The translations under genes and the position numbers were made by a program. Below the pieces are notes generated by a model, which saw only the letters and a list, made by a program, of their open reading frames with translations, was not told where the DNA came from and did not search any database. A stretch of 64,000 nt of DNA. Source: Mesostigma viride. Lineage: Eukaryota > Streptophyta > Mesostigmatophyceae > Mesostigmatales > Mesostigmataceae. Positions 1 through 64,000 of this stretch are shown here, piece by piece (position 1 is the first letter of the stretch; every line of letters begins with the position of its first letter). The stretch lies in NCBI GenBank assembly GCA_009746045.1, contig RPFO01000097.1, positions 102,001 to 166,000 on the forward strand. The letters run 5' to 3'.

Positions 1-5
1 GTATG

Positions 6-211
6 AGTTAGGTTAATATTGTGCGGAAACCTTTTTGCCACTTGGGCTACTCAGGTTCCGCACAATATTACCGGCGATAACCACTCGCCGGACACTCAAG
101 TTCACGACGTCGTGAACTTGAGTGTCCGGCGAGTGGTTATCGCCGGTAATATTGTGCGGAACCTGAGTAGCCCAAGTGGCAAAAAGGTTTCCGCACAATA
201 TTAACCTAACT
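6..211. repeat. 206-bp perfect palindrome, copy 1
   Basis: The sequence reads identically on both strands from AGTTAGGTTAA to TTAACCTAACT, with its centre at 108.5 in CACGACGTCGTG and no spacer. Each half contains a smaller inverted repeat (TAATATTGTGCGGAA and its complement). It is identical to the copy at 453-658. It could extrude as a cruciform or fold as a long hairpin RNA. It has no coding content. It may be a foldback/MITE-type element. Confidence 0.93.
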
Positions 212-452
212 AAGACCTGGATCCTTGCGGGGCGCAGGTTCGAATCCACTCGGAAGCGGATTATTTGGGGAAATAATTCGTTCCGATTTGGCACCCGGCT
301 CTAATCATATTATGCGCACCAAGGAGATGCTCATATTCGATCATATTCATATCGATATTTGCACCATGACGAGATGCTTATATTCGATCATATTCATGCA
401 TACGGGTGTTCCGAGCCTAGTGATTCGTCCTCGCCCCAAGAGGCTAGGTTTT
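212..452. other. Segment between the two palindromes, with a tRNA-like B box
   Basis: This is a 241-bp spacer between the palindromes. It contains GGTTCGAATCC at 237-247, a perfect match to a Pol III B box / tRNA T-loop, but the flanking stem pairs poorly and no A box or tRNA fold is visible. It also holds a short duplicated motif around TATTCGATCATATTCAT (332-349 and 380-396). It may be the core of a tRNA-derived SINE or of a small composite element; the function is unknown. Confidence 0.4.
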
Positions 453-658
453 AGTTAGGTTAATATTGTGCGGAAACCTTTTTGCCACTTGGGCTACTCA
501 GGTTCCGCACAATATTACCGGCGATAACCACTCGCCGGACACTCAAGTTCACGACGTCGTGAACTTGAGTGTCCGGCGAGTGGTTATCGCCGGTAATATT
601 GTGCGGAACCTGAGTAGCCCAAGTGGCAAAAAGGTTTCCGCACAATATTAACCTAACT
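453..658. repeat. 206-bp perfect palindrome, copy 2
   Basis: This is an exact second copy of the palindrome at 6-211, centred at 555.5. The bases GTATG occur just before copy 1 (1-5) and just after copy 2 (659-663). The whole 6-658 block could therefore be one insertion with a 5-bp target duplication, although 5 bp is weak evidence. Confidence 0.93.
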
Positions 659-1190
659 GTATGCCTCGTATTTCGGACGAAATTAGGCAGCGTAGGATAG
701 CATTTGTAGGACATCTTGTTCGCACCAGCCAGGTCGACACCGCCCTTGGTCTGGCCAGCCCCCAGCGGCTTGGCCAGCCAGGGCGGCACATTCTGACCTG
801 GCCTGGCCCCAAGGGCATTCCCAAAAGGGTAGGGAAACCTGTCACGAACTACGTTCAGATGTTGCTGGACGACCTAGTGGTCCCAGCCCAGTTTGAATAC
901 CGCATCCCCTCTCTCTCCCTTCTTTGGACTGCCATGCAGGACAAGACGCGGTGGCAGAAGATTGTCAAGGCTCACACGCCAGACCCTGTGGGCTTAAGCA
1001 TCCCCCCAAGAGGAGGAGGCGTTTTGATGAGTAGTGTAGTAATTAGGCTTTTTCTAGCCTAGATAGCTTAGAGTTAGGTTAGTTCGATTACGCGGCTTCC
1101 TCCACTCCACCCATCCATCATATGGAATATGTGCTACATGATCTCCCAACGGAGGCATGTTATAATATAGAATAATATAATTTAATTTAA
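659..1190 (+). pseudogene. 5'-truncated LINE fragment (RT C-terminus and 3' UTR)
   Basis: The frame from 661 encodes the C-terminal region of a LINE reverse transcriptase polyprotein, including RQRRIAFVGHL and the tract up to KIVKAHTPDPVG. It is nearly identical to the tail of the LINE at 7591-7930. The reading frame breaks near 1000, where the family member continues KPPPPKRRRRFDE-stop. It continues into the family 3' UTR (TTTTGATGAGTAGTGTAG) and the terminal hairpin CTCCCAACGGAG at 1143-1154, ending in an AT-rich tail. The 5' end is cut at the palindrome block. It is a dead fragment. Confidence 0.85.
1143..1154 (+). other. LINE 3'-terminal hairpin (CTCC-CAAC-GGAG)
   Basis: A 4-bp stem with a CAAC loop lies immediately before CATGTTATAAT and the AT-rich tail. 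The same motif recurs at the 3' ends of LINE and ORF1-only elements through the window and is probably the template mark read by the element's reverse transcriptase. Confidence 0.6.
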
Positions 1191-2044
1191 TCATCCATGG
1201 GGGCCATTATGGGCGCACATGCGCGTGGGCCACATGCTAGGCTAAGCCTGACTAATCTACACTACTGGTATATATTCCCTAGTCTGAGGTAGCAGGAGGG
1301 GCCTGCCAGGGCTTGTGGTCAACGTGGATGACCGCCCCCCTCCAGTATTAAGTATACCGGTTTCCCCCCTGCGCTCTGCCGGAGCTGAAGGTAGGTCGGC
1401 CATAGCTCGCGTCGCCGTTGTTGCTGGGCCAGGCGGTCAAGTCGTCGTCCAGCGTGAAGCGAGACCCCGAGAGCTTCTTGCGGCGTTGAAGGAACGACAG
1501 CTTGTCCGCCATGTACTTAAAGGTGAGGAGCGCGGGTGCCGGGCCAGCCTTACCCCGCGCGCGGGGGAGGCGGACAGCCGACATCCGCAGCTCACCACTG
1601 AGTTGCATGGGGGCAAGAAATATGTCGCGCTTAAATGCCGTGAGAAGGCTTGTCGAGGTCTCACCTACTGTACCGGCTGGTCGAAGTGCTTGACGATGAC
1701 ATTGTGGCTGCGCTGGGTGATGTCGGCCTCCTCGCGAAGGTCGAGTGCTTGTTGCTGGAGCTGTGCCGCGATGGTGGAGGTGGTGGAGGTGGTGTGATGC
1801 ATTATAAGCAAGTCCGCCCAGGTGGAGGGAGCATCACTGGCCGGGCCATGCAGCACATGCCGGCTGGGCAGCGATGTGCTTCACCGGGCCTGGGCGGTGA
1901 GGCCTGCGGTGTCATGCAAGCGCTCAAGGGCGGTGGCGGTGCCTTGGAGGCGCTGGTCGAGGTCGAGGAGCTGGGCCGTGATGTCGGCAGTCCGGAGGCG
2001 GAAATGGTGGTGGAGGCGGAGGCGACGGTGGCCGGAATGGAAAG

Positions 2045-2171
2045 AAAGTATAAGTAAGTAAGTAAGTATACTTGCGTGTCATGCGCAAAGGCATGCCACG
2101 GAGTACTATGCTAATCTCATTAGAAAAATAATTACACAAAAGTTTAGACAAATATCGTCCGCATCATGTGC
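2045..2171 (-). mobile_element. 127-bp insertion with (ACTT)n tail inside copy A
   Basis: ATGGAAAG occurs at 2037-2044 and again at 2172-2179, flanking 127 bp that is absent from the homologous element at 63.3 kb. On the minus strand the insert ends in a tandem ACTT tract (AAGT on plus, 2049-2069), as expected of a short 5'-truncated non-LTR insertion or SINE. Confidence 0.5.
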
Positions 2172-2189
2172 ATGGAAAGGTGAGGAAGC

Positions 2190-2819
2190 TCATGCAGCAG
2201 CCAGCGTGCCGCCCAGTGCTGCCACATCGGTAGCAAGGGGGGTCACGTGCTGCTGGAAGGCTTCCGTAAGGATGGGACGGAGTGTGGGGGCAGAGATGGA
2301 TGGAGCCCAGATCTCGCCGTCAGAGCCCATGAGAAGGGAGTTGAGAATGGTGTGCTGGAGTTGGGGTCGGGCGCACCCGAGCAGAGCAGTCGGTGTTAAA
2401 CCAAAATTTGCCGTAGTAACGTCCGGGAGGAGGAGGCGATTGATGTCGTGGAGATGGAGGCACAGGTCGTAAAGCGAGGCGAAGTCCCCCCAGAAGATGC
2501 AATGCAGAGCATGCAGTTGCCGGGGACATTTTGGTCCAGTCGTGATCGTCGACCTTGAAAGGTTGGGGCTGAAAGCGCGGTTCTGTGGGGCGTGAAAACC
2601 CTCCTGTTTTGTCGGCTGAGCGGCTGCGTTTAGGATCAGGCGATGCAGATGGCGAGGCATTGAGCCTGGGAGGGTTCGGGGCGACCACCAGTGCGCGACT
2701 AGTGTCACCGCTGCCTGCCGGACCTGCAATGGCGAAGCTGCAGCCGGAGCTGCAGACGTATTTTCATGGCCGAGCGCAGCCGCCAGGCTGCGTTGCGTCG
2801 AGGAGCGTTTGCTCGTCAT
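2190..2819 (-). pseudogene. ORF1 N-terminal part of element copy A (frameshifted)
   Basis: This is the longest open stretch of copy A, 209 codons from a real ATG. The first 28 residues and the last segment (QQHVTPLATDVAALGGTLAA) match the copy at 62728-63362. The middle (residues about 30-75) is read in a shifted frame compared with that copy. It would be an RNA-binding nucleoprotein in an intact element. It is not functional as read here. Confidence 0.6.
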
Positions 2820-3049
2820 ATATTGCGTATTAGCTTCAAAAAATTATATCAGCATGTGCATCTTAGAAAGACGAAGCGATAGTGATGTTCACAGTCGAAT
2901 TCGGTGCTCAAACGTGAAAGTTATGAGCTCCGCCGTCAGCCATGGCTACCTCGTGGCTCGTGGCTCGGGATGATAGAAGGGTCCTGGAAAAATGGGTAAG
3001 CATGCCATGACCTATCCACATCATGCATTTGCTGGCCGACCCCTTAACG

Positions 3050-3235
3050 GAAGGGGCGCTTTGCGGAGTAGAGTAGTTAGGGTTTTCTACTTTCTAGATT
3101 AGCTTAGAGTTAGCTTAGTTCGGTTTCGCGGATTCTCCCACCTCCATCCATCCAGCAAGGGAATACGTGCTATACATGATCTCCCAACGGAGTCATGTTA
3201 TAATTTATTTTAATTTCATTTAGGTCATTAATTGC
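3050..3235 (+). mobile_element. Diverged LINE 3' end
   Basis: It is homologous to 7940-8105: GCGGAGTAGAGTAGTTAGG, then TAGCTTAGAGTTAGC, then the hairpin CTCCCAACGGAG at 3181-3192 and an AT-rich tail. No coding sequence is retained. Confidence 0.7.
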
Positions 3236-3990
3236 CGGTTGTCAAATTGTCACAATTGTCACAATATTGTCACTTTAGTCACGCCGGCGGACTACCTGCG
3301 GATTGCTTGACGCGGAGTCGCCGAGCTATGTACAAGTTCTGTAACTTACCAAATTAACTCGCTACCAGAACTTTGCCGCCGCGCCATTTTCTACTTCTTT
3401 TCGTACATGGCTTGCGTTGGGTTCATCGACGAGCATCGACGCTCATCGACGGTGCAATTCGACGGCGGAGAATAAGTTCGCCATGTGCAGCACAGCGCGA
3501 CGTACGCAAGAATTTTTCCCCATGAACAACGTGAGATGCAAAGCCCGCATCGCTGACCAGAAATTCCGTCCAACACCGTCGTACAGTACTACCAGTCATC
3601 CGCATATCTCTGCATTTTAATCGTCGAATGCGCAAGTGATCTAGAAAGTAGAAACGTCTCCGCGATGTCCACTTCCGCGACTTCAGTACTTTCCGTCACC
3701 CTTAATTGACATACATGTTGTCGTACAATACTACACAATTACGCCAACAGAAACTTGCATCCAAAAGTATATCTTGATATTGGCATGCCTCTTATTTAAT
3801 GTCAAGGTACCTATTAAGTCAAGGGCCCTCCGACATTGACGCTTTGACAAAAAGAGTCAATTTTACCCCGACTACACGAAAGTTACAAATATCGTCTGCA
3901 CCATGCCCCAACCACACTAGTCACGAGAGGGGATATAGTCCTCATATGAGCTGTCCTCTACTGTAATGCGCATCGATATAATTAAACTTG
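3236..3990. other. Unassigned interval
   Basis: No gene or repeat is recognised, apart from a short run of TCACAATTGTCACAATATTGTC repeats near 3248-3280. Confidence 0.3.
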
Positions 3991-6383
3991 AGCATATATC
4001 ATGTATCATCGCCGTTCTCCCCTGGTGGGCCAGCAGGCATCATTGGCCCTTGCCACTTTTAACACACGTACATTGCTAGCAGATGACGACCATAGCTGCC
4101 GGGTAGAGGAGCTAGTCGCATTTTGCATAGAGCATCGTGTATCTATTCTAGGCGTCCAGGAACACTGTCGCCAGGTGCCATTTGGCACGGTGAGCACTAA
4201 CCGCCTTGCAGGCGGTTGGCGTTTCTACTTCGCTGGAAGTGGGACGCCAGGCCAAGGTGGTGTTGGTCTTTTGTGTTCGCCGTTAAGGCAGTTGCTAGCC
4301 TCAGTACGCTTAAGTTCCTAACACCACGCCTTATGGTAGCCCATTTCACCTCCGTCGAGGGGCGGTCTAAGCACCACCTCACGGTGGGGGTGGGCTATGC
4401 ACCCCATAGTGGTCTACCTGAGTCGGAGCGCCAAGAGTTCTTCGAGTCTTTGCATAACCTTGAGGGGGTCACTGACTCCGGCCCGCCACTTTTTGGTTAT
4501 GCTGCTCGACGCCAATGCTACGCTCCCCGTGGGCACTGCTGGCAGTCGCTTTGCGCCTGCGCTGACACGGAAGCTAACGCCAACACTCCCCTTTTCTCTG
4601 CCTTTTTGCGGGATAGCGGGATGGTTGCTGTCAACTGCCAATTCTAACGTCCCTCACAGGACTTGGTCACTTTTCGTGGCCCTAACGGCCGTCAGGCCTG
4701 TCTGGACTACGTGGTGGTACGGCAGCCCAGGTGCACCTCGGTTCTGGACGCCCGAGTGTTTGACACGCCCACGGTGTGCTCTGACCACCGGTTGGTGCGC
4801 GCGACCCTTCGGCTCCGGTTCCACGTCCCCGCGCGCCGCGCCGCACTGGTCCACCCTGCATGACTGGTCTGCTCTACGCCCGGTCCGGGGAGATCCTGAG
4901 GACTGGACGGACGCCGAGCACGAGCGGAACCGGTGCCGCCAGGAGTACCTGTCGGCCCTGGACGCCCGGGCGGACGTCGACGATCTGGACAAGGGTGCCC
5001 CCAACGCCGCCATTTTTGCGGGCTTTGCGGCCCGTGCCCCGTTGCTGGCGGCCCGGCACCTGCCGGTCATGCCCCGCCGCCGCCCCGGCCCGCTCTACCG
5101 CCAGGACCCCAAGGTCTTGGCCGCCCGGCACCGCCTCAAGCGTAACCGGGACCCGCTGCAGAAACCATTGCTCAAGGCCGCCCTTGTGGAGGCCTACGAG
5201 CACGCTCAGGACGCGGAGGCCAAGGCCTGCAGTGCATCGCGGATGCCAAGGCCTGCCAGGCTCGCAACCAGGGCAAGGACATGTGGTACCACCTCGACCG
5301 GCTCGGCGGCCGGCGGCAGCGCACCCCGGTGGAGCACACGGGGGACGGCACGGCGCCGGTCAGCCTTGACCGCTGGTTGGCCCACAATGTTTCCTTGACC
5401 GGTGGGGCTCGCGCCCCCCCCCCGCCGCTTCACCCCGAGACGGCCGCCCGCCTCGGGGTCGCCAGACCCCCGCCGCCGCCAGCGCCCCCCTCCTCGGCCG
5501 CGGACTACCAAGTCCCCGCCTTGCAGGAGGGCTGCCTTGCCACTGACGACGTCGTCCCCCCCTTCACTTTGAAGGAATTGGACGGCGCCCTTGCTCGCCT
5601 GCGGTACGATGCGGCGGTCGGTGCCGACCACCTTTCTGCTGAGCTGCTGAAGACCCCTGATCCGGCGGTTAGGGATCTTCTGCTGGCGTTCTGCAACCGT
5701 GTCCTGCTCTCTGACGAGCCTCCGCCTGCTGAGTGGCAGACGGCCATCCGCGTCATGCTGTACAAGAAGGGCTCTGCTGCTGACCCCGGCAACTACCGGG
5801 GTGTCTGCCTCCAGAGCGCCGCGCTGAAGGTCTTCATGCGCATGATGCGGCTGCACAGGCTCCGTGCCGCGCTGGACCCACACCTGGGTGAGTCTCAGAT
5901 GGGTTTCCGTCGTGGTCGTAACACTGTCATGGCTGTGTTTGTCGCGCGCCGGTTGATGGAGGAGGTGCGTCGACTTCCCCCTGACAGTTTGCCGCTGGTC
6001 TTCATTTTTGTTGACTATATCAAGGCCTTTGACACGGTTCTCTGGGAGGCTCTTTGGGCCATCCTAGCTCTGGATCGGGTACCACCTGCGTTTATTGCTG
6101 CCATTCGCCGACTGTATGAGGGCTCACAGGCAGTAGTGCGGACTGCGGAGGGCACCACTCCACCATTCCCCCTTCACCACGGGGTGTGGCAAGGTTGTGT
6201 CCTGTCCCCATATATGGGTATACCTGTTCATTATTGTCGTGGATCACGTCATGCGCCGGGCACGTGCGTGCTTTACTGCTCTTAAGGGGTTCGAGCCAGG
6301 CTTGGACATCCTTAACGTGAAAGAGCACGGCGGGGTTAGACCTGGTTACCGCCTTAATTGCCGACCTGATTTATGCGGATGAT

Positions 6384-7094
6384 TAATTAATTAATTAATT
6401 AAACTCGTGCTCCCGTTGGGGAGTCACGGAGCACCGAAGTGCTTTTAATCCCTGTGTGTGCACTACAGGAGAAAGGGCAGAGACCCCCAGTCTCCTTCAT
6501 GCCAAAGGCATGCCACAGCTGCAATCGGGCGCGGCTAGCTAAAAGGACAGGCTAACGATCCGGCAAACTGTGGGTGCAATAAGACCCATGTGAGCATGTC
6601 ATAGCAAGGAGCGTGGGCAAGTAATCTGAACATAGCCAGGGCGTAGCATGGCTGTACTAGAACTAGGCTAAGGCCATGGCTGGTTGTGTACCGTGCGTTG
6701 GCGGCACGTGACTAGGTTTGTTGGCACAGCTAGGCAAACATTCTAGGCATGGCTGCCTTAGCGACAGTGACTCCAATGGTTACAAGCTAGGGCTATTGCT
6801 ATTCTAGCCCGCTGGGGGCGTCCACATCTTGTGGTTGATCATCAGGTCCCCGCCCCTCCAGTACACCTTGGGCTTCTGGGGGTCCTGCTTATGGCGGAGG
6901 TATTCCGGCCACAGGTCGCGTCGCTGCTGTTGCTGAGCGGGGGTTAGGTCGTCATCCAGCGTCCAGGTGAGGTCGTGCAACCGCTTGCGACGAGAGAGGA
7001 ACCGCTGCTTATCCTCAGGGGAGAGGAAGGTGAGCAGGACTGGTGGGGTGGCCGCCTTGTCCCGTGAGTGGGGAAGGCGGTGGCACCCACGCAG
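6384..7094 (-). mobile_element. 711-bp ORF1-only retroelement inserted into the RT catalytic site
   Basis: TGCGGATGAT is duplicated at 6374-6383 and 7095-7104, a 10-bp target duplication. Removing the insert and one repeat restores YADD followed by TTLIES. On the minus strand the insert begins inside an ORF1 C-terminus (LPHSRDKAATPPVLLTF, RRKRLHDLTWTLDDDLT, stop near 6809), then has about 385 bp of 3' UTR, the hairpin CTCCCCAACGGGAG (6410-6423) and a TTAAT-type tail (6384-6402). It is a 5'-truncated insertion in antisense orientation. It carries ORF1 but no reverse transcriptase, so it was mobilised in trans. Confidence 0.9.
6809..7094 (-). pseudogene. ORF1p C-terminal domain of the inserted element
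   Basis: About 95 codons are open on the minus strand, truncated at the insertion boundary. TWTLDDDLTPAQQQQRRDLW and the following KPKVYWRGGDLMINHK correspond to the RRM-to-C-terminal region of L1 ORF1p-like proteins. It aligns with residues encoded near 1430-1560 in copy A. Confidence 0.65.
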
Positions 7095-7956
7095 TGCGGA
7101 TGATACCACCCTCATCGAGAGCCCCGAGCACATTCAGACCTGGCTGGACTGCCTGGGCCTGGAGGCGCGGGCGGTGGGGTTGGAGATTAGTGTCAAAACC
7201 GAGGCGATGGTGATTGGGGCCTCCAGTAAACCACCGCTGCCGCGCCTGCTCGACGGGACGGAGGTCCCGTTCCGCGACCGCTTCAAGCTGTTGGGGAGCT
7301 GGCTTCCTGACACCGCCGACGATGTGGACACCCGCATCGGCCTTGCCTGGGCCAACCTCCGTTCGCTCACACCCTACTGGCGCTCGAAGGGCCTGGGCGG
7401 GCACCGCAAGCGCATGCTCTTCAAGGTCCTCGTCCTCACGGTGCTCACGTATGGCGCCGAGGCGTGGACCCTCCCACCCAAACTGGCAGCTAGGCTAGAC
7501 GGCACGGTTTACAGGATGCTCCGACAGGTCCTTAACGTAGGTTTTTCCGAGCGTCCGTCATCAGAGTCTTTGTATCATGACATGCCTCGTGTTTCGGACG
7601 AGATTAGGCAGCGTAGGATAGCATTTGTAGGACACCTTGCCCGCACCAGCCAGGTCGACACCACCCTTGGTCTGGCCAGCCCCCAGCGGCTTGGCCAGCC
7701 AGGGCGGCACATTCTGACCTGGCCTGGCCCCGAGGACATTCCCAAAAGGGTAGGGAAACCTGTCACGAACTACGTTCAGATGTTGCTGGACGACCTAGTG
7801 GTCCCAGCCCAGTTTGAGCACCGCATCCACTCTCTCTCCCGTCTTTGGACTGCCATGCAGGACAAGACGCGGTGGAAGAAGATTGTCAAGGCGCACACGC
7901 CCGACCCTGTGGGCAAGCCACCTCCCCCCAAGCGGCGGAGGCGTTTTGATGAGTAG

Positions 7957-8105
7957 TGTAGTTAGGATTTTATAGATAGCTTAGAGTTAGGATAGTTCGA
8001 TCACGCGGCTCCCTCCACCCCATCCATCATGGCATATATGTGCTACATGACCTCCCCACGGAGGCATGTTATAATTTAATTTAATTTAATTTTAATATAT
8101 CATGT
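7957..8105 (+). mobile_element. 3' UTR and tail of the 4-8 kb LINE
   Basis: The stop codon is followed by the family 3' UTR, a variant hairpin CCTCCCCACGGAGG at 8051-8064, CATGTTATAATTTAATTTAA and an AT-rich tail. Confidence 0.75.
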
Positions 8106-8115
8106 TGATAGTCAA

Positions 8116-8670
8116 TTAATTAATTAATTAATTAGGGACATAACTCCGTTGGGAGTATATGTAGCACATAGCCCTGAGAAGGGGCATATGAGCCTATAAT
8201 ACATTCTAAGCTACTTCCTGCAAGGGTGGGAATGTAAACAACACTTGCTCTAGGTGCACCAGGGCACCCGCACCCTCATGGTCTATCACGCTATGCCCGG
8301 GTAAGGGGGGGAGCATGCCTGTGAGGGGGAAGATCATCATGGCTATACAAGAGCTATGGCATGGCTTCTCAGCAGAGAGTGACTCCCTGCATGGGCACAA
8401 CATTACTAAATAAGGCTAGGCATCGTCTGGAGTGTGGCACATCATAGGCACACATGTACATGACTAAAAGGCTAGGCCTCAGCTGGTATAGTGCCTGTAG
8501 TAGGCGGGCATGTACAAGGCCACTGTCTAACTATTCTACACTACTGCTGTATTCCCCTAGGCTGGGGCTGGAGTTGCTGGGGCCGCGGTGGTCGAGGGGG
8601 TCGCTTGCCAGGGCTTGTGGCCGACGTAGATGGCCGCCCCCTTCCAGTACACCTGATAGTCCAGTACACC
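8116..8670 (-). mobile_element. 5'-truncated ORF1-only retroelement
   Basis: TGATAGTCAA at 8106-8115 and 8671-8680 is a 10-bp target duplication. Minus-strand order is: a remnant of the ORF1 end (GTGTACTGGAAGGGG near 8650), a long 3' UTR with TGCACCTAGAGCAAGTG, GGGGCATATG-type sequence reversed, the hairpin CTCCCAACGGAG (8144-8155) and a TTAAT tail (8116-8133). The 5' end carries a short CAGTACACCTGATAGTC duplication (8645-8678). Confidence 0.85.
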
Positions 8671-8680
8671 TGATAGTCAA

Positions 8681-9345
8681 TCTGCTTAAATAATATAGAA
8701 AGACAACTATTCACAATCTGCTTACATAATATAGAATGTCATGGTCTAAACTCATGGTTTCCGAAACAACTGCATGTAAAGTATATGGATCAAGGAGACA
8801 ACCAGCGCAGGATGCAAGAGATGGGCTACAGATGCAAATTCTATTACTCGGACACTAACATCAAGGAGACAACCAGTGCAGGCCAGAAATCGGGAGCATC
8901 CGGACCATGGTAGCTCGAGCCTGCCGTTATCTTGTCCGCGTTTTCGAGTCATTCAGGATGATGAACATGTATATGGATAGCAGGACTCAGGCTCATGGCC
9001 AGTGGTGAGGCAGGTTTTCACGCACGCCTTCTTTATCTACAAAGTTTGGTGCCAGTGTGGAAGCAAGTGCTCATTTCGATTGTTTCAACTCATTCTTCTA
9101 TTCATACGTTGAGCGTTCATCGAGATTGCCACCCTTTCCAAGGGATTCTTGGCCAGTCCGTGTTCGCACGGTTTCAATGCACACAAAACAAGAATGAGCC
9201 CTCTTGCCTTAACGAGATCCACCCACTTCTCCATCTCCTGCATGGCTGTATCCATGCATTGCATATGACAGTGTTGGCTGTTATACTTGATTACATGCGG
9301 CAAACAGATACCAAAGAAAGGCGACTAGCTAGACACACAGACACA
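8681..9345. other. Dispersed-repeat interval
   Basis: ATCAAGGAGACAACCA occurs twice (8789-8804 and 8860-8875). About 100 bp around 8870-8975 is the inverted counterpart of 21716-21822 (shared AGCTCGAGCCTGCCGTTATC). No gene is recognised. Confidence 0.55.
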
Positions 9346-9349
9346 TGTA

Positions 9350-9480
9350 CGCCCGCCCGCCCGCCCGCCCGCCCGCCCGCCCGCCCGCCCGCCCGCCCGC
9401 CCGCCCGCCCGCCCGCCCGCCCGCCCGCGCCCGCCCGCCCGCCCGCCCGCCTGCCCGCCCGCCCGCCTGCCCGCCCGCAG
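9350..9480. repeat. (CCCG)n microsatellite
   Basis: It is a nearly uninterrupted CCCG tetranucleotide array with a few single-base variants at its 3' side. The long open frames across it are low-complexity artefacts. Confidence 0.95.
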
Positions 9481-9688
9481 GCACAAATACACGCACCCAT
9501 GTAACCATGTACGCACGAAAACACGCACCCCTTTAAGCACGCACGCACAAAAACACACACTCACCCCTGTCAACATCTCAACCATGAAAAGAGAGAATTA
9601 GAAAATAGAAAGAGACGGCAACCGGCTAAAATTATAAACTTGGGCCAACCACATGCAAACACACAGGAAATGGCAGGGCAGGAAAAAA

Positions 9689-9822
9689 GGGAGGGAGGGA
9701 GGGAGGGAGGGAGGGAGGGAGGGAGGGAGGGAGGGAGGGAGGGAGGGAGGGAGGGAGGGAGGGAGGGAGGGAGGGAGGGAGGGAGGGAGGGAGGGAGGGA
9801 GGGAGGGAGGGAGGGAGGGAAG
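9689..9822. repeat. (GGGA)n microsatellite
   Basis: It is a pure GGGA tetranucleotide array of about 33 units, followed by G-rich sequence that includes a long poly-G run near 9963-9977. Confidence 0.95.
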
Positions 9823-11348
9823 GAATGGGGCACGGGGGTGACGGGGAGGGGGAGGGGAAAAGGGGGGGGAGGAAGGTAGGGGGGGACAGGGGGGAAAGGG
9901 ATTGAGTGGGCTGGATGGCTGCGTAGGTGAGGTTGATGCCTGGATGGGTGGGTGAGGAAGGCGGGGGGGGGGGGGGGTCGGGGGGGAGAAGGAAGGCAGG
10001 TGGCTGGATTGATAGCTGGGACGGATTGGGTGAAGGCTGCAAAAGAAGGCCGGCTGGATGCGTGGGGACCAATGGGATTTGTATGTCGAACAATTAGTCG
10101 ATTCAGACGTCCAAATCGGCTGGGGATCACATTCGACGCTTCGGCAGGAGACAATATTTGCCTTGTTTGCACCCTCAAACACAAATGGCCTTTGGTCTGG
10201 TGGTCCATGGTCCCGAACTGACGGCGCTTACGTCATCGGTGCGGCCTAATCCGCAGCTCACGGCAGCCGATGCCTAATATTCTACTTGACTTTCTTTGCC
10301 CTCCCTTTTCGGGACGAATGGTGGAGCTTGAACGATATCTTTAGGCGTCCTTGACAAACAGCGCGGTGATGTCGAACATCTCGTGCGCCCCTCTTGCAGC
10401 CTGCGTGTCCATCAACAGGCATGATGCTGGCCAAACCGATAGGCTTTTGGCTACGGGTACGCGCCATGTCCTGAAGCTTCGCCACGTGCCAAAACTTATG
10501 TCATTCAGGACATGTGCGCGACGGAGATCATGATCGTTTGCGCTCGGCCTTATATACAAGCACTGTAACAGCCCGAGCCCTGAAGACGAGCGTGCTATGC
10601 AGTGCTTGCTGTTTATCTCGGTTGATGTTGCTAGATGTAGAGCGCAGAACGCCACGTGATTGCCTAATGATAACAGTAATCGAATCATAGTTTAAACGAA
10701 CGTAAACGAACCCCCCCGGATTGTTTACGGCGACTGCCCGATTCCTATCCTACTTCGATCGTTGCAGTTTACCTTGTGACTGATCCGTGTTTGCCTGCCC
10801 AGTGCCTGCTTTTCCCTGTTTACAAAGTTCACTTTTGGCTTGCTGCCAGATGTCACAAGTTGATGGCGGCTATTTCCGGTGAAATGGGTGTTAGTTTATT
10901 TCCATATAACAGTTAAGGTGACCCAGGTGGCGGCTATCTGTGGACGCGCCACAAACTGTGCTAGTCCTGTCACAGTTGTTGTTGTTGTTCCCAAACTGAG
11001 CAGCAGAGAGGAGGGGTGGCATGCCCGGGCAAAATTTTCTGGGACCGCGGTACCAGAGAGGGGTGGCCCAGGGGCTGACGGTGGTGGATTTTCGCTGGGC
11101 CCATGGTTAACCGCGGGGTTTGAGGGTCAAAAACTTGCCGGTGGCGGTTCGTGGGCCCTGGGTGATCAGAACCGTGGTTTACTACACCCCAGTATAAATC
11201 TGCCACGTGGAATTTTTTTACCAGCGCTGTTGGTCACGCCGCGCCGGGTTGGCTCACTTGGCTGCCTGGTGTGCTGTCGGCGCCTCACGGGCTCAGACAA
11301 GTGGGGTACTGTAGCTCTATCTATAGCTCTATCTACTATCTACCTACA
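9823..11348. other. Unassigned interval
   Basis: No gene is recognised. Open frames on both strands are short and show no family motif. A GTATAAATC TATA-like string lies near 11192 without a supported gene downstream. Confidence 0.3.
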
Positions 11349-11352
11349 TTAA

Positions 11353-13074
11353 CCCTTCATTTGTACTGAGTCCGTTTTCGTGGCGCCAGTTGAACTCGCG
11401 CCACTCTAACGGACTGAGTTTGTGGCAGAACCAGGCGCCGCGCCAATAATAATTCAACGGTCAAACCTGGGGGGATCGAAAGATCTAGATGTAAGCTTTG
11501 CCTGGCACTATTCAGACCGTACTTTGGACAACTGGCCAGGGAGATATACTCAATCAAAGTTGGGGCGGTACCATGGTCAAACGGGACCGACGTGAATGAA
11601 AATAATTGACGTCCGCGGCTATGGCGGTGCAGGCAAATGACTGGTACGAGAGCATGGCTTGGAATTTTGAACTCAAATCTTGTTGTAATTATCCTTGAGT
11701 GTTATAAAGGTTATATCTCTGGCCGTGAAGCGTCTGGATGTGCGCAAGTATGTCTCTAGGTTCTAATCGGTGCGGCAGATCCTGTCAGCGGTCAGGCGGT
11801 GACAGTGCGTATGCTACCTGTTGTTCGGCAGCAAACGTCCATATATTTGCGCGTGGATAGACTTGCTACGTTATTCTTGACATGTTTTATTAGCGATGAC
11901 GGCCAGGAAAGGTTCGAGGCTATGTCCGTGAGGTGGGAGTGATGGCTCCCGCACAGCAGGTAATCTGCGGTTTCGACCTGGTACGTATTAACGTGTTAGC
12001 GTTTATACATTACAGTACCAAGTCGTCCTATCGTTTATAAACTAGTTGTAGACATGTAATCGATGGTTTTTGCTTGTCGTTTTGTTGCTTTAGTGCTTGT
12101 ACGCGTTCGCTTGTGATGGTTGGGGAATACCACTATGTCACGCAGATTTTGGACCAGATTTGATTGCTATTAGCTGAGGCTTCAACGAAACCAGTGAAGT
12201 AGCGTTTGGTATTGTCTCTAAACATGGTGGGCTTGATAACGGGATGCTTTTCCCTGCACAGACATAGCGAGACAAGTGGTTTTCTGGCCAGCTCTACTGT
12301 AGGCATTGCTTCTTGGTTTGCTGGCCCAAGTTATCCTTCTGCTTGTGCGTCCATAATGCATGCAAGAAACATGAATGGCCAGGGCCTGCTTGCATGGAAG
12401 CATAACCAGGTTAGTTCTTTTGTTTTTTCTATCATTGCCAATCATTGGAATTGCTTTACAGTGTGTTGGATGCATTGATAATGTAGCTCCTTGTGAACCC
12501 GTTATACGCTTGGTTTGGGGCCTTGGCACAAGCTTTATACTTGTTGTATAGCATGATGTTGTGACTTTAAAGCTGGAAATGTGTTTGGGAATCCATGTGT
12601 GGCCATCTATGATGTTTTGTGCCACGTTGGAATTGAATGCCTATACGGTAATGCTAGCAAGACACCCCAAAATAACTGCACCCGTTATAACGGTCTGAGC
12701 TATTTTGGGCTGTATGCTAGCTAGCCTGTGCAGTTCTATGGCATGTCATGTTGTGAATGCATCTATGGCATGCCTGTGATTATCTTAAACTCCCCTCAAA
12801 GGGCCAGGGTCGGCAGATTTTGAGAAATGGTCCATATTGCATTATATATCTCTTGAACCCCATATGCACCGTACCCCCTTGGGGGGGGTGCTATTTATAG
12901 CAGCTGTGGGGCATAGATATGTGACCAATGACATGACCCCAAAGTTATTTGATATAAAAGCATCCTTGGTTCCAAGGGTGGGCCAGAAAATGTTATTTGG
13001 CTAGATACTCTCATACTTACTAAGATGCCCATACTCAGTCCGTTCTGGCGGTTCCAGTTGACACAATTGAAGGG
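11353..13074 (+). mobile_element. piggyBac-like non-autonomous element, left copy
   Basis: It is flanked by TTAA at 11349-11352 and 13075-13078. The termini are CCCTTCATTTGTA and, inverted, CCCTTCAATTGTG: about 13 bp, the length and TTAA preference known for piggyBac elements. Subterminal inverted motifs (CTGAGTCCGTT and AACGGACTGAG) lie within the first 80 bp. No transposase is recognisable; open frames are short. By eye identity with the right copy is about 97% over the first 500 bp. Confidence 0.75.
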
Positions 13075-13356
13075 TTAAAGACTCGCTGCTGCAGTTAGGG
13101 AGAGTTAGGGCTGATTGTTGCGGGAGAAATGCTGCTGATAAAGCTGCTGATATACACTAAAAAAAAAAACATATCTCAACTCATACGGGATAGAGGCAGG
13201 AGGATGCTAAAAGGCTTCCTAACGGAGGTCGAAAGTCTTGTCTAACCCGCGGCTAAATATATTGGCTTGCGAAAAGGAGGCTATGAGTATTGCCGGCAGC
13301 CAACATCGAGCAGCAAGAGAAGCTGCAAAGATATAGCACCATTCTCAAATTACAGC

Positions 13357-13743
13357 ATGGCCCGCAATAACCCTCCAACCGTGTGTGAAGCTGATGTCAC
13401 CCTGAAAGGCTTGCACTATTACGGAAATCAGGTGGTTCGAAATGATGATGTCGTGGTTTGGTCACGAGAGCCGACCAACGGATATTCTGAGAACGGATAT
13501 GATCGCAATGCGATCAATATATATTCGCCGCCAGGTACCCAAGTCGGGCTGATTGCCAAAGGGGAGGCATCTGTTTTGGCACCGTTGTTGGATGCCGGCC
13601 TCATCAACATGACACTCGTCGGGACAGATTACTTCGTTCCCCATCGTGAGCAAACCTTGCGAGCAACCTTCACCATCGTCAATGGACAGGTCGAGGAGAT
13701 AGCTAGGCAACTTTCTCGTTTTGCCAATTTCCGCCACCTTTAG
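13357..13743 (+). CDS. Stand-alone HIRAN-domain protein
   Basis: The 128-residue ORF starts at the ATG at 13357 (MARNNPPTVCEADVTLKG). Nearly the whole chain matches the HIRAN fold, the DNA 3'-end-binding domain known from HLTF/Rad5 helicases. The visible features are LKGLHYYGNQVVRN, VVWSREPTNGY, YDRNAINIY (the conserved D-NAI core), TQVGLIAKGEASVLAPLLD and a C-terminal strand LRATFTIVNG. No SNF2 helicase or RING domain follows. The frame is open upstream to 13267 without an ATG, so an upstream exon is possible. The ORF sits between the two piggyBac-like elements. The predicted role is binding DNA ends; its link to transposition is speculation. The only alternative is an exon of a larger split gene. 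Confidence 0.7.
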   Translation: MARNNPPTVCEADVTLKGLHYYGNQVVRNDDVVVWSREPTNGYSENGYDRNAINIYSPPGTQVGLIAKGEASVLAPLLDAGLINMTLVGTDYFVPHREQTLRATFTIVNGQVEEIARQLSRFANFRHL

Positions 13744-13817
13744 ATCATGTCCAGGACCTTTCCCTGCAATGGTGTACCGGCAAACATAGTCATATGGTCA
13801 TAGCATCAGTACTGTCG

Positions 13818-14200
13818 CCTCCTAGAGGCCCTATCCCAGCTAAGCCACGCGCTTTATTTAATCATGTACATGTGTGCCTATGATGAGCCACACTCCAGAT
13901 GATGCCTAGCTTTATTTAGTTATGCTATGCCATGCAGAGAGATGCTCTCTGTAGAGAAGCTATGTCCTAGCTCTTGTATAGCCATGATGATCTTCCCCAC
14001 CTATGACAGGCTCCCCTTCGCTGGGTGTTGCCTGAAACTCTGGGTGGTGCAGGTGCCCTAGTGCACCTAGAGCAAGTGTTGTTTACATTCCCACCCTTGC
14101 AGGAAGTAGCTTAGAATGTATGATAGGCCATATGCCCCTTCTCTGGGCTATGTGCTACATATACTCCCAACGGAGTTATGTTACAATTCAATTCAATTCA
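13818..14200 (+). mobile_element. 5'-truncated ORF1-only retroelement tail
   Basis: ATCAGTACTGTCG is duplicated at 13805-13817 and 14201-14213, a 13-bp target duplication. The body matches the 3' UTR at 8116-8410 in reverse (CTTGCAGGAAGTAGCTTAG, then a GGCCATATGCCCC-type stretch). It ends with the hairpin CTCCCAACGGAG (14164-14175), GTTACAATTC and an AATTC tail. Confidence 0.88.
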
Positions 14201-14442
14201 ATCAGTACTGTCGTCAAGCACCCGCTGGAGTATGACCGTCAAGCATCAGGTGGTCGTGAGACCGGCGGCTATCCCGACCGCAATTTCATTTTCGGGAGAA
14301 TAATGAGTAATAACGACTCGTGGGACATCATAATTTACTAAATAATCATATGCCCTTCAGGTTCGGTTGTGTTTGGCGTCCTGTGCATCCGTAGAGACAT
14401 CAATTTCGTGTATAGGCATAATTTATTCCCCGCTTGCCCTTG

Positions 14443-14444
<2 letters not shown>

Positions 14445-14533
<89 letters not shown>

Positions 14534-14592
14534 TCCCTCTCCCTCTCCCTCTCCCTCTCCCTCTCCCTCTCCCTCTCCCTCTCCCTCTCCTA
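14445..14592. repeat. (CT)n grading into (CCCTCT)n microsatellite
   Basis: A dinucleotide CT run (about 14445-14528) changes in register to a hexanucleotide CCCTCT run (to about 14590). Confidence 0.95.
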
Positions 14593-14649
14593 TCCAACGT
14601 CGTGGAAGGACTAGGGTAGTGGTATGTTTACGGTGTAAATAATTATTAA

Positions 14650-16366
14650 CCCTTCAATTGTGTCAACTGGAACCACCAGAACGGACTGAGTATGGGCATC
14701 TTAGTAAGTATGAGAGTATCTAGCCAAATAACATTTTCTGGCCCACCCTTGGAACCAAGGATGCTTTTATATCAAATAACTTTGGGGTCATGTCATTGGT
14801 CACATATCTATGCCCCACAGCTGCTATAAATAGCACCCCCCCCAAGGGGGTACGGTGCAGATGGGGTTCAAGAGATATATAATGCAATATGGACCATTTC
14901 TCAAAATCTGCTGACCCTGGCCCTTTGAGGGGAGTTTAAGATAATCACAAGCATGCCATAGATGCATTCACAACATGACATGCCATAGAACTGCACAGGC
15001 TAGCAAGCATACAGCCCAAAATAGCTCAGACCGTTATAACGGATGGAGTTATTTTGGGGTGTTTTGGTAGCACTACCGTATAGGCATTCAATTCCAACGT
15101 GGCACAAAACATCATAGATGGCCACACATGGATTCCCAGACACATTTCCAGCTTAAAAATCACAACAGCATGCTATACAACAAGTATAAAGCTTGTGCCA
15201 AGGCCCAAAACCAAGCGTATAACGGGTTCACAAGGAGCTACATTATCAATGCATCCAACACACTATAAAGCAATTCCAATGATTGGCAATGATGGAGAAA
15301 ACAAAAGAACTCACCTGGTTGTGCTTCCATGCAAGCAGGCCCTGGCCATTCATGTTTCTTGCATGCACTATGGACGCACAAGCAGAGGGATAACTTGGGC
15401 CAGCAAACCAAGAAGCAATGCCTAGAGCTGGCCAGAAAACCAATTGTCTCGCTATGTCTGTGCAGGGAAAAGCATCCCGTTATCAAGCCCACCATGTTAA
15501 GAGACAATACCAAACGCTACTTCACTGGTTTCGTTGAAGCCTTAGCTAATAGCAATCAAATCTGGTCCAAAATCTGCGTGACATAGTGGTATTCCCCAAC
15601 CATCACAAGCGAACGCGTACAAGCACTAAAGCAACAAAACGACAAGTAAAAACCATCGATTACATGTCTACAACTAGTTTATAAACGATAGGACGACTTG
15701 GTACTGTAATGTATACACGCTAACATGTTAATACGTACCAGGTCGAAACCGCAGATTACCTGCTGTGCGGGAGCCATCACTCCCACCTCACGGACATAGC
15801 CTCGAACCTTTCCTGGCCGTCATCGCTAATAAAACATGTCAAGAATAACGTAACAAGTCTATCCACGCGCAAATATATGGACGTTTGCTGCCGAACAACA
15901 GGTAGCATACGCACTGTCACCGCCTGGCCGCTGACAGGATCTGCTGCACCGATTAGAACCTAGAGACATACTTGCGCACATCCAGACGCTTCACGGCCAG
16001 AGATATAACCTTTATAACACTCAAGGATAATTACTACAAAATTTGAGTTCAAAATTCCAAGCCATGCTCTCGTACCAGTCATTTGCCTGCACCGCCATAG
16101 CCGCGGACGTGAATTATTTTCATTCACGTCGGTCCCGTTTGACCATGGTACCCCCCCAACTTTGATTGAGTATATCTCCCTGGCCAGTTGTCCAAAGTAC
16201 GGTCTGAATAGTGCCAGGCATAGCTTACGTCTAGATCTTTCGATCCCCCCAGGTTTGACCGTTGAATTATTTTTGGCGCGGCGCCTGGTTCTGCCACAAA
16301 CTCAGTCCGTTAGAGTGGCGCGAGTTTAACTGGCGCCACGAAAACGGACTCAGTACAAATTAAGGG
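14650..16366 (-). mobile_element. piggyBac-like non-autonomous element, right copy
   Basis: It is flanked by TTAA at 14646-14649 and 16367-16370 and is the reverse complement of the left copy with scattered substitutions. Both copies share the same ends and length (1717 and 1722 bp). It has no recognisable transposase. Confidence 0.75.
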
Positions 16367-16380
16367 TTAACGTAGGATCG

Positions 16381-16496
16381 CCATGCGTCCAGCTAGGCAT
16401 AGTTCTCAGTCTCACTTAAACAGTGAGACATGCCAATTATATACAAAAAACTGGTACACGTAGTATGAAGTGAGACAACTATGCTTGGACGCGTGG
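16381..16496. repeat. Short imperfect inverted repeat next to the right piggyBac-like copy
   Basis: CCATGCGTCC...GGCATAGTT at 16381-16404 pairs with AACTATGCTTGGACGCGTGG at 16477-16496. GTGAGAC motifs recur inside it and through 16430-16920. It may be a small MITE. Confidence 0.45.
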
Positions 16497-18032
16497 TATA
16501 CTTCTACTTTTTTAACTGTGTAAGGCAAACGAGGCCGCATGTGTACCTTTCTAATTGATCAATTGAATAATAGTTAATTAAACACTGACGTCACTCGATC
16601 CCGTGGGCGGGGGCGGGATCTTATTATTATTCTATGTTGTAGCACTTGATAACTGATAGGAAAAGACCATTTGTACACATCAAAGAGATGTTAACCATCG
16701 CGAGCCGTCCAAAAATGTGTTACGTGAGACAACTATTCCATGTTTACTAAGTTCATGACGGTTAATTAAATTTAGTGTGAGACATTTTTAAGAGACTCAC
16801 TACCATAATAGTGAGTGACTGAGACTGACTTACTATCAATAAGACAACTAATATGACTACTTGCTCGTGAGCAAGACCCCACATGCATTCCATAATTTCA
16901 TATCAAGTGGGACAACTAAACAATTACAAATAAACAACGTGGGCAAAATGTTTCCACACATGCCGGGAAAGCTACAATTACAGGTTTTATTATATGATAT
17001 GCCACCGGTCCACTGGAGTTCTACGTTACGAGACATCCCCGCCTGTGATCAGCGGGTCGTCCATCGCCGCCGTTGTACACGCCGAGGTTGCCGCATAAAC
17101 AATTGCGTTTGCGAAGTCGTTATCGTTTACATTGGCATTTTGCGTCTAGGTTGGTCTCACCTGCGCGGCTGCGCCACACAACTGGATCCAGGCCTATCCA
17201 GGCGTGCAACTGACGTGTCGTAGAGCAGAATAGTAGTAGAAAGTTCAGTTCAGTGGGTAGTAGGGATAGTTACCGCAAATAGGAGTCCGAGGGGGGAACC
17301 ATGGTACCGGCTCTCGGGCTTGCCGGCGGCGGCCCGCGGGTACCACGGTATTGGACGCTACCACGGTACCAGCAGCGTTGGGTGCCGGTTGCGGTCCACG
17401 CGTCGTGGTTGGACCGCGGGCCCAGCCTTTTTTGTCAGGCGGTGGCGGTTTTGGGGACCGCGGACCCTTGGCTGGATGCCACCCCTCCTGCAGCAGAGAT
17501 TCTATGTTGGCCGAGGGCCGGATAGTATATTCAGTATATCCGCACATGGGGCACCAGAGATTCGGAAACGGCCGAGGGCCCTGAACAGCCAACTGGTGTA
17601 TCGCCTAAAGCTGTACTCTACATGTGGGGAACTATCCAATGCTAGGTAGTTGGTAGGCGCGAGCCCAGTCCGTCTTCCCCCCTCTCGCACGCTGCCACGG
17701 CGCCATGGCTAAGCCCAAACTGGCCATGGACGACATAGATGCATATGGCACGTGCGAGGCAACGCCGGACGTGGGCGTTTTCGAGAAAACGACCTGTCAC
17801 TTGGACACCACAGGACAGAAAAGTGAGAAAACGGTCTAGGGTTCGAATAGATTGCATTTCAGCGCTCATCTCAACCATGGGAAGAGCTTTGCCCTTTCGG
17901 GAGCTCGAAAGCTATCGTGGTCTTGCCGAACGATAAAAGTCGAACGACAAATGCCGCCTGGACAGGCAACACTAGTCGGGAAGAAATCGCACGAGGGGAG
18001 GGCAATTGGACATTCTCACTTGCTTTTTCTCC
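16497..18032. other. Upstream region of the nitrate transporter
   Basis: It is mostly unassigned. GTGAGACAACTA-like motifs recur up to about 16920, and GC-rich sequence spans 17290-17480. A 44-codon ORF (17705-17839, starting MAKPKLAMDDIDAYG) precedes the NRT2 start by about 200 bp; it could be an upstream ORF or chance. No clear TATA box or nitrate-response motif was identified. Confidence 0.3.
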
Positions 18033-19697
18033 ATGTCGACCTCCGAGGCTCAAAAGGATTCTGCCACGGAGCCTCGGTTTAGTATCCCCGTCGACTCTGA
18101 GCACAAATCTCGGAACTTCAACATCCTGAAGTTCAGCCACCCGCATTACACCGCTTTCCATCTATCATGGACGTCATTCTTCGTCTGCTTCATCTCGACC
18201 TTCTCGTATGCCGCCTTCATGCAAACCATTCGCGAGGAGATGGGTTGCGTGAACAAGTTCGTCAGCGTCAAGAACGCCAACGGCACGATGGAGATGGTCG
18301 AATGGCACCGGGGCCTTAAGTGCCCGAACTGGATTCTTAACAAGGCCGACATCGCCGACGCCGGCATCCTCGCGGTCACGTCGACTACAATTTTCCGCTT
18401 CCCAATCGGTTTCATCTGCGACCAGTATGGACCCAAGGTCGGCCAAGTCTTGTCGCTCTCCGTGTCCGCTATCTCCATTTTCCTGTCTGCCGCGATGACA
18501 GGCGCCACGACGCTGAAAGTTTGCCGATTTTTCACCGGCGTCGGCCTCGCCATCTTCGTCGTCAACCAGTACTGGATGTCGAACATGTTCTCTCCTAAAG
18601 TCGTCGGCGTGGCCAACGCGACATCCGCCGGGTGGGGCAACGCCGGGGGTGGCATCACGCAAATTCTCATGCCCTTGGTGTTTGACGGCATCTCAAAGCA
18701 CATCGGCCCTGCAAAGGCCTGGAGGGTTGCGTTCGTCATCCCAGGCTCCTTCCACATTGTCGCCATCGTGATGACGCTTCTGTTCGGTCGTGACAACCCC
18801 GACGGCGACCACCGGGCGCTCCAGCGAAAGGGTGTCCAAGTCCAGGACACGTTCCGCACGCTGTTCAAGGTGGCCAGCCGCAACTACCGCACATGGGTGG
18901 TTGCGATGCTCTACGGCGCATCTTTTGGCATCGAGCTCACCGTCCTGAACTACATCCACACCTACTTCCACGACGTATTTGACATCAACAAGATTACCGC
19001 TGGTTACTATGGGTCCACCTTTGGCCTCATGAACGTGTTCGCGCGCGCGTTTGGTGGCATGGGCAGCGATTATGCGTCCAAGAAGTTCGGCATGAAGGGC
19101 CGCCTGTGGGTGTGGTTCATCCTGCTCCTGGGTGAGGGTGCATTCTGCATCGCGCTCGGCAAGTCGGACCACTCGCTGGGCGCAACCATCACCTTCTGCG
19201 TGCTCTTCTCCTGCTGCGTCCAGGCCGCCAACGGTGCCTGCTACGGTATCGTGCCCTTCATCTCCAAGCGGTCCCTGGGCGTGGTCTCTGGGTTTGTGGG
19301 CGCGGGCGGGTCGGCAGGATCCATCATCACCCAGCTGGCCTTCTTCCGCCCCGACAACATCACCCCACAGGAGGCCTTTGTGTACATGGGTATCTACGTG
19401 CTCTGCCTGTCTCTGCTGGTGCCCACGCTCTACTTCCCCCCCTGGGGCGGCATGTTCCGCGGCCCCCGCTACGGCGCGACCGAGGAGGAGTACTACCTGT
19501 CCGAGTACAGCGCGCAGGAGATTGCGGAGGGCAGGGCTGATGCCGCGCGCAAGTTTGCCGAGAACTCGGTGTCGGAGCGGGGGTCCAAGGCCGCGCTGAA
19601 GGCACTCACCTCGGTCGCCACGGACAACGAGGCGGACGGCCCGACGCCACCGGCCGCGACGACCCAGCTGGCGACCCATCCCCGGACGGGGATTTAA
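18033..19697 (+). CDS. NRT2: High-affinity nitrate/nitrite transporter (NNP family, MFS)
   Basis: This is a 554-residue, 12-helix major facilitator that imports nitrate (or nitrite) across the plasma membrane with protons. The start is the ATG at 18033 (MSTSEAQKDS), the first ATG in the frame; the few open upstream codons lack one. Key features are R122 in the helix-2 motif FRFPIGFICDQYGPK, the first NNP signature AGWGNAGGG (199-207), R338 in FARAFGGMGSDYASKK, and the second glycine-rich signature GVVSGFVGAGGSAG (416-429). A long loop at 70-100 precedes helix 2, and a charged C-tail runs from 480 to 554. The gene is intronless, unlike the two other recognisable genes here, and GC-rich. No NAR2 partner is in the window. 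Family assignment is firm; nitrate versus nitrite is inferred. Confidence 0.95.
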   Translation: MSTSEAQKDSATEPRFSIPVDSEHKSRNFNILKFSHPHYTAFHLSWTSFFVCFISTFSYAAFMQTIREEMGCVNKFVSVKNANGTMEMVEWHRGLKCPNWILNKADIADAGILAVTSTTIFRFPIGFICDQYGPKVGQVLSLSVSAISIFLSAAMTGATTLKVCRFFTGVGLAIFVVNQYWMSNMFSPKVVGVANATSAGWGNAGGGITQILMPLVFDGISKHIGPAKAWRVAFVIPGSFHIVAIVMTLLFGRDNPDGDHRALQRKGVQVQDTFRTLFKVASRNYRTWVVAMLYGASFGIELTVLNYIHTYFHDVFDINKITAGYYGSTFGLMNVFARAFGGMGSDYASKKFGMKGRLWVWFILLLGEGAFCIALGKSDHSLGATITFCVLFSCCVQAANGACYGIVPFISKRSLGVVSGFVGAGGSAGSIITQLAFFRPDNITPQEAFVYMGIYVLCLSLLVPTLYFPPWGGMFRGPRYGATEEEYYLSEYSAQEIAEGRADAARKFAENSVSERGSKAALKALTSVATDNEADGPTPPAATTQLATHPRTGI

Positions 19698-20518
19698 CTT
19701 GAAGTGGTGCCCGCTCCCCAGGGGATGGTGATCTGAAGTCCCAAGTTTTTTGGGGCGGGGGAGGGTTTTTTGGTGGGAGAAGTTAGTCCAAAATTTTGAT
19801 TGAATTTTTTCATGGTGGTTCTTTCACTGTGCATACTGTCAAACACCACCCGGTTGGTCATGCAACCTGCATGCATGTGCAGGCCTCCGTGCGCTGCTGT
19901 TCGGGCGTGACCCTGGGTTGGGAAACCTCCGAGCTAGCTTGGTCAAGGCTCGCGTTGGGTTTTTCATGTTTGCCCTTGTGGATGTATAGAGACCTCTGAG
20001 TTGTCTCACTTGAGAGACCTCTGTCGAGAGATGGCTGCCCGCTGTGGGAGTTTTTCCCATGTTTCCAAGTGAACTTGCTCCCATGGGGCCTAATTTTTCT
20101 GTCTCTCGATCCAGTTTTCCAACATTTCCCCCAAATTCTAGCTGTACATAGTTCTTAGCATATCTCCTTGATTGTTCTTAGCATATCTCATGGCCTCGAG
20201 GCCATGATCTCATTTCAATGCCCCTCGGCCATATTTTTTGCCATACGTGAGAAAGGCACATTCCAGGGTTCAAGAGTCTTCCCATTGGGTAATTAATGCA
20301 CGAATGCAAGTAATTTGTATCAAAGAGAGCAATTTGTATATTTATAACTGTATAAAAATGTGAAGGCCTGTTACCTCTGAATGCGCCGTCTGGTGAGGGA
20401 ATACTCTCAGTAAAACAATTCATACATTGACCCAATTTGCAACGTAATTTTGTGCATGGATGCACAGTTAATGTCATTACAATTAATGTAATCAATTAAC
20501 ACCTAACTGGGTCACGTG
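19698..20518. other. 3' flank of NRT2
   Basis: This is the probable 3' UTR followed by unassigned DNA. It contains a short TCTTAGCATATCTC duplication at 20153-20189. No further gene is seen. Confidence 0.35.
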
Positions 20519-21010
20519 GGACATGGATGCCAGTACAGAGTCCGCCAAACTCTGGCTTGTCACTGGAAGCGCGGGCGGTGGGGCTTTGATCATCAAGCAA
20601 ACGGCCATCGGCTTCCCCGCTGGGACCACCCCACCCCCCCTCCTGCTGGACGGCAGCCCCATTCCCCTGGTAACTTGCTTCAAGCTCCTTGGCAGCTGGC
20701 TCCCCTCCACGGCCGACGACATCAACACACGGACACAAGGAGGACTTGTACCTAGCTAGGCGTGCCACTTATCACCAGCACCATCAAGCAGCGTCCCCTG
20801 CAGCTAGTAGGGCACTTGGCTCGCACGGAGCATTAGCCCCCATGGATGGATGGATGGATGGATGGATGGACGGACGGACGGACGGACGGACGGACGGACG
20901 GACGGACGGACGGACGGACGGACGGACGGCCGGACGGCCGGACGGACGGGTGGTCCCACGCCGAATGCTACATTATCTCCCACCGGAGTCATGTTATAAT
21001 TTAATTAATT
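20519..21010 (+). pseudogene. LINE fragment (RT C-terminal piece and 3' end) with an internal array
   Basis: The frame at 20523-20759 contains PLLLDGSPIPLV and FKLLGSWLPSTADDINTR, matching the LINE segment RLLDGTEVPF...FKLLGSWLPDTADDVDTR near 7246-7335 at lower identity; it then stops. A tetranucleotide array (20842-20948) follows, then a 3' end with hairpin variant CTCCCACCGGAG (20977-20988) and CATGTTATAATTTAATT. It represents a diverged sister family. Confidence 0.75.
20842..20950. repeat. (ATGG)n to (ACGG)n tetranucleotide array
   Basis: The repeat unit changes by one base, in register, near 20868, and ends with two GCCGG variants. Confidence 0.92.
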
Positions 21011-21690
21011 CGGGTTAATTTTTAAAATCGTTTTTCCAGTCTTTGTTGTTATTGTGCGGATTTCATAAACACTCTTGTTGATCTCTAGCATCGTTTGTTG
21101 GTCAAAGACTATGACCGACACATTATGCTCCGTCAAGTCCGCTTGTTCTTTGCAACATCACCCACATCTGTTCGGTGCTGCCCCTTGGCACAAGCTCTAC
21201 AAACAGGTCGCGGACCGCGGCTGGATCGCGTAGTATCTCTGAGCATCTGAACCCTGCATGTGATGCCAGATCTCATTTGCGGCCGTTCCGAACTAGCTTG
21301 GCACTGGATTGGTTGTCCACACCGTCACGTCGCTACAGTAACATGATACTTTGTGGCACACGCGGGTTTTTGGTTCACGCTGCTTTGATTTGAAAGTGAT
21401 GTCCTCCGGATTTTCGCCTTTGCACCGTGTGCAATTCCTTGACGTTGGGAAACATGGCATGGCTGATGTAATGACTGACTAGCTGGACCTTTTTAGTTGT
21501 TTATCATTTGCGGGTATTTCCTCGATTCTCAATGGTGGGAGAGCGATCGCAGCAATGGTGCTCACCACTAGACACTCCCGGCCCGCTAGGCTCGAAAGAC
21601 ACGCCCTGATCAAGCAAGCTGTTTCCGGCCCCACCGTCTAGGTCACCTAGTCGCTCTTCATGTCAGCCAGCCATAATTTCAATGAACAAG
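21011..21690. other. Unassigned interval
   Basis: No gene, repeat or regulatory element is recognised. Confidence 0.3.
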
Positions 21691-21715
21691 GCTACACATT
21701 TCCATCTCCCTTTAT

Positions 21716-22150
21716 ATTCATCATCCTAAACGACTCCAAAACGCGGAAAAGATAACGGCAGGCTCGAGCTACCATGCTCCGGATTCTCCCAATTTCTGGC
21801 CTGCGCTGGTTGTCTCCTTGATATCCCTTGATTAGTTTTCGAGGTGTTCCAACGTCGTGTCCCATATATAACACTGGAAAGCTGGAGTTGTCGCACGTGT
21901 GCGCGGGCGACCAGTACTGGGTAGGACCCGATACCGGGCGTGCGCATCGCCAGAGGGCTTGGTAGTAGCCGCCCGTGTCGCTGTTGGCTGCAGTTAGTGC
22001 AGCAATACACACATTGCCTGGAGGGACAGTCATCGTACTTCCAGCGGACACATAGTTGTGCCACTGCGCACTCACGCTGCTGAATAGGGTAGCAGTAGCA
22101 GCAGTACCTGTTTCACTATGGAAACAGGCAATTGAGCGCAACAAACCCTT
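21716..22150 (-). other. Open minus-strand stretch of unknown identity, partly dispersed repeat
   Basis: The minus frame across about 22150-21700 is open and contains Cys/Trp-rich sequence (YYQALWRCARPVSGPTQYW, SPAHTCDNSSFPVLYMGHD) resembling an extracellular protein fragment. No ATG or splice structure was fixed. Its last third (21716-21822) is repeated in inverted form at 8870-8975 and includes TGGTTGTCTCCTTGAT, so at least that part is mobile-element DNA. I do not recognise the family. Confidence 0.3.
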
Positions 22151-24803
22151 GGTCTGCAGCGGCCATGTGCTCGGTTTACAAGCCCCGGCCCAGGTCACCA
22201 GCGACGAGTCGCCAGGACGGCAAAGAAGAGGCGGACCGCGCCGCCCCTCGGCCAACTAAGGCGGCCCAGCCCGGTCAAATCGCTTTGGATCACCCGCAAG
22301 GCGCCAGTTGCGTCATGTGCAAACAAGGACGCATCGGGTCAGTAGCACTGGCCATTCCTGCCCTTTGGTCATCGGGTCAGTAGCACTCATGAATGCGTGG
22401 AGCCTCTAGATGTCCAGCACCAGCCAAGTGACTTGTACATCATGTATGCCCTGTTCTATCCATGCCCAACAGCTTGCTCGCTTGTAACGTGCCCAAAACC
22501 AACCCATGCCTACACTATGGTGCCAGGATTTCCACCCACCATTATTGAAAAGAAAACCACGGAGTGCTAGCATCACGGTCCACCCACCATCCCCGCCACG
22601 GGCAACTATACAGCTACCGCCACGGGGGTCACTCATACCCACGTATCTATTTGTCGTCGACCATCTAAGTAGCTAGCGGGGAACGGAGATCCCACCAAAG
22701 CTCCCCATCACACCCAGTGAGGCCAGGGACCCCACCACATGGCCAAGGGAACCTGCCCGTGATCATGCGGCCATGCCAAACCGTATCTGACCATGGCCAT
22801 CTGACCATTGCCATCTAACCATGGCCGTCTGATCGTGATCATCTGACCATGGCCATCTGGCCACAACAGTGTGCATGACAAAGTTTCGCCATGGGCTTAT
22901 TCGTGCAACCATGGGCTTATTTGTGCAACCACGGGCTTATTCGTGTGATCGTATTGCTTGCGCGTTGGGCTGGACTCAATGGGCCCATCCCTGGCATATG
23001 CTGGGCTCAGCGCATTGGGTGCTCGCGAGACGTCTAGTTGGCCAACCAAGTGAGAGACATGGGCCAGCCATTCGTGGCGCCGCTAGCGCCCAGGGGACAT
23101 CACCCACCGCGCTCACGTTCCGCAATCCTAGAAAGTCAGCGAATTCTGCGTTTGTAGCGCTCAGCCCCCCCCCCCCCCCCCCCCCGTCGGTTCCAACGGT
23201 CGGTCCATCTGGGCACCATCAATGCCCATCCGACTTGTGTTCATTAATCCGACTTGGGCCCTATGTGCCCATGAGGCTTGGGCGAGAGAGCGCAGACCAC
23301 TGCCGTCACTTCCAACAGGCAGGCACCGCAAGGCCTGAAACCGCGAGGACCTCAAGACGATGCTTGACAGCCACAGCGACCATTCACAAGACAGTGACCT
23401 CTGGAGGATCCGGCAGCCAGCGCCGGCTGCACACCCCAGCGACATTGACCTTGGTATGAGGAGGGCTCGCGTCGCACAGCGGCAGGGAACCGTCTCGGGC
23501 CTTGCGTGTTTGGTACGGGTGGGTGCCAGCCTATGGACCTCGATTTTCATCAAACTACGTACTCACTTTGGGGCTTAGGCATTTGCTACCACTGGTGCCG
23601 GGACTTGGACATTGGTACAAATGCCTAATTGGTCATTTTACTTGTGCGAGGTTCAGTAGGGCTGGTACCGGCCGCTGCCGCGGGGAATGCGCGCCGGCGC
23701 TTGCCTGCAGGCCAATGAGACAAGGCGAGATGAAACAAGAATTTTGTTTTGGAAGAAACATTTTTATGTTTTAAGTTTTGGAATCGGACAGGCGACGAGA
23801 TGAGATGAGATGCCATGGTATGAGACGAGTGGGATTACAGCCATCCATCGCAAAAGTACAAGCAAGTCCACGATTTGTAATGGCAGATTGATGCAACATG
23901 ACGCTGCGGATGACAGACATCCATCGCAAAGTACAAACAGACCTCCGTTGACTATTGTATGGCTGCGAAGAGCCGAGGCGGATGAAAGTGACCCATTTGA
24001 GATGGAAGAGGGCGATGGATGGTGTTCATGGGACAACCAGCACAGGGCGATGGATCCAATGGCAGAGCAGGGGGTTCCTGTCCAGCGGGTTTCTTTTGGG
24101 ATGGAAACTGACGGGGCGGGGAGAGGGGAGGGCCAGGGCTATCCAGCATATGTGAACTGCAAAGCCACCCCACCCCGTCATGCCGACCCTAATCTTACGA
24201 TGCCTCAGCATGCATTAACTTGTATAAACTGCAATACTGTACTTCATCTGATCGAGTATTTGGAGGCCATGTATTTGGTGAAAGGCAAATATTAAAAGCT
24301 GCCACGTCAACAACATGTCCATGATGATACATGATAGACTTGCGACGAACGAATTGGACGTATCAGACCAAAATGAAAGAAGTTGAGGTGTTAGAACTTA
24401 TTAGATTTTCAGCGTGTCGACATGACATGTTGACACCATGGCATGTTAAAAGGACACGCCCACATGACATGCGGACATGAGAACATAACGTGACAACATG
24501 ACACACGCACATGGCATGCTCACATGACATGCGGACATGACTACATGCTGTGAAAACTTGATGACATTCATCTCGCCACGTTTCAGGAAGCTCCTGTCCA
24601 GCAGTTCCAAAGATGCAGACGGCGGCCCTGACATAATCATGAGATAGTTGTAAGATATTATAAGATAATTATAACTGCACAAGCCAACTTCTCATGCACG
24701 ACTCATGCATGACATCATGTACCCCACTTGACATTGGCCACCTGGCCACCATATACACCTACACCCACAAACTAGCTTGCATGAGCACCACCGTGTGCAA
24801 GGC
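22151..24803. other. Unassigned interval
   Basis: No gene is recognised. It contains a GACCATGGCCATCTG-type short repeat near 22790-22865, a poly-C run at 23166-23185, an imperfect duplication of CATCCATCGCAAA (23839 and 23919), and ACATGACATGCGGACATGA repeats near 24463-24541. Confidence 0.3.
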
Positions 24804-27800
24804 TCACATCATGTACCCCACTTGGCCGTTGGGGTAGACAATCGTAGGCACCATCGCGATGCCCTGAGGACCATCCACCGCACCACCAGGCAGCCACAAG
24901 GACGATCGCAACAAGAAACATCCTCGTGAGCACACAAGTATACAGGGACGAGTGGATGCAAGCAGCGATGGTACAAACATCAACATTAAACTTGCAACTA
25001 CAGCTTTTAAATAAATTATACCTTCTAACGTTGATACTAGTAGTATGTATGCAAAGATAACATGCTTTCAGTCGCGTGCCTTGCGACGGGATTGCCAGGG
25101 ATTTGTAGGAATGCACGCACTGCGAGGGCTGTATGCATGCATCGCCAGCGACTTGAGGGTTGCTAGGGAGCTGCAGCATTGCAACAGGACACAGTGCGCT
25201 TAATGGGGAAGGGATGCTGGGGAATAGGACTTATGGGATAGTTCCAACCATTTAGGGGATAGTTCCAACCATTTAGGGGATAGTTCCAACCATTTAGGGG
25301 ATAGTTCCAACCATTTAGGGGATAGTTCCAACCACTTAGGGGATAGTTCCAACCATTTAGGGGATAGTTCCAACCATTTAGGGGATAGTTCCAACCACTT
25401 AGGGGATAGATGAAGGGGATTGTTAGTGGGCGGGGTTGGCCCAAAGGAGAAGGCCTTAATAAACTACTTATAAAGATTTTGTTACTGTTATTGCAACCCT
25501 TCACTATTGCAGCCTTATCAACTTTATTATTACTGTTATCACACCCCTTCACCTACCGCAACCCTACTTTATCATTACTATTACTAACCCACCCCTCCTT
25601 TCTCTTCCCCATTCCTTAGGCCTGGCGCTTTTGCCCCCACAACCCAGGGCAGAGAAGCGCGGGTGCGCCTTTCTGCCTGCAGCAAAGCAAGTTCGTCCCT
25701 TGTAGATTCCGGTATGGAATCTGATCTCCTAGCATATAGGGAAAGGCCATCCCTGCCCCTTCGTTCTAGACAGAAGTACCTGCACTGGCCCCCCTCCCTC
25801 CTCCCCCTTCACTGCCCCCTGCCCCCTGCGCCCCCCCCCCCCCAGCTCGCCTTCCCTCTAGTTGAAAATACATTGGGTTTGATGCCCCCCATTTCATGGC
25901 TGACTACTCTGTTGATCAATTCACAAACCTTACCATCTAGATGACTTGAATTCTATCCTCTCCCTTGAAAGAAAAACGATGCTGACAAACCAGAGATAAT
26001 GACTTCAGGCTTTCAGACTTAGGGCTTGCTTCCCTGAGGAGTTAGCTGGTCTATCCATTGCATACACCCTGCTCGCCGCCCACATCCTATTCATCGCTCG
26101 CCGCCCACATCCTATTCATTGCCCGCCGCCCACATCACATTCATCGCTCGCATCCCACATCACCTTCATTGCTTCCACTCACCCCATACACGTAGCCCCC
26201 CCGTGTGTTTGTCCGCCCCCGGTGGCTGCCCTCCCCTGCCCTCCTGTCCGATGGCGGCTTGGCAAACTCCACTTCCAGCACCTTGCCTGCATGAATGAAG
26301 GGGGGGTAAGGCAGTTTTCAAACATAAGAAACGGGCTGCACCATGGCAAACAAGGCTTCCAGCATTTTGCCTGCAGAGATGGCGCGGGAGCAAGGAGGCG
26401 TGGCTGCCACAGGGCGTTGCTGCGACATTTCCATGCCAGTTGTGCAGTTGATAGTATCTGTCGGACAATCAAGTGTTCGATAAAGTAAAAGCAGTACAGC
26501 CGTGATGCTATTAGAGCAGGTACTTTAAATAAGTGTGAGCTAAAGTAAAAGCAGTACAGCCGTGATGCTATTAGAGCAGGTACTTTAAATAAGTGTGAGA
26601 TAAAGTAAAAGCAGTACAGCCGTGATGCTATTAGAGCAGGTACTTTAAGTAAGTGTGAGATAAAGTAAAAGCAGTACAGCCGTGATGCTATTATGGCAAA
26701 TGCTTTGCCATTCTAACTAGTGCCCTGGCCCCTGCGTATTATCCATGAGACAAGCAGCGCAGGCCTGGACTGTGGAAGACCAGGACCATGGAAGCCCTCT
26801 TGTACAGTAGTGGTACATGGTATGGTGAAGGGGTGATGGTATAGTGACCTATTATACCTGCGAAACTGTTAAAATACGCACACTGCACCATCCCTCTTCT
26901 TACGCACGCTGCAACAATTCTCTGTGAGGATGTCTCTCCCTTCTCTTGCCACCATCTGCTGCCATCAGCCAACCCAAACACTGGCCCCCATATTGCTGCC
27001 ATCAGCCAACCCAAACTCTGGCCTCCATATTGCTGCCATCAGCAGCCCATTACAACATGTACTTGCCTATACTTTCCCAAAGTTCCACACTAGATAGTCA
27101 AACCCCACACATCAACCATCTCCTCGCCTTTCATCGCCTCCATCCCCCCCCCCCCCCCCCCCCCCCCCCCACTCCATCCACTACCTGCTCATTAAGGATG
27201 CACGCTGCTCCTACACCCAGTTTCCTTTCCCTTCGCCTCCATTAGGAAACTGAGACTGCTACGTGTAAGGCAAAACCACATCCACCACGCGGCTCCTTCC
27301 CCTTGGTTGCCTTGACTACATGACAGCACATGGACTACTGATACGATACCACAGCTATAGCAGCACCCACCGCCCATCTCCTTGCCCTTAACCGCCTGTA
27401 CTGAGATCAAGACATACAACTGGTATCGATTGAGTCATGCTCCATTAAGGAAAACAGCACCCACCGTCCAACTCCTTGCCCTTCATCGCCTCCACCGCCG
27501 CCTCCGCCTCCGCGCGCTCCTCGTAGTGCACGAACCCGAAGTCCTTGCGCGGCGTGCCTGGCTTGGACGGCAGCACACTCTTGACCACTTTGCCAAAGGG
27601 GCGGAACACCTCGGCCAAGCGCTCCTCGTCCCACGATTCGGGCAGGTTCTTGACGTAGACAATCTTAACCTGGCGACCGCACACATGCCCATGACAAGGA
27701 GCGAAGGTAAGGGGTCAGGGTCGAGAGTCCAGTGCTTGGTTGGGAGAGGAAGGTTTTCGAAGTAGACAATCTTAACCTGGCGACCTCACACATAAATTGG

Positions 27801-30800
27801 CATTGTGATTTGAGGTAGAGGAAATGGTAAGAATCAGCAGGTTGAATATCCCAAGACTCAACAGGTTGAATATCCCACAACAGGTTGAATATCCCAAGAC
27901 TCAACAGGTTGAATATCCCAAGACTCAGCAGGTTGAATATCCCAAGACTCAACAGGTTGAATATCCCAAGACTCAGCAGGTTGAATATCCCAAGACTCAG
28001 CAGGTTGAATATCCCAAGACTCAGCAGGTTGAATATCCCAAGACTCAACAGGTTGAATATCCCAAGACTCAGCAGGTTGAATATCCCAAGACTCAGCAGG
28101 TTGAATATCCCAAGACTCAACAGGTTGAATATCCCACTACAGGTTGAATATTCCAAGACTCAGGAAAGATTCATGACATGAATGGAAACACCTAGAAAAC
28201 AATGAAACCCCTTCCAAGAAACCTGAAACGCTTTCAAAAGAGCCTGTAAAAACTGTTTATAAAGCCTTAAACACCTCCAAGAAAAGCTCCGACTGCACCT
28301 GAGGATCCGTCTCATTTTTCCAGTATGCTGATCTTTCAACTTTTCATACCTTCAATCCTTTCAACTTTTCATCATTCCACCCTTCCACCCTTCCGACCTT
28401 CCACCCTTCCACCCTTCCACCCTTCCACCCTTCCACCCTTCCACCCTTCCACCCTTCCACCCTTCCACCCTTCCACCCTTCCACCCTTCCACCCTTCCAC
28501 CCTTCCACCCTTCCACCCTTCCACCCTTCCACCCTTCCACCCTTCCACCCTTCCACCCTTCCACCCTTCCACCCTTCCACCCTTCCACCCTTCCACCTTT
28601 TCTACTCTTCCAAGAATGAACAGACCTCATACCAACCCTACATAGACAAGGCATCCTTTGCAGTGCCCACCTTGAGCCACAAGGCTCATCTTAGACAAGA
28701 ACAAGCATCATCGAAAAGAGAGTGAAAAGCCATCCGGCGCGCTCACCTGCGCCTGCGCCTGTGGGTCGGGCTCCGCCCTCGGCTCGGCAAAGTTCACCGT
28801 CGGGATGTTACCGTCCAGCTTGAAGGTGGACTTGGTGTACACCTTGCGCGCCGCCTCGGCGCACGAGTGGTTGTAGAACTCCACGAACGCAAAGCCGCGG
28901 TTTTTCGTCTCGCACGCGGGGTCCTGTGGTGTTGCATGTGAAGGGGACGGTAGGAAACATAAATAAATACTACTATAAAATGATAAACAAGTAGAGTGCG
29001 GTGACGATAGTCAAAATTCATTGGGTTATTCGTCTCACACGTGGGGTCCTGCATGGAAGAGGGGGCAAACAGAGGACCGGGAAGGAGCAGAACAACGCAT
29101 CCATGCCTACTCGAGTACGGGCACCCACTTTGACCAGGTCAAACGGTTGCATGCCCACCGTGTCCTTGGACAAGACCGCGCACAGGCGCCAGCAGTTACT
29201 TGGGTTCTAGCTCCTTGCCAGGGGCCTAGTTCGTTGCTAGAGGCCTTTACTGTGAGGCAAGACCCACCTTGACCAGGTTGAGGTGCTCGATGCCCACGGT
29301 GTCCTTGGACAAGATCGCAAGCAGTTCTTCATGGGAGAAGGACTTTGGGACGTTGCCGATGAAGAGGCGGTTCTTGGTCTGCGCGACATTGACCCGCACC
29401 TTGGTGTCCTGCGGTAGGTGAGACAGACGCCCACGAATACCCGTGAAAAACAGGGTGGGTTAGTAGCAAGGAAGGGTAAGTAGAAAGGGAGGGTTAGTAG
29501 CAAGGAAGGGTAAGTAGAAAGGGAGGTTTCGTAGCAAGGAAGGGTTAGCAAAAGGGAGGTTTAGTAGCAAGGAAGGGTTAGTACAAAGGGAGGGTTAGTA
29601 GAAAGGAAGGGTAAGTAGAAAGCGAGGGTTAGTAGCAAGGAAGGACCCGTGAAAACAAGGAACCGTTAGCAGCACTTGCTTTGGTGTCCTGCGGCAATTG
29701 GATACCAGGGATGGTAATCACGGATGACAAGGAACGGCACTGCTATTGTGTCCTGACGCGTGCGATCAGAACACCCATAATGTCAGGGAATAATGAATAA
29801 CAGTTATTGGAATGCCAACAAATTTCAGGATGAAGATGAAGATAAAGATAAAGAAAGCAATACTGCATTCATGCATGGAAGAATGAATGAATGAATGAAT
29901 GAGGGAGGGAGGGAGGGAGGGAGGGAGGGAGGGAGGGAGGGAGGGAGGGAGGAGGAGGAGGGAGGGAGGGAGGGAGGGAGGAGGGAGGGAGGGAGGAGGG
30001 AGGAGGGAGGGAGGGAGGGAGGGGGAGGGAGGGAGGGAGGGAGGGAGGGAGGAGGGAGGAGGGAGGGAGGGAGGGAGGGAGGGAGGGAGGAGGGAGGGAG
30101 GGGGAGGGAGGGAAGGAGGGAGGGAGGGAGGGAGGAGGGAGGAGGGAGGGAGGGAGGGAGGGAGGGAGGGAGGGAGGGAGGAGGGAGGAGGGAGGGAGGG
30201 AGGAGGGAGGGAGGGAGGGAGGGAGGGAGGGAGGGAGGGAGGGAGGGAGGGAGGGAGGGAGGAGGGAGGGAGGGAGGGAGGGAGGGAGGAAGGAGGGAGG
30301 GAGGGAGGAGGAGGGAGGGAGGAGGGAGGGAGGAGGGAGGGAGGGAGGGAGGGAGGGAAGGAAGGAAGGAAGGAACGAAGGAAGGAACGGATGAACGAAC
30401 GAATCAATGAACGAATGAATGAATGAACGAAGGAAGGAAGGAACGAATGAAGATAGAACGAACGAACGAACGAACGAACGAACGAAGGAACGAACGAACG
30501 GACGTGCGTGCGTGCGTACGTAGGGAGGGACGTACGTACGTACGTACGTACGTACGGACATACGGACGGACATACGTACGTACGGTACGTACGTACGTAC
30601 GGACGAATGGACGAATGGACGAATGGACGAATGGGCGAATGGGCGAACAGACGAACGGACGAACGGACGAACGGACGAACGGACGAACGGACGATTGGAC
30701 GATTGGACGAATGGACGAACGGACGAACGGACGAACGGACGAACGGACGAACGGAAGAACAGACGAACGGACGAACGGACGAACGGACGAACAGACGAAT

Positions 30801-31869
30801 GGACGACTGGACAAATGCACGAATGGACGAATGGACGACTGGACAAATGCACGAACGAATGAATGTATAAATGAATGAACGCACGGATGATTGGCAGGGT
30901 GCCAGCAAGCTCATGCGGGACTGTGCCTGATGCACCTCACCACCATGCGCACGATCGAGCATCCATGTGCATGGACGCTTGGCGGAACACACTAGACGCA
31001 TGGGCGACTGGACGACGGGACGAATGGACGACTGGACGACTGGACGACTGGACGAATGGACAAATGCACGAATGGACGAATGGACGAATGGACGACTGGA
31101 CAGATGCACGAACGAATGAATGTATAAATGAATGAACGCACGGATGACTGGCAGGGTGCCAGCAAGCTCATGCGGGACTGTGCCTGATGCACCTCACCAT
31201 CATGCGCAGGATCGAGCATGCATGTGCATGGACGCTTGGCGGAACACACTAGACGCATGGACACTCGGCCACACTCACCTTGATCTCTACATCCTTGCAA
31301 GCCTCAACGGCCTTGGCAGCGTCCTCCTTAGTACGGAAGCCGACGAACGCGAAGCCTTTACCCAATCCGGTCGTCGCATCTTTTACCATGCGGATCTGCG
31401 CGACGATTGCGAGAAGTGCGGGGCAAGGCGGAGAACAAGTGAATGCGCGGCATACGTAAGGGCTGCGTCAGGCGATCTCATTTAGGATAAGCATCTGACG
31501 CAAATCGCTACAGGTATTCACATGACACAGGCCGCGTCAGCATACCTCGACAATTTCGCCCAAGCGCTCGAACACCTTGCGGAGGTCTTCTTCGCACACG
31601 CTGTGCGGAAGGCTCCCCACGAACACCTCGGCGCCCGCTGGGGGCCTTTGCATTGGATCCAGCACAGGAGCTGGGCGAGTACTGTGGTCATCCATCCTCG
31701 CTTCCCCTTCTTCGGGCTCTTCGGCATCCTCTGGCGGAGCAGCTGCCATGGCCGCATCCTGGACATCCCTGACTGCAACATCACCTTGCGTATCCATTGC
31801 GTCCCGGGTCATATCATCGCTTGATTGTGCCATGTGCGGATCTCCCGTCTCTCCTTCCGCGTTCGTCAT
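24804..31869 (-). CDS. hnRNP R/Q-like protein with three RRM domains
   Basis: This is a spliced gene for a nuclear or shuttling mRNA-binding protein of the hnRNP R/Q (SYNCRIP) / plant LIF2 type. Exons found by splice consensus and phase are 31869-31546, 31395-31279, 29408-29268, 28923-28747, 27669-27465, 26286-26183 and 24863-24804 (stop TGA). They give 375 codons with consistent phases. An acidic N-terminus ([15 protein letters not shown]) precedes RRM1 (EVFVGSL near 82, KGFAFVGF 121-128), RRM2 (RLFIGNV near 161, RGFAFVEF 203-210), RRM3 (KIVYVKNL near 255, KDFGFVHY 295-302), a short Arg/Gly linker ([11 protein letters not shown]) and an end [11 protein letters not shown]. The start is the ATG at 31869; the frame is open further up without an ATG. 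Extra exons between 26183 and 24863 cannot be excluded. The introns hold large simple arrays and degenerate copies of exon edges. Confidence 0.82.
25232..25410. repeat. 21-bp minisatellite, about 8 copies
   Basis: The unit is GATAGTTCCAACCATTTAGGG with a few C variants. It lies in the last intron of the hnRNP gene. Confidence 0.93.
26471..26693. repeat. 60-bp tandem repeat, about 3.7 copies
   Basis: An exact 60-bp period runs through TAAAGTAAAAGCAGTACAGC and ATTAGAGCAGGTACTTTAA, with 1-3 differences per copy. It is intronic in the hnRNP gene. Confidence 0.93.
27836..28160. repeat. 24-bp minisatellite, about 12 copies
   Basis: The unit is CAGGTTGAATATCCCAAGAC plus TCAG/TCAA. It is intronic between exons 4 and 5 of the hnRNP gene, and its frame-open translation is incidental. 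Confidence 0.93.
28376..28602. repeat. (CCACCCTT)n array
   Basis: It is an 8-bp unit repeated about 28 times, in intron 4 of the hnRNP gene. Confidence 0.93.
29455..29645. repeat. Degenerate GGTTAGTAGCAAGGAAGG minisatellite
   Basis: It consists of alternating AGTAGCAAGGAAGGGT and AAGTAGAAAGGGAGGG modules with indels, in intron 2 of the hnRNP gene. Confidence 0.75.
29881..30620. repeat. (GGGA)n grading to GGAA, GAAC and TACG arrays
   Basis: It runs from (GAAT)n through a 460-bp GGGA array with frequent one-base deletions (GGA), then GGAA, GAAC and TACG tetranucleotides. It is intronic (hnRNP intron 2). Confidence 0.92.
30600..31260. repeat. GGAC/GAAC arrays and a 248-bp higher-order duplication
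   Basis: Mixed GGACGAAC and GGACGACT arrays are followed by a block with GGCAGGGTGCCAGCAAGCTC that occurs twice, at about 30855-31008 and 31103-31258. It is intronic. Confidence 0.8.
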
Positions 31870-32740
31870 CCCGCGTCGGCAGACTTGCCTCCCGGCAACA
31901 GCACGATTGATATGGCTGTCCTGATCAACCGCAGTCTTCCGGAATGTAACACCGGTGAAGATGGCCACAGCTGGGCGGCAGCGGCAGCGAGGGAAGGCTG
32001 TTGCTCCTGCACTGGATGTCGCGGGATAGCGCAGTCAGCGTGCACGGAAGCTGGTTTTGACAGACGAGGAAAAGGAATGAAAGGAAAGAATAATAAGCGC
32101 ACAGTCGGTGTGTATTCGCAATCGGTGCCTCACCCGTAGTGCGCTGACTCGCTTTTAGATATTGCAGCCTGCCCCTCTTTCCTGTTTCCTCGGCTCAGTA
32201 AGCTACGAGATAAAGACGAGAGATCCTGGCCAGTGGCCACCTGTCGCATAGGCAGGCGTCATCCGGCCAGTGCCCGGCATCCGTACGAGAAGGGAGTGCT
32301 TTGGCGACATCCCCGACGAGTCTAGTTGTGGAGCTTCCGCAGTACACGGCCGGGCCATGCCCATTCATTTGTGGTCGGCGTTATAGTCAAGTTGTCGTTC
32401 GCGTACCTAACTGCCAATGGATTGTGGGCTGGGGAGTTGGACCACTTGATGAGGTGACACGCCAAACCAAGCGTTCCACAGCCAGATCAGCAAGGCTGCT
32501 GGGCGAAATTAACCCCCGCGACAAAGCACAGGCGGGATGGCGGGATCGTTGTCCCGCACGTGCGAGGTGACTTCGGCTCTGACAACTGACAACTGACTGG
32601 TTGTACTTTTCCACTGTCTACTGTCACCTCGGACACAGGGACACAACAACAACAACAACAACAACAATAACAACTGTCACCTCGGAACGTGTTGAACTAA
32701 CCTTCTTATCTTTAACTCGCCACTACTAATACTTCGAATA
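31870..32740. other. 5' flank of the hnRNP gene
   Basis: This is the presumed promoter and 5' UTR for the minus-strand hnRNP gene, plus unassigned DNA. An (ACA)n stretch lies at 32640-32673. No specific promoter motif was identified. Confidence 0.35.
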
Positions 32741-32750
32741 TATTTAGAAA

Positions 32751-32945
32751 GAGTAATGTTAAACATCAGATTCTGATTTCATCAGACGATGACAAAGGCT
32801 GGCATGACAAAGGCTGGCATGACAAAGGCTGGGCGCGGCGCTCGGGCGTAACAGCGTTAAGGCAGGCCAGGCGCAGGCACGTAAAAACACGGGCGACGGG
32901 CCATGGGCCACGGGCCACGCGTCGGCCGTCGGCCCAGCCATTCCT
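32751..32945 (+). repeat. Left terminal inverted repeat of the Mutator-like element
   Basis: It contains three head-to-tail ATGACAAAGGCTGGC units and then GGGCGTAACAGCG. It pairs with 39435-39640. Confidence 0.8.
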
Positions 32946-32992
32946 GCATTTTAGGAACGTTGCCGGGCACAAAATTCAAATTCTGGTGCGGC

Positions 32993-33332
32993 ATGGCCGC
33001 GGCAGCTACCTGGCCCGGGCTGGCCGACGTTGGCATGGACGACTGTCAAGAAAGAGTTCATCTCGCTTGGGTAAGCTGCGGTTGTTTCGTCTGGGCGCTC
33101 TTCCCATTTTATTGCTAACGGGTCGATTTGCTTACCCAACGTTTTCCATCCAGGGCAGAAATGCCAGCGACTTTTCAGTCGGCCACTTCCATTTACCCAC
33201 TTCGAGTGGTAACGTCATCAACGTTACCCTCTGTATTCCGGCCTGTCTCCTTCTATTTCGCAGGAACCCTTCGCTTCTGGTTGGCGTTCCTGCACTGCAG
33301 GCAGGCTGCAGTCTCTACCGCTGCATTTTTTT
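32993..33332 (+). other. Possible spliced gene fragment in the Mutator-like element
   Basis: Three candidate exons with GT-AG borders and compatible phases are 32993-33070 (ATG start, MAAAATWPGLADVGMDDC), 33154-33208 and 33264-33332 (LRFWLAFLHCRQAAV). The continuation and stop are not resolved. I recognise no family; it may be a captured gene piece or chance. Confidence 0.25.
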
Positions 33333-34618
33333 GTAAGTACTTCGGTTGGGAAGTTCGTCTAGCGTTTTTCCATCGACTGTCCTGCTTCCAAGCCAGGCCG
33401 CGTCTCTACACTGTGTTTCCGTCAGCAACGGGATGGAGGTCCGTTTTTTCATGATCGGCAACCGTTTTGGTCGCGTCATTTTCAGCAACACGCAACTGCC
33501 TCTGCCTTACACGCTGCGCTTTGTCGTCCTTCCGTCGGTTCGGGAAAGCTTCTTACGTCTTTCAATTACATCATTACCGTCCAGGTAGTTTCTTACCATT
33601 TGCTTTCCGTCGGCAACGGGTCGGGAGCATATACAGTGGGTCATTACCCGCAATGCAGCTTCCCCCCTGTTTTCCCCACAGGCTCTCCCTGTATTTCCTT
33701 GGGGAACATCTTTGGATTAGCTCCCGTGCATCAAACGTGCATCAAGAACACATTTTTAAGGGAGACTTTGGCTGTTCGTGGGATGGGAAGCCCTACTGTG
33801 CCCATGTTTTCCACTGTTTGATCTTGGCTGCATACCCCTGGCACCTGTCACCCACCTGACTTTTGCTAGTAGTTGCTGGATTTTTTCTTATAGCAGGTGG
33901 TGCGTGCTAGTGATTGTCATTACGGTCGCCATTGCTTGCCAGGAATTGATAGTTGCTTGATATGGTCAGCATCATGGCCAAGTCTACGCTCAGATCCTGC
34001 TTTGAATTTGTGGCGGGCGTTTTCTGTATTGGATGAACGCCAGTTTCTGTTACGGTGTGTTTGTGTATAGGAACAAGCTTGAAGCAACAGCACACGATGC
34101 ATATTCATACTCATATACATGCGCTTAATGTGAACGGTGTAGCCTAGGGCGAAGGGCGTTGGTTTACACGACGACGTATTCAAAGTATAACTTCTGTAAA
34201 CAAGTATCCATCTGCGTGTGTTAATTCATTTTGGCAGCCATGCATGTGCACAAGAGTACCAATTAATTATTCCTACACTAGGGGTCGATGTATTTAGCAT
34301 TCACTTTGGCACTTACTGCGGCAATGCCATTACTGCGTGGCTCCCCAATGGGACATGTTCTGTGTCTTGTTGTGTTGACAGCGTGTAATAAGTGTTGCAA
34401 CGTACTAGGCAAGGGTTTAGGGTCCAAACTGTGAGGGGCAGCACATTGAAACCAAGAATCATTTAGCACTCGCAGTTAGGTGTCGCCATGATTCAGAGAA
34501 CTTGTTGTGGCCTGACCACTTGGGGCAGTGAGACAAGGTTGGATGCCCTCCCAATCAGTTTCTAGGGGTTGAAGGTTGTTTTATTGCCACCCATGTGACG
34601 CAATCTACGTGCGCTTGA

Positions 34619-35318
34619 TGAGTGGATGGATGGATGGATGGATGGATGGATGGATGGATGGATGGATGGATGGATGGATGGATGGATGGATGGATGGATG
34701 GATGGATGGATGGATGGATGGATGGATGGATGGATGGATGGATGGATGGATGGATGGATGGATGGATGGATGGATGGATGGATGGATGGATGGATGGATG
34801 GATGGATGGATGGATGGATGGATGGATGGATGGATGGATGGATGGATGGATGGATGGATGGATGGATGGATGGATGGATGGATGGATGGATGGATGGATG
34901 GATGGATGGATGGATGGATGGATGGATGGATGCATGGATGGATGGATGGATGGATGGATGGATGGATGGATGGATGGATGGATGCATGGATGCATGGATG
35001 CATGGATGCATGGATGCATGGATGCATGGATGCATGGATGGATGGATGGATGGATGGATGGATGGATGGATGGATGGATGCATGGATGCATGGATGCATG
35101 GATGCATGGATGCATGGATGCATGGATGCATGGATGCATGGATGCATGGATGCATGGATGCATGGATGCATGGATGCATGGATGCATGGATGCATGGATG
35201 CATGGATGCATGGATGCATGGATGCATGGATGCATGGATGCATGGATGCATGGATGCATGGATGCATGGATGCATGGATGCATGGATGCATGGATGCATG
35301 GATGCATGGATGCATGAT
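34619..35318. repeat. (GGAT)n and (GGATGCAT)n array, 700 bp
   Basis: A 4-bp GGAT array (34621-34980) alternates with and then gives way to an 8-bp GGATGCAT array. The change is a single G-to-C in every second unit, kept in register. Open frames across it ([16 protein letters not shown]) are artefacts. Confidence 0.97.
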
Positions 35319-35619
35319 TGGCTAACAAATTCATTGCTTGCGTGTCGTGTGCATGGGCATGTTAGTCCTCCTTGCCTTCCTATGAAACTAAGGGTTGTGA
35401 AAGCAGGCTTGGGCTCAGCGGCTACCATATTGTAGTGGCATGCACACACGGGCTGTTGGGAGCCACGGGGAAGAGAATATGAGAAATCGGGTTAGCCAGC
35501 GCTTCGATTGCCAATTTGTAGCCATCCACTAAGCTGCCGTTTAGAACGGTAGGTACTTCTACACACTTTATACAGACGTCCACTTAAGCTAAATTTGGAC
35601 TCATTGAGCTCCGAGACAT

Positions 35620-35760
35620 CATGGTGGTGCCGGTGCCATTGGTGCACCTAGAGCAGGTGTAGTTTACACCCTACCCTTGCAGGAAGTAGCCCTAAATGTA
35701 TTAAAGGCCATATCAAGGAGACAACCATATGCCCCTCTACTAAAAAGAAGGATTCAGCCG
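35620..35760 (+). mobile_element. Remnant of the ORF1-only element 3' UTR
   Basis: It matches 14040-14130 (TGCACCTAGAGCA, CTTGCAGGAAGTAG) and is interrupted by ATCAAGGAGACAACCA at 35712-35727. Confidence 0.6.
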
Positions 35761-35940
35761 TGTTCAGCCCGTCTCACGGTGCGAGACTGAACAAGTCTCG
35801 CGTGCAGACACGTGTGTAGTACTCCTACACACAGATCTCGAGTGATTTATCTAGTACCAAATCCGAAAGGCTTGCATCACTCCCCGGACAGGAGAACTTT
35901 TGCGGATGACTGTAGGTGTAAGTTGGCGATGCCATGGTAA

Positions 35941-36091
35941 CCGGAGACGTCCGTCCTATAGTCAGCAAAATTGGTGCGAGAGGTCCCCAGTTCGATTCCG
36001 GTCGGATTCATTTGCAGATCGCGTTTTTCCGCGTTTTCCGCGGCCCGGTACTGAACGCAAATGGTTTTCACCTTTGCGGAGTGCCTGATCA
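35941..36091 (+). mobile_element. tRNA-derived SINE-like element, copy 1
   Basis: It begins with a tRNA-like head: GTCCGTCCTATAGTCAGC, GCGAGAGGT, then the B box AGTTCGATTCCGGTCGGA, with TCCG/CGGA able to pair as an acceptor stem. The anticodon arm is missing. A non-tRNA body follows (AGATCGCGTTTTTCCGCG), ending GCGGAGTGCCTGATCA. A second, inverted copy is at 37233-37374. Confidence 0.65.
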
Positions 36092-36094
36092 AAT

Positions 36095-36285
36095 ATGCCC
36101 CTTCTCAGGCTACGAGCCACATGTACTCGCAATGTAGTCGTGTTCCTAATTAATTACTTCATTAATTAATGCCCCTTGTCAGGGATATGTGCTAGATGTG
36201 CTCCCAATGGAGATGTGTTCTAATTTAATTTAATTTAATCCCTGAGAAGGGGCATATGGTTTTTAATACATTCGAGGCGACAACC
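36095..36285. mobile_element. Tails of ORF1-only elements
   Basis: Two short tails are adjacent. A plus-strand tail has the hairpin variant CTCCCAATGGAG (36201-36212) and a TTTAAT tail; a reversed piece (GAGAAGGGGCATATGG near 36244) follows. Confidence 0.55.
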
Positions 36286-36291
36286 TGCAGG

Positions 36292-36780
36292 AAGATTGTC
36301 AAGGCTACACGCCCGACCCTGTGGGCAAGCCACCTCCCCCCAAGAGGAGGAGGCGTTTTGATGAGTAGTGTAGTTAGGATTTTTTCTAGACTAGATAGAT
36401 TAGTGTTAGTTCGTTTTGATGAGTAGCGTAGATAGGGTTTTCTAGACTAGATATAGCTTAGAGGTAGGTTAGTTTGATTCCTTCACTCGACTCCACTCCA
36501 CCCATCCAACCTGGAATATTAAAATTAAATTATAACATGCCTCCGTTGGGAGATCATGTAGCACATACTCCTTGATGGATGGTGGAGTGGGAAGAGCCGC
36601 GTAATCTAACTAACCTTAGTCTATCTAGTCTAGAAAAATCCTAACTACCCTACTCATCAAAACGCCTGCTCTTGGGGGGAGGTGGCTTGCCCACAGGGTC
36701 GGACGTGTGAGCCTTGCCAATTAATTCTGCCACCGCGTCTTGTTCTGCATGGCAGTCCAAAGAAGGGAGAGAGTGGACCT
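36292..36780. mobile_element. Two LINE 3' fragments head-to-tail inverted
   Basis: The plus piece 36292-36520 begins in the RT C-terminus (GAAGATTGTCAAGGC) and runs into the 3' UTR. The minus piece about 36521-36780 carries the hairpin complement CTCCGTTGGGAG (36541-36552) and the same region reversed. Another plus tail with the hairpin lies at 36785-36840 (36804-36815). Confidence 0.7.
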
Positions 36781-37104
36781 CGAATATGTACGTGCTGCAT
36801 GATCTCCCAACGGAGGCATGTTATAATTTAATTTAATTTGTTTTTGTGCACACTAAATTCTGTGGCCAACTCAATTTGATCAATGCAAGCTATGGTGAGA
36901 AAATTTAATTAAGTAATTAATTATGGCCAGTGCCTTTATCGGCAAGTCAATTTGTAATTGGATCATTTACATGCAGTTTCGGTGAGAAGACGCAAAAAGG
37001 GTGGCATCAACCGTGTGTGCATGAAAACCAGTGTGCAAAGAATAAGAGCACAACATTATGACTGATTACATCCCCCCCACCTGCAAGTGGTAGCTAAGGA
37101 TGTG

Positions 37105-37200
37105 TTACTGCCCATATGCCCTCTCAGGGCTATGTGTTACATAAGCTCCCAACGGAGATATTCTGATCTGGACGGAGATATGTTGTTAATTAATTGATTA
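37105..37200 (+). mobile_element. ORF1-only element tail
   Basis: It runs from CATATGCCCTCTCAGGGC through the hairpin CTCCCAACGGAG (37146-37157) to an AT-rich tail. Confidence 0.6.
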
Positions 37201-37232
37201 ATAAATTCAGACTTATGGCAGATGGTAAATTC

Positions 37233-37374
37233 TGATCAGGTACTCCGCAAAGGTGAAAACCATTAGCGTTCAGTGCCGGGCCGCGGAAATCGCGGAAAAA
37301 CGCGATCTGCAAATGAATCCGACCTGGGGACCTTTCGCACCAACTTTCGCTGACTATAGGACGGACGTCTCCGG
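37233..37374 (-). mobile_element. tRNA-derived SINE-like element, copy 2
   Basis: It is the reverse complement of 35941-36091 with small differences; its B-box region is more diverged. GGCAGATGGTAAAT occurs just before it (37217-37230) and just after (37373-37386), a likely target duplication. Confidence 0.65.
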
Positions 37375-37386
37375 CAGATGGTAAAT

Positions 37387-38500
37387 GATTAGTTGGATCA
37401 GATTATGGCAGATGGTAAATGATTAATCATTGTTTGGACACATGCTCACGTGACACAATTGCGTGTAAATTCATGATTCAATTATTTAATGCTCCCATAA
37501 ATACATAAATTAATTAATTAATGAATAGACATAAATCCATTAACCATTGCATGTAAAAGTCTTATTGTAACCTATACAAACCTACACTAGATGCATTGCC
37601 GGCCTCAACAACCTGGAGGCATGGCAAGTCGATATGGAATGAATGGAAGGGAGATCTCGCACAACAAGGAACAAAACTTGAGTAGTCTATGCAAACCAAC
37701 ATAACCAGTCAATAAAATTACCATTTACTGCACCAACATTGGTTTGCCCAAACAGGCATCTGCCTCTTGCCACACATGTAACCCCACCGGCCAAAGACAT
37801 GTTTGAGTGCCAGATCCTTGCCCACCCCCCGCCCACAACATCAACTGTCTTACTAGGTGATCTTAACAAATGTCATCAAGCAAAAAAAAAAAAATGGTGT
37901 TCACCATGGCGTGAGTGTCGCCAAATGGAGGATCATGGCAGGTGTTTCTTGAATCCATAATGGCCAGATCATAACATAAGTGAGGTGTCACACAATATTG
38001 ATATTACATCCAACAAAAAATGACAGAATGAGAAAAGCTAGAAATGATCGTGTAGAAGCTTTCAAATAAACATTTATTAACCGTATCATATTTAACAAGT
38101 GCAGCCTGCTTCATGATTATGGCCCATCAATCATCCTTCGTGCCCAGCCTCATCTCCATGTTGTCCATTGGTTGGCATGCCCATGCAGCCATTGTTGTCC
38201 AGCAAGTTTGACGAGAGGAAAGGAGGGATGGCAAGGGGTGAGTGGGTGAATGATGGAAGGTGAACATCAGGCCATTATCCAACACATGTCCACATATGGC
38301 TAAAACTATGTGTCAAGCAACCATATGATCCAATGCAACCCATAAAAAAATGCCTCAACCTAGGCATACACCATGGTAAACAGTAAGCCAAGCACGACCC
38401 AACACATGAACAGTTTACTACATATATCAGGTTTCAAGCCCCTCTCAGCCTATTCCAATTTGATTTTTCTAAACCAGCCGGAAGTTCAACTTTCCTACAA
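37387..38500. other. Unassigned interior of the Mutator-like element
   Basis: It is AT-rich and without a recognised gene. It may include 3' sequence of the small minus-strand gene at 38.7-39.2 kb. Confidence 0.3.
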
Positions 38501-38684
38501 CAATGGTACTGGGCTATGTCCCCATTATGAGGAATTGTAGTAAGAGAGGACAAGTATCATGGGGAAAAAAAAGAGCAAACTGCGAGGACACCGTCCAGGA
38601 GGCGAGGCCGGACCATAGGGCTTCAAAATGGCCATGTCCGGATGGACAAATGCGCAAAGCGTGTGAAAAGGGACTGAAACTCAC

Positions 38685-39170
38685 ATGTGAACGCGTCAAA
38701 CTGCGCCTCTTCAAGGTCGCCTTGCCCATTCGCGCGAGGTGGCTCCAGATTGTAGCAGATACTGTGCACTTCATCGTCCAAACCATGCTGGAGACTATCA
38801 CAGTACCTCTCTTCTTCCACTGCGCAAGAAGCCAAAGAGGGCGAGGGAAAGCGAGGAATAGGAAGGCGAGGGCAAAGGCAAATTCAGGGAAAAGCGCAAG
38901 GATATCAATCAGGATTGGAAAAGTTTAAACTGCCAGGAAAAGACGTACACGCCGCGCTAATGCAAGGGCAAAAGCGACAGCAACTGCAAGGGCATCAAGA
39001 CCATCCTCCGAAGATGCAAACTTTTTAAAAAAGAAAGGATCCCAGTCTGCATTATCATTTGCTAACGCCTTACCGGCAGAAGCCTTCGGATGGCCGAAGA
39101 TGGCCGGGGCGACCGTCAGGCAGATAATGACGAGGGCCGTCAAGTCGACAAACCTCATGGTACTTGTCAT
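38685..39170 (-). CDS. Putative small secreted protein, two supported exons
   Basis: Exon 1 (39170-39074) starts at an ATG and encodes a signal-peptide-like N-terminus (MRFVDLTALVIICLTVAPAI then FGHPKASA). It ends at a GT donor in phase 1. Exon 2 (38819-38685) follows a pyrimidine-rich CAG acceptor and encodes VEEERYCDSLQHGLDDEVHS then ICYNLEPPRANGQGD, with two Cys, ending at GTGAGT. The 3' exon is unresolved; the nearest acceptor at 38580 gives only a few residues. The gene lies beside the right TIR of the Mutator-like element, so it could be a captured host gene. I do not recognise the family. Confidence 0.4.
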
Positions 39171-39258
39171 GCTGCCGGGCGGCAAGCCAGGTGACAAGGC
39201 AGCCCGCCACGGATTTCGTGCCCCGCAATCCCTCATCCTTCGTTAGCCCTAGCGAAAT

Positions 39259-39327
39259 GGGCGCCAGAAAAATCCGCCAGAGGAAAATCCGGCGGACGCC
39301 TTCTTCTGGCGGATTTTTCTGGCGCCC
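39259..39327. repeat. Perfect 22-bp hairpin arms
   Basis: GGGCGCCAGAAAAATCCGCC(AG) at 39259-39280 is exactly complementary to 39306-39327, with a 25-nt loop. It may be a small foldback or a regulatory hairpin upstream of the minus-strand ORF at 39170. Confidence 0.7.
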
Positions 39328-39434
39328 AAATTTTCTGGCGCGCGTTTTTAATTGTTACTTCATCATTGCCCCAGACGGCCAGACCCATCATGAAATTTGA
39401 ATTTTCTCGCTGATTCGAGGTTTTCTGCCTGGCC

Positions 39435-39640
39435 GCTGGGCCGACGGCCGACGCGTTGCCCGTGTTTAAAATTTTACGTGCCTTCCTCAACGTTGTTACG
39501 CCCAGCCTTTGTCATGCCAGCCTTTTTGTCAGTCCGCTGTTACGCCCGAGCGCCCCGCCCAGCCTTTGTCATGCCAGCCTTTGTCATGCCAGCCTTTGTC
39601 ATCGTCTGATGAAATCAGAATCTGATGTTTAACATTACTC
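39435..39640 (-). repeat. Right terminal inverted repeat of the Mutator-like element
   Basis: It is the reverse complement of the left repeat with one extra internal duplication of the TGACAAAGGCTGG unit. Confidence 0.8.
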
Positions 39641-39676
39641 TATTTAGAAATCTCGTAGCACTTGCAGCTTGCAAAC

Positions 39677-39803
39677 TTTTTTTTTCGGGGAAATGGGTAT
39701 ATTTTTATTAGCCAATTATGGACCAAAGAGGTGAGAGGGGAAATGAGTATCAGCGAATCCTGAATGAGATGGTCACACACGGGTGTGAAGGTGACAGGTG
39801 AAG
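39677..39803 (-). mobile_element. 5'-truncated L1 tail, inverted
   Basis: It is the reverse complement of the 3' end of the L1 at 46463-46588 (TCCATAATTGGCTAATAAAA on the minus strand), with its poly-A tail as the T-run at 39677-39685. GCTTGCAAAC lies at 39667-39676 and GCTTGCAAACTTT at 39804-39816. Confidence 0.85.
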
Positions 39804-40397
39804 GCTTGCAAACTTTGCAACATGTCACTTCGCTGGCTATGGTGGCCCTGACGGCGGACGAGATAGCACCTTACGTAGTAATCTAAACGCGAAACAAAGG
39901 GCAGATTCGGATTCAGCACGAAAAGGTACGTCTAGCCATCTCTTTTGAGGGGCGGAACAGCTAGCCGTCACTTGAAACGTGTGGGTAGAAGGAGCAGGCC
40001 TTACGAAATTCGTAAGTCCGCCCCTCGCCTCACTGTTTCTCGTGACGGCTACCCCATTATGGCATTCGGTCAGTGAGCCACGGCTCGGATTCGAAAACCC
40101 ATCTGCAGGATGGACTAGGCCTGGGCCCCTCCACCTGGGTGGGCGAGTAGTCTCCTCGGAGCGTGACCTCCTGTACCCTCGGTTACCCTTTCACAGGCGC
40201 AATGACTATGGAATAGTTATCGCCACACTAGGTGATCCGCTATCACCAAGACACCTCCATAACGACTTTTCTCAATACCTGCTGCCATTACCCAAACGTG
40301 GGTGTAATGCAGCCTTTCCAATCGCTTTGGTTCTGCTCACAGCACACTGCACAGTAGGTCTCTCTTTTAATGACTATCTCACGCCCACGCCCTGTGC

Positions 40398-42053
40398 ATG
40401 TTGTGCCGTGTCTTTCACCTTTCGCAGGTCCAATCTCACCACGCCATGGGGACCTACATAGATCCGACGACTGCTGACAAAGTATCCGGACGGGTCAGAT
40501 GGAGCCCAGCCATGGATGAACTCGCAAAATCCATGCAGCAGAGACTCCTGGTAGTCCTCATCCACGGCCGCGATGTATCCGGTCCTGATCGACGCACCGT
40601 CGAGCAGACCATGAGCCAAATAGGGGGCGTCATCTGCGGGGGGGTCAAGAATCAACCTAACATTCACGTCAAATTTTCTACAGCAGAGGATGCCACAGCA
40701 GCACTTACCAAGCACACGGAAGCGGGGAAGAACGAGGCGTTCGTCACGGTGGCGGGCAAGGCACTCCGACTCCGTCGCTTCACGCCAGCAGACCTACCGT
40801 CGGCATACACCTTAACCTTAAACAACGTTTCAGCGCTCTACCGGCACGAGCACATGCTTCGACTCGTCGTCGAGACGTGGGGGACTGCCTCCAACATTGT
40901 AATCATAGAAGATACCGACACACCCCTGCAAAGGACTGCAGGCGACGACCGACGGCGCGTACAAACAGCGGTCATGGGTTATACCCCCCACTTCGACCCG
41001 GCCATGGGAGTCGAGGACAAGGGGGCTGACCACATCATTGGCATGCCAGGCGGCTACTCAGGCAACGCCCCCCGCTGCATCCCCGACATCATCACAGTAC
41101 CTCAAAAGTACGCCAATGCCAGGGGTATTAACTTCATCACCACTCAAGTGAATTACGAGGATCCCGTCTGCGTCAGCTGCTTTGCCACGAGGGAACACAT
41201 CAGCAAAGAATGCCCAGAGCGCTCTCGCGCAGCCAGCGCCAAACAGAAGCGGTACGCAGACGCCACCGGTACAGCCTCCTTAGGCGACAATCGCACCCTC
41301 GCCAGTGACCGCGCCAAGACAATCACGGCATGGCTTCTCACCGCCCTGGCCCCATGGGACGCTGTCGCTGCATTGGAGATTCCGCGCACCGCCCAGCTTG
41401 GTTTGGAACTGACCATGCTGATTTCCTACCCGGCGGAACAGGAGACCGTCCTGTGCCCTCTCAATGAGGCACAGGAACCATATCTTCCCAGATGGTCACC
41501 CACGGGGGCTGTCGTCAGACGCGGCCCCGCCATGCCGTTAGACATGTTTGCGAACGCCACCACGAGGCTGCGAGACATGGGCATGAGCGCGATCGTGACG
41601 GTAGACAGCACCACCACGTCCCTGCGTGCGCGGGCCATCGAGCCCACTGCTGCCATCAGATGGCACACCATCCAGATCATTATCCCCTGCACGACCACTC
41701 ACAAGAAGGGTGACGCGCTGCCCCTTACCGGCTGCCGCTGGGCCCCGGTGCAACTGGCCAAAGCGCTGGCCGTGTCCGGCATCGACATCGACCGGTTCAG
41801 GTCCCTGACCCGCCCCTCGACGGGCGCGCCAACGCCTTCAGCCTCAGCCCCACCCACCAGCGACCACGCTCCCAGGGGCATGCGGGAAGCAGTCCAGGAC
41901 TCGGACAGCCTGCCCACCGACCTCGACCTCACTGATGCGGAACTCGGCACCTCTGCGACAGTGGGCGCGGCATCAAAAGGCAAGCGCCCTCACCCCGACG
42001 CCAGCCAGGTACGCATGCTCCTGCCCTTGTCCCCCCTCTTCCCTATATCATAG
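40398..42053 (+). CDS. L1 ORF1 protein with zinc knuckle
   Basis: The 551-codon protein is the presumed RNA-binding nucleoprotein of the retrotransposon particle. The ATG at 40398 opens the frame; a second ATG at 40446 (MGTYIDPTTADKVSG) is a reasonable alternative start. The N-terminal half has RRM-like alternation (RLLVVLIHGRDV, IHVKFSTAEDATAAL). One CCHC-type knuckle lies at residues 258-272 (CVSCFATREHISKEC). The C-terminus is Pro/Ser/Thr-rich and acidic. It ends TAG two bases before the ORF2 ATG (TAGCCATG), suggesting termination-reinitiation for ORF2. It is unlike the coiled-coil ORF1 of the 2-kb and 63-kb elements. Confidence 0.85.
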   Translation: MLCRVFHLSQVQSHHAMGTYIDPTTADKVSGRVRWSPAMDELAKSMQQRLLVVLIHGRDVSGPDRRTVEQTMSQIGGVICGGVKNQPNIHVKFSTAEDATAALTKHTEAGKNEAFVTVAGKALRLRRFTPADLPSAYTLTLNNVSALYRHEHMLRLVVETWGTASNIVIIEDTDTPLQRTAGDDRRRVQTAVMGYTPHFDPAMGVEDKGADHIIGMPGGYSGNAPRCIPDIITVPQKYANARGINFITTQVNYEDPVCVSCFATREHISKECPERSRAASAKQKRYADATGTASLGDNRTLASDRAKTITAWLLTALAPWDAVAALEIPRTAQLGLELTMLISYPAEQETVLCPLNEAQEPYLPRWSPTGAVVRRGPAMPLDMFANATTRLRDMGMSAIVTVDSTTTSLRARAIEPTAAIRWHTIQIIIPCTTTHKKGDALPLTGCRWAPVQLAKALAVSGIDIDRFRSLTRPSTGAPTPSASAPPTSDHAPRGMREAVQDSDSLPTDLDLTDAELGTSATVGAASKGKRPHPDASQVRMLLPLSPLFPIS

Positions 42054-42055
42054 CC

Positions 42056-45000
42056 ATGAGCCAGCTCACACTAGTAACGTGGAATGTCAGGGGGCTGAAC
42101 ACATACGGAACAAACACAGCAGGGCAGGGACAACGTATACCCCGCACCCGAGAGTTAGCGAATGCGTTGCACAACTTGCTCGAGCGTTACGTGGGCCCCT
42201 CGCACGAAATTTGGATAGGACTGCAGGAACATAAAATCCAAGAAGCTGCCACACGCACAGCCCTTAGAGCTGCTAGAGCACTTGCACCTAGGACAGTTCA
42301 CCGTTGGGCATGGGCACGCGGTACACAAGGGGGCACTGCCCTCATTCAATACCGTAAACCTCCCAACCCCACGCTGACATGCCAGGACTGGGCTATAGTT
42401 ACCGACACAGCGGAGGCTAGATGGCAGGGCCGTTGGACGCGGCAGTCTATTACATGGGCAGGAAATAAGGGATACATTATTAGTGTATATGCCCCAACCG
42501 AGCCAACGGATCAAGCCTCATTCTACCCTTCCCTTTTCAAAATGGCCGCTGACCTTATCTCACAGGGTTTCGAAATTGTGCTGATGGGCGATTTCAATAT
42601 AGACCTGGATGAACACCCCCCTATACGCACAGCGGCCTTCAGCAAACAGATCATGGACCTGAACTTACAGGATGTCATCCGCTCACGAGACCACGGGCCC
42701 ACTTGGCTGGCCACACGTTTAAATGTACGCACTACTCGTCGTCTTGATAAAATCTACATCACACCCGCATGGGCGGACCTAGTTTGCTACGCATCGGTCG
42801 ACCGTTCTGTTAATTTTTCGGATCACTACCCACTCATCGTTACCCTTGCCCATCACACCAACTCCGCCCGGGGCCCCGGCATTCCCCGCTTAAACAAACA
42901 ACTACTCGCGGACGATAAGTACTACTTTGAGATCATGACACGCTGGCAGTCGTGGAGAGCCAGCAAGGGTAGCTACACCGACTGCTGCAGCTGGATGCAG
43001 GAGGGCCTAGCTAACATTCTAGAATTTTCCCAACTGTATTCACAAAATATCCGCCGCCAGAAAGGACAGGACTATCGGTACTACCAACGCATAGTGAATA
43101 AACTCCAAGCGAAGCCTACCCTGTATCAATCGGAACTAACAAAACTTCAAAGAGCTCAGACCGAACTCGACAAACTACGTTTCGAGCGTCACACATTAGC
43201 ACTAGACTCAGAAAATCTGTGGTGGCACCAGGTAGGAGAAAGAATGACCAAAGAGTTCTTTGCTCTGATTCCTACCCCTAAAGCTCACTCCTCTATCACG
43301 GAAATCCAAGACGAACACGGCAGCCACCGAGACATCACCTCCATACTACAGAGTGGTCACCGCTACTACTCAACTCTCTTTCTAAACGAACCCCATCCTG
43401 ATTCATCTGCCGCCATGCAAAAAATCCTACATGCCATTCCCCGTCGCCTTACACCAGCTCAACAGCAGGAACTCGATCAAATCCCCTCCATGGAAGAGGC
43501 CACCACAGCTATGGAACACATCAAAACCGGTAGCGCCCCCGGGGTCGACGGTCTGCCTATTGAATTCTGGAAAACGTTCTGGTCCCTTCTACACATAGAT
43601 TTTTACGAATGTATTCTTGAAATTTGGCGGCACGGTAAGGTGAGCGGCAGATGGGCTGAATCTGCGCTTATCTTACTGTACAAAAAAGGAGACAAGACTC
43701 TATGGAAAAACTACCGCCCAATCCGTCTCCTTACGGTAGCGTACAAAATCATCAGTAAAATAATCCAACGACGCTTATACACCGTCCTAGACTTCCTCAT
43801 TGGTCCGGAGCAAGTGGGCTTTAGGGCCAATCTCCACATCAACGACAGCATTACCCTCATCATGGACATTGTGGAAAAAGCCTGGCGCGACGATATAGAG
43901 GGTTTCATATTGTTCTGGGATTTTGAAAAAGCCTTTGACCGTATGTGCTGGGAATACCTAGAACACATTCTAACCGCACTAGGATTTGGCCCACAACTCA
44001 TGACCGTCATTATGGGTATGATCAAATCCCTGGCTTGGTATTTACTAATAGACGGACACAAGTCAGCGACCGGCGCTAGCTCACGATCGCTACCACAAGG
44101 AGATTGCATGTCCCCTATTCTATTTCTCCTGGCCCACGCAGGACTCTACTGGCTACACCAGAACGATCCTCGCATTCGGGGCTTCCCGACAGGTAACGGT
44201 AAAGGTATATTCCAAACGGCTTATGTGGATGACACAACAAATGTTTGTATCTCTCTGCCTGAAGTGCATGCTGTCATGGATAATATCACTACCTATTCTG
44301 TTGCCACACAACAACGATGCAATGTGCTCAAGTCCACGGGACTGCATATCGGCAAAACCAACACCCTACGCTACGCCCTCCCCAACCTGGCTGTGACCTG
44401 GGTCAAGCCGGGGGATCACCACCTTTTGCACAATTGTCCCATCGGCTGCACACCCGAGGGACGCTTGGCTGAACAACGTTCTTTCATGTATGATGAAACC
44501 AACCACGTGGGCAAGCTTGCAGGTGTCCTCCTTACCGCAGGGCGCTGGGGGGCCGTCCACCGCATGAGCCTACGAGGGCGAACCCTGATCGTCAACCAAC
44601 TGTTGTTCTCTAAGGTCTTGTATTATTGCCAAGCACACCCACCCAATGATGCCACCACACAGCTCATCCAACGCCTTGGCAGCAATTTTGTCTGGAAACA
44701 GAAAGGCTTAATCTCCCACACGGTCCACGGATGGATCAGCAGAGAGATGTCCTTCATGTCATGGGTGCACGGGGGCCTCGGGCTCCACAACATACAATGG
44801 CGTCTGTGGTCGCTGTATGCTAAACAAGTGATATCCGCTTTTATGGGAGTTAACACACACCCTGGCTGCATGCTTGCACGTGAAACGCTAGCCTCTCTTT
44901 CCACCCATGCTAGTGGCACCTCGTGGCAACTGGGGGCGGGCATACTGGGCAGCACCCTTATTTCGTACAAAGGACTCCCATGGTACTGGCAGCGCATATG

Positions 45001-46462
45001 GACAGGTTACAATAAGCTCAAGCCGGGTCGCCTAGTCTTTCCTACTACTAGGGAGGAGGTGGCACGGCAGCCACTCTTTTTTAATGACTTAATCACAGAC
45101 GCTACTAACAAGCCCCTCGGCACTCTCCACGGACACAACCCGTATGATGGCCTTCTGCGCGCGTCACCGCCGATTGTCAGGGTGCTGGACCTCTACCTGG
45201 GGCACGGCGCTGCGTATCGACGGCTCAGCTACGACGAGGTCAGCACTTGGGTCTCCCACATGCCCTCCCTGCAAGCGTGGCAAACTCTTATAAGTGCGAT
45301 ACCAGCTGCGTGGCATGCATTGATGACTGCCCCACGCAAGCCAATTATAACCGGCGACTGGGTTAGCTTCTACGCCGACGGAGTCACGCCTGCGTGCAAG
45401 GGTTTAGTCGTGACGGTTCTGCCACATGAGGGGCTCCAACTACAGCTGCTGGACGCTATTTCTGGCCACAATGGGTGTCTGTATCAACTATCCACCTTAT
45501 ATGCGTACACGCCAGCTTCCCAGTGTCACCGCATACGCGTAGTCCCATGGTCTGTGCCAAGATCTTGCATGATCCAGCCGGACCCATTATCCCCGGTTGA
45601 GAGCATTACATGGCTACACGTGGGCAACACACGGCTCGATCTACTACATCTGGACCCGGTTGAATTTGGATGGGTCTTAACCAAGGGGGACATCAGAACC
45701 AGCAAATGTATCTTTGAGTACACCGCAGATTGGGGTTATGATATCTTGTTGCATACGTACCATCAGCCCCATCCGGGCCGAGCCCGCTGGGGAATACATT
45801 GGCCGGGCTACACTTGGGTTAAGATGATTACCCTGGCGGTAGACCACCCTCTCGTGGACCGCAGGGCCACTGATGTACAACACCTTTTGATGCATAGGGC
45901 GATAGGGGTCTGTGCTACGCTCCACGAGCGTTTTGGTCATGATGCATCATGCCTGTGCACGCACCCTAGTGAAACCATTGAGCACAGGTTTCTTTATTGT
46001 AATCTCCCTGGGGTTTGGACGTGGCTCATTAACATCTGGGCCGCATGGACGGCATCGCCACCCACTCTCCCAATCAGCGTGCGTACCATCATTTTCGGTA
46101 TTGCTGGCACACCAGGGACCGAGCTTTCAGTTTCCCAAGCAGAATGGATATGGCTACGCACTACTATGCTATACGCGATATGGACCATACGCAACGAGAC
46201 CGTCTTTAAGGTCCGCGAGGAGTATACCCGCGGCGGCGTAGTCCGGCGCTTTATATACCTATGGAATGCGGCTATGCGCCGCTACTGGCTGTTAGCTCAG
46301 GAACAACACAGGGTGTGGGACCCAGGGCCCAATAACGACAAGCCCAGCCCGCTCCAGCTTTTTCATGATCTACTGGGCCGTAATCAGGTATTCACCAGTA
46401 TGCCTCATGGCGACATTACTCAGGTCCAATGGCTTCCCTGGTCTAATAACGCGCCCTATTAG
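42056..46462 (+). CDS. L1 ORF2: APE endonuclease, reverse transcriptase, zinc finger
   Basis: This 1468-residue polyprotein nicks target DNA and copies element RNA onto it. The AP-like endonuclease is at residues 1-265 (VTWNVRGLN near 5, IGLQEHK near 57, MGDFNID near 176, SDHYPL near 256). Reverse transcriptase runs about 470-760: TGSAPGVDGLPIEFW, YKKGDKTLWKNYRPI, motif A FWDFEKAFDR near 620, motif B SLPQGDCMSPI near 680, catalytic YVDD at 723-726. A C-terminal Cys/His finger (CLCTHPSETIEHRFLYC near 1300) is the zf-RVT type of plant and algal L1s. All catalytic motifs are present and the frame is uninterrupted, so activity is plausible. Confidence 0.93.
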   Translation: MSQLTLVTWNVRGLNTYGTNTAGQGQRIPRTRELANALHNLLERYVGPSHEIWIGLQEHKIQEAATRTALRAARALAPRTVHRWAWARGTQGGTALIQYRKPPNPTLTCQDWAIVTDTAEARWQGRWTRQSITWAGNKGYIISVYAPTEPTDQASFYPSLFKMAADLISQGFEIVLMGDFNIDLDEHPPIRTAAFSKQIMDLNLQDVIRSRDHGPTWLATRLNVRTTRRLDKIYITPAWADLVCYASVDRSVNFSDHYPLIVTLAHHTNSARGPGIPRLNKQLLADDKYYFEIMTRWQSWRASKGSYTDCCSWMQEGLANILEFSQLYSQNIRRQKGQDYRYYQRIVNKLQAKPTLYQSELTKLQRAQTELDKLRFERHTLALDSENLWWHQVGERMTKEFFALIPTPKAHSSITEIQDEHGSHRDITSILQSGHRYYSTLFLNEPHPDSSAAMQKILHAIPRRLTPAQQQELDQIPSMEEATTAMEHIKTGSAPGVDGLPIEFWKTFWSLLHIDFYECILEIWRHGKVSGRWAESALILLYKKGDKTLWKNYRPIRLLTVAYKIISKIIQRRLYTVLDFLIGPEQVGFRANLHINDSITLIMDIVEKAWRDDIEGFILFWDFEKAFDRMCWEYLEHILTALGFGPQLMTVIMGMIKSLAWYLLIDGHKSATGASSRSLPQGDCMSPILFLLAHAGLYWLHQNDPRIRGFPTGNGKGIFQTAYVDDTTNVCISLPEVHAVMDNITTYSVATQQRCNVLKSTGLHIGKTNTLRYALPNLAVTWVKPGDHHLLHNCPIGCTPEGRLAEQRSFMYDETNHVGKLAGVLLTAGRWGAVHRMSLRGRTLIVNQLLFSKVLYYCQAHPPNDATTQLIQRLGSNFVWKQKGLISHTVHGWISREMSFMSWVHGGLGLHNIQWRLWSLYAKQVISAFMGVNTHPGCMLARETLASLSTHASGTSWQLGAGILGSTLISYKGLPWYWQRIWTGYNKLKPGRLVFPTTREEVARQPLFFNDLITDATNKPLGTLHGHNPYDGLLRASPPIVRVLDLYLGHGAAYRRLSYDEVSTWVSHMPSLQAWQTLISAIPAAWHALMTAPRKPIITGDWVSFYADGVTPACKGLVVTVLPHEGLQLQLLDAISGHNGCLYQLSTLYAYTPASQCHRIRVVPWSVPRSCMIQPDPLSPVESITWLHVGNTRLDLLHLDPVEFGWVLTKGDIRTSKCIFEYTADWGYDILLHTYHQPHPGRARWGIHWPGYTWVKMITLAVDHPLVDRRATDVQHLLMHRAIGVCATLHERFGHDASCLCTHPSETIEHRFLYCNLPGVWTWLINIWAAWTASPPTLPISVRTIIFGIAGTPGTELSVSQAEWIWLRTTMLYAIWTIRNETVFKVREEYTRGGVVRRFIYLWNAAMRRYWLLAQEQHRVWDPGPNNDKPSPLQLFHDLLGRNQVFTSMPHGDITQVQWLPWSNNAPY

Positions 46463-46628
46463 CCTTTCACCTGTCACCGCCACACGTGTGTGTGCCCACC
46501 TTCATTAGGATTCGCTGATACTCATTTCCCCTCTCACCTCTTTGGTCCATAATTGGCTAATAAAATATACCCATTTCCCCGAAAAAAGGCTTGCAAACTT
46601 TTACTTTTGTAGGAATAGCGCAAGCTCG

Positions 46629-46850
46629 GTACAGGCATTCACGCCTTAAGTTGGGTTGGCTTAAGTTGTGTTCACGCCTTAAGTTGGGTCAAATAGGGTT
46701 TCGGCATTCCAAGTTCAAAGTAGTTCAGAACAGTATGTTTAGTTCAAATTAGTAAAATTTAGTAGAATCATTCACGCCTTAAGTTGGGTTCACGCCTTAA
46801 GTTGGCCCCTCAAAAACCTCGAACCCAACTTAAGGCGTGAATGCCTGTAC
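46629..46850. mobile_element. 222-bp MITE with 29-bp terminal inverted repeats
   Basis: The ends start GTACAGGCATTCACGCCTTA and are mutually inverted (46629-46657 and 46822-46850). The body repeats TTCACGCCTTAAGTTGGG several times. No coding capacity or clear target duplication is seen. It lies 180 bp upstream of the DRC2 start codon. Confidence 0.75.
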
Positions 46851-47029
46851 AGCTAAATTAGGGGGATTATGCCTGGGTAATGGGTTATGGCGGATTTGCC
46901 ATCTCGATTAACTGACAAACGGAGCTATCACCTTTCCATTAAAAAAATTTCTGAATCGAAAGTACGCGGCAATCATTAGGGACATTATTCAGAGGGTTTT
47001 TATAATTTATCTTTTGCTAGTTGGAGAGG
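46851..47029 (+). promoter_or_regulatory. Presumed DRC2 promoter / 5' UTR
   Basis: This 179-bp gap between the MITE and the first DRC2 codon must contain at least the 5' UTR. An AT-rich TTTTATAATTTAT at 46997-47009 is the only TATA-like string and lies only about 20 bp from the ATG, so it may not act as a TATA box. Confidence 0.35.
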
Positions 47030-47859
47030 ATGGTGAAACTTAAGAAAGAAATGAAAGGAGGAAGCAAGGTAAGCAGGTTGATGGAAACCTAGTTCCCCTT
47101 AGGCCGGCCGGTTTTTAACCACCTTCAGGTCATTGTCCTGAATTGAGCCATTTACTAAACATGCTACAGCGGGGCTTCTTTCTAACCGCTCTAAGCCATA
47201 TGGATCTTCTGTCTTGCAGGTAAGGGCAAAGCCCCTTACGGAGGAGGAGCGCCTCGTTCGCGCAGAGATGCTTGCCCTACAGGTACTTTCCCTGCCATTC
47301 TTTAAATTTCTGCACGTTTTGTACTTTGAAACTCAGGATCGGGGTCATGTCAAACAGTTTGCCACGCACCATCGCCTGTTTTGGCAATATTCTTACCGCA
47401 ATAGGCATCGCGCCCAATTTTGAGGAGCAGCTGTAGTATTCAACACACACAAAGCGGCGCCCCCCCTTCCCGATATTTCTTCGGTAACCATCTTCGTATA
47501 GCCTGGGCGGGGATGCCCAATTGCAGGGAAATAGCCAACGTGTAAATCGTTGGTAGTCCACCCTGGGCGGCAACGGTTTCCTTTTGTTTGCTTCGGCCTG
47601 GTGCTTCTATATTGTTGTTCATCTCACTTATGAAGCCGCAAGCGGTGGGTAGGACGCAAGCTTTTCACTTTCATCCTATCAGGTCAGCTCGACCTCGCCT
47701 GGTACACATTGGACAAGGCAAACGAGGCAAACAACTTCTCTGGACAAGGCAAACTAACAACTTTTCTGGACAAGGCAAACAGCTTTTCCCGAGGTATGCC
47801 CCCAACCACGCTCCACCTACCTACCCCAACCACGCTCCACCTGACTACCTGACTACCCA

Positions 47860-47925
<66 letters not shown>

Positions 47926-50900
47926 CCCCCCCCCCCCCAGGAGGAGGAGGAGCGCCTACAAAAGGAGGCGGCGTCTCGCTCGCGCTTGCACACGCAGCAG
48001 CTGAACGAGCAGCGGTACGCGCGCGTGAACTCCATCAAGATCCACAACCAGTGGCGCAAGATTCGGCGGCTGGCCAAGGTAACCTTTTGGCCCGCAAGAT
48101 ATCATGGTTGCTGGCCAATGTAATGGTTTAGCCCGCAAGACATCATTGTCTTCCAAGAAACGATTACTGCAGGGGGGAAAGGGTGAGAGGCTTGTATGGC
48201 AAGGGGGGGGGGGGGGATAGAGGTAGGGCACGTAGGGTGGGTTTGAGTGGGTACAGTGCGCACCCAGTTACTTCATGATGATGCATGACCAGAGGCGCAA
48301 GGTACGGCGGCTGGCCGAAGTAATAGCTAAGTAGTAGTTACACTTGTTTAGTAGCACTTCCAACTAGTAAGTAGTAGTTACAAGTAGTTATGATGTAGTA
48401 GTTACAAGTAGTTAAGTAGTAGTTACATACGCAACCGAGTGGTCCAGGCTGCTGTGGCAATCATGTCAGCTGTTCAAGTAGGCCAGACGGGCCACGCTAT
48501 CTGCTGGTTCCTGATTCACGTACTCCTTCAGGCTGCCGTGCTAGCCGCTGGGTTCCTGATCTTGTTCAATGGTGGCCACGCAACCTAGTGCTTCCACTTG
48601 GCAGCGCTGGCTTTCTTTTTTGTTTGGGGGGGGGGCGCGGGGTCTTGAAGCTGGTCAGTTGCTTCTCCCTCCCCTCTCTCCCCCTCTCATATATTCTCGG
48701 CCACCTCTCTCTCCCCCTCTCGTCGGTTATCGGCCACCTCTCTCTCCCCCTCTCCTCTGTTATTGGCCAGGTGGAGGAGCTGCGCAAGGAGATTGAGGTG
48801 CTGAGCCAGAACCACGAGCGAGAGGTGGACCGAAAGGACGCCATCATTCAGATGCTGGACCGTGACCTGGAGGATGGTGCGTGGCAAGGGGGTTGGGTGA
48901 CGACCATGTCGTGCCAGTGATATGGGTGTGGGCCGTGGCCGGGAGGATGGTGTGTGCCCACAAAACCGGTGAAAATGTTGGGTTGAAGACATAGGATCCA
49001 GTTGGCGCGACACCACGTGTTGACTGGGAGCTGTTGCTCCACCACACGGCCATGTCACGTGCGTGAAATGGGTGTAGACTACGGCCTGGAGGACGGTGCA
49101 TGGCCCTGGTGTTCGGCTGCTTGACCATGCTACCATGGCATTTGGCATCCAATCATTGGCTGTACAAGCATGCAATCATGTACCACCGCCCCCGTAACTC
49201 TGCCAATATGGATACAAGTAAATGCTATCGAGCCTTTGGTTATACCTGCTTCCTGCCGCCCATCATATTGGCACTTCTGTGGTCACTCCACCCCCTTCAT
49301 TCTGCCTCCCTAACTTTGCTAGTTTCACTCTACCTCCTTGCGGCCACCGCTCGTCCCAATACCCCCCCGTTTGCTCTACCTCCAGAACCCTACGTCCTTT
49401 GCGCTACCCCCTTGTTGCCATCATCGCCCAGCAGGGGCCGGTTGCAAACCAGCACCCATACAGATATGCAACCGGTCACTGTACTGACACCCCACCATTC
49501 ACTCTACCTCCTTAGCCCTGCCTTGTTCCCTCTCGCCCCTCGTCACCATCCGAGGACCAGTTTCACACCATCACTCTCGCTGACACCCCACCGTTCACTC
49601 TACCTCCTTAGCCCTGCCTTGTTCCCCTCGCCCCTCGTCACCATCCGAGGACCAGTTTCACACCATCACTCTCGCTGACACCCACCGTTCACTCTACCTC
49701 CTTAGCCCTGCCTTGTTCCCCCTCGCCCCTCGTCACCATCCGAGGACCAGTTTCACACCATCACTCTCGCTGACACCCCACCGTTCACTCTACCTCCTTA
49801 GCCCTGCCTTGTTCCCCCTCGCCCCTCGTCACCATCCGAGGACCAGTTTCACACCATCACTCTCGCTGACACCCCACCGTTCACTCTACCTCCTTAGCCC
49901 TGCCTTGTTCCCCCTCGCCCCTCGTCACCATCCGAGGACCAGTTTCACACCATCACTCTCGCTGACACCCCACCGTTCACTCTACCTCCTTAGCCCTGCC
50001 TTGTTCCCCCTCGCCCCTCGTCACCATCCGAGGACCAGTTTCACACCATCACTCTCGCTGACACCCCACCGTTCACTCTACCTCCTTAGCCCTGCCTCGT
50101 TCCCCCTCGCCCCTCGTCACCATCCGAGGACCAGTTTCACACCATCACTCTCGCTGACACCCCACCGTTCACTCTACCTCCTTAGCCCTGCCTCGTTCCC
50201 CTCGCCCCTCGTCACCATCCGAGGACCAGTTTCACACCATCACTCTCGCTGACACCCCACCGTTCACTCTACCTCCTTAGCCCTGCCTTGTTCCCCCTCG
50301 CCCCTCGTCACCATCCGAGGACCAGTTTCACACCATCACTCTCGCTGACACCCCACCGTTCACTCTACCTCCTTAGCCCTGCCTTGTTCCCCCTCGCCCC
50401 TCGTCACCATCCGAGGACCAGTTTCACACCATCACTCTCGCTGACACCCCACCGTTCACTCTACCTCCTTAGCCCTGCCTTGTTCCCCCTCGCCCCTCGT
50501 CACCATCCGAGGACCAGTTTCACACCATCACTCTCGCTGACACCCCACCGTTCACTCTACCTCCTTAGCCCTGCCTCGTTCCCCTCGCCCCTCGTCACCA
50601 TCCGAGGACCAGTTTCACACCATCACTCTCGCTGACACCCCACCGTTCACTCTACCTCCTTAGCCCTGCCTTGTTCCCCCTCGCCCCTCGTCACCATCCG
50701 AGGACCAGTTTCACACCATCACTCTCGCTGACACCCCACCGTTCACTCTACCTCCTTAGCCCTGCCTTGTTCCCCCTCGCCCCTCGTCACCATCCGAGGA
50801 CCAGTTTCACACCATCACTCTCGCTGACACCCCACCGTTCACTCTACCTCCTTAGCCCTGCCTTGTTCCCCCTCGCCCCTCGTCACCATCCGAGGACCAG

Positions 50901-53900
50901 TTTCACACCATCACTCTCGCTGACACCCCACCGTTCACTCTACCTCCTTAGCCCTGCCTTGTTCCCCCTCGCCCCTCGTCACCATCCGAGGACCAGTTTC
51001 ACACCATCACTCTCGCTGACACCCCACCGTTCACTCTACCTCCTTAGCCCTGCCTTGTTCCCCTCGCCCCTCGTCACCATCCGAGGACCAGTTTCACACC
51101 ATCACTCTCGCTGACACCCCACCGTTCACTCTACCTCCTTAGCCCTGCCTTGTTCCCTCTCGCCCCTCGTCACCATCCGAGGACCAGTTTCACACCATCA
51201 CTCTCGCTGACACCCCACCGTTCACTCTACCTCCTTAGCCCTGCCTTGTTCCCCTCGCCCCTCGTCACCATCCGAGGACCAGTTTCACACCATCACTCTC
51301 GCTGACACCCCACCGTTCACTCTACCTCCTTAGCCCTGCCTTGTTCCCTCTCGCCCCTCGTCACCATCCGAGGACCAGTTTCACACCATCACTCTCGCTG
51401 ACACCCCACCGTTCACTCTACCTCCTTAGCCCTGCCTTGTTCCCCCTCGCCCCTCGTCACCATCCGAGGACCAGTTTCACACCATCACTCTCGCTGACAC
51501 CCACCGTTCACTCTACCTCCTTAGCCCTGCCTTGTTCCCCCTCGCCCCTCGTCACCATCCGAGGACCAGTTTCACACCATCACTCTCGCTGACACCCCAC
51601 CGTTCACTCTACCTCCTTAGCCCTGCCTTGTTTCCTCTCGCCCCTCGTCACCATCCGAGGACCAGTTTCACACCATCACTCTCGCTGACACCCCACCGTT
51701 CACTCTACCTCCTTAGCCCTGCCTTGTTCCCCCTCGCCCCTCGTCACCATCCGAGGACCAGTTTCACACCATCACTCTCGCTGACACCCCACCGTTCACT
51801 CTACCTCCTTAGCCCTGCCTTGTTCCCCCTCGCCCCTCGTCACCATCCGAGGACCAGTTTCACACCATCACCCTCGCTGACACCCCACCGTTCACTCTAC
51901 CCATTATTTTGTTGCCATGACCCGCAGCCGAGGACCAGTTCCATATGGTAGCATGCATATATGGTCACTGTACTGACAGCCCGCCGTTCACTCTACCCAT
52001 TGGCCCCCCTCGTCGCCAGCCGAGGACCAGTTCCAGATGGCGCTTCGCTCGCACCTGCACGTGGTGGACGCGCTCATCGACCTGCAGTACACGCGCGTCA
52101 AGGTATGAAGCTGCGATATTCGCATGCAAGATGGGTCAAGGTGAGGAATGCGCTGTCAGCAAGAATATTCTTCCTCGGCACAAAGGGGTATGGGCAGGCA
52201 CAAATGCGTGGTACAACCTTTACGAACAGAGTTAAGTGTTACAACCTTGACGAGCAGAGTTTGTCCACGCCAACTCCTCCCCCCTACTAGTATATGCGCG
52301 ACACCCACACCCACACTTGCCAGCTGCCGGGCGAGGATTTTGGCGGCCAACCCTTATGCCCAATCCAAAGCCCAGGGGCCTTTTGCCCTTGCGGTACTAC
52401 ACAGCAAGCCTAGCCCGTGGAACCCCACGAACGCTCTCGTACCGCACCTGGACTTGCAACCCATGCAGCGGTACTTCTTCCCTTGCACAAGCTGCTGGGC
52501 AATGAGGTTGACAGGATCCCCCTTCACCCGCACCCCTGCCTTTATGCTTCTCATAAGGGGCACATCGCATGTCTCTGTTTTCCCTCGCCAGCTGCTGGGC
52601 GAGGAGTTTGCGGCCAACCTGGCGGCGCTGGAGGAGGAGTTTGACACCGAGCGGACCGAGATCATCAACGCGCACGCGCGCCAGAAAAAGGACATTGCCG
52701 ACATGATGGCGGCGATGGAGTCGGAGTTTGAGGAGGCCGAGGCGGACGCGCGGCAGGAGTTTGAGTCACAGCGCGAGGAGATCAAGGTGCGGTTTTTGCC
52801 TGTAACGTTGCTATACGTAGCCTGGCCCATGGCTTGATATCCCCTTACCGATGCGCGCCAGGAGTGTTGAGTCACAGCTGGAGGAGATGAAGGTGGGGAG
52901 GTGTTCTTCACACTGCTAGGAGAAGGTGCTTTAATGTTGCTGGGAATAACATGGCCCATACTGTTGTAGGAATGTCACTTTGTGCGGGGCACAATCGAAC
53001 AACGGATGCACTCTACTCACCCTCTATGCCATATCTCATACCATACGCACCCCCTTTACCTCGCTTACTGCCAGAACCGCAACTCGGAGGAGTACAACGT
53101 GCTCAAGATATCCCTGGAGAGCACAATCGAGGAGCTCGAGCGCCACTTTGAGCAGGCGCACGCGGCCTATTTGGCGAGCACGGACGCGCGCACGCAGTCG
53201 TTCCGCGAGCTGACCGAGCGCGACGCGGCCAGCGCGCACATCATCGAGAAGCGCATGCGCAAGCTCGTGCGGCTGCAGGACAGCCTCGCGCACTGGCGGA
53301 CCAAGATCGCGTCCAACGGGTGGGTGGAACTTGTAATGACATGGTTGACGAGTGATGGATGGTTGGAGTGCCTTTCCTGGCCCACCTTTGCACACTGGCG
53401 GACCAAGATCGCGTTCAACGGGTGGGTGGAACTCATGGTTGAGTAGCGAGGGATGGTTGCAGCACCTTGTGGTGGTTGCAGCACCTTGTGGCGGTTGCAG
53501 CACCTTGTGGCGGTTGTAGTACCTGGGTGTTCACCGGCATCAGCCTGCCCAAGTACGCCGTGGAGTTGAGGGCGAGACTGGCTCCCCTGCGTGTGCTGGT
53601 GCCCCTGAAGGGTGTGGCCCACCTTTGCACACTGGCGCACCAGGGTCGCGTGAAGCGGGTCGCTGGAATGGCTGTATAGATAGTTGTGTGCGGTACATTG
53701 ACAGTGCCGGGGCATGTCTGTGCTCGCACACTGGCGCACCAGGGTCGCGTCCGGCGTGGGAGCGGGGGGTGACGGTGTTCTAGGGAAATGCTGGCGTTTT
53801 AGGGCGTGTTTTGGGGGTGTTCTTGTATAGTAAGTGCAACTACTAGGGATAAGTGCAACGCTTCTAATGCGATGGGGGCCATTCCGAGTTTGTACATTTG

Positions 53901-56900
53901 CCCTTTGCGCATTGTTTGTTGGTGGCTGTCAGACGACACTTGTTGTGTGCAGTAGGCAGTTCTGAGGTTTCTTCTGGCTGGGTAGGAAGGGGGGGGGGGA
54001 GGCTCACGGCTGCGCATCAGCCGTTTGTATTGACGTGTGTGCAGTCGTTGACATCTCTTGGCTATGACACCTATGCCGTGGCTGGCAGCAGGAGGCCGTT
54101 AGTGGGGACACCCACCAGTAGAAAAAAAAGACGGGGAAAAGAATGCAGGGCTTGCCTTGCACAGCGGTCGCATCCCCCCACCATCGTCGTCCCCCCACCT
54201 ATTGCTTCACCTCTTCTTTCCAACCTCTTGCTTCTTGAGGTTTTCTTCAACCTCAAACCCACGCGCTGCGGCTGCCTGCCTTCTCGTGCGTGCACCCTGG
54301 ACCGCCCTGCAGGCGCGAGTGGGAGCAGCGGAACCAGGCCCTGCGCGAGGAAAAGGAGGTCATGAACCGGCACTACCAGGTGAGAAGGCATCGCTTCTGT
54401 CAATGTAACTTACTTGGATGTATTATAAATTGTTTGGATGTTTTATACATGCTTTGGATATAGTTTAGGCATACCTGGTACCAGAATGCGTGTCCTTTTT
54501 TTATTTCTCAAGCAGCATGGTGCTTTGCCATTCCTCATGACATGTGCCTTGATGCTTCCCATTTCTGGCCGGCGGTTTGTCGTTTGGGCAAGGGAGGGGA
54601 GAAGGGGGTTTGGGGGTGATTGGGGTGTTGGGGCTTGGGGGAGGGGTGTTGAATGTCGTGTGAGCATTGACCCTTCCTGCTCGCTTGTTCGAGCGATGAC
54701 CTTTCCTTGGCCCCTGCACGCTCTGCGACACTGCAATGCAGAAGAATGCTTCCGGGATCGTATTTCTGTTCCCTGGCCGAGCTCTTTATAATTTTTCTTA
54801 CCACATTCTGCTTGGCCGCCTTGGTCGTTATATACCGCTGTTATTTTGACATTGTTTGGATCGTGTCTTCTAGTGCCCCCCTCATTTTCAAATGCGACAT
54901 CCCTCATGACATTCGACACCCCTGTCTCTCAATGTCCCTTGAAGTGTTTTTCTCGTCCCACCCTGTTCCATCCGGATTGGTTGGGACCCTCCTCTGCAGA
55001 ACAAATAAATAAATGATCACATGAATGAAAATAGTACCCAAGTGCCTCATGGGCCTCTCGCCACGCTCTCTTGCTCATGCTCTCTCCGGTTGCTCTTGCG
55101 GGATCCGCGATCCATCGGTCGCAACCGCCCCGCAGAACCTCAAGGGCCGCATGAACCGCTTCCGAGAGGCAGAGATCGACCGGCTCAAGGTGCGTGGGGC
55201 GGCCATGTGGAGCCACGGTTGTCTTCGATCGTCTCCATAAGTGGGTGCCGGGTGGGAGGGGAGGGGAGTGTGTGTGTGTGTGCACCCACACATGTGAGAT
55301 CGGTCGGCTCCGGTCCGTGAGGCGGCCGTTGTTTTCTACTGCTGGATGTATCTGCGCAGGGATGGGTGTAGCGCTCATACCTAGGAGGCCGACCGGCTTT
55401 ACGACGCCATGGGTGCGTATGGCGGCAGCAAACAGCTCGCAGAGTCGATCGCCATGTTCATGAATCTGTAACCTCACAAGTTGCCTAAAAGTTCAACCTC
55501 CTTTTGGTTAGGCAAGAACCCTCTTTTGCTGGGTTTACTGCTGGGCTGAACCTCCAGGCAGCGTCCCTGCTACGGTTGGGCACTAAGTCAGGGAAACCTC
55601 TACTTCAGGGAAGTTGACCCACCCAGGCAGTGACCTCCCAACCCTCGGCGCTGTGTATTACTTCCAGAACAGGTTTCTACAGGAGGCAGAAAGCCGTCCC
55701 ACGCTCGGCGCTCCTAAATTCCTAGAGCTTTGCAAGGGAGTCCAGGATTGTGAAAACGTTGTCCAGCTTAGCCCATCAGCCGAATTCCCTCACTCTGAAA
55801 ATGTTGCCCGCCGCTCAAACGGATTCCCTTTCCGGTGCTTCCCACGGCACCTGTCTATGTGGGTGCGTGCAGCAACAAACCCCTAAATAGCCACGCACCA
55901 CTCTGGCTCAACCCACCAACAAAAATCAAAGGGAAAAGAAAAGGGAAAAAAATATAGTTCTCCCCATCGGTGTTCCTCATTGTATCTGCCAACGTACTTG
56001 CAGCAAACTGTCCCGAAACAGCCGCACACCGATCCGGCCTAAACAAAGTGTGCCCACCTGCTGACCAACCCCTCGCTCCGTGTCTACCCCGCTGGACCTG
56101 CCTGTGTGCATGCATCAGCTATGGCTCAACAGCCGCGCATTGTTTCGGCCCACCCGCTAACCAAACCCTGGCTCTGTGTCCCACACCGCTCCTGCCTGCC
56201 TACGTGCGTGTGCGTGCAGCAACTATCGCTCAACAGCCGCGCCGCCACCGACTCGCTGCAGGAAAAAGTGCGCGCCGCCGAACGCATCCTGGTGCTCGCC
56301 GAGCTGAACCGTAAGGTGCGTTCAGGCGCATAGGTGCGTCACTTTGTGAGAGAACGCCACCATTACCATAGGCGGAAGCGAAGATAGGCTAGGGTGTTGC
56401 ATGCGATGGGTGCCCAGCTTTGCTTGCTGGCCAAGCCGACCCGCAAGGCGTGTTTGATTATAACTAGTGCGTGCCCCACAGCGTCTAGAATAGTGGAAAT
56501 ATGTGGATTCAGCGTACTATTAGGGTTTCGCGTAGTTTGAGGATCCCGATGGCATGCTGGTAGGATGGGCGTTCACGTGGGAGTCATCCTCGCCCCTTCC
56601 ACACACACGATTGGTGCCACCCCCTCCTCCCTCCCTCCCTCCCTCCCTCCCTCCCTCCCTCCCTCCCTCCCTCCCTCCCTCCCTCCTCCCTCCCTCCTCC
56701 TCTCCCTCCCTCCCTCCCTCCCTCCCTCCCTCCCTCCCTCCCTCCCTCCCTCCCTCCCTCCCTCCCTCCCTCCCCCCTCCCTCCCTCCTCCCTCCCTCCC
56801 TCCCTCCCTCCTCCCTCCTCCCTCCCTCCCTCCCTCCCTCCCTCCCTCCCTCCCTCCCTCCCTCCCTCCCTCCCTCCCTCCCTCCCTCCCTCCTCCCTCC

Positions 56901-59900
56901 CTCCCTCCCTCCCTCCCTCCCTCCCTCCTCCCTCCCTCCCCCTCCCTCCCTCCCTCCCTCCCTCCCTCCCTCCTCCTCCCTCCCTCCCTCCCTCCTCCCT
57001 CCCTCCCTCCCTCCCTCCCTCCCTCCCTCCCTCCCTCCCTCCCTCCCTCCCTCCCTCCCTCCCTCCTCCCTCCCTCCCTCCCTCCTCCCTCCCTCCCTCC
57101 CTCCCTCCCTCCCTCCCTCCTCCCTCCTCCCTCCCTCCCTCCCTCCCTCCCTCCTCCCTCCTCCCTCCCTCCCTCCCTCCCTCCCTCCCTCCCTCCTCCC
57201 TCCCTCCCTCCCTCCCTCCCTCCCTCCCTCCCTCCCTCCCTCCCTCCCTCCCTCCCTCCCTCCCTCCTCCCTCCCTCCCTCCCTCCCTCCCTCCCTCCCT
57301 CCTCCCTCCCTCCCTCCCTCCCTCCCTCCCTCCCTCCCTCCCTCCCTCCCTCCCTCCCTCCTCCCTCCCTCCCTCCCTCCCTCCCTCCCTCCTCCCTCCC
57401 TCCCTCCCTCCCTCCCTCCCTCCTCCCTCCCTCCCTCCCTCCCTCCCTCCCTCCCTCCCTCCCTCCCTCCCTCCCTCCCTCCCTCCCTCCCTCCCTCCCT
57501 CCCTCCCTCCCTCCCTCCCTCCCTCCTGCCCGCCCGCCCGCCCGCCCGCCCGCCCGCCCGCCCGCCCGCCCGCCCGCCCGCCCGCCCGCCCGCCCGCCCG
57601 CCCGCCTTGACTCATATAATACTCATTCACTTCTACTTAGTGCTCATTCCCTAGTGCATTGCTCATTTAGTGCTGCATGCCCCATAACCTCCTGCCCCTG
57701 ACCACCCCACCGCGTCCACCAGATGGAAACCGAGCAAGAAAAGGTCGTTCCCTTCCACCCCATCCAGCTCGACCCGGCACTCGAACAAGAGCTAGCCGCC
57801 AAGGTCAAACGAGAACAGGAGGCCGCCGCTGCCGCATCAGGGTCCCCCCACGCGGCCGGAGCCAGCGCTCCGGATGCCAAGGCGGCCCACTTCGCGGATG
57901 AAGGGTACATCATCGGAGGCAGCGCTGGGGTGGACGCGGCGTCCAAGGACGAGCTCGTGGAGGACGGCAAGCACCTCAGCAGCTACGCGGCAAGTTTTGC
58001 CGGTGTCAAAATCATGGTGTTGTTTGGTGGCGTGAATGGTGCTTGTTTACTTTGAGGCGAAACTGTCACTTGAAGGATGGCCTATGCCTCAGCAGCTACG
58101 CGGTACGGTTTTTACTACCTCGATGACGGTGTCGTGCGTTACTGTGTAGCCAGCTGGCCAGCTGGTGTTCTGGGCACTTGCCTGGCAGGGAGGATGGCAA
58201 GAACCATTAAATGCCTGAGTTTAATAGTACGTAGATCCAAGCCCGCGTTGTGTATAATATGCAGAAATTCGAGTATTATACGTAGTTAGTACGTAAAAGT
58301 ATGATATAGTACGGCAAAGCTGCGTACGACATATACTACGCGCACTACCCGTAGACCATATATAGTATAACATATGGTTTATAGCTGGGCGTTTGCTTTG
58401 GTTTGAGTGATTTCACTCTGCTGTAAGTAATTATATTTTTAATATATAGTATAATAATACCATATATAGTATAACATAGTATACCATATCATAAGCGCAC
58501 TATCCGTATGATACACTGGACCAATCATCTCTGGCATATGCTCTCACGTGATAGCTAATTAATTAATTAATGCTCTCTTGGCGCCTGAGCAGTTACGTGG
58601 TAAAGTTCTTGTTGGCCAAGGAAATTATGGTTCCAGCTGTGGCGTGCACGGTGCCGAGACTGTGACTGTTCCGAGAATTTGTACCTCTCGGCAGGTACGT
58701 GGTGCGGTCGCGCTGCTGCACTAGAGCATTGCCAGGCAACCGCCTTCTTTTGTGAGCTTTTGCACCTCAGCACCAGCGCCATCAAGCATGGGTTGGCCGA
58801 GCCCAGGGCAGCGCTTCGCTTACCGCCGGATCCGCCGGATTGTAGGCGCGCATCCGCACGGCTCCGGCGGCACTTTAAAGTGTCCGGCGCGGATCCGCAC
58901 GCCGGCTGGCCCCTAATAAGTGCCGGCGCGGCGAGTGGCCCTATGCCTAGTTCGTGGTGGGCCAGGTGGGGTCACATGTGCAGCGTGGGTAACAACAACA
59001 ACAACAACAACAACAAACCTGGGAAAAAAGCCCTGGGGGTGTGTACTTGGCCAGCTCCAAGCTGTGTTACAACTTAACAACGCGTTCCCGGGTGTATCCG
59101 ATGAAGCAACCGTACCTGTCTCTGCTGGGTACCTGTGTTTCTTTGTTTGTTTGTGAAGGCATGCTGTTCAGTGTTCTGGCCCTCGGCCGATTCCAACTGC
59201 CCATGTGCGGCGTGGGCAACAACAACAACATCAACTTGGCCAGCTCGTGGCCGGCCGACGCCGGCTGTTGGCCGGCATTTGCCGGCCGCCGGTGAAATTG
59301 TTGCCGGCGCGGCGACGGCTGTGGAAAAAAGCCTAAACGAAGCGCTGCTCAGCACATATTCTATCATTCATTCATTCACTCACTCACTCACTCACTCACT
59401 CACTCACTCACTCACTCACTCACTCACTCACTCACTCACCCACCCACCCACCCACCCACCCACCCACCCACCCACCCACCCACCCACCCACCCACCCACC
59501 CACCCACCCACCCACCCACCCACCCACCCACCCACCCACCCACCCACCCACCCACCCACCCACCCACCCACCCACCCACCTACCCACCACCCACCCACCC
59601 ACCCACCCACCCACCCACCCACCCACCCACCCACCCACCCACCCACCCACCCACCCACCCACCCACCCACCCACCCACCCACCCACCCACCCACCCACCC
59701 ACCCACCCACCCACCCACCCACCCACCCACCCACCCACCCACCCACCCACCCACCCATTCATTCATTCATTCATTCATTCATTCATTCATTCATTCATTC
59801 ATTCATTCATTCATTCATTCATTCATTCATTCATTCATTCATTCATTCATTCATTCATTCATTCATTCATTCACGCGCCAACTCTTGAGTAGGTACCTTC

Positions 59901-61646
59901 CATCCCTGATTTATTCACAGCAAGAAGATATTGCTATTTTTAGTATCGTGTTTGCGGGTCTAGCTTCTTCACCTCTGCAGCTGCGATCCAGTTTCGCTGG
60001 CATGGGTTCATGGCAGTGTTGGGTGGCTGTTTGGACGGGAACTTGTCTTTTTTGGGCTGTGAAACGAATTTGTCGACTCTTTGAGTCCCCGCATGGCCCC
60101 TACCCCCCTGCTTGTGCGCGGCGGTTATTTTTTTTTCTTTAAATAATAAATTTATTATTTTTTGAGAAGGCTCGCGCCGCCCGGTGCTCCCTCAAATCTC
60201 CTCTTTGTTTCCCCCCCTCCAAGCTTATAATAAACTATATATTTTTAAGTATTATCTGCCATCACCCTGCGGCAGCTTGATGACTCGGGTGATCCGATTT
60301 AGTTTTAAGGTTGATTAATTTTCTTTCTGCACACCTGCTGTTTGTCACCCTCGTGCTGCTGGATGACAAACGCAACCTTGACTTAAGCGTCGGTTTCTCA
60401 AACCCCAGCACTACCACCACCGTGTGTTTTCCTTTATGGTCTTCTTCCCGGCACCCTCGTGCAGCTGGATGAGAAAGGCAACCCGATTTCGGAATGGGAC
60501 TACCTCAACTACTTCTTCACGCGGCATAACAAAGTGAGTTCAAACAAATAACAACGTGAGTTCAAACGCATAACATAGTGAGCTCAAACGCATAAGCAAG
60601 TTAGTTCAAATGGGTAACAAGGTGAGTTTAAAAGCGTAACAAAGCGAGTTCAAACACCTCGTTACTATACCATGCTCAAGCCTTTGTTTATGTTACTGCA
60701 CCACGCAACACCTGCCTTGCCCCCCCCACCACGACCACCACATGCCCATGTCCCCAGGTGGCCCTGGACAAACTGGCGATCGAAAAGGAGTTCAAGCGGC
60801 TGTCGGCAGAGAACGAGGACCTGCGGCAGATCCTCAAGGAATACCTCGATGGGACTTCCGTCAACGCGGACGTCATTAATGACCCAAACAACCCGCTTTT
60901 TGTACGTGGCCGCGCGAATCGAGGAGAAAACAGAAAGAGGACACATGCTTTGTACATTGCCGCGAGGGAAGGAAAAAAGAAAAAGAAAATAAGAGGAAAC
61001 GAGGGAAGTAGAGGGAAACTGGAAACAAGGGAAACGGGGGGGGGGGGGGGCTGTTTGTGCTTGGATGCGAGGAAAAAAACGATTAGGAAAGAGAACAGGA
61101 GAGAAGATAGGAAACAGAGCAGAGACAGGGCGAGCTCTTTGTACAATGAACAAGCCTTTTCTTTTCGTGAAGTGAGCACTTTGTACAGTGTGGCAGCAAT
61201 GACAAAGAACTGGAAGGGGAACTGAAGGAGAGAATGGGAATGGATCTCGTTTTGGCATATTGTGGGAAGCCATGTTCCGACATGCTAGGCAATGGATGCC
61301 TATGCCTACTCACTCTTTAACAAGAATACCAATCGCCCACCCTTCCCCTTCCCCCCCACCCCCCACCCCCCACCCCTCACCCCCCACCCCCCTTACCCCC
61401 ACGTTCCAGTAACTGGATTTGTTATCTCACCTCGTTTGCTGCATGGCTCCTCTGCGCCCTGCCCCTCCCCTCCGTGCCTCACCCCCTGCGCCTCGTCAGA
61501 TCGTCAACCAGCGGTTACAGAAGACGCTCACCGGCACCATGGGGCGCACGGCGGGCGCCCCCATCACTCAGGCACCGCCAGGTTCCCCTGCGCGGCAACG
61601 GGGCGCCCCCGTGCTTGTGCTGCAGCACAACCGGTCGGCATCGTGA
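47030..61646 (+). CDS. DRC2: Dynein regulatory complex subunit 2 (CCDC65/FAP250-like), 14 exons
   Basis: This is a coiled-coil subunit of the nexin-dynein regulatory complex, needed for coordinated ciliary beating. Exons are 47030-47068, 47220-47282, 47941-48078, 48771-48876, 52020-52102, 52592-52786, 53075-53319, 54313-54379, 55136-55189, 56220-56315, 57723-57989, 60465-60533, 60758-60901 and 61500-61646 (TGA). They total 1713 bp, 570 codons, with every phase consistent. The start [13 protein letters not shown] leads into KPLTEEERL. Family landmarks follow: [68 protein letters not shown] and the C-terminal [20 protein letters not shown] before NPLF. Intron 11 uses a GC donor (GCG/GCAAGT). 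The length is slightly above animal CCDC65. Residues about 310-340 (encoded 57820-57940) form an Ala-rich insertion. The introns hold large arrays and exon-edge echoes. Confidence 0.9.
47865..47938 (+). repeat. (CT)n plus poly-C tract forming the exon 3 splice acceptor
   Basis: About 29 CT units and 16-17 C run directly into AG at 47939-47940. The microsatellite is thus the polypyrimidine tract for DRC2 exon 3. Confidence 0.9.
49471..51935 (+). repeat. 96-bp minisatellite, about 25 copies, in DRC2 intron 4
   Basis: Each unit contains CATCCGAGGACCAGTTTCAC, then CACTCTCGCTGACACCCCAC and CTCTACCTCCTTAGCCCTGC; unit length is 96 bp with 94-95-bp variants. The CCGAGGACCAGTT core matches the first bases of DRC2 exon 5 at 52020 (CCGAGGACCAGTTCCA). 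A further, less perfect copy precedes the exon at 51927. More degenerate units extend back to about 49260. Because 96 is divisible by 3 the array is open in one frame, but no spliced product needs it. Confidence 0.95.
56626..57525 (+). repeat. (CCCT)n array, 900 bp, DRC2 intron 10
   Basis: It is a CCCT tetranucleotide array broken by many one-base deletions (CCT). Long open frames across it are artefacts. Confidence 0.97.
57526..57606 (+). repeat. (CCCG)n array
   Basis: It continues the CCCT array in register with one base changed per unit. Confidence 0.95.
58300..58570. other. AT-rich TATAGTATAA repeat region in DRC2 intron 11
   Basis: It contains repeated ATATATAGTATAA motifs (58360-58500) and an AATTAATTAATTAA run at 58557-58571. 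No gene is seen. Confidence 0.5.
58800..59300. repeat. GC-rich inverted and duplicated region with (AAC)n tracts
   Basis: CCGGATCCGCCGGATTG and GGCGCGGATCCGCACGCCGG lie at 58838-58905. GCGTGGGTAACAACAACAAC (58983) is repeated as GCGTGGGCAACAACAACAAC (59210). It is intronic in DRC2. Confidence 0.6.
59368..59873. repeat. (CACT)n, (CACC)n and (ATTC)n arrays in succession
   Basis: Three tetranucleotide arrays (about 59374-59438, 59439-59757, 59757-59872) differ from each other by one base per unit and keep register. Confidence 0.97.
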
Positions 61647-62189
61647 TTGGGCTACGTACACAGGACCTGGCCAGACGTGGCGATTCTGCACCTAATTACG
61701 CGGATCGCTGTCGAGGCCATGGGCTTTATTTGGGCAGCATAAATCTCCTCAAAAGAGTGGTTGCCTGTTGCCTTGTCAAGGCTGTCTTGGGTTGCGCGAA
61801 GATCGTTGACCGAGGTAGAAATTTTCCCATTTATTCATTTATTGTCACGTGCCCCGGATGGGAGAGTCACGGGTACAGACTCTTGAGGTAGTTTGTCCAT
61901 GACGGTGGCAGCTACCGGTGCCCTTCCATGGCAATCTGCAGCAAAGGTAACTTCTTTCGAGTTTGCGTTTACGCTATATTTATCTCTGGCTGGTTGTCTC
62001 CTTGATACGACCAGCTTGTGCAAATGCTGCATCAAATAATCCTTGCATTAATTAATTTACACGTAACTGAATCACGTGAGCAAAGTCCTCAGGGAAATGG
62101 ATATGGGATAGTATATTCTGATGGGATAGTATATGACTGAATAGTTATCTGGGATAGGGTGGATGGAAGCCTTGCATAAATTGATTAAT
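61647..62189. other. 3' flank of DRC2
   Basis: This is the presumed 3' UTR plus unassigned sequence. TGGTTGTCTCCTTGAT (61991-62006) is a further copy of the dispersed 16-mer, and a GATGGGATAGTATAT short repeat lies at 62103-62145. Confidence 0.35.
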
Positions 62190-62480
62190 TAGGAACATAA
62201 CTCCGTTGGGAGTAAATGTAGCACATATCCCAAAGAAGGGGCATATGGCTTTTAATACATTCTAAGCTACTTCCTGCAAGGGTGGGAATGTAAACGACAC
62301 TTGCTCTAGGTGCACCAAGGGCACCTGCACCCCCATGATCTATCAAGCTATGCCCAGCTAAGGGGGAGCCTGTCATGTGGGGGAAGATCAACATGGCTAT
62401 GCGAGATTAGATTGCTTGATACGAGAGCTAGGGCATGGCTTCTCATCAGAGAGTGACTCTCTGTATAGGCAGGGCTGAGC
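62190..62480 (-). mobile_element. ORF1-only element tail
   Basis: It is homologous to 8134-8400 in the same orientation: hairpin complement CTCCGTTGGGAG at 62201-62212, GGGGCATATGG, CTTCCTGCAAGGGTGGGAAT and TGCTCTAGGTGCACCA. Its short tail (ATTGATTAATT) is at the low-coordinate end. Confidence 0.75.
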
Positions 62481-62727
62481 TAATTCTTAATGCAACATCC
62501 ATGGGGGTCCCATTATAGGCAGGGCGTGGCTAAATTCTTAAATGCATCATCCATGGCCATTATATCAAAGACCACGATTATATAGCCACGAGGTAGCCAT
62601 GGCTGACGGCGGAGCTCATAACTTTCACGTTTGAGCACCGAATTTAGCCGTGAATATCACAATCGATACGTCTTTCTACAACGCACATGCTGATATAATT
62701 TTCCGAAGCCATTACCCAATATATACG

Positions 62728-63036
62728 ATGAGCAAACACCTCTCGACGCAACGCAGCCTGGCGGCTGCGCTCGGCAATGAAAATACGCCTGCAGCTTCGG
62801 CTGCAGCTTCGCCCACCGGCATAGACGGCAATGGTGACACTAGTCGTGCACTGGTGCTCGCCCAGCCCCCCGGGCTTGCCTCGCCAGCAGCGTCGCCTGA
62901 ACCCAAGCGCAGTCGCTCTGCTGAGCCGCACTGGGACGCGATCGCCTTTGACATCAACGAACCAGGCTACTGGACTCGCCGCCCATCGGCCTTCATGGAA
63001 GACGTGTTTTTCGGCACGCACGCCTCGCTTGTATAG
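62728..63036 (+). pseudogene. ORF1 N-terminus of copy B
   Basis: There are 102 codons from a real ATG, including a basic patch PKRSRSA. The product is truncated by a stop at 63034-63036 relative to the homologous region of copy A. Confidence 0.6.
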
Positions 63037-63362
63037 CCCTGTGCGCGCACCGGCCTCGCGTCCCACAACCGCGGCCGCTGGCCTGGTGATGGCCAGCCTG
63101 CCGACTCCGATCACGCTCTCCCAATCGGTTACCGCATGAATCGCCCCAAGCTCCAACGCGACGCCGGCCTCAGCTCTCTCCTTGGACGCTCCGAAGCCGC
63201 GATCTGGGCTTCCCCACCGCCCCCCCCACCTTCCCCACCGAAGCCAGGTGCCATCCGCACCCTCCTTAAGGAAGCTTTCGAGCAACACGTGACCCCCCTT
63301 GCCACAGATGTGGTGGCAATGGGAGGCACGCTGGCTGCTGAGCTTCCCACCATCCCCACCGC

Positions 63363-63500
63363 TGTGGCATGCCTTTGGCATGAAGGAGACTGGGGGTCTC
63401 TGCCCTTTCTCCTGTAGTGCACACACAGGGATTAAAAGCACTTCGGTGCTCCGTGACTCCCCAACGGGAGCACGAGTTTAATTAATTAATTAATTAATTA
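63363..63500 (+). mobile_element. 138-bp 5'-truncated retroelement tail inserted in copy B
   Basis: ATCCCCACCGC is duplicated at 63352-63362 and 63501-63511 (11 bp). The insert equals the 3' terminal ~138 bp of the 711-bp element at 6384-7094: GTGGCATGCCTTTGGCATGA, hairpin CTCCCCAACGGGAG (63457-63470), TTAAT tail. Confidence 0.9.
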
Positions 63501-63661
63501 ATCCCCACCGCCACCGCCACCCTCCTCGCCCCCCCCCCCCCCCCCCCTCCGCCTCCACTGACTCAATCACCGCCCAGCTCCGCGACATCGACCAGCGCCT
63601 CAAGAAAAATGCAATTGCTATCGAGGTCCTGCAGAACACCGCAGGCCTCACCGCCCAGGCG

Positions 63662-63958
63662 GTGAAGGACATTGCCGCTAAGCCAGCGCCTGCTGGCCTG
63701 GCCGGCGATGTTCCTCCCATCACGACCTGGGCGGACATGCTTAAGCAGCACACCACCTCCACCACCTCCGCCGTCGCAGCCCAGCTCCAGCGGCAGACGC
63801 TTGACCTCCGCGAGGAGGCCGAGCTCGCCAAGCGCAGCCTAAACGCCATACTCAAGAACTTTGACATGGAGGAAGGTGAGAATTCCGAGAAGCTTGCACG
63901 TGCGTTTGAGAGCAAAATCCTTTTTTTGGTTAATTGCACGCATGGGCCTTCTTGGTGA
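63662..63958 (+). pseudogene. ORF1 coiled-coil segment of copy B
   Basis: An open frame of about 99 codons carries heptad-like sequence (AAQLQRQTLDLREEAELAKR). It corresponds to the minus-strand segment at about 1800-1680 in copy A. It is frameshifted before the LPRARG region. Confidence 0.55.
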
Positions 63959-64000
63959 GATTAAGCTGACCGCCCACCGCCTTCCCCGCGCGCGGGGTAA

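Follow-up and report, generated by a model that had tools for sequence, protein, structure and literature searches.

The window analysed here, a stretch of 64,000 nucleotides of Mesostigma viride (contig RPFO01000097.1, positions 102,001 to 166,000), was cut from a 440-Mb assembly and contains a gene of 14 exons on the plus strand at 47030..61646 (all positions are those of the window). The exons are located at 47030-47068, 47220-47282, 47941-48078, 48771-48876, 52020-52102, 52592-52786, 53075-53319, 54313-54379, 55136-55189, 56220-56315, 57723-57989 (with a GC donor), 60465-60533, 60758-60901 and 61500-61646, and join into one open frame of 570 codons without any frameshift. The best PDB match of the predicted product was the DRC2 chain 7ju4_2 (E 1.4e-178), from an entry which we take to be the Chlamydomonas DRC2 structure, and judged by its sequence the identification of the gene as DRC2 is correct. 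A second gene, coding for a predicted protein with three RRM domains (Pfam RRM_1, E 1.4e-50), lies on the minus strand at 27465..31797. Its open frame extends over five exons (31797-31546, 31395-31279, 29408-29268, 28923-28747 and 27669-27465), the first and last parts of the gene being provisional.

Segments resembling the edges of DRC2 exons, referred to as echoes in the following, recur in the adjoining introns, all of them on the plus strand. The end of exon 3 is echoed 241 bp downstream at 48270..48323, where 50 exonic and 4 intronic nt are matched (80% over 54 nt; p 2.8e-9), and a duplicate spaced by 41 bp, comprising exon end, donor and intron start, is present at 48110..48149 (83% over 40 nt; tandem repeat period 41). 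For the end of exon 4, two echoes were found, one 73 bp downstream at 48929..48956 (86% over 28 nt; p 3.2e-7) and the other 219 bp downstream at 49085..49116 (78% over 32 nt), and that of the exon 6 end follows after about 105 bp at 52850..52898 (86% over 49 nt; p 1.7e-10). At exon 7, the exon end and the adjoining intron are repeated 102 bp downstream at 53383..53468, which bears out the tandem duplication of about 102 bp claimed in the original prediction (period 102; 79% over 94 nt; p 3.7e-13) and represents the freshest full tandem duplicate. Other echoes of this edge are located at 53620..53668 (339 bp downstream, from the self-alignment) and 53723..53765 (438 bp downstream; 77% over 43 nt). 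The end of exon 9, echoed about 124 bp downstream at 55296..55327 (82% over 33 nt), is the weakest supported edge, with p 0.0018, or 0.011 if the exonic letters are used alone. The exon 10 end is echoed 132 bp downstream at 56425..56454 (77% over 30 nt; p 7.2e-5), and that of exon 11 113 bp downstream at 58071..58111 (76% over 41 nt; p 8.4e-7), where the echo carries a GT at the position of the real GC donor; a second one, 610 bp downstream at 58583..58610, shows 79% identity over 28 nt to the first. At the exon 12 end, an array of 6.0 copies of a 22-bp unit (60524..60655; p 3.4e-5) begins 10 nt inside the exon and includes its donor.

Acceptor edges are copied as well. Exon 5 is preceded by a minisatellite of 25.3 copies of a 96-bp unit at 49484..51901, in which every unit contains a copy of the exon 5 start and the last unit is aligned to the exon 5 border, and an echo including the AG lies 92 bp upstream at 51925..51948 (23/24 nt; p 7.2e-7). 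The start of exon 6 is repeated 268 bp upstream at 52319..52352 (91% over 34 nt; p 5.1e-9) and more weakly about 100 bp upstream at 52478..52510 (79% over 33 nt, score 79), and that of exon 10 is preceded by a ladder of echoes at 55863..56138 with self-alignment spacings of 96, 112 and 131, the nearest echo being at 56113-56138 (p 6.1e-7). The exon 12 start is echoed 106 bp upstream at 60346..60377 (91% over 32 nt; p 2.4e-8). Both border types are therefore represented in DRC2, with copied donor edges at exons 3, 4, 6, 7, 9, 10, 11 and 12 and copied acceptor edges at exons 5, 6, 10 and 12. Eight of the nine edges named in the original prediction hold (the ends of exons 3, 4, 6, 7, 9 and 11 and the starts of exons 6 and 10); it had overlooked the start of exon 5, the end of exon 10, both edges of exon 12 and the second, 41-bp duplication at the exon 3 end.

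The RRM gene shows the same kind of echoes on the minus strand. The start of its exon 3 has a short echo 280 bp upstream at 29681..29694 (14/14 nt; p 0.0031; position derived from the distance), and the end of this exon is repeated at 29123..29179 with a spacing of 139 (81% over 57 nt). Further echoes belong to the exon 4 start (29024..29051; 89% over 28 nt, spacing 125), the exon 5 start (27748..27793; 89% over 46 nt, spacing 107) and the exon 5 end (27361..27397; 89% over 37 nt, spacing 94), the last of which has two more echoes at 27266-27312 and 27100-27142 (spacings 179 and 352).

The original prediction had proposed aligning each junction to its own intron and comparing the scores with those of shuffled introns. 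In our main junction test, queries of 30 exonic and 10 intronic nt were aligned to their own intron and to 200 dinucleotide shuffles per query, and a junction was counted as positive at p<0.01 with an alignment crossing it. Echoes whose repeat units cross the exon-intron border were obtained at 22/81 junctions of ten gene pieces, compared to only 2/243 if other introns were used as a control, so the scores are better than those of random intron segments. Twelve of the 26 DRC2 junctions and five of the nine in the RRM gene were positive, adding up to 17/35 in the window vs. 5/46 in genes of two other contigs. Earlier queries with 45 nt of exon and 6 nt of intron, also aligned to the own intron, had yielded p<0.005 at 11/26 DRC2 junctions. 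We also applied a strictly exonic test with 40-nt queries to DRC2, the RRM gene and part of an ABC gene (cut-off p<0.01), in which 13/46 edges matched their own intron (DRC2 10/26, RRM gene 3/8, ABC gene 0/12). In the same test, no matches were found for the adjoining inner 40 nt of the same exons (0/30) or in the wrong-side intron, at the opposite end of the exon (0/40), and other introns gave 1/184. The exon-edge echoes are real, and chance similarity is refuted for 17 of the 35 window junctions. Such similarity, arising in low-complexity introns, does explain the echoes initially assigned to the exon 13 end, which consist of matches of about 10 nt with p values of 0.46 and 0.67 in two tests and were not below 0.01 in the main test; as an account of the echoes at large it has next to no probability, being ruled out by the shuffle, inner-exon, other-intron and wrong-side controls.

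Outside the window, the main junction test detected echoes in a DNAAF3-type gene (2/6 junctions), an ABC transporter gene (2/20) and an LMW phosphatase gene (1/8), and none in a COX-like gene (0/4) or in four ankyrin-gene pieces (0/8). The gene models used there were made with a finder of our own, for which three genes of the window served as the training set, and the exon 2 donor of the DNAAF3-type gene was placed by eye. Pfam supports the RRM, ABC, LMWPc, DUF4471, MFS and ankyrin products; the name DNAAF3 is presumably justified by the DUF4471 family, and the name COX-like is a guess, this product having no Pfam match. In an exonic-only test of the genes on the contig of the DNAAF3-type gene, the ends of its exons 1 and 3 were matched with p 0.0089 and 0.0024, both matches ending on the last base of the exon, and an ankyrin piece gave one match (p 3.7e-4) that stops short of the exon edge. 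At the end of phosphatase exon 2, an array of 15.4 copies of a 28-bp unit (L030:9188-9617) begins 8 nt inside the exon. The original prediction had argued for a genome-level process because two unrelated genes share the habit. This stands insofar as more than one locus is involved, echoes occurring in the RRM gene and in genes on two other contigs, but a density like that of DRC2 throughout the genome is not supported, given 17/35 junctions in the window and 5/46 elsewhere.

We consider it probable that the echoes are duplications of the "mirage" type, i.e., border-spanning tandem or near-tandem copies of which the exon-side copy is kept and the inner copy decays. A stretch of typically about 100 bp across an exon-intron border would be duplicated in tandem or nearly so, resulting in two copies of the splice site. 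Use of the copy adjoining the exon interior would leave the message unchanged and the intron longer, and the inner copy would turn into intron and drift. Repeated rounds would then produce ladders, or minisatellites with exon-edge sequence in their units. Selection on the exon and its splice site would keep the exon-side copy in use and the protein unchanged; the outer copy would be the one spliced, and the inner copies would be neutral. Edges may be favoured because a constrained edge would provide a lasting, undegraded partner for more slippage.

The distances of the 22 echoes are 22, 46, 62, 73, 92, 94, 102, 104, 106, 106, 107, 109, 113, 123, 125, 132, 139, 201, 241, 247, 268 and 280 bp, of which 13 fall in the range of 92-139 bp. 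Off-diagonal self-alignment of the DRC2 region, performed with stiff costs (lenient gaps gave over-long alignments), identified 52 local direct pairs with a score of at least 75, compared to 0 to 2 per shuffle in six shuffles; a blastn self-comparison missed the 102-bp exon 7 copy. Tandem or minisatellite-like repetition is present as 25 units of 96 bp, 6 of 22 bp, 15 of 28 bp and the 102-bp exon 7 duplicate, and is not clear for every echo. Two of these arrays, namely that of six 22-bp units at the DRC2 exon 12 end and that of 15.4 28-bp units at phosphatase exon 2, begin inside the exons. Of eight edges with more than one echo, six have the highest similarity in the nearest echo when 20 exonic nt are compared, and five when 30 nt are, which lends weak support to repeated copying from the edge.

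The mean ungapped identity of 28 echoes to their edges, taken in bins of five nt, starts with 0.83 and 0.86 on the exon side and has dropped to about 0.3 at a distance of 40 nt; on the intron side, the first two bins have 0.71 and 0.60, and beyond 20 nt the value is about 0.3. Such a profile could point to short insertions: through template switching, the repair of breaks or the activity of a small mobile element that duplicates its target, an edge segment of about 25-60 nt would have been copied again, with unrelated filler left in between. This would also suit those echoes whose match (28-57 nt) is far shorter than the spacing and for which no more homology was found on the intron side, namely the RRM-gene exon 3 end (139) and exon 4 start (125) and the DRC2 exon 3 end at 241. 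However, the alignments at the exon 7 end, the exon 10 start, the exon 5 start and the 41-bp copy of the exon 3 end show homology through the unit including its intron side, and older copies should have lost their intron homology in any case, since divergence accumulates at twice the rate between two intronic segments and an ungapped comparison is interrupted by indels. Both effects account for part of the fall of identity with distance. We accordingly regard insertions as an improbable origin. The sharp stop of homology at the splice site suggested by the ungapped profile is likewise weakened, since the offsets were mostly picked by exonic matches, indels cut the ungapped comparison and intronic pairs diverge twice as fast. 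From the intron-homology test only the alignments were used, its null being inflated by intron repeat families drawn as random pairs.

Many echoes retain a GT or AG in register, and the phosphatase array contains 12 AAGGTRNGT donor cores on the sense strand and none on the other, as might be expected if echoes were functional decoy or regulatory splice sites under selection. Against this, by our own reading of the ungapped profile 7/28 echoes lack GT or AG outright, two more holding it only in a shifted register, and 40 introns showed no overall sense excess of splice-like sites (donors were sense-richer 9 vs. 8 times, acceptors 8 vs. 15). A decoy function is therefore very improbable, and the same two observations suggest free drift of the inner copies, as the mirage-type origin would have it.

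Ordinary intronic minisatellites share tandem units and local expansion with the echoes, and many such arrays exist in the examined introns, but the units found here often hold exon-edge sequence and the clusters are anchored at exon edges. This leads to the question of whether edges are preferred at all, or whether ordinary tandem duplication occurs throughout the introns and some units overlap an edge by chance; edge-overlapping units would then remain recognisable for longer, as their exon copy is spared from drift. We simulated uniformly placed tandem duplications with frozen exons and with substitutions, indels and deletions in the introns, and obtained 22-26% edge-spanning events. In the window, 14/27 events span an edge, a fraction reached in 0/200 runs, and 1/200 runs had at least 14 edge events. 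All 14 include at most 51 exonic nt, compared to 54-63% in the simulation, and several of the 13 events that do not span an edge resemble echo-echo pairs or short-array multiples but were still counted. Outside the window, there was no edge excess among the duplications, with 3/28 edge-spanning and 25 intron-only at a spacing of at least 40, and 2/15 at a spacing of at least 60 (three rows classified as "other" left out). This richness in intron-only arrays favours duplication without edge preference, as does the selection of the window by a reader who had already seen the pattern, and the same 3/28, the 13/27 window events that span no edge, the low counts in the ABC, COX-like and ankyrin genes and the echoes with no intron-side homology count against a mirage-type origin.

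We further counted duplication clusters with an outer end no more than 12 bp away from an exon edge and compared them with 3000 permutations. In the window, 15/23 clusters touch edges vs. 5.0 expected, and in the other genes 11/27 vs. 3.0, values as high being reached in 0/3000 permutations in either case. At a stricter score, the counts were 12/18 (expected 4.4) in the window and 7/21 (expected 2.1, P 0.0033) in the other genes. Clusters touched 15/34 edges in the window and 11/46 in the other genes, whereas randomly chosen positions in introns gave 4.4% and 2.4%, with a slightly narrower reach than in the count of real edges. For blastn, self-alignment, simulation and event count, the greater part of the 96-bp array was masked or excluded, and simple repeats were masked in every case. 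Detection is biased towards pairs in which one partner is constrained, and the other genes are few and derived from our own finder. Initially, all genes had seemed to show an edge excess; the 3/28 outside the window cut this back, and the cluster test partly restored it. Edge-anchoring of intronic duplication clusters is probably real, and we take the echo density in DRC2 to be above average. In view of the simulation and of the clusters outside the window, duplication without edge preference appears rather unlikely.

Border-spanning duplication of this kind has known counterparts. In amphioxus genes, "mirages" are described as repeats spanning both 5' and 3' splice borders (PMC3087553; PMC3902484 on PGBD5, citing Adh and TnC), with unit sizes of 10-72 bp in Adh3, 150-160 in BflGb6 and 60 and 108 in PGBD5, undisturbed splicing and allelic length variation being reported there. 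The likeness is that the units span the splice border, that 5' and 3' borders are both hit, that arrays may adjoin the splice site and that the unit sizes overlap the spacings of 22-280 bp in M. viride. The differences are that the host is a green alga and not a lancelet, that many of the copies stand alone and have decayed strongly, and that 17/35 junctions, or about half of those in two genes, are affected. An intron of a potato RdRp gene was reportedly gained via tandem duplication across an intron-exon border (PMC4974935), and introns have arisen from tandem duplication in Drosophila (PMC2891723). These cases share a within-gene tandem copy including splice signals with intact coding sequence, but they concern new intron positions, whereas existing introns seem to be lengthened in M. 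viride, where the gene structure is taken from one genome. Long introns, with medians of 198-343 bp, are reported for Chlamydomonas and its relatives (PMC8226300). A word search of open PMC papers found no algal mirage case by title or abstract. The mirage phenomenon itself is already known; the lineage, the density and the measurement of edge-anchoring appear new.

Border-spanning duplications give a traceable answer to the open question of where intron sequence comes from, transposons aside. It is conceivable, although we lean towards doubting it, that intronic DNA in this alga is seeded preferentially from exon edges and that mirage formation is its main route of intron lengthening. If so, edges kept by selection would be re-copied inward repeatedly and introns would grow from both ends, consisting of layers of ageing edge copies and decoy splice-site arrays. 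The arrays of copied donors pose the question of how the splicing machinery bypasses near-identical sites located tens to hundreds of bases away, and finding such copies both in a green alga and in lancelets points to a process that recurs.

Local direct duplications, counted at a score of at least 90 and a spacing of at most 600, were dense at positions 24001-31000 and 46001-61000 of the window, which hold its two intron-rich genes, whereas none were recorded at these thresholds at 2001-8000, 10001-22000 and 40001-46000. The duplication-free stretches are occupied by transposon-like and single-exon genes, and age may explain the difference between the two kinds of stretches. Long open frames read by eye as putative reverse-transcriptase elements lie on the plus strand at 3992-7953 and 41936-46459, and a single-exon MFS transporter gene at 18033-19697 (plus strand; Pfam MFS_1, E 1.3e-29) appears by eye to resemble nitrate transporters.

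Outside the window, stretches L001, L002, L003, L004 and L006 contained tandem repeats that resemble satellite DNA, their period being roughly 173-184 bp, and a putative single-exon gene for a plastid-type ferredoxin precursor was read by eye at L010:7728-8171 (plus strand). The predicted genes of L011-L013 (G000:C1:5000001-5023000), including a primase-helicase-like one, have a giant-virus look by eye, and this region is perhaps a candidate inserted algal virus.

DRC2 exon 11 itself ends at a GC-type donor (GCAAGT, 57990-57995, plus strand), whereas the counterparts of this donor in the two echoes, the decaying intronic copies of the exon end, read GT (58103-58108 and 58600-58605, plus strand). 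This suggests that the donor was still GT at the time of copying.
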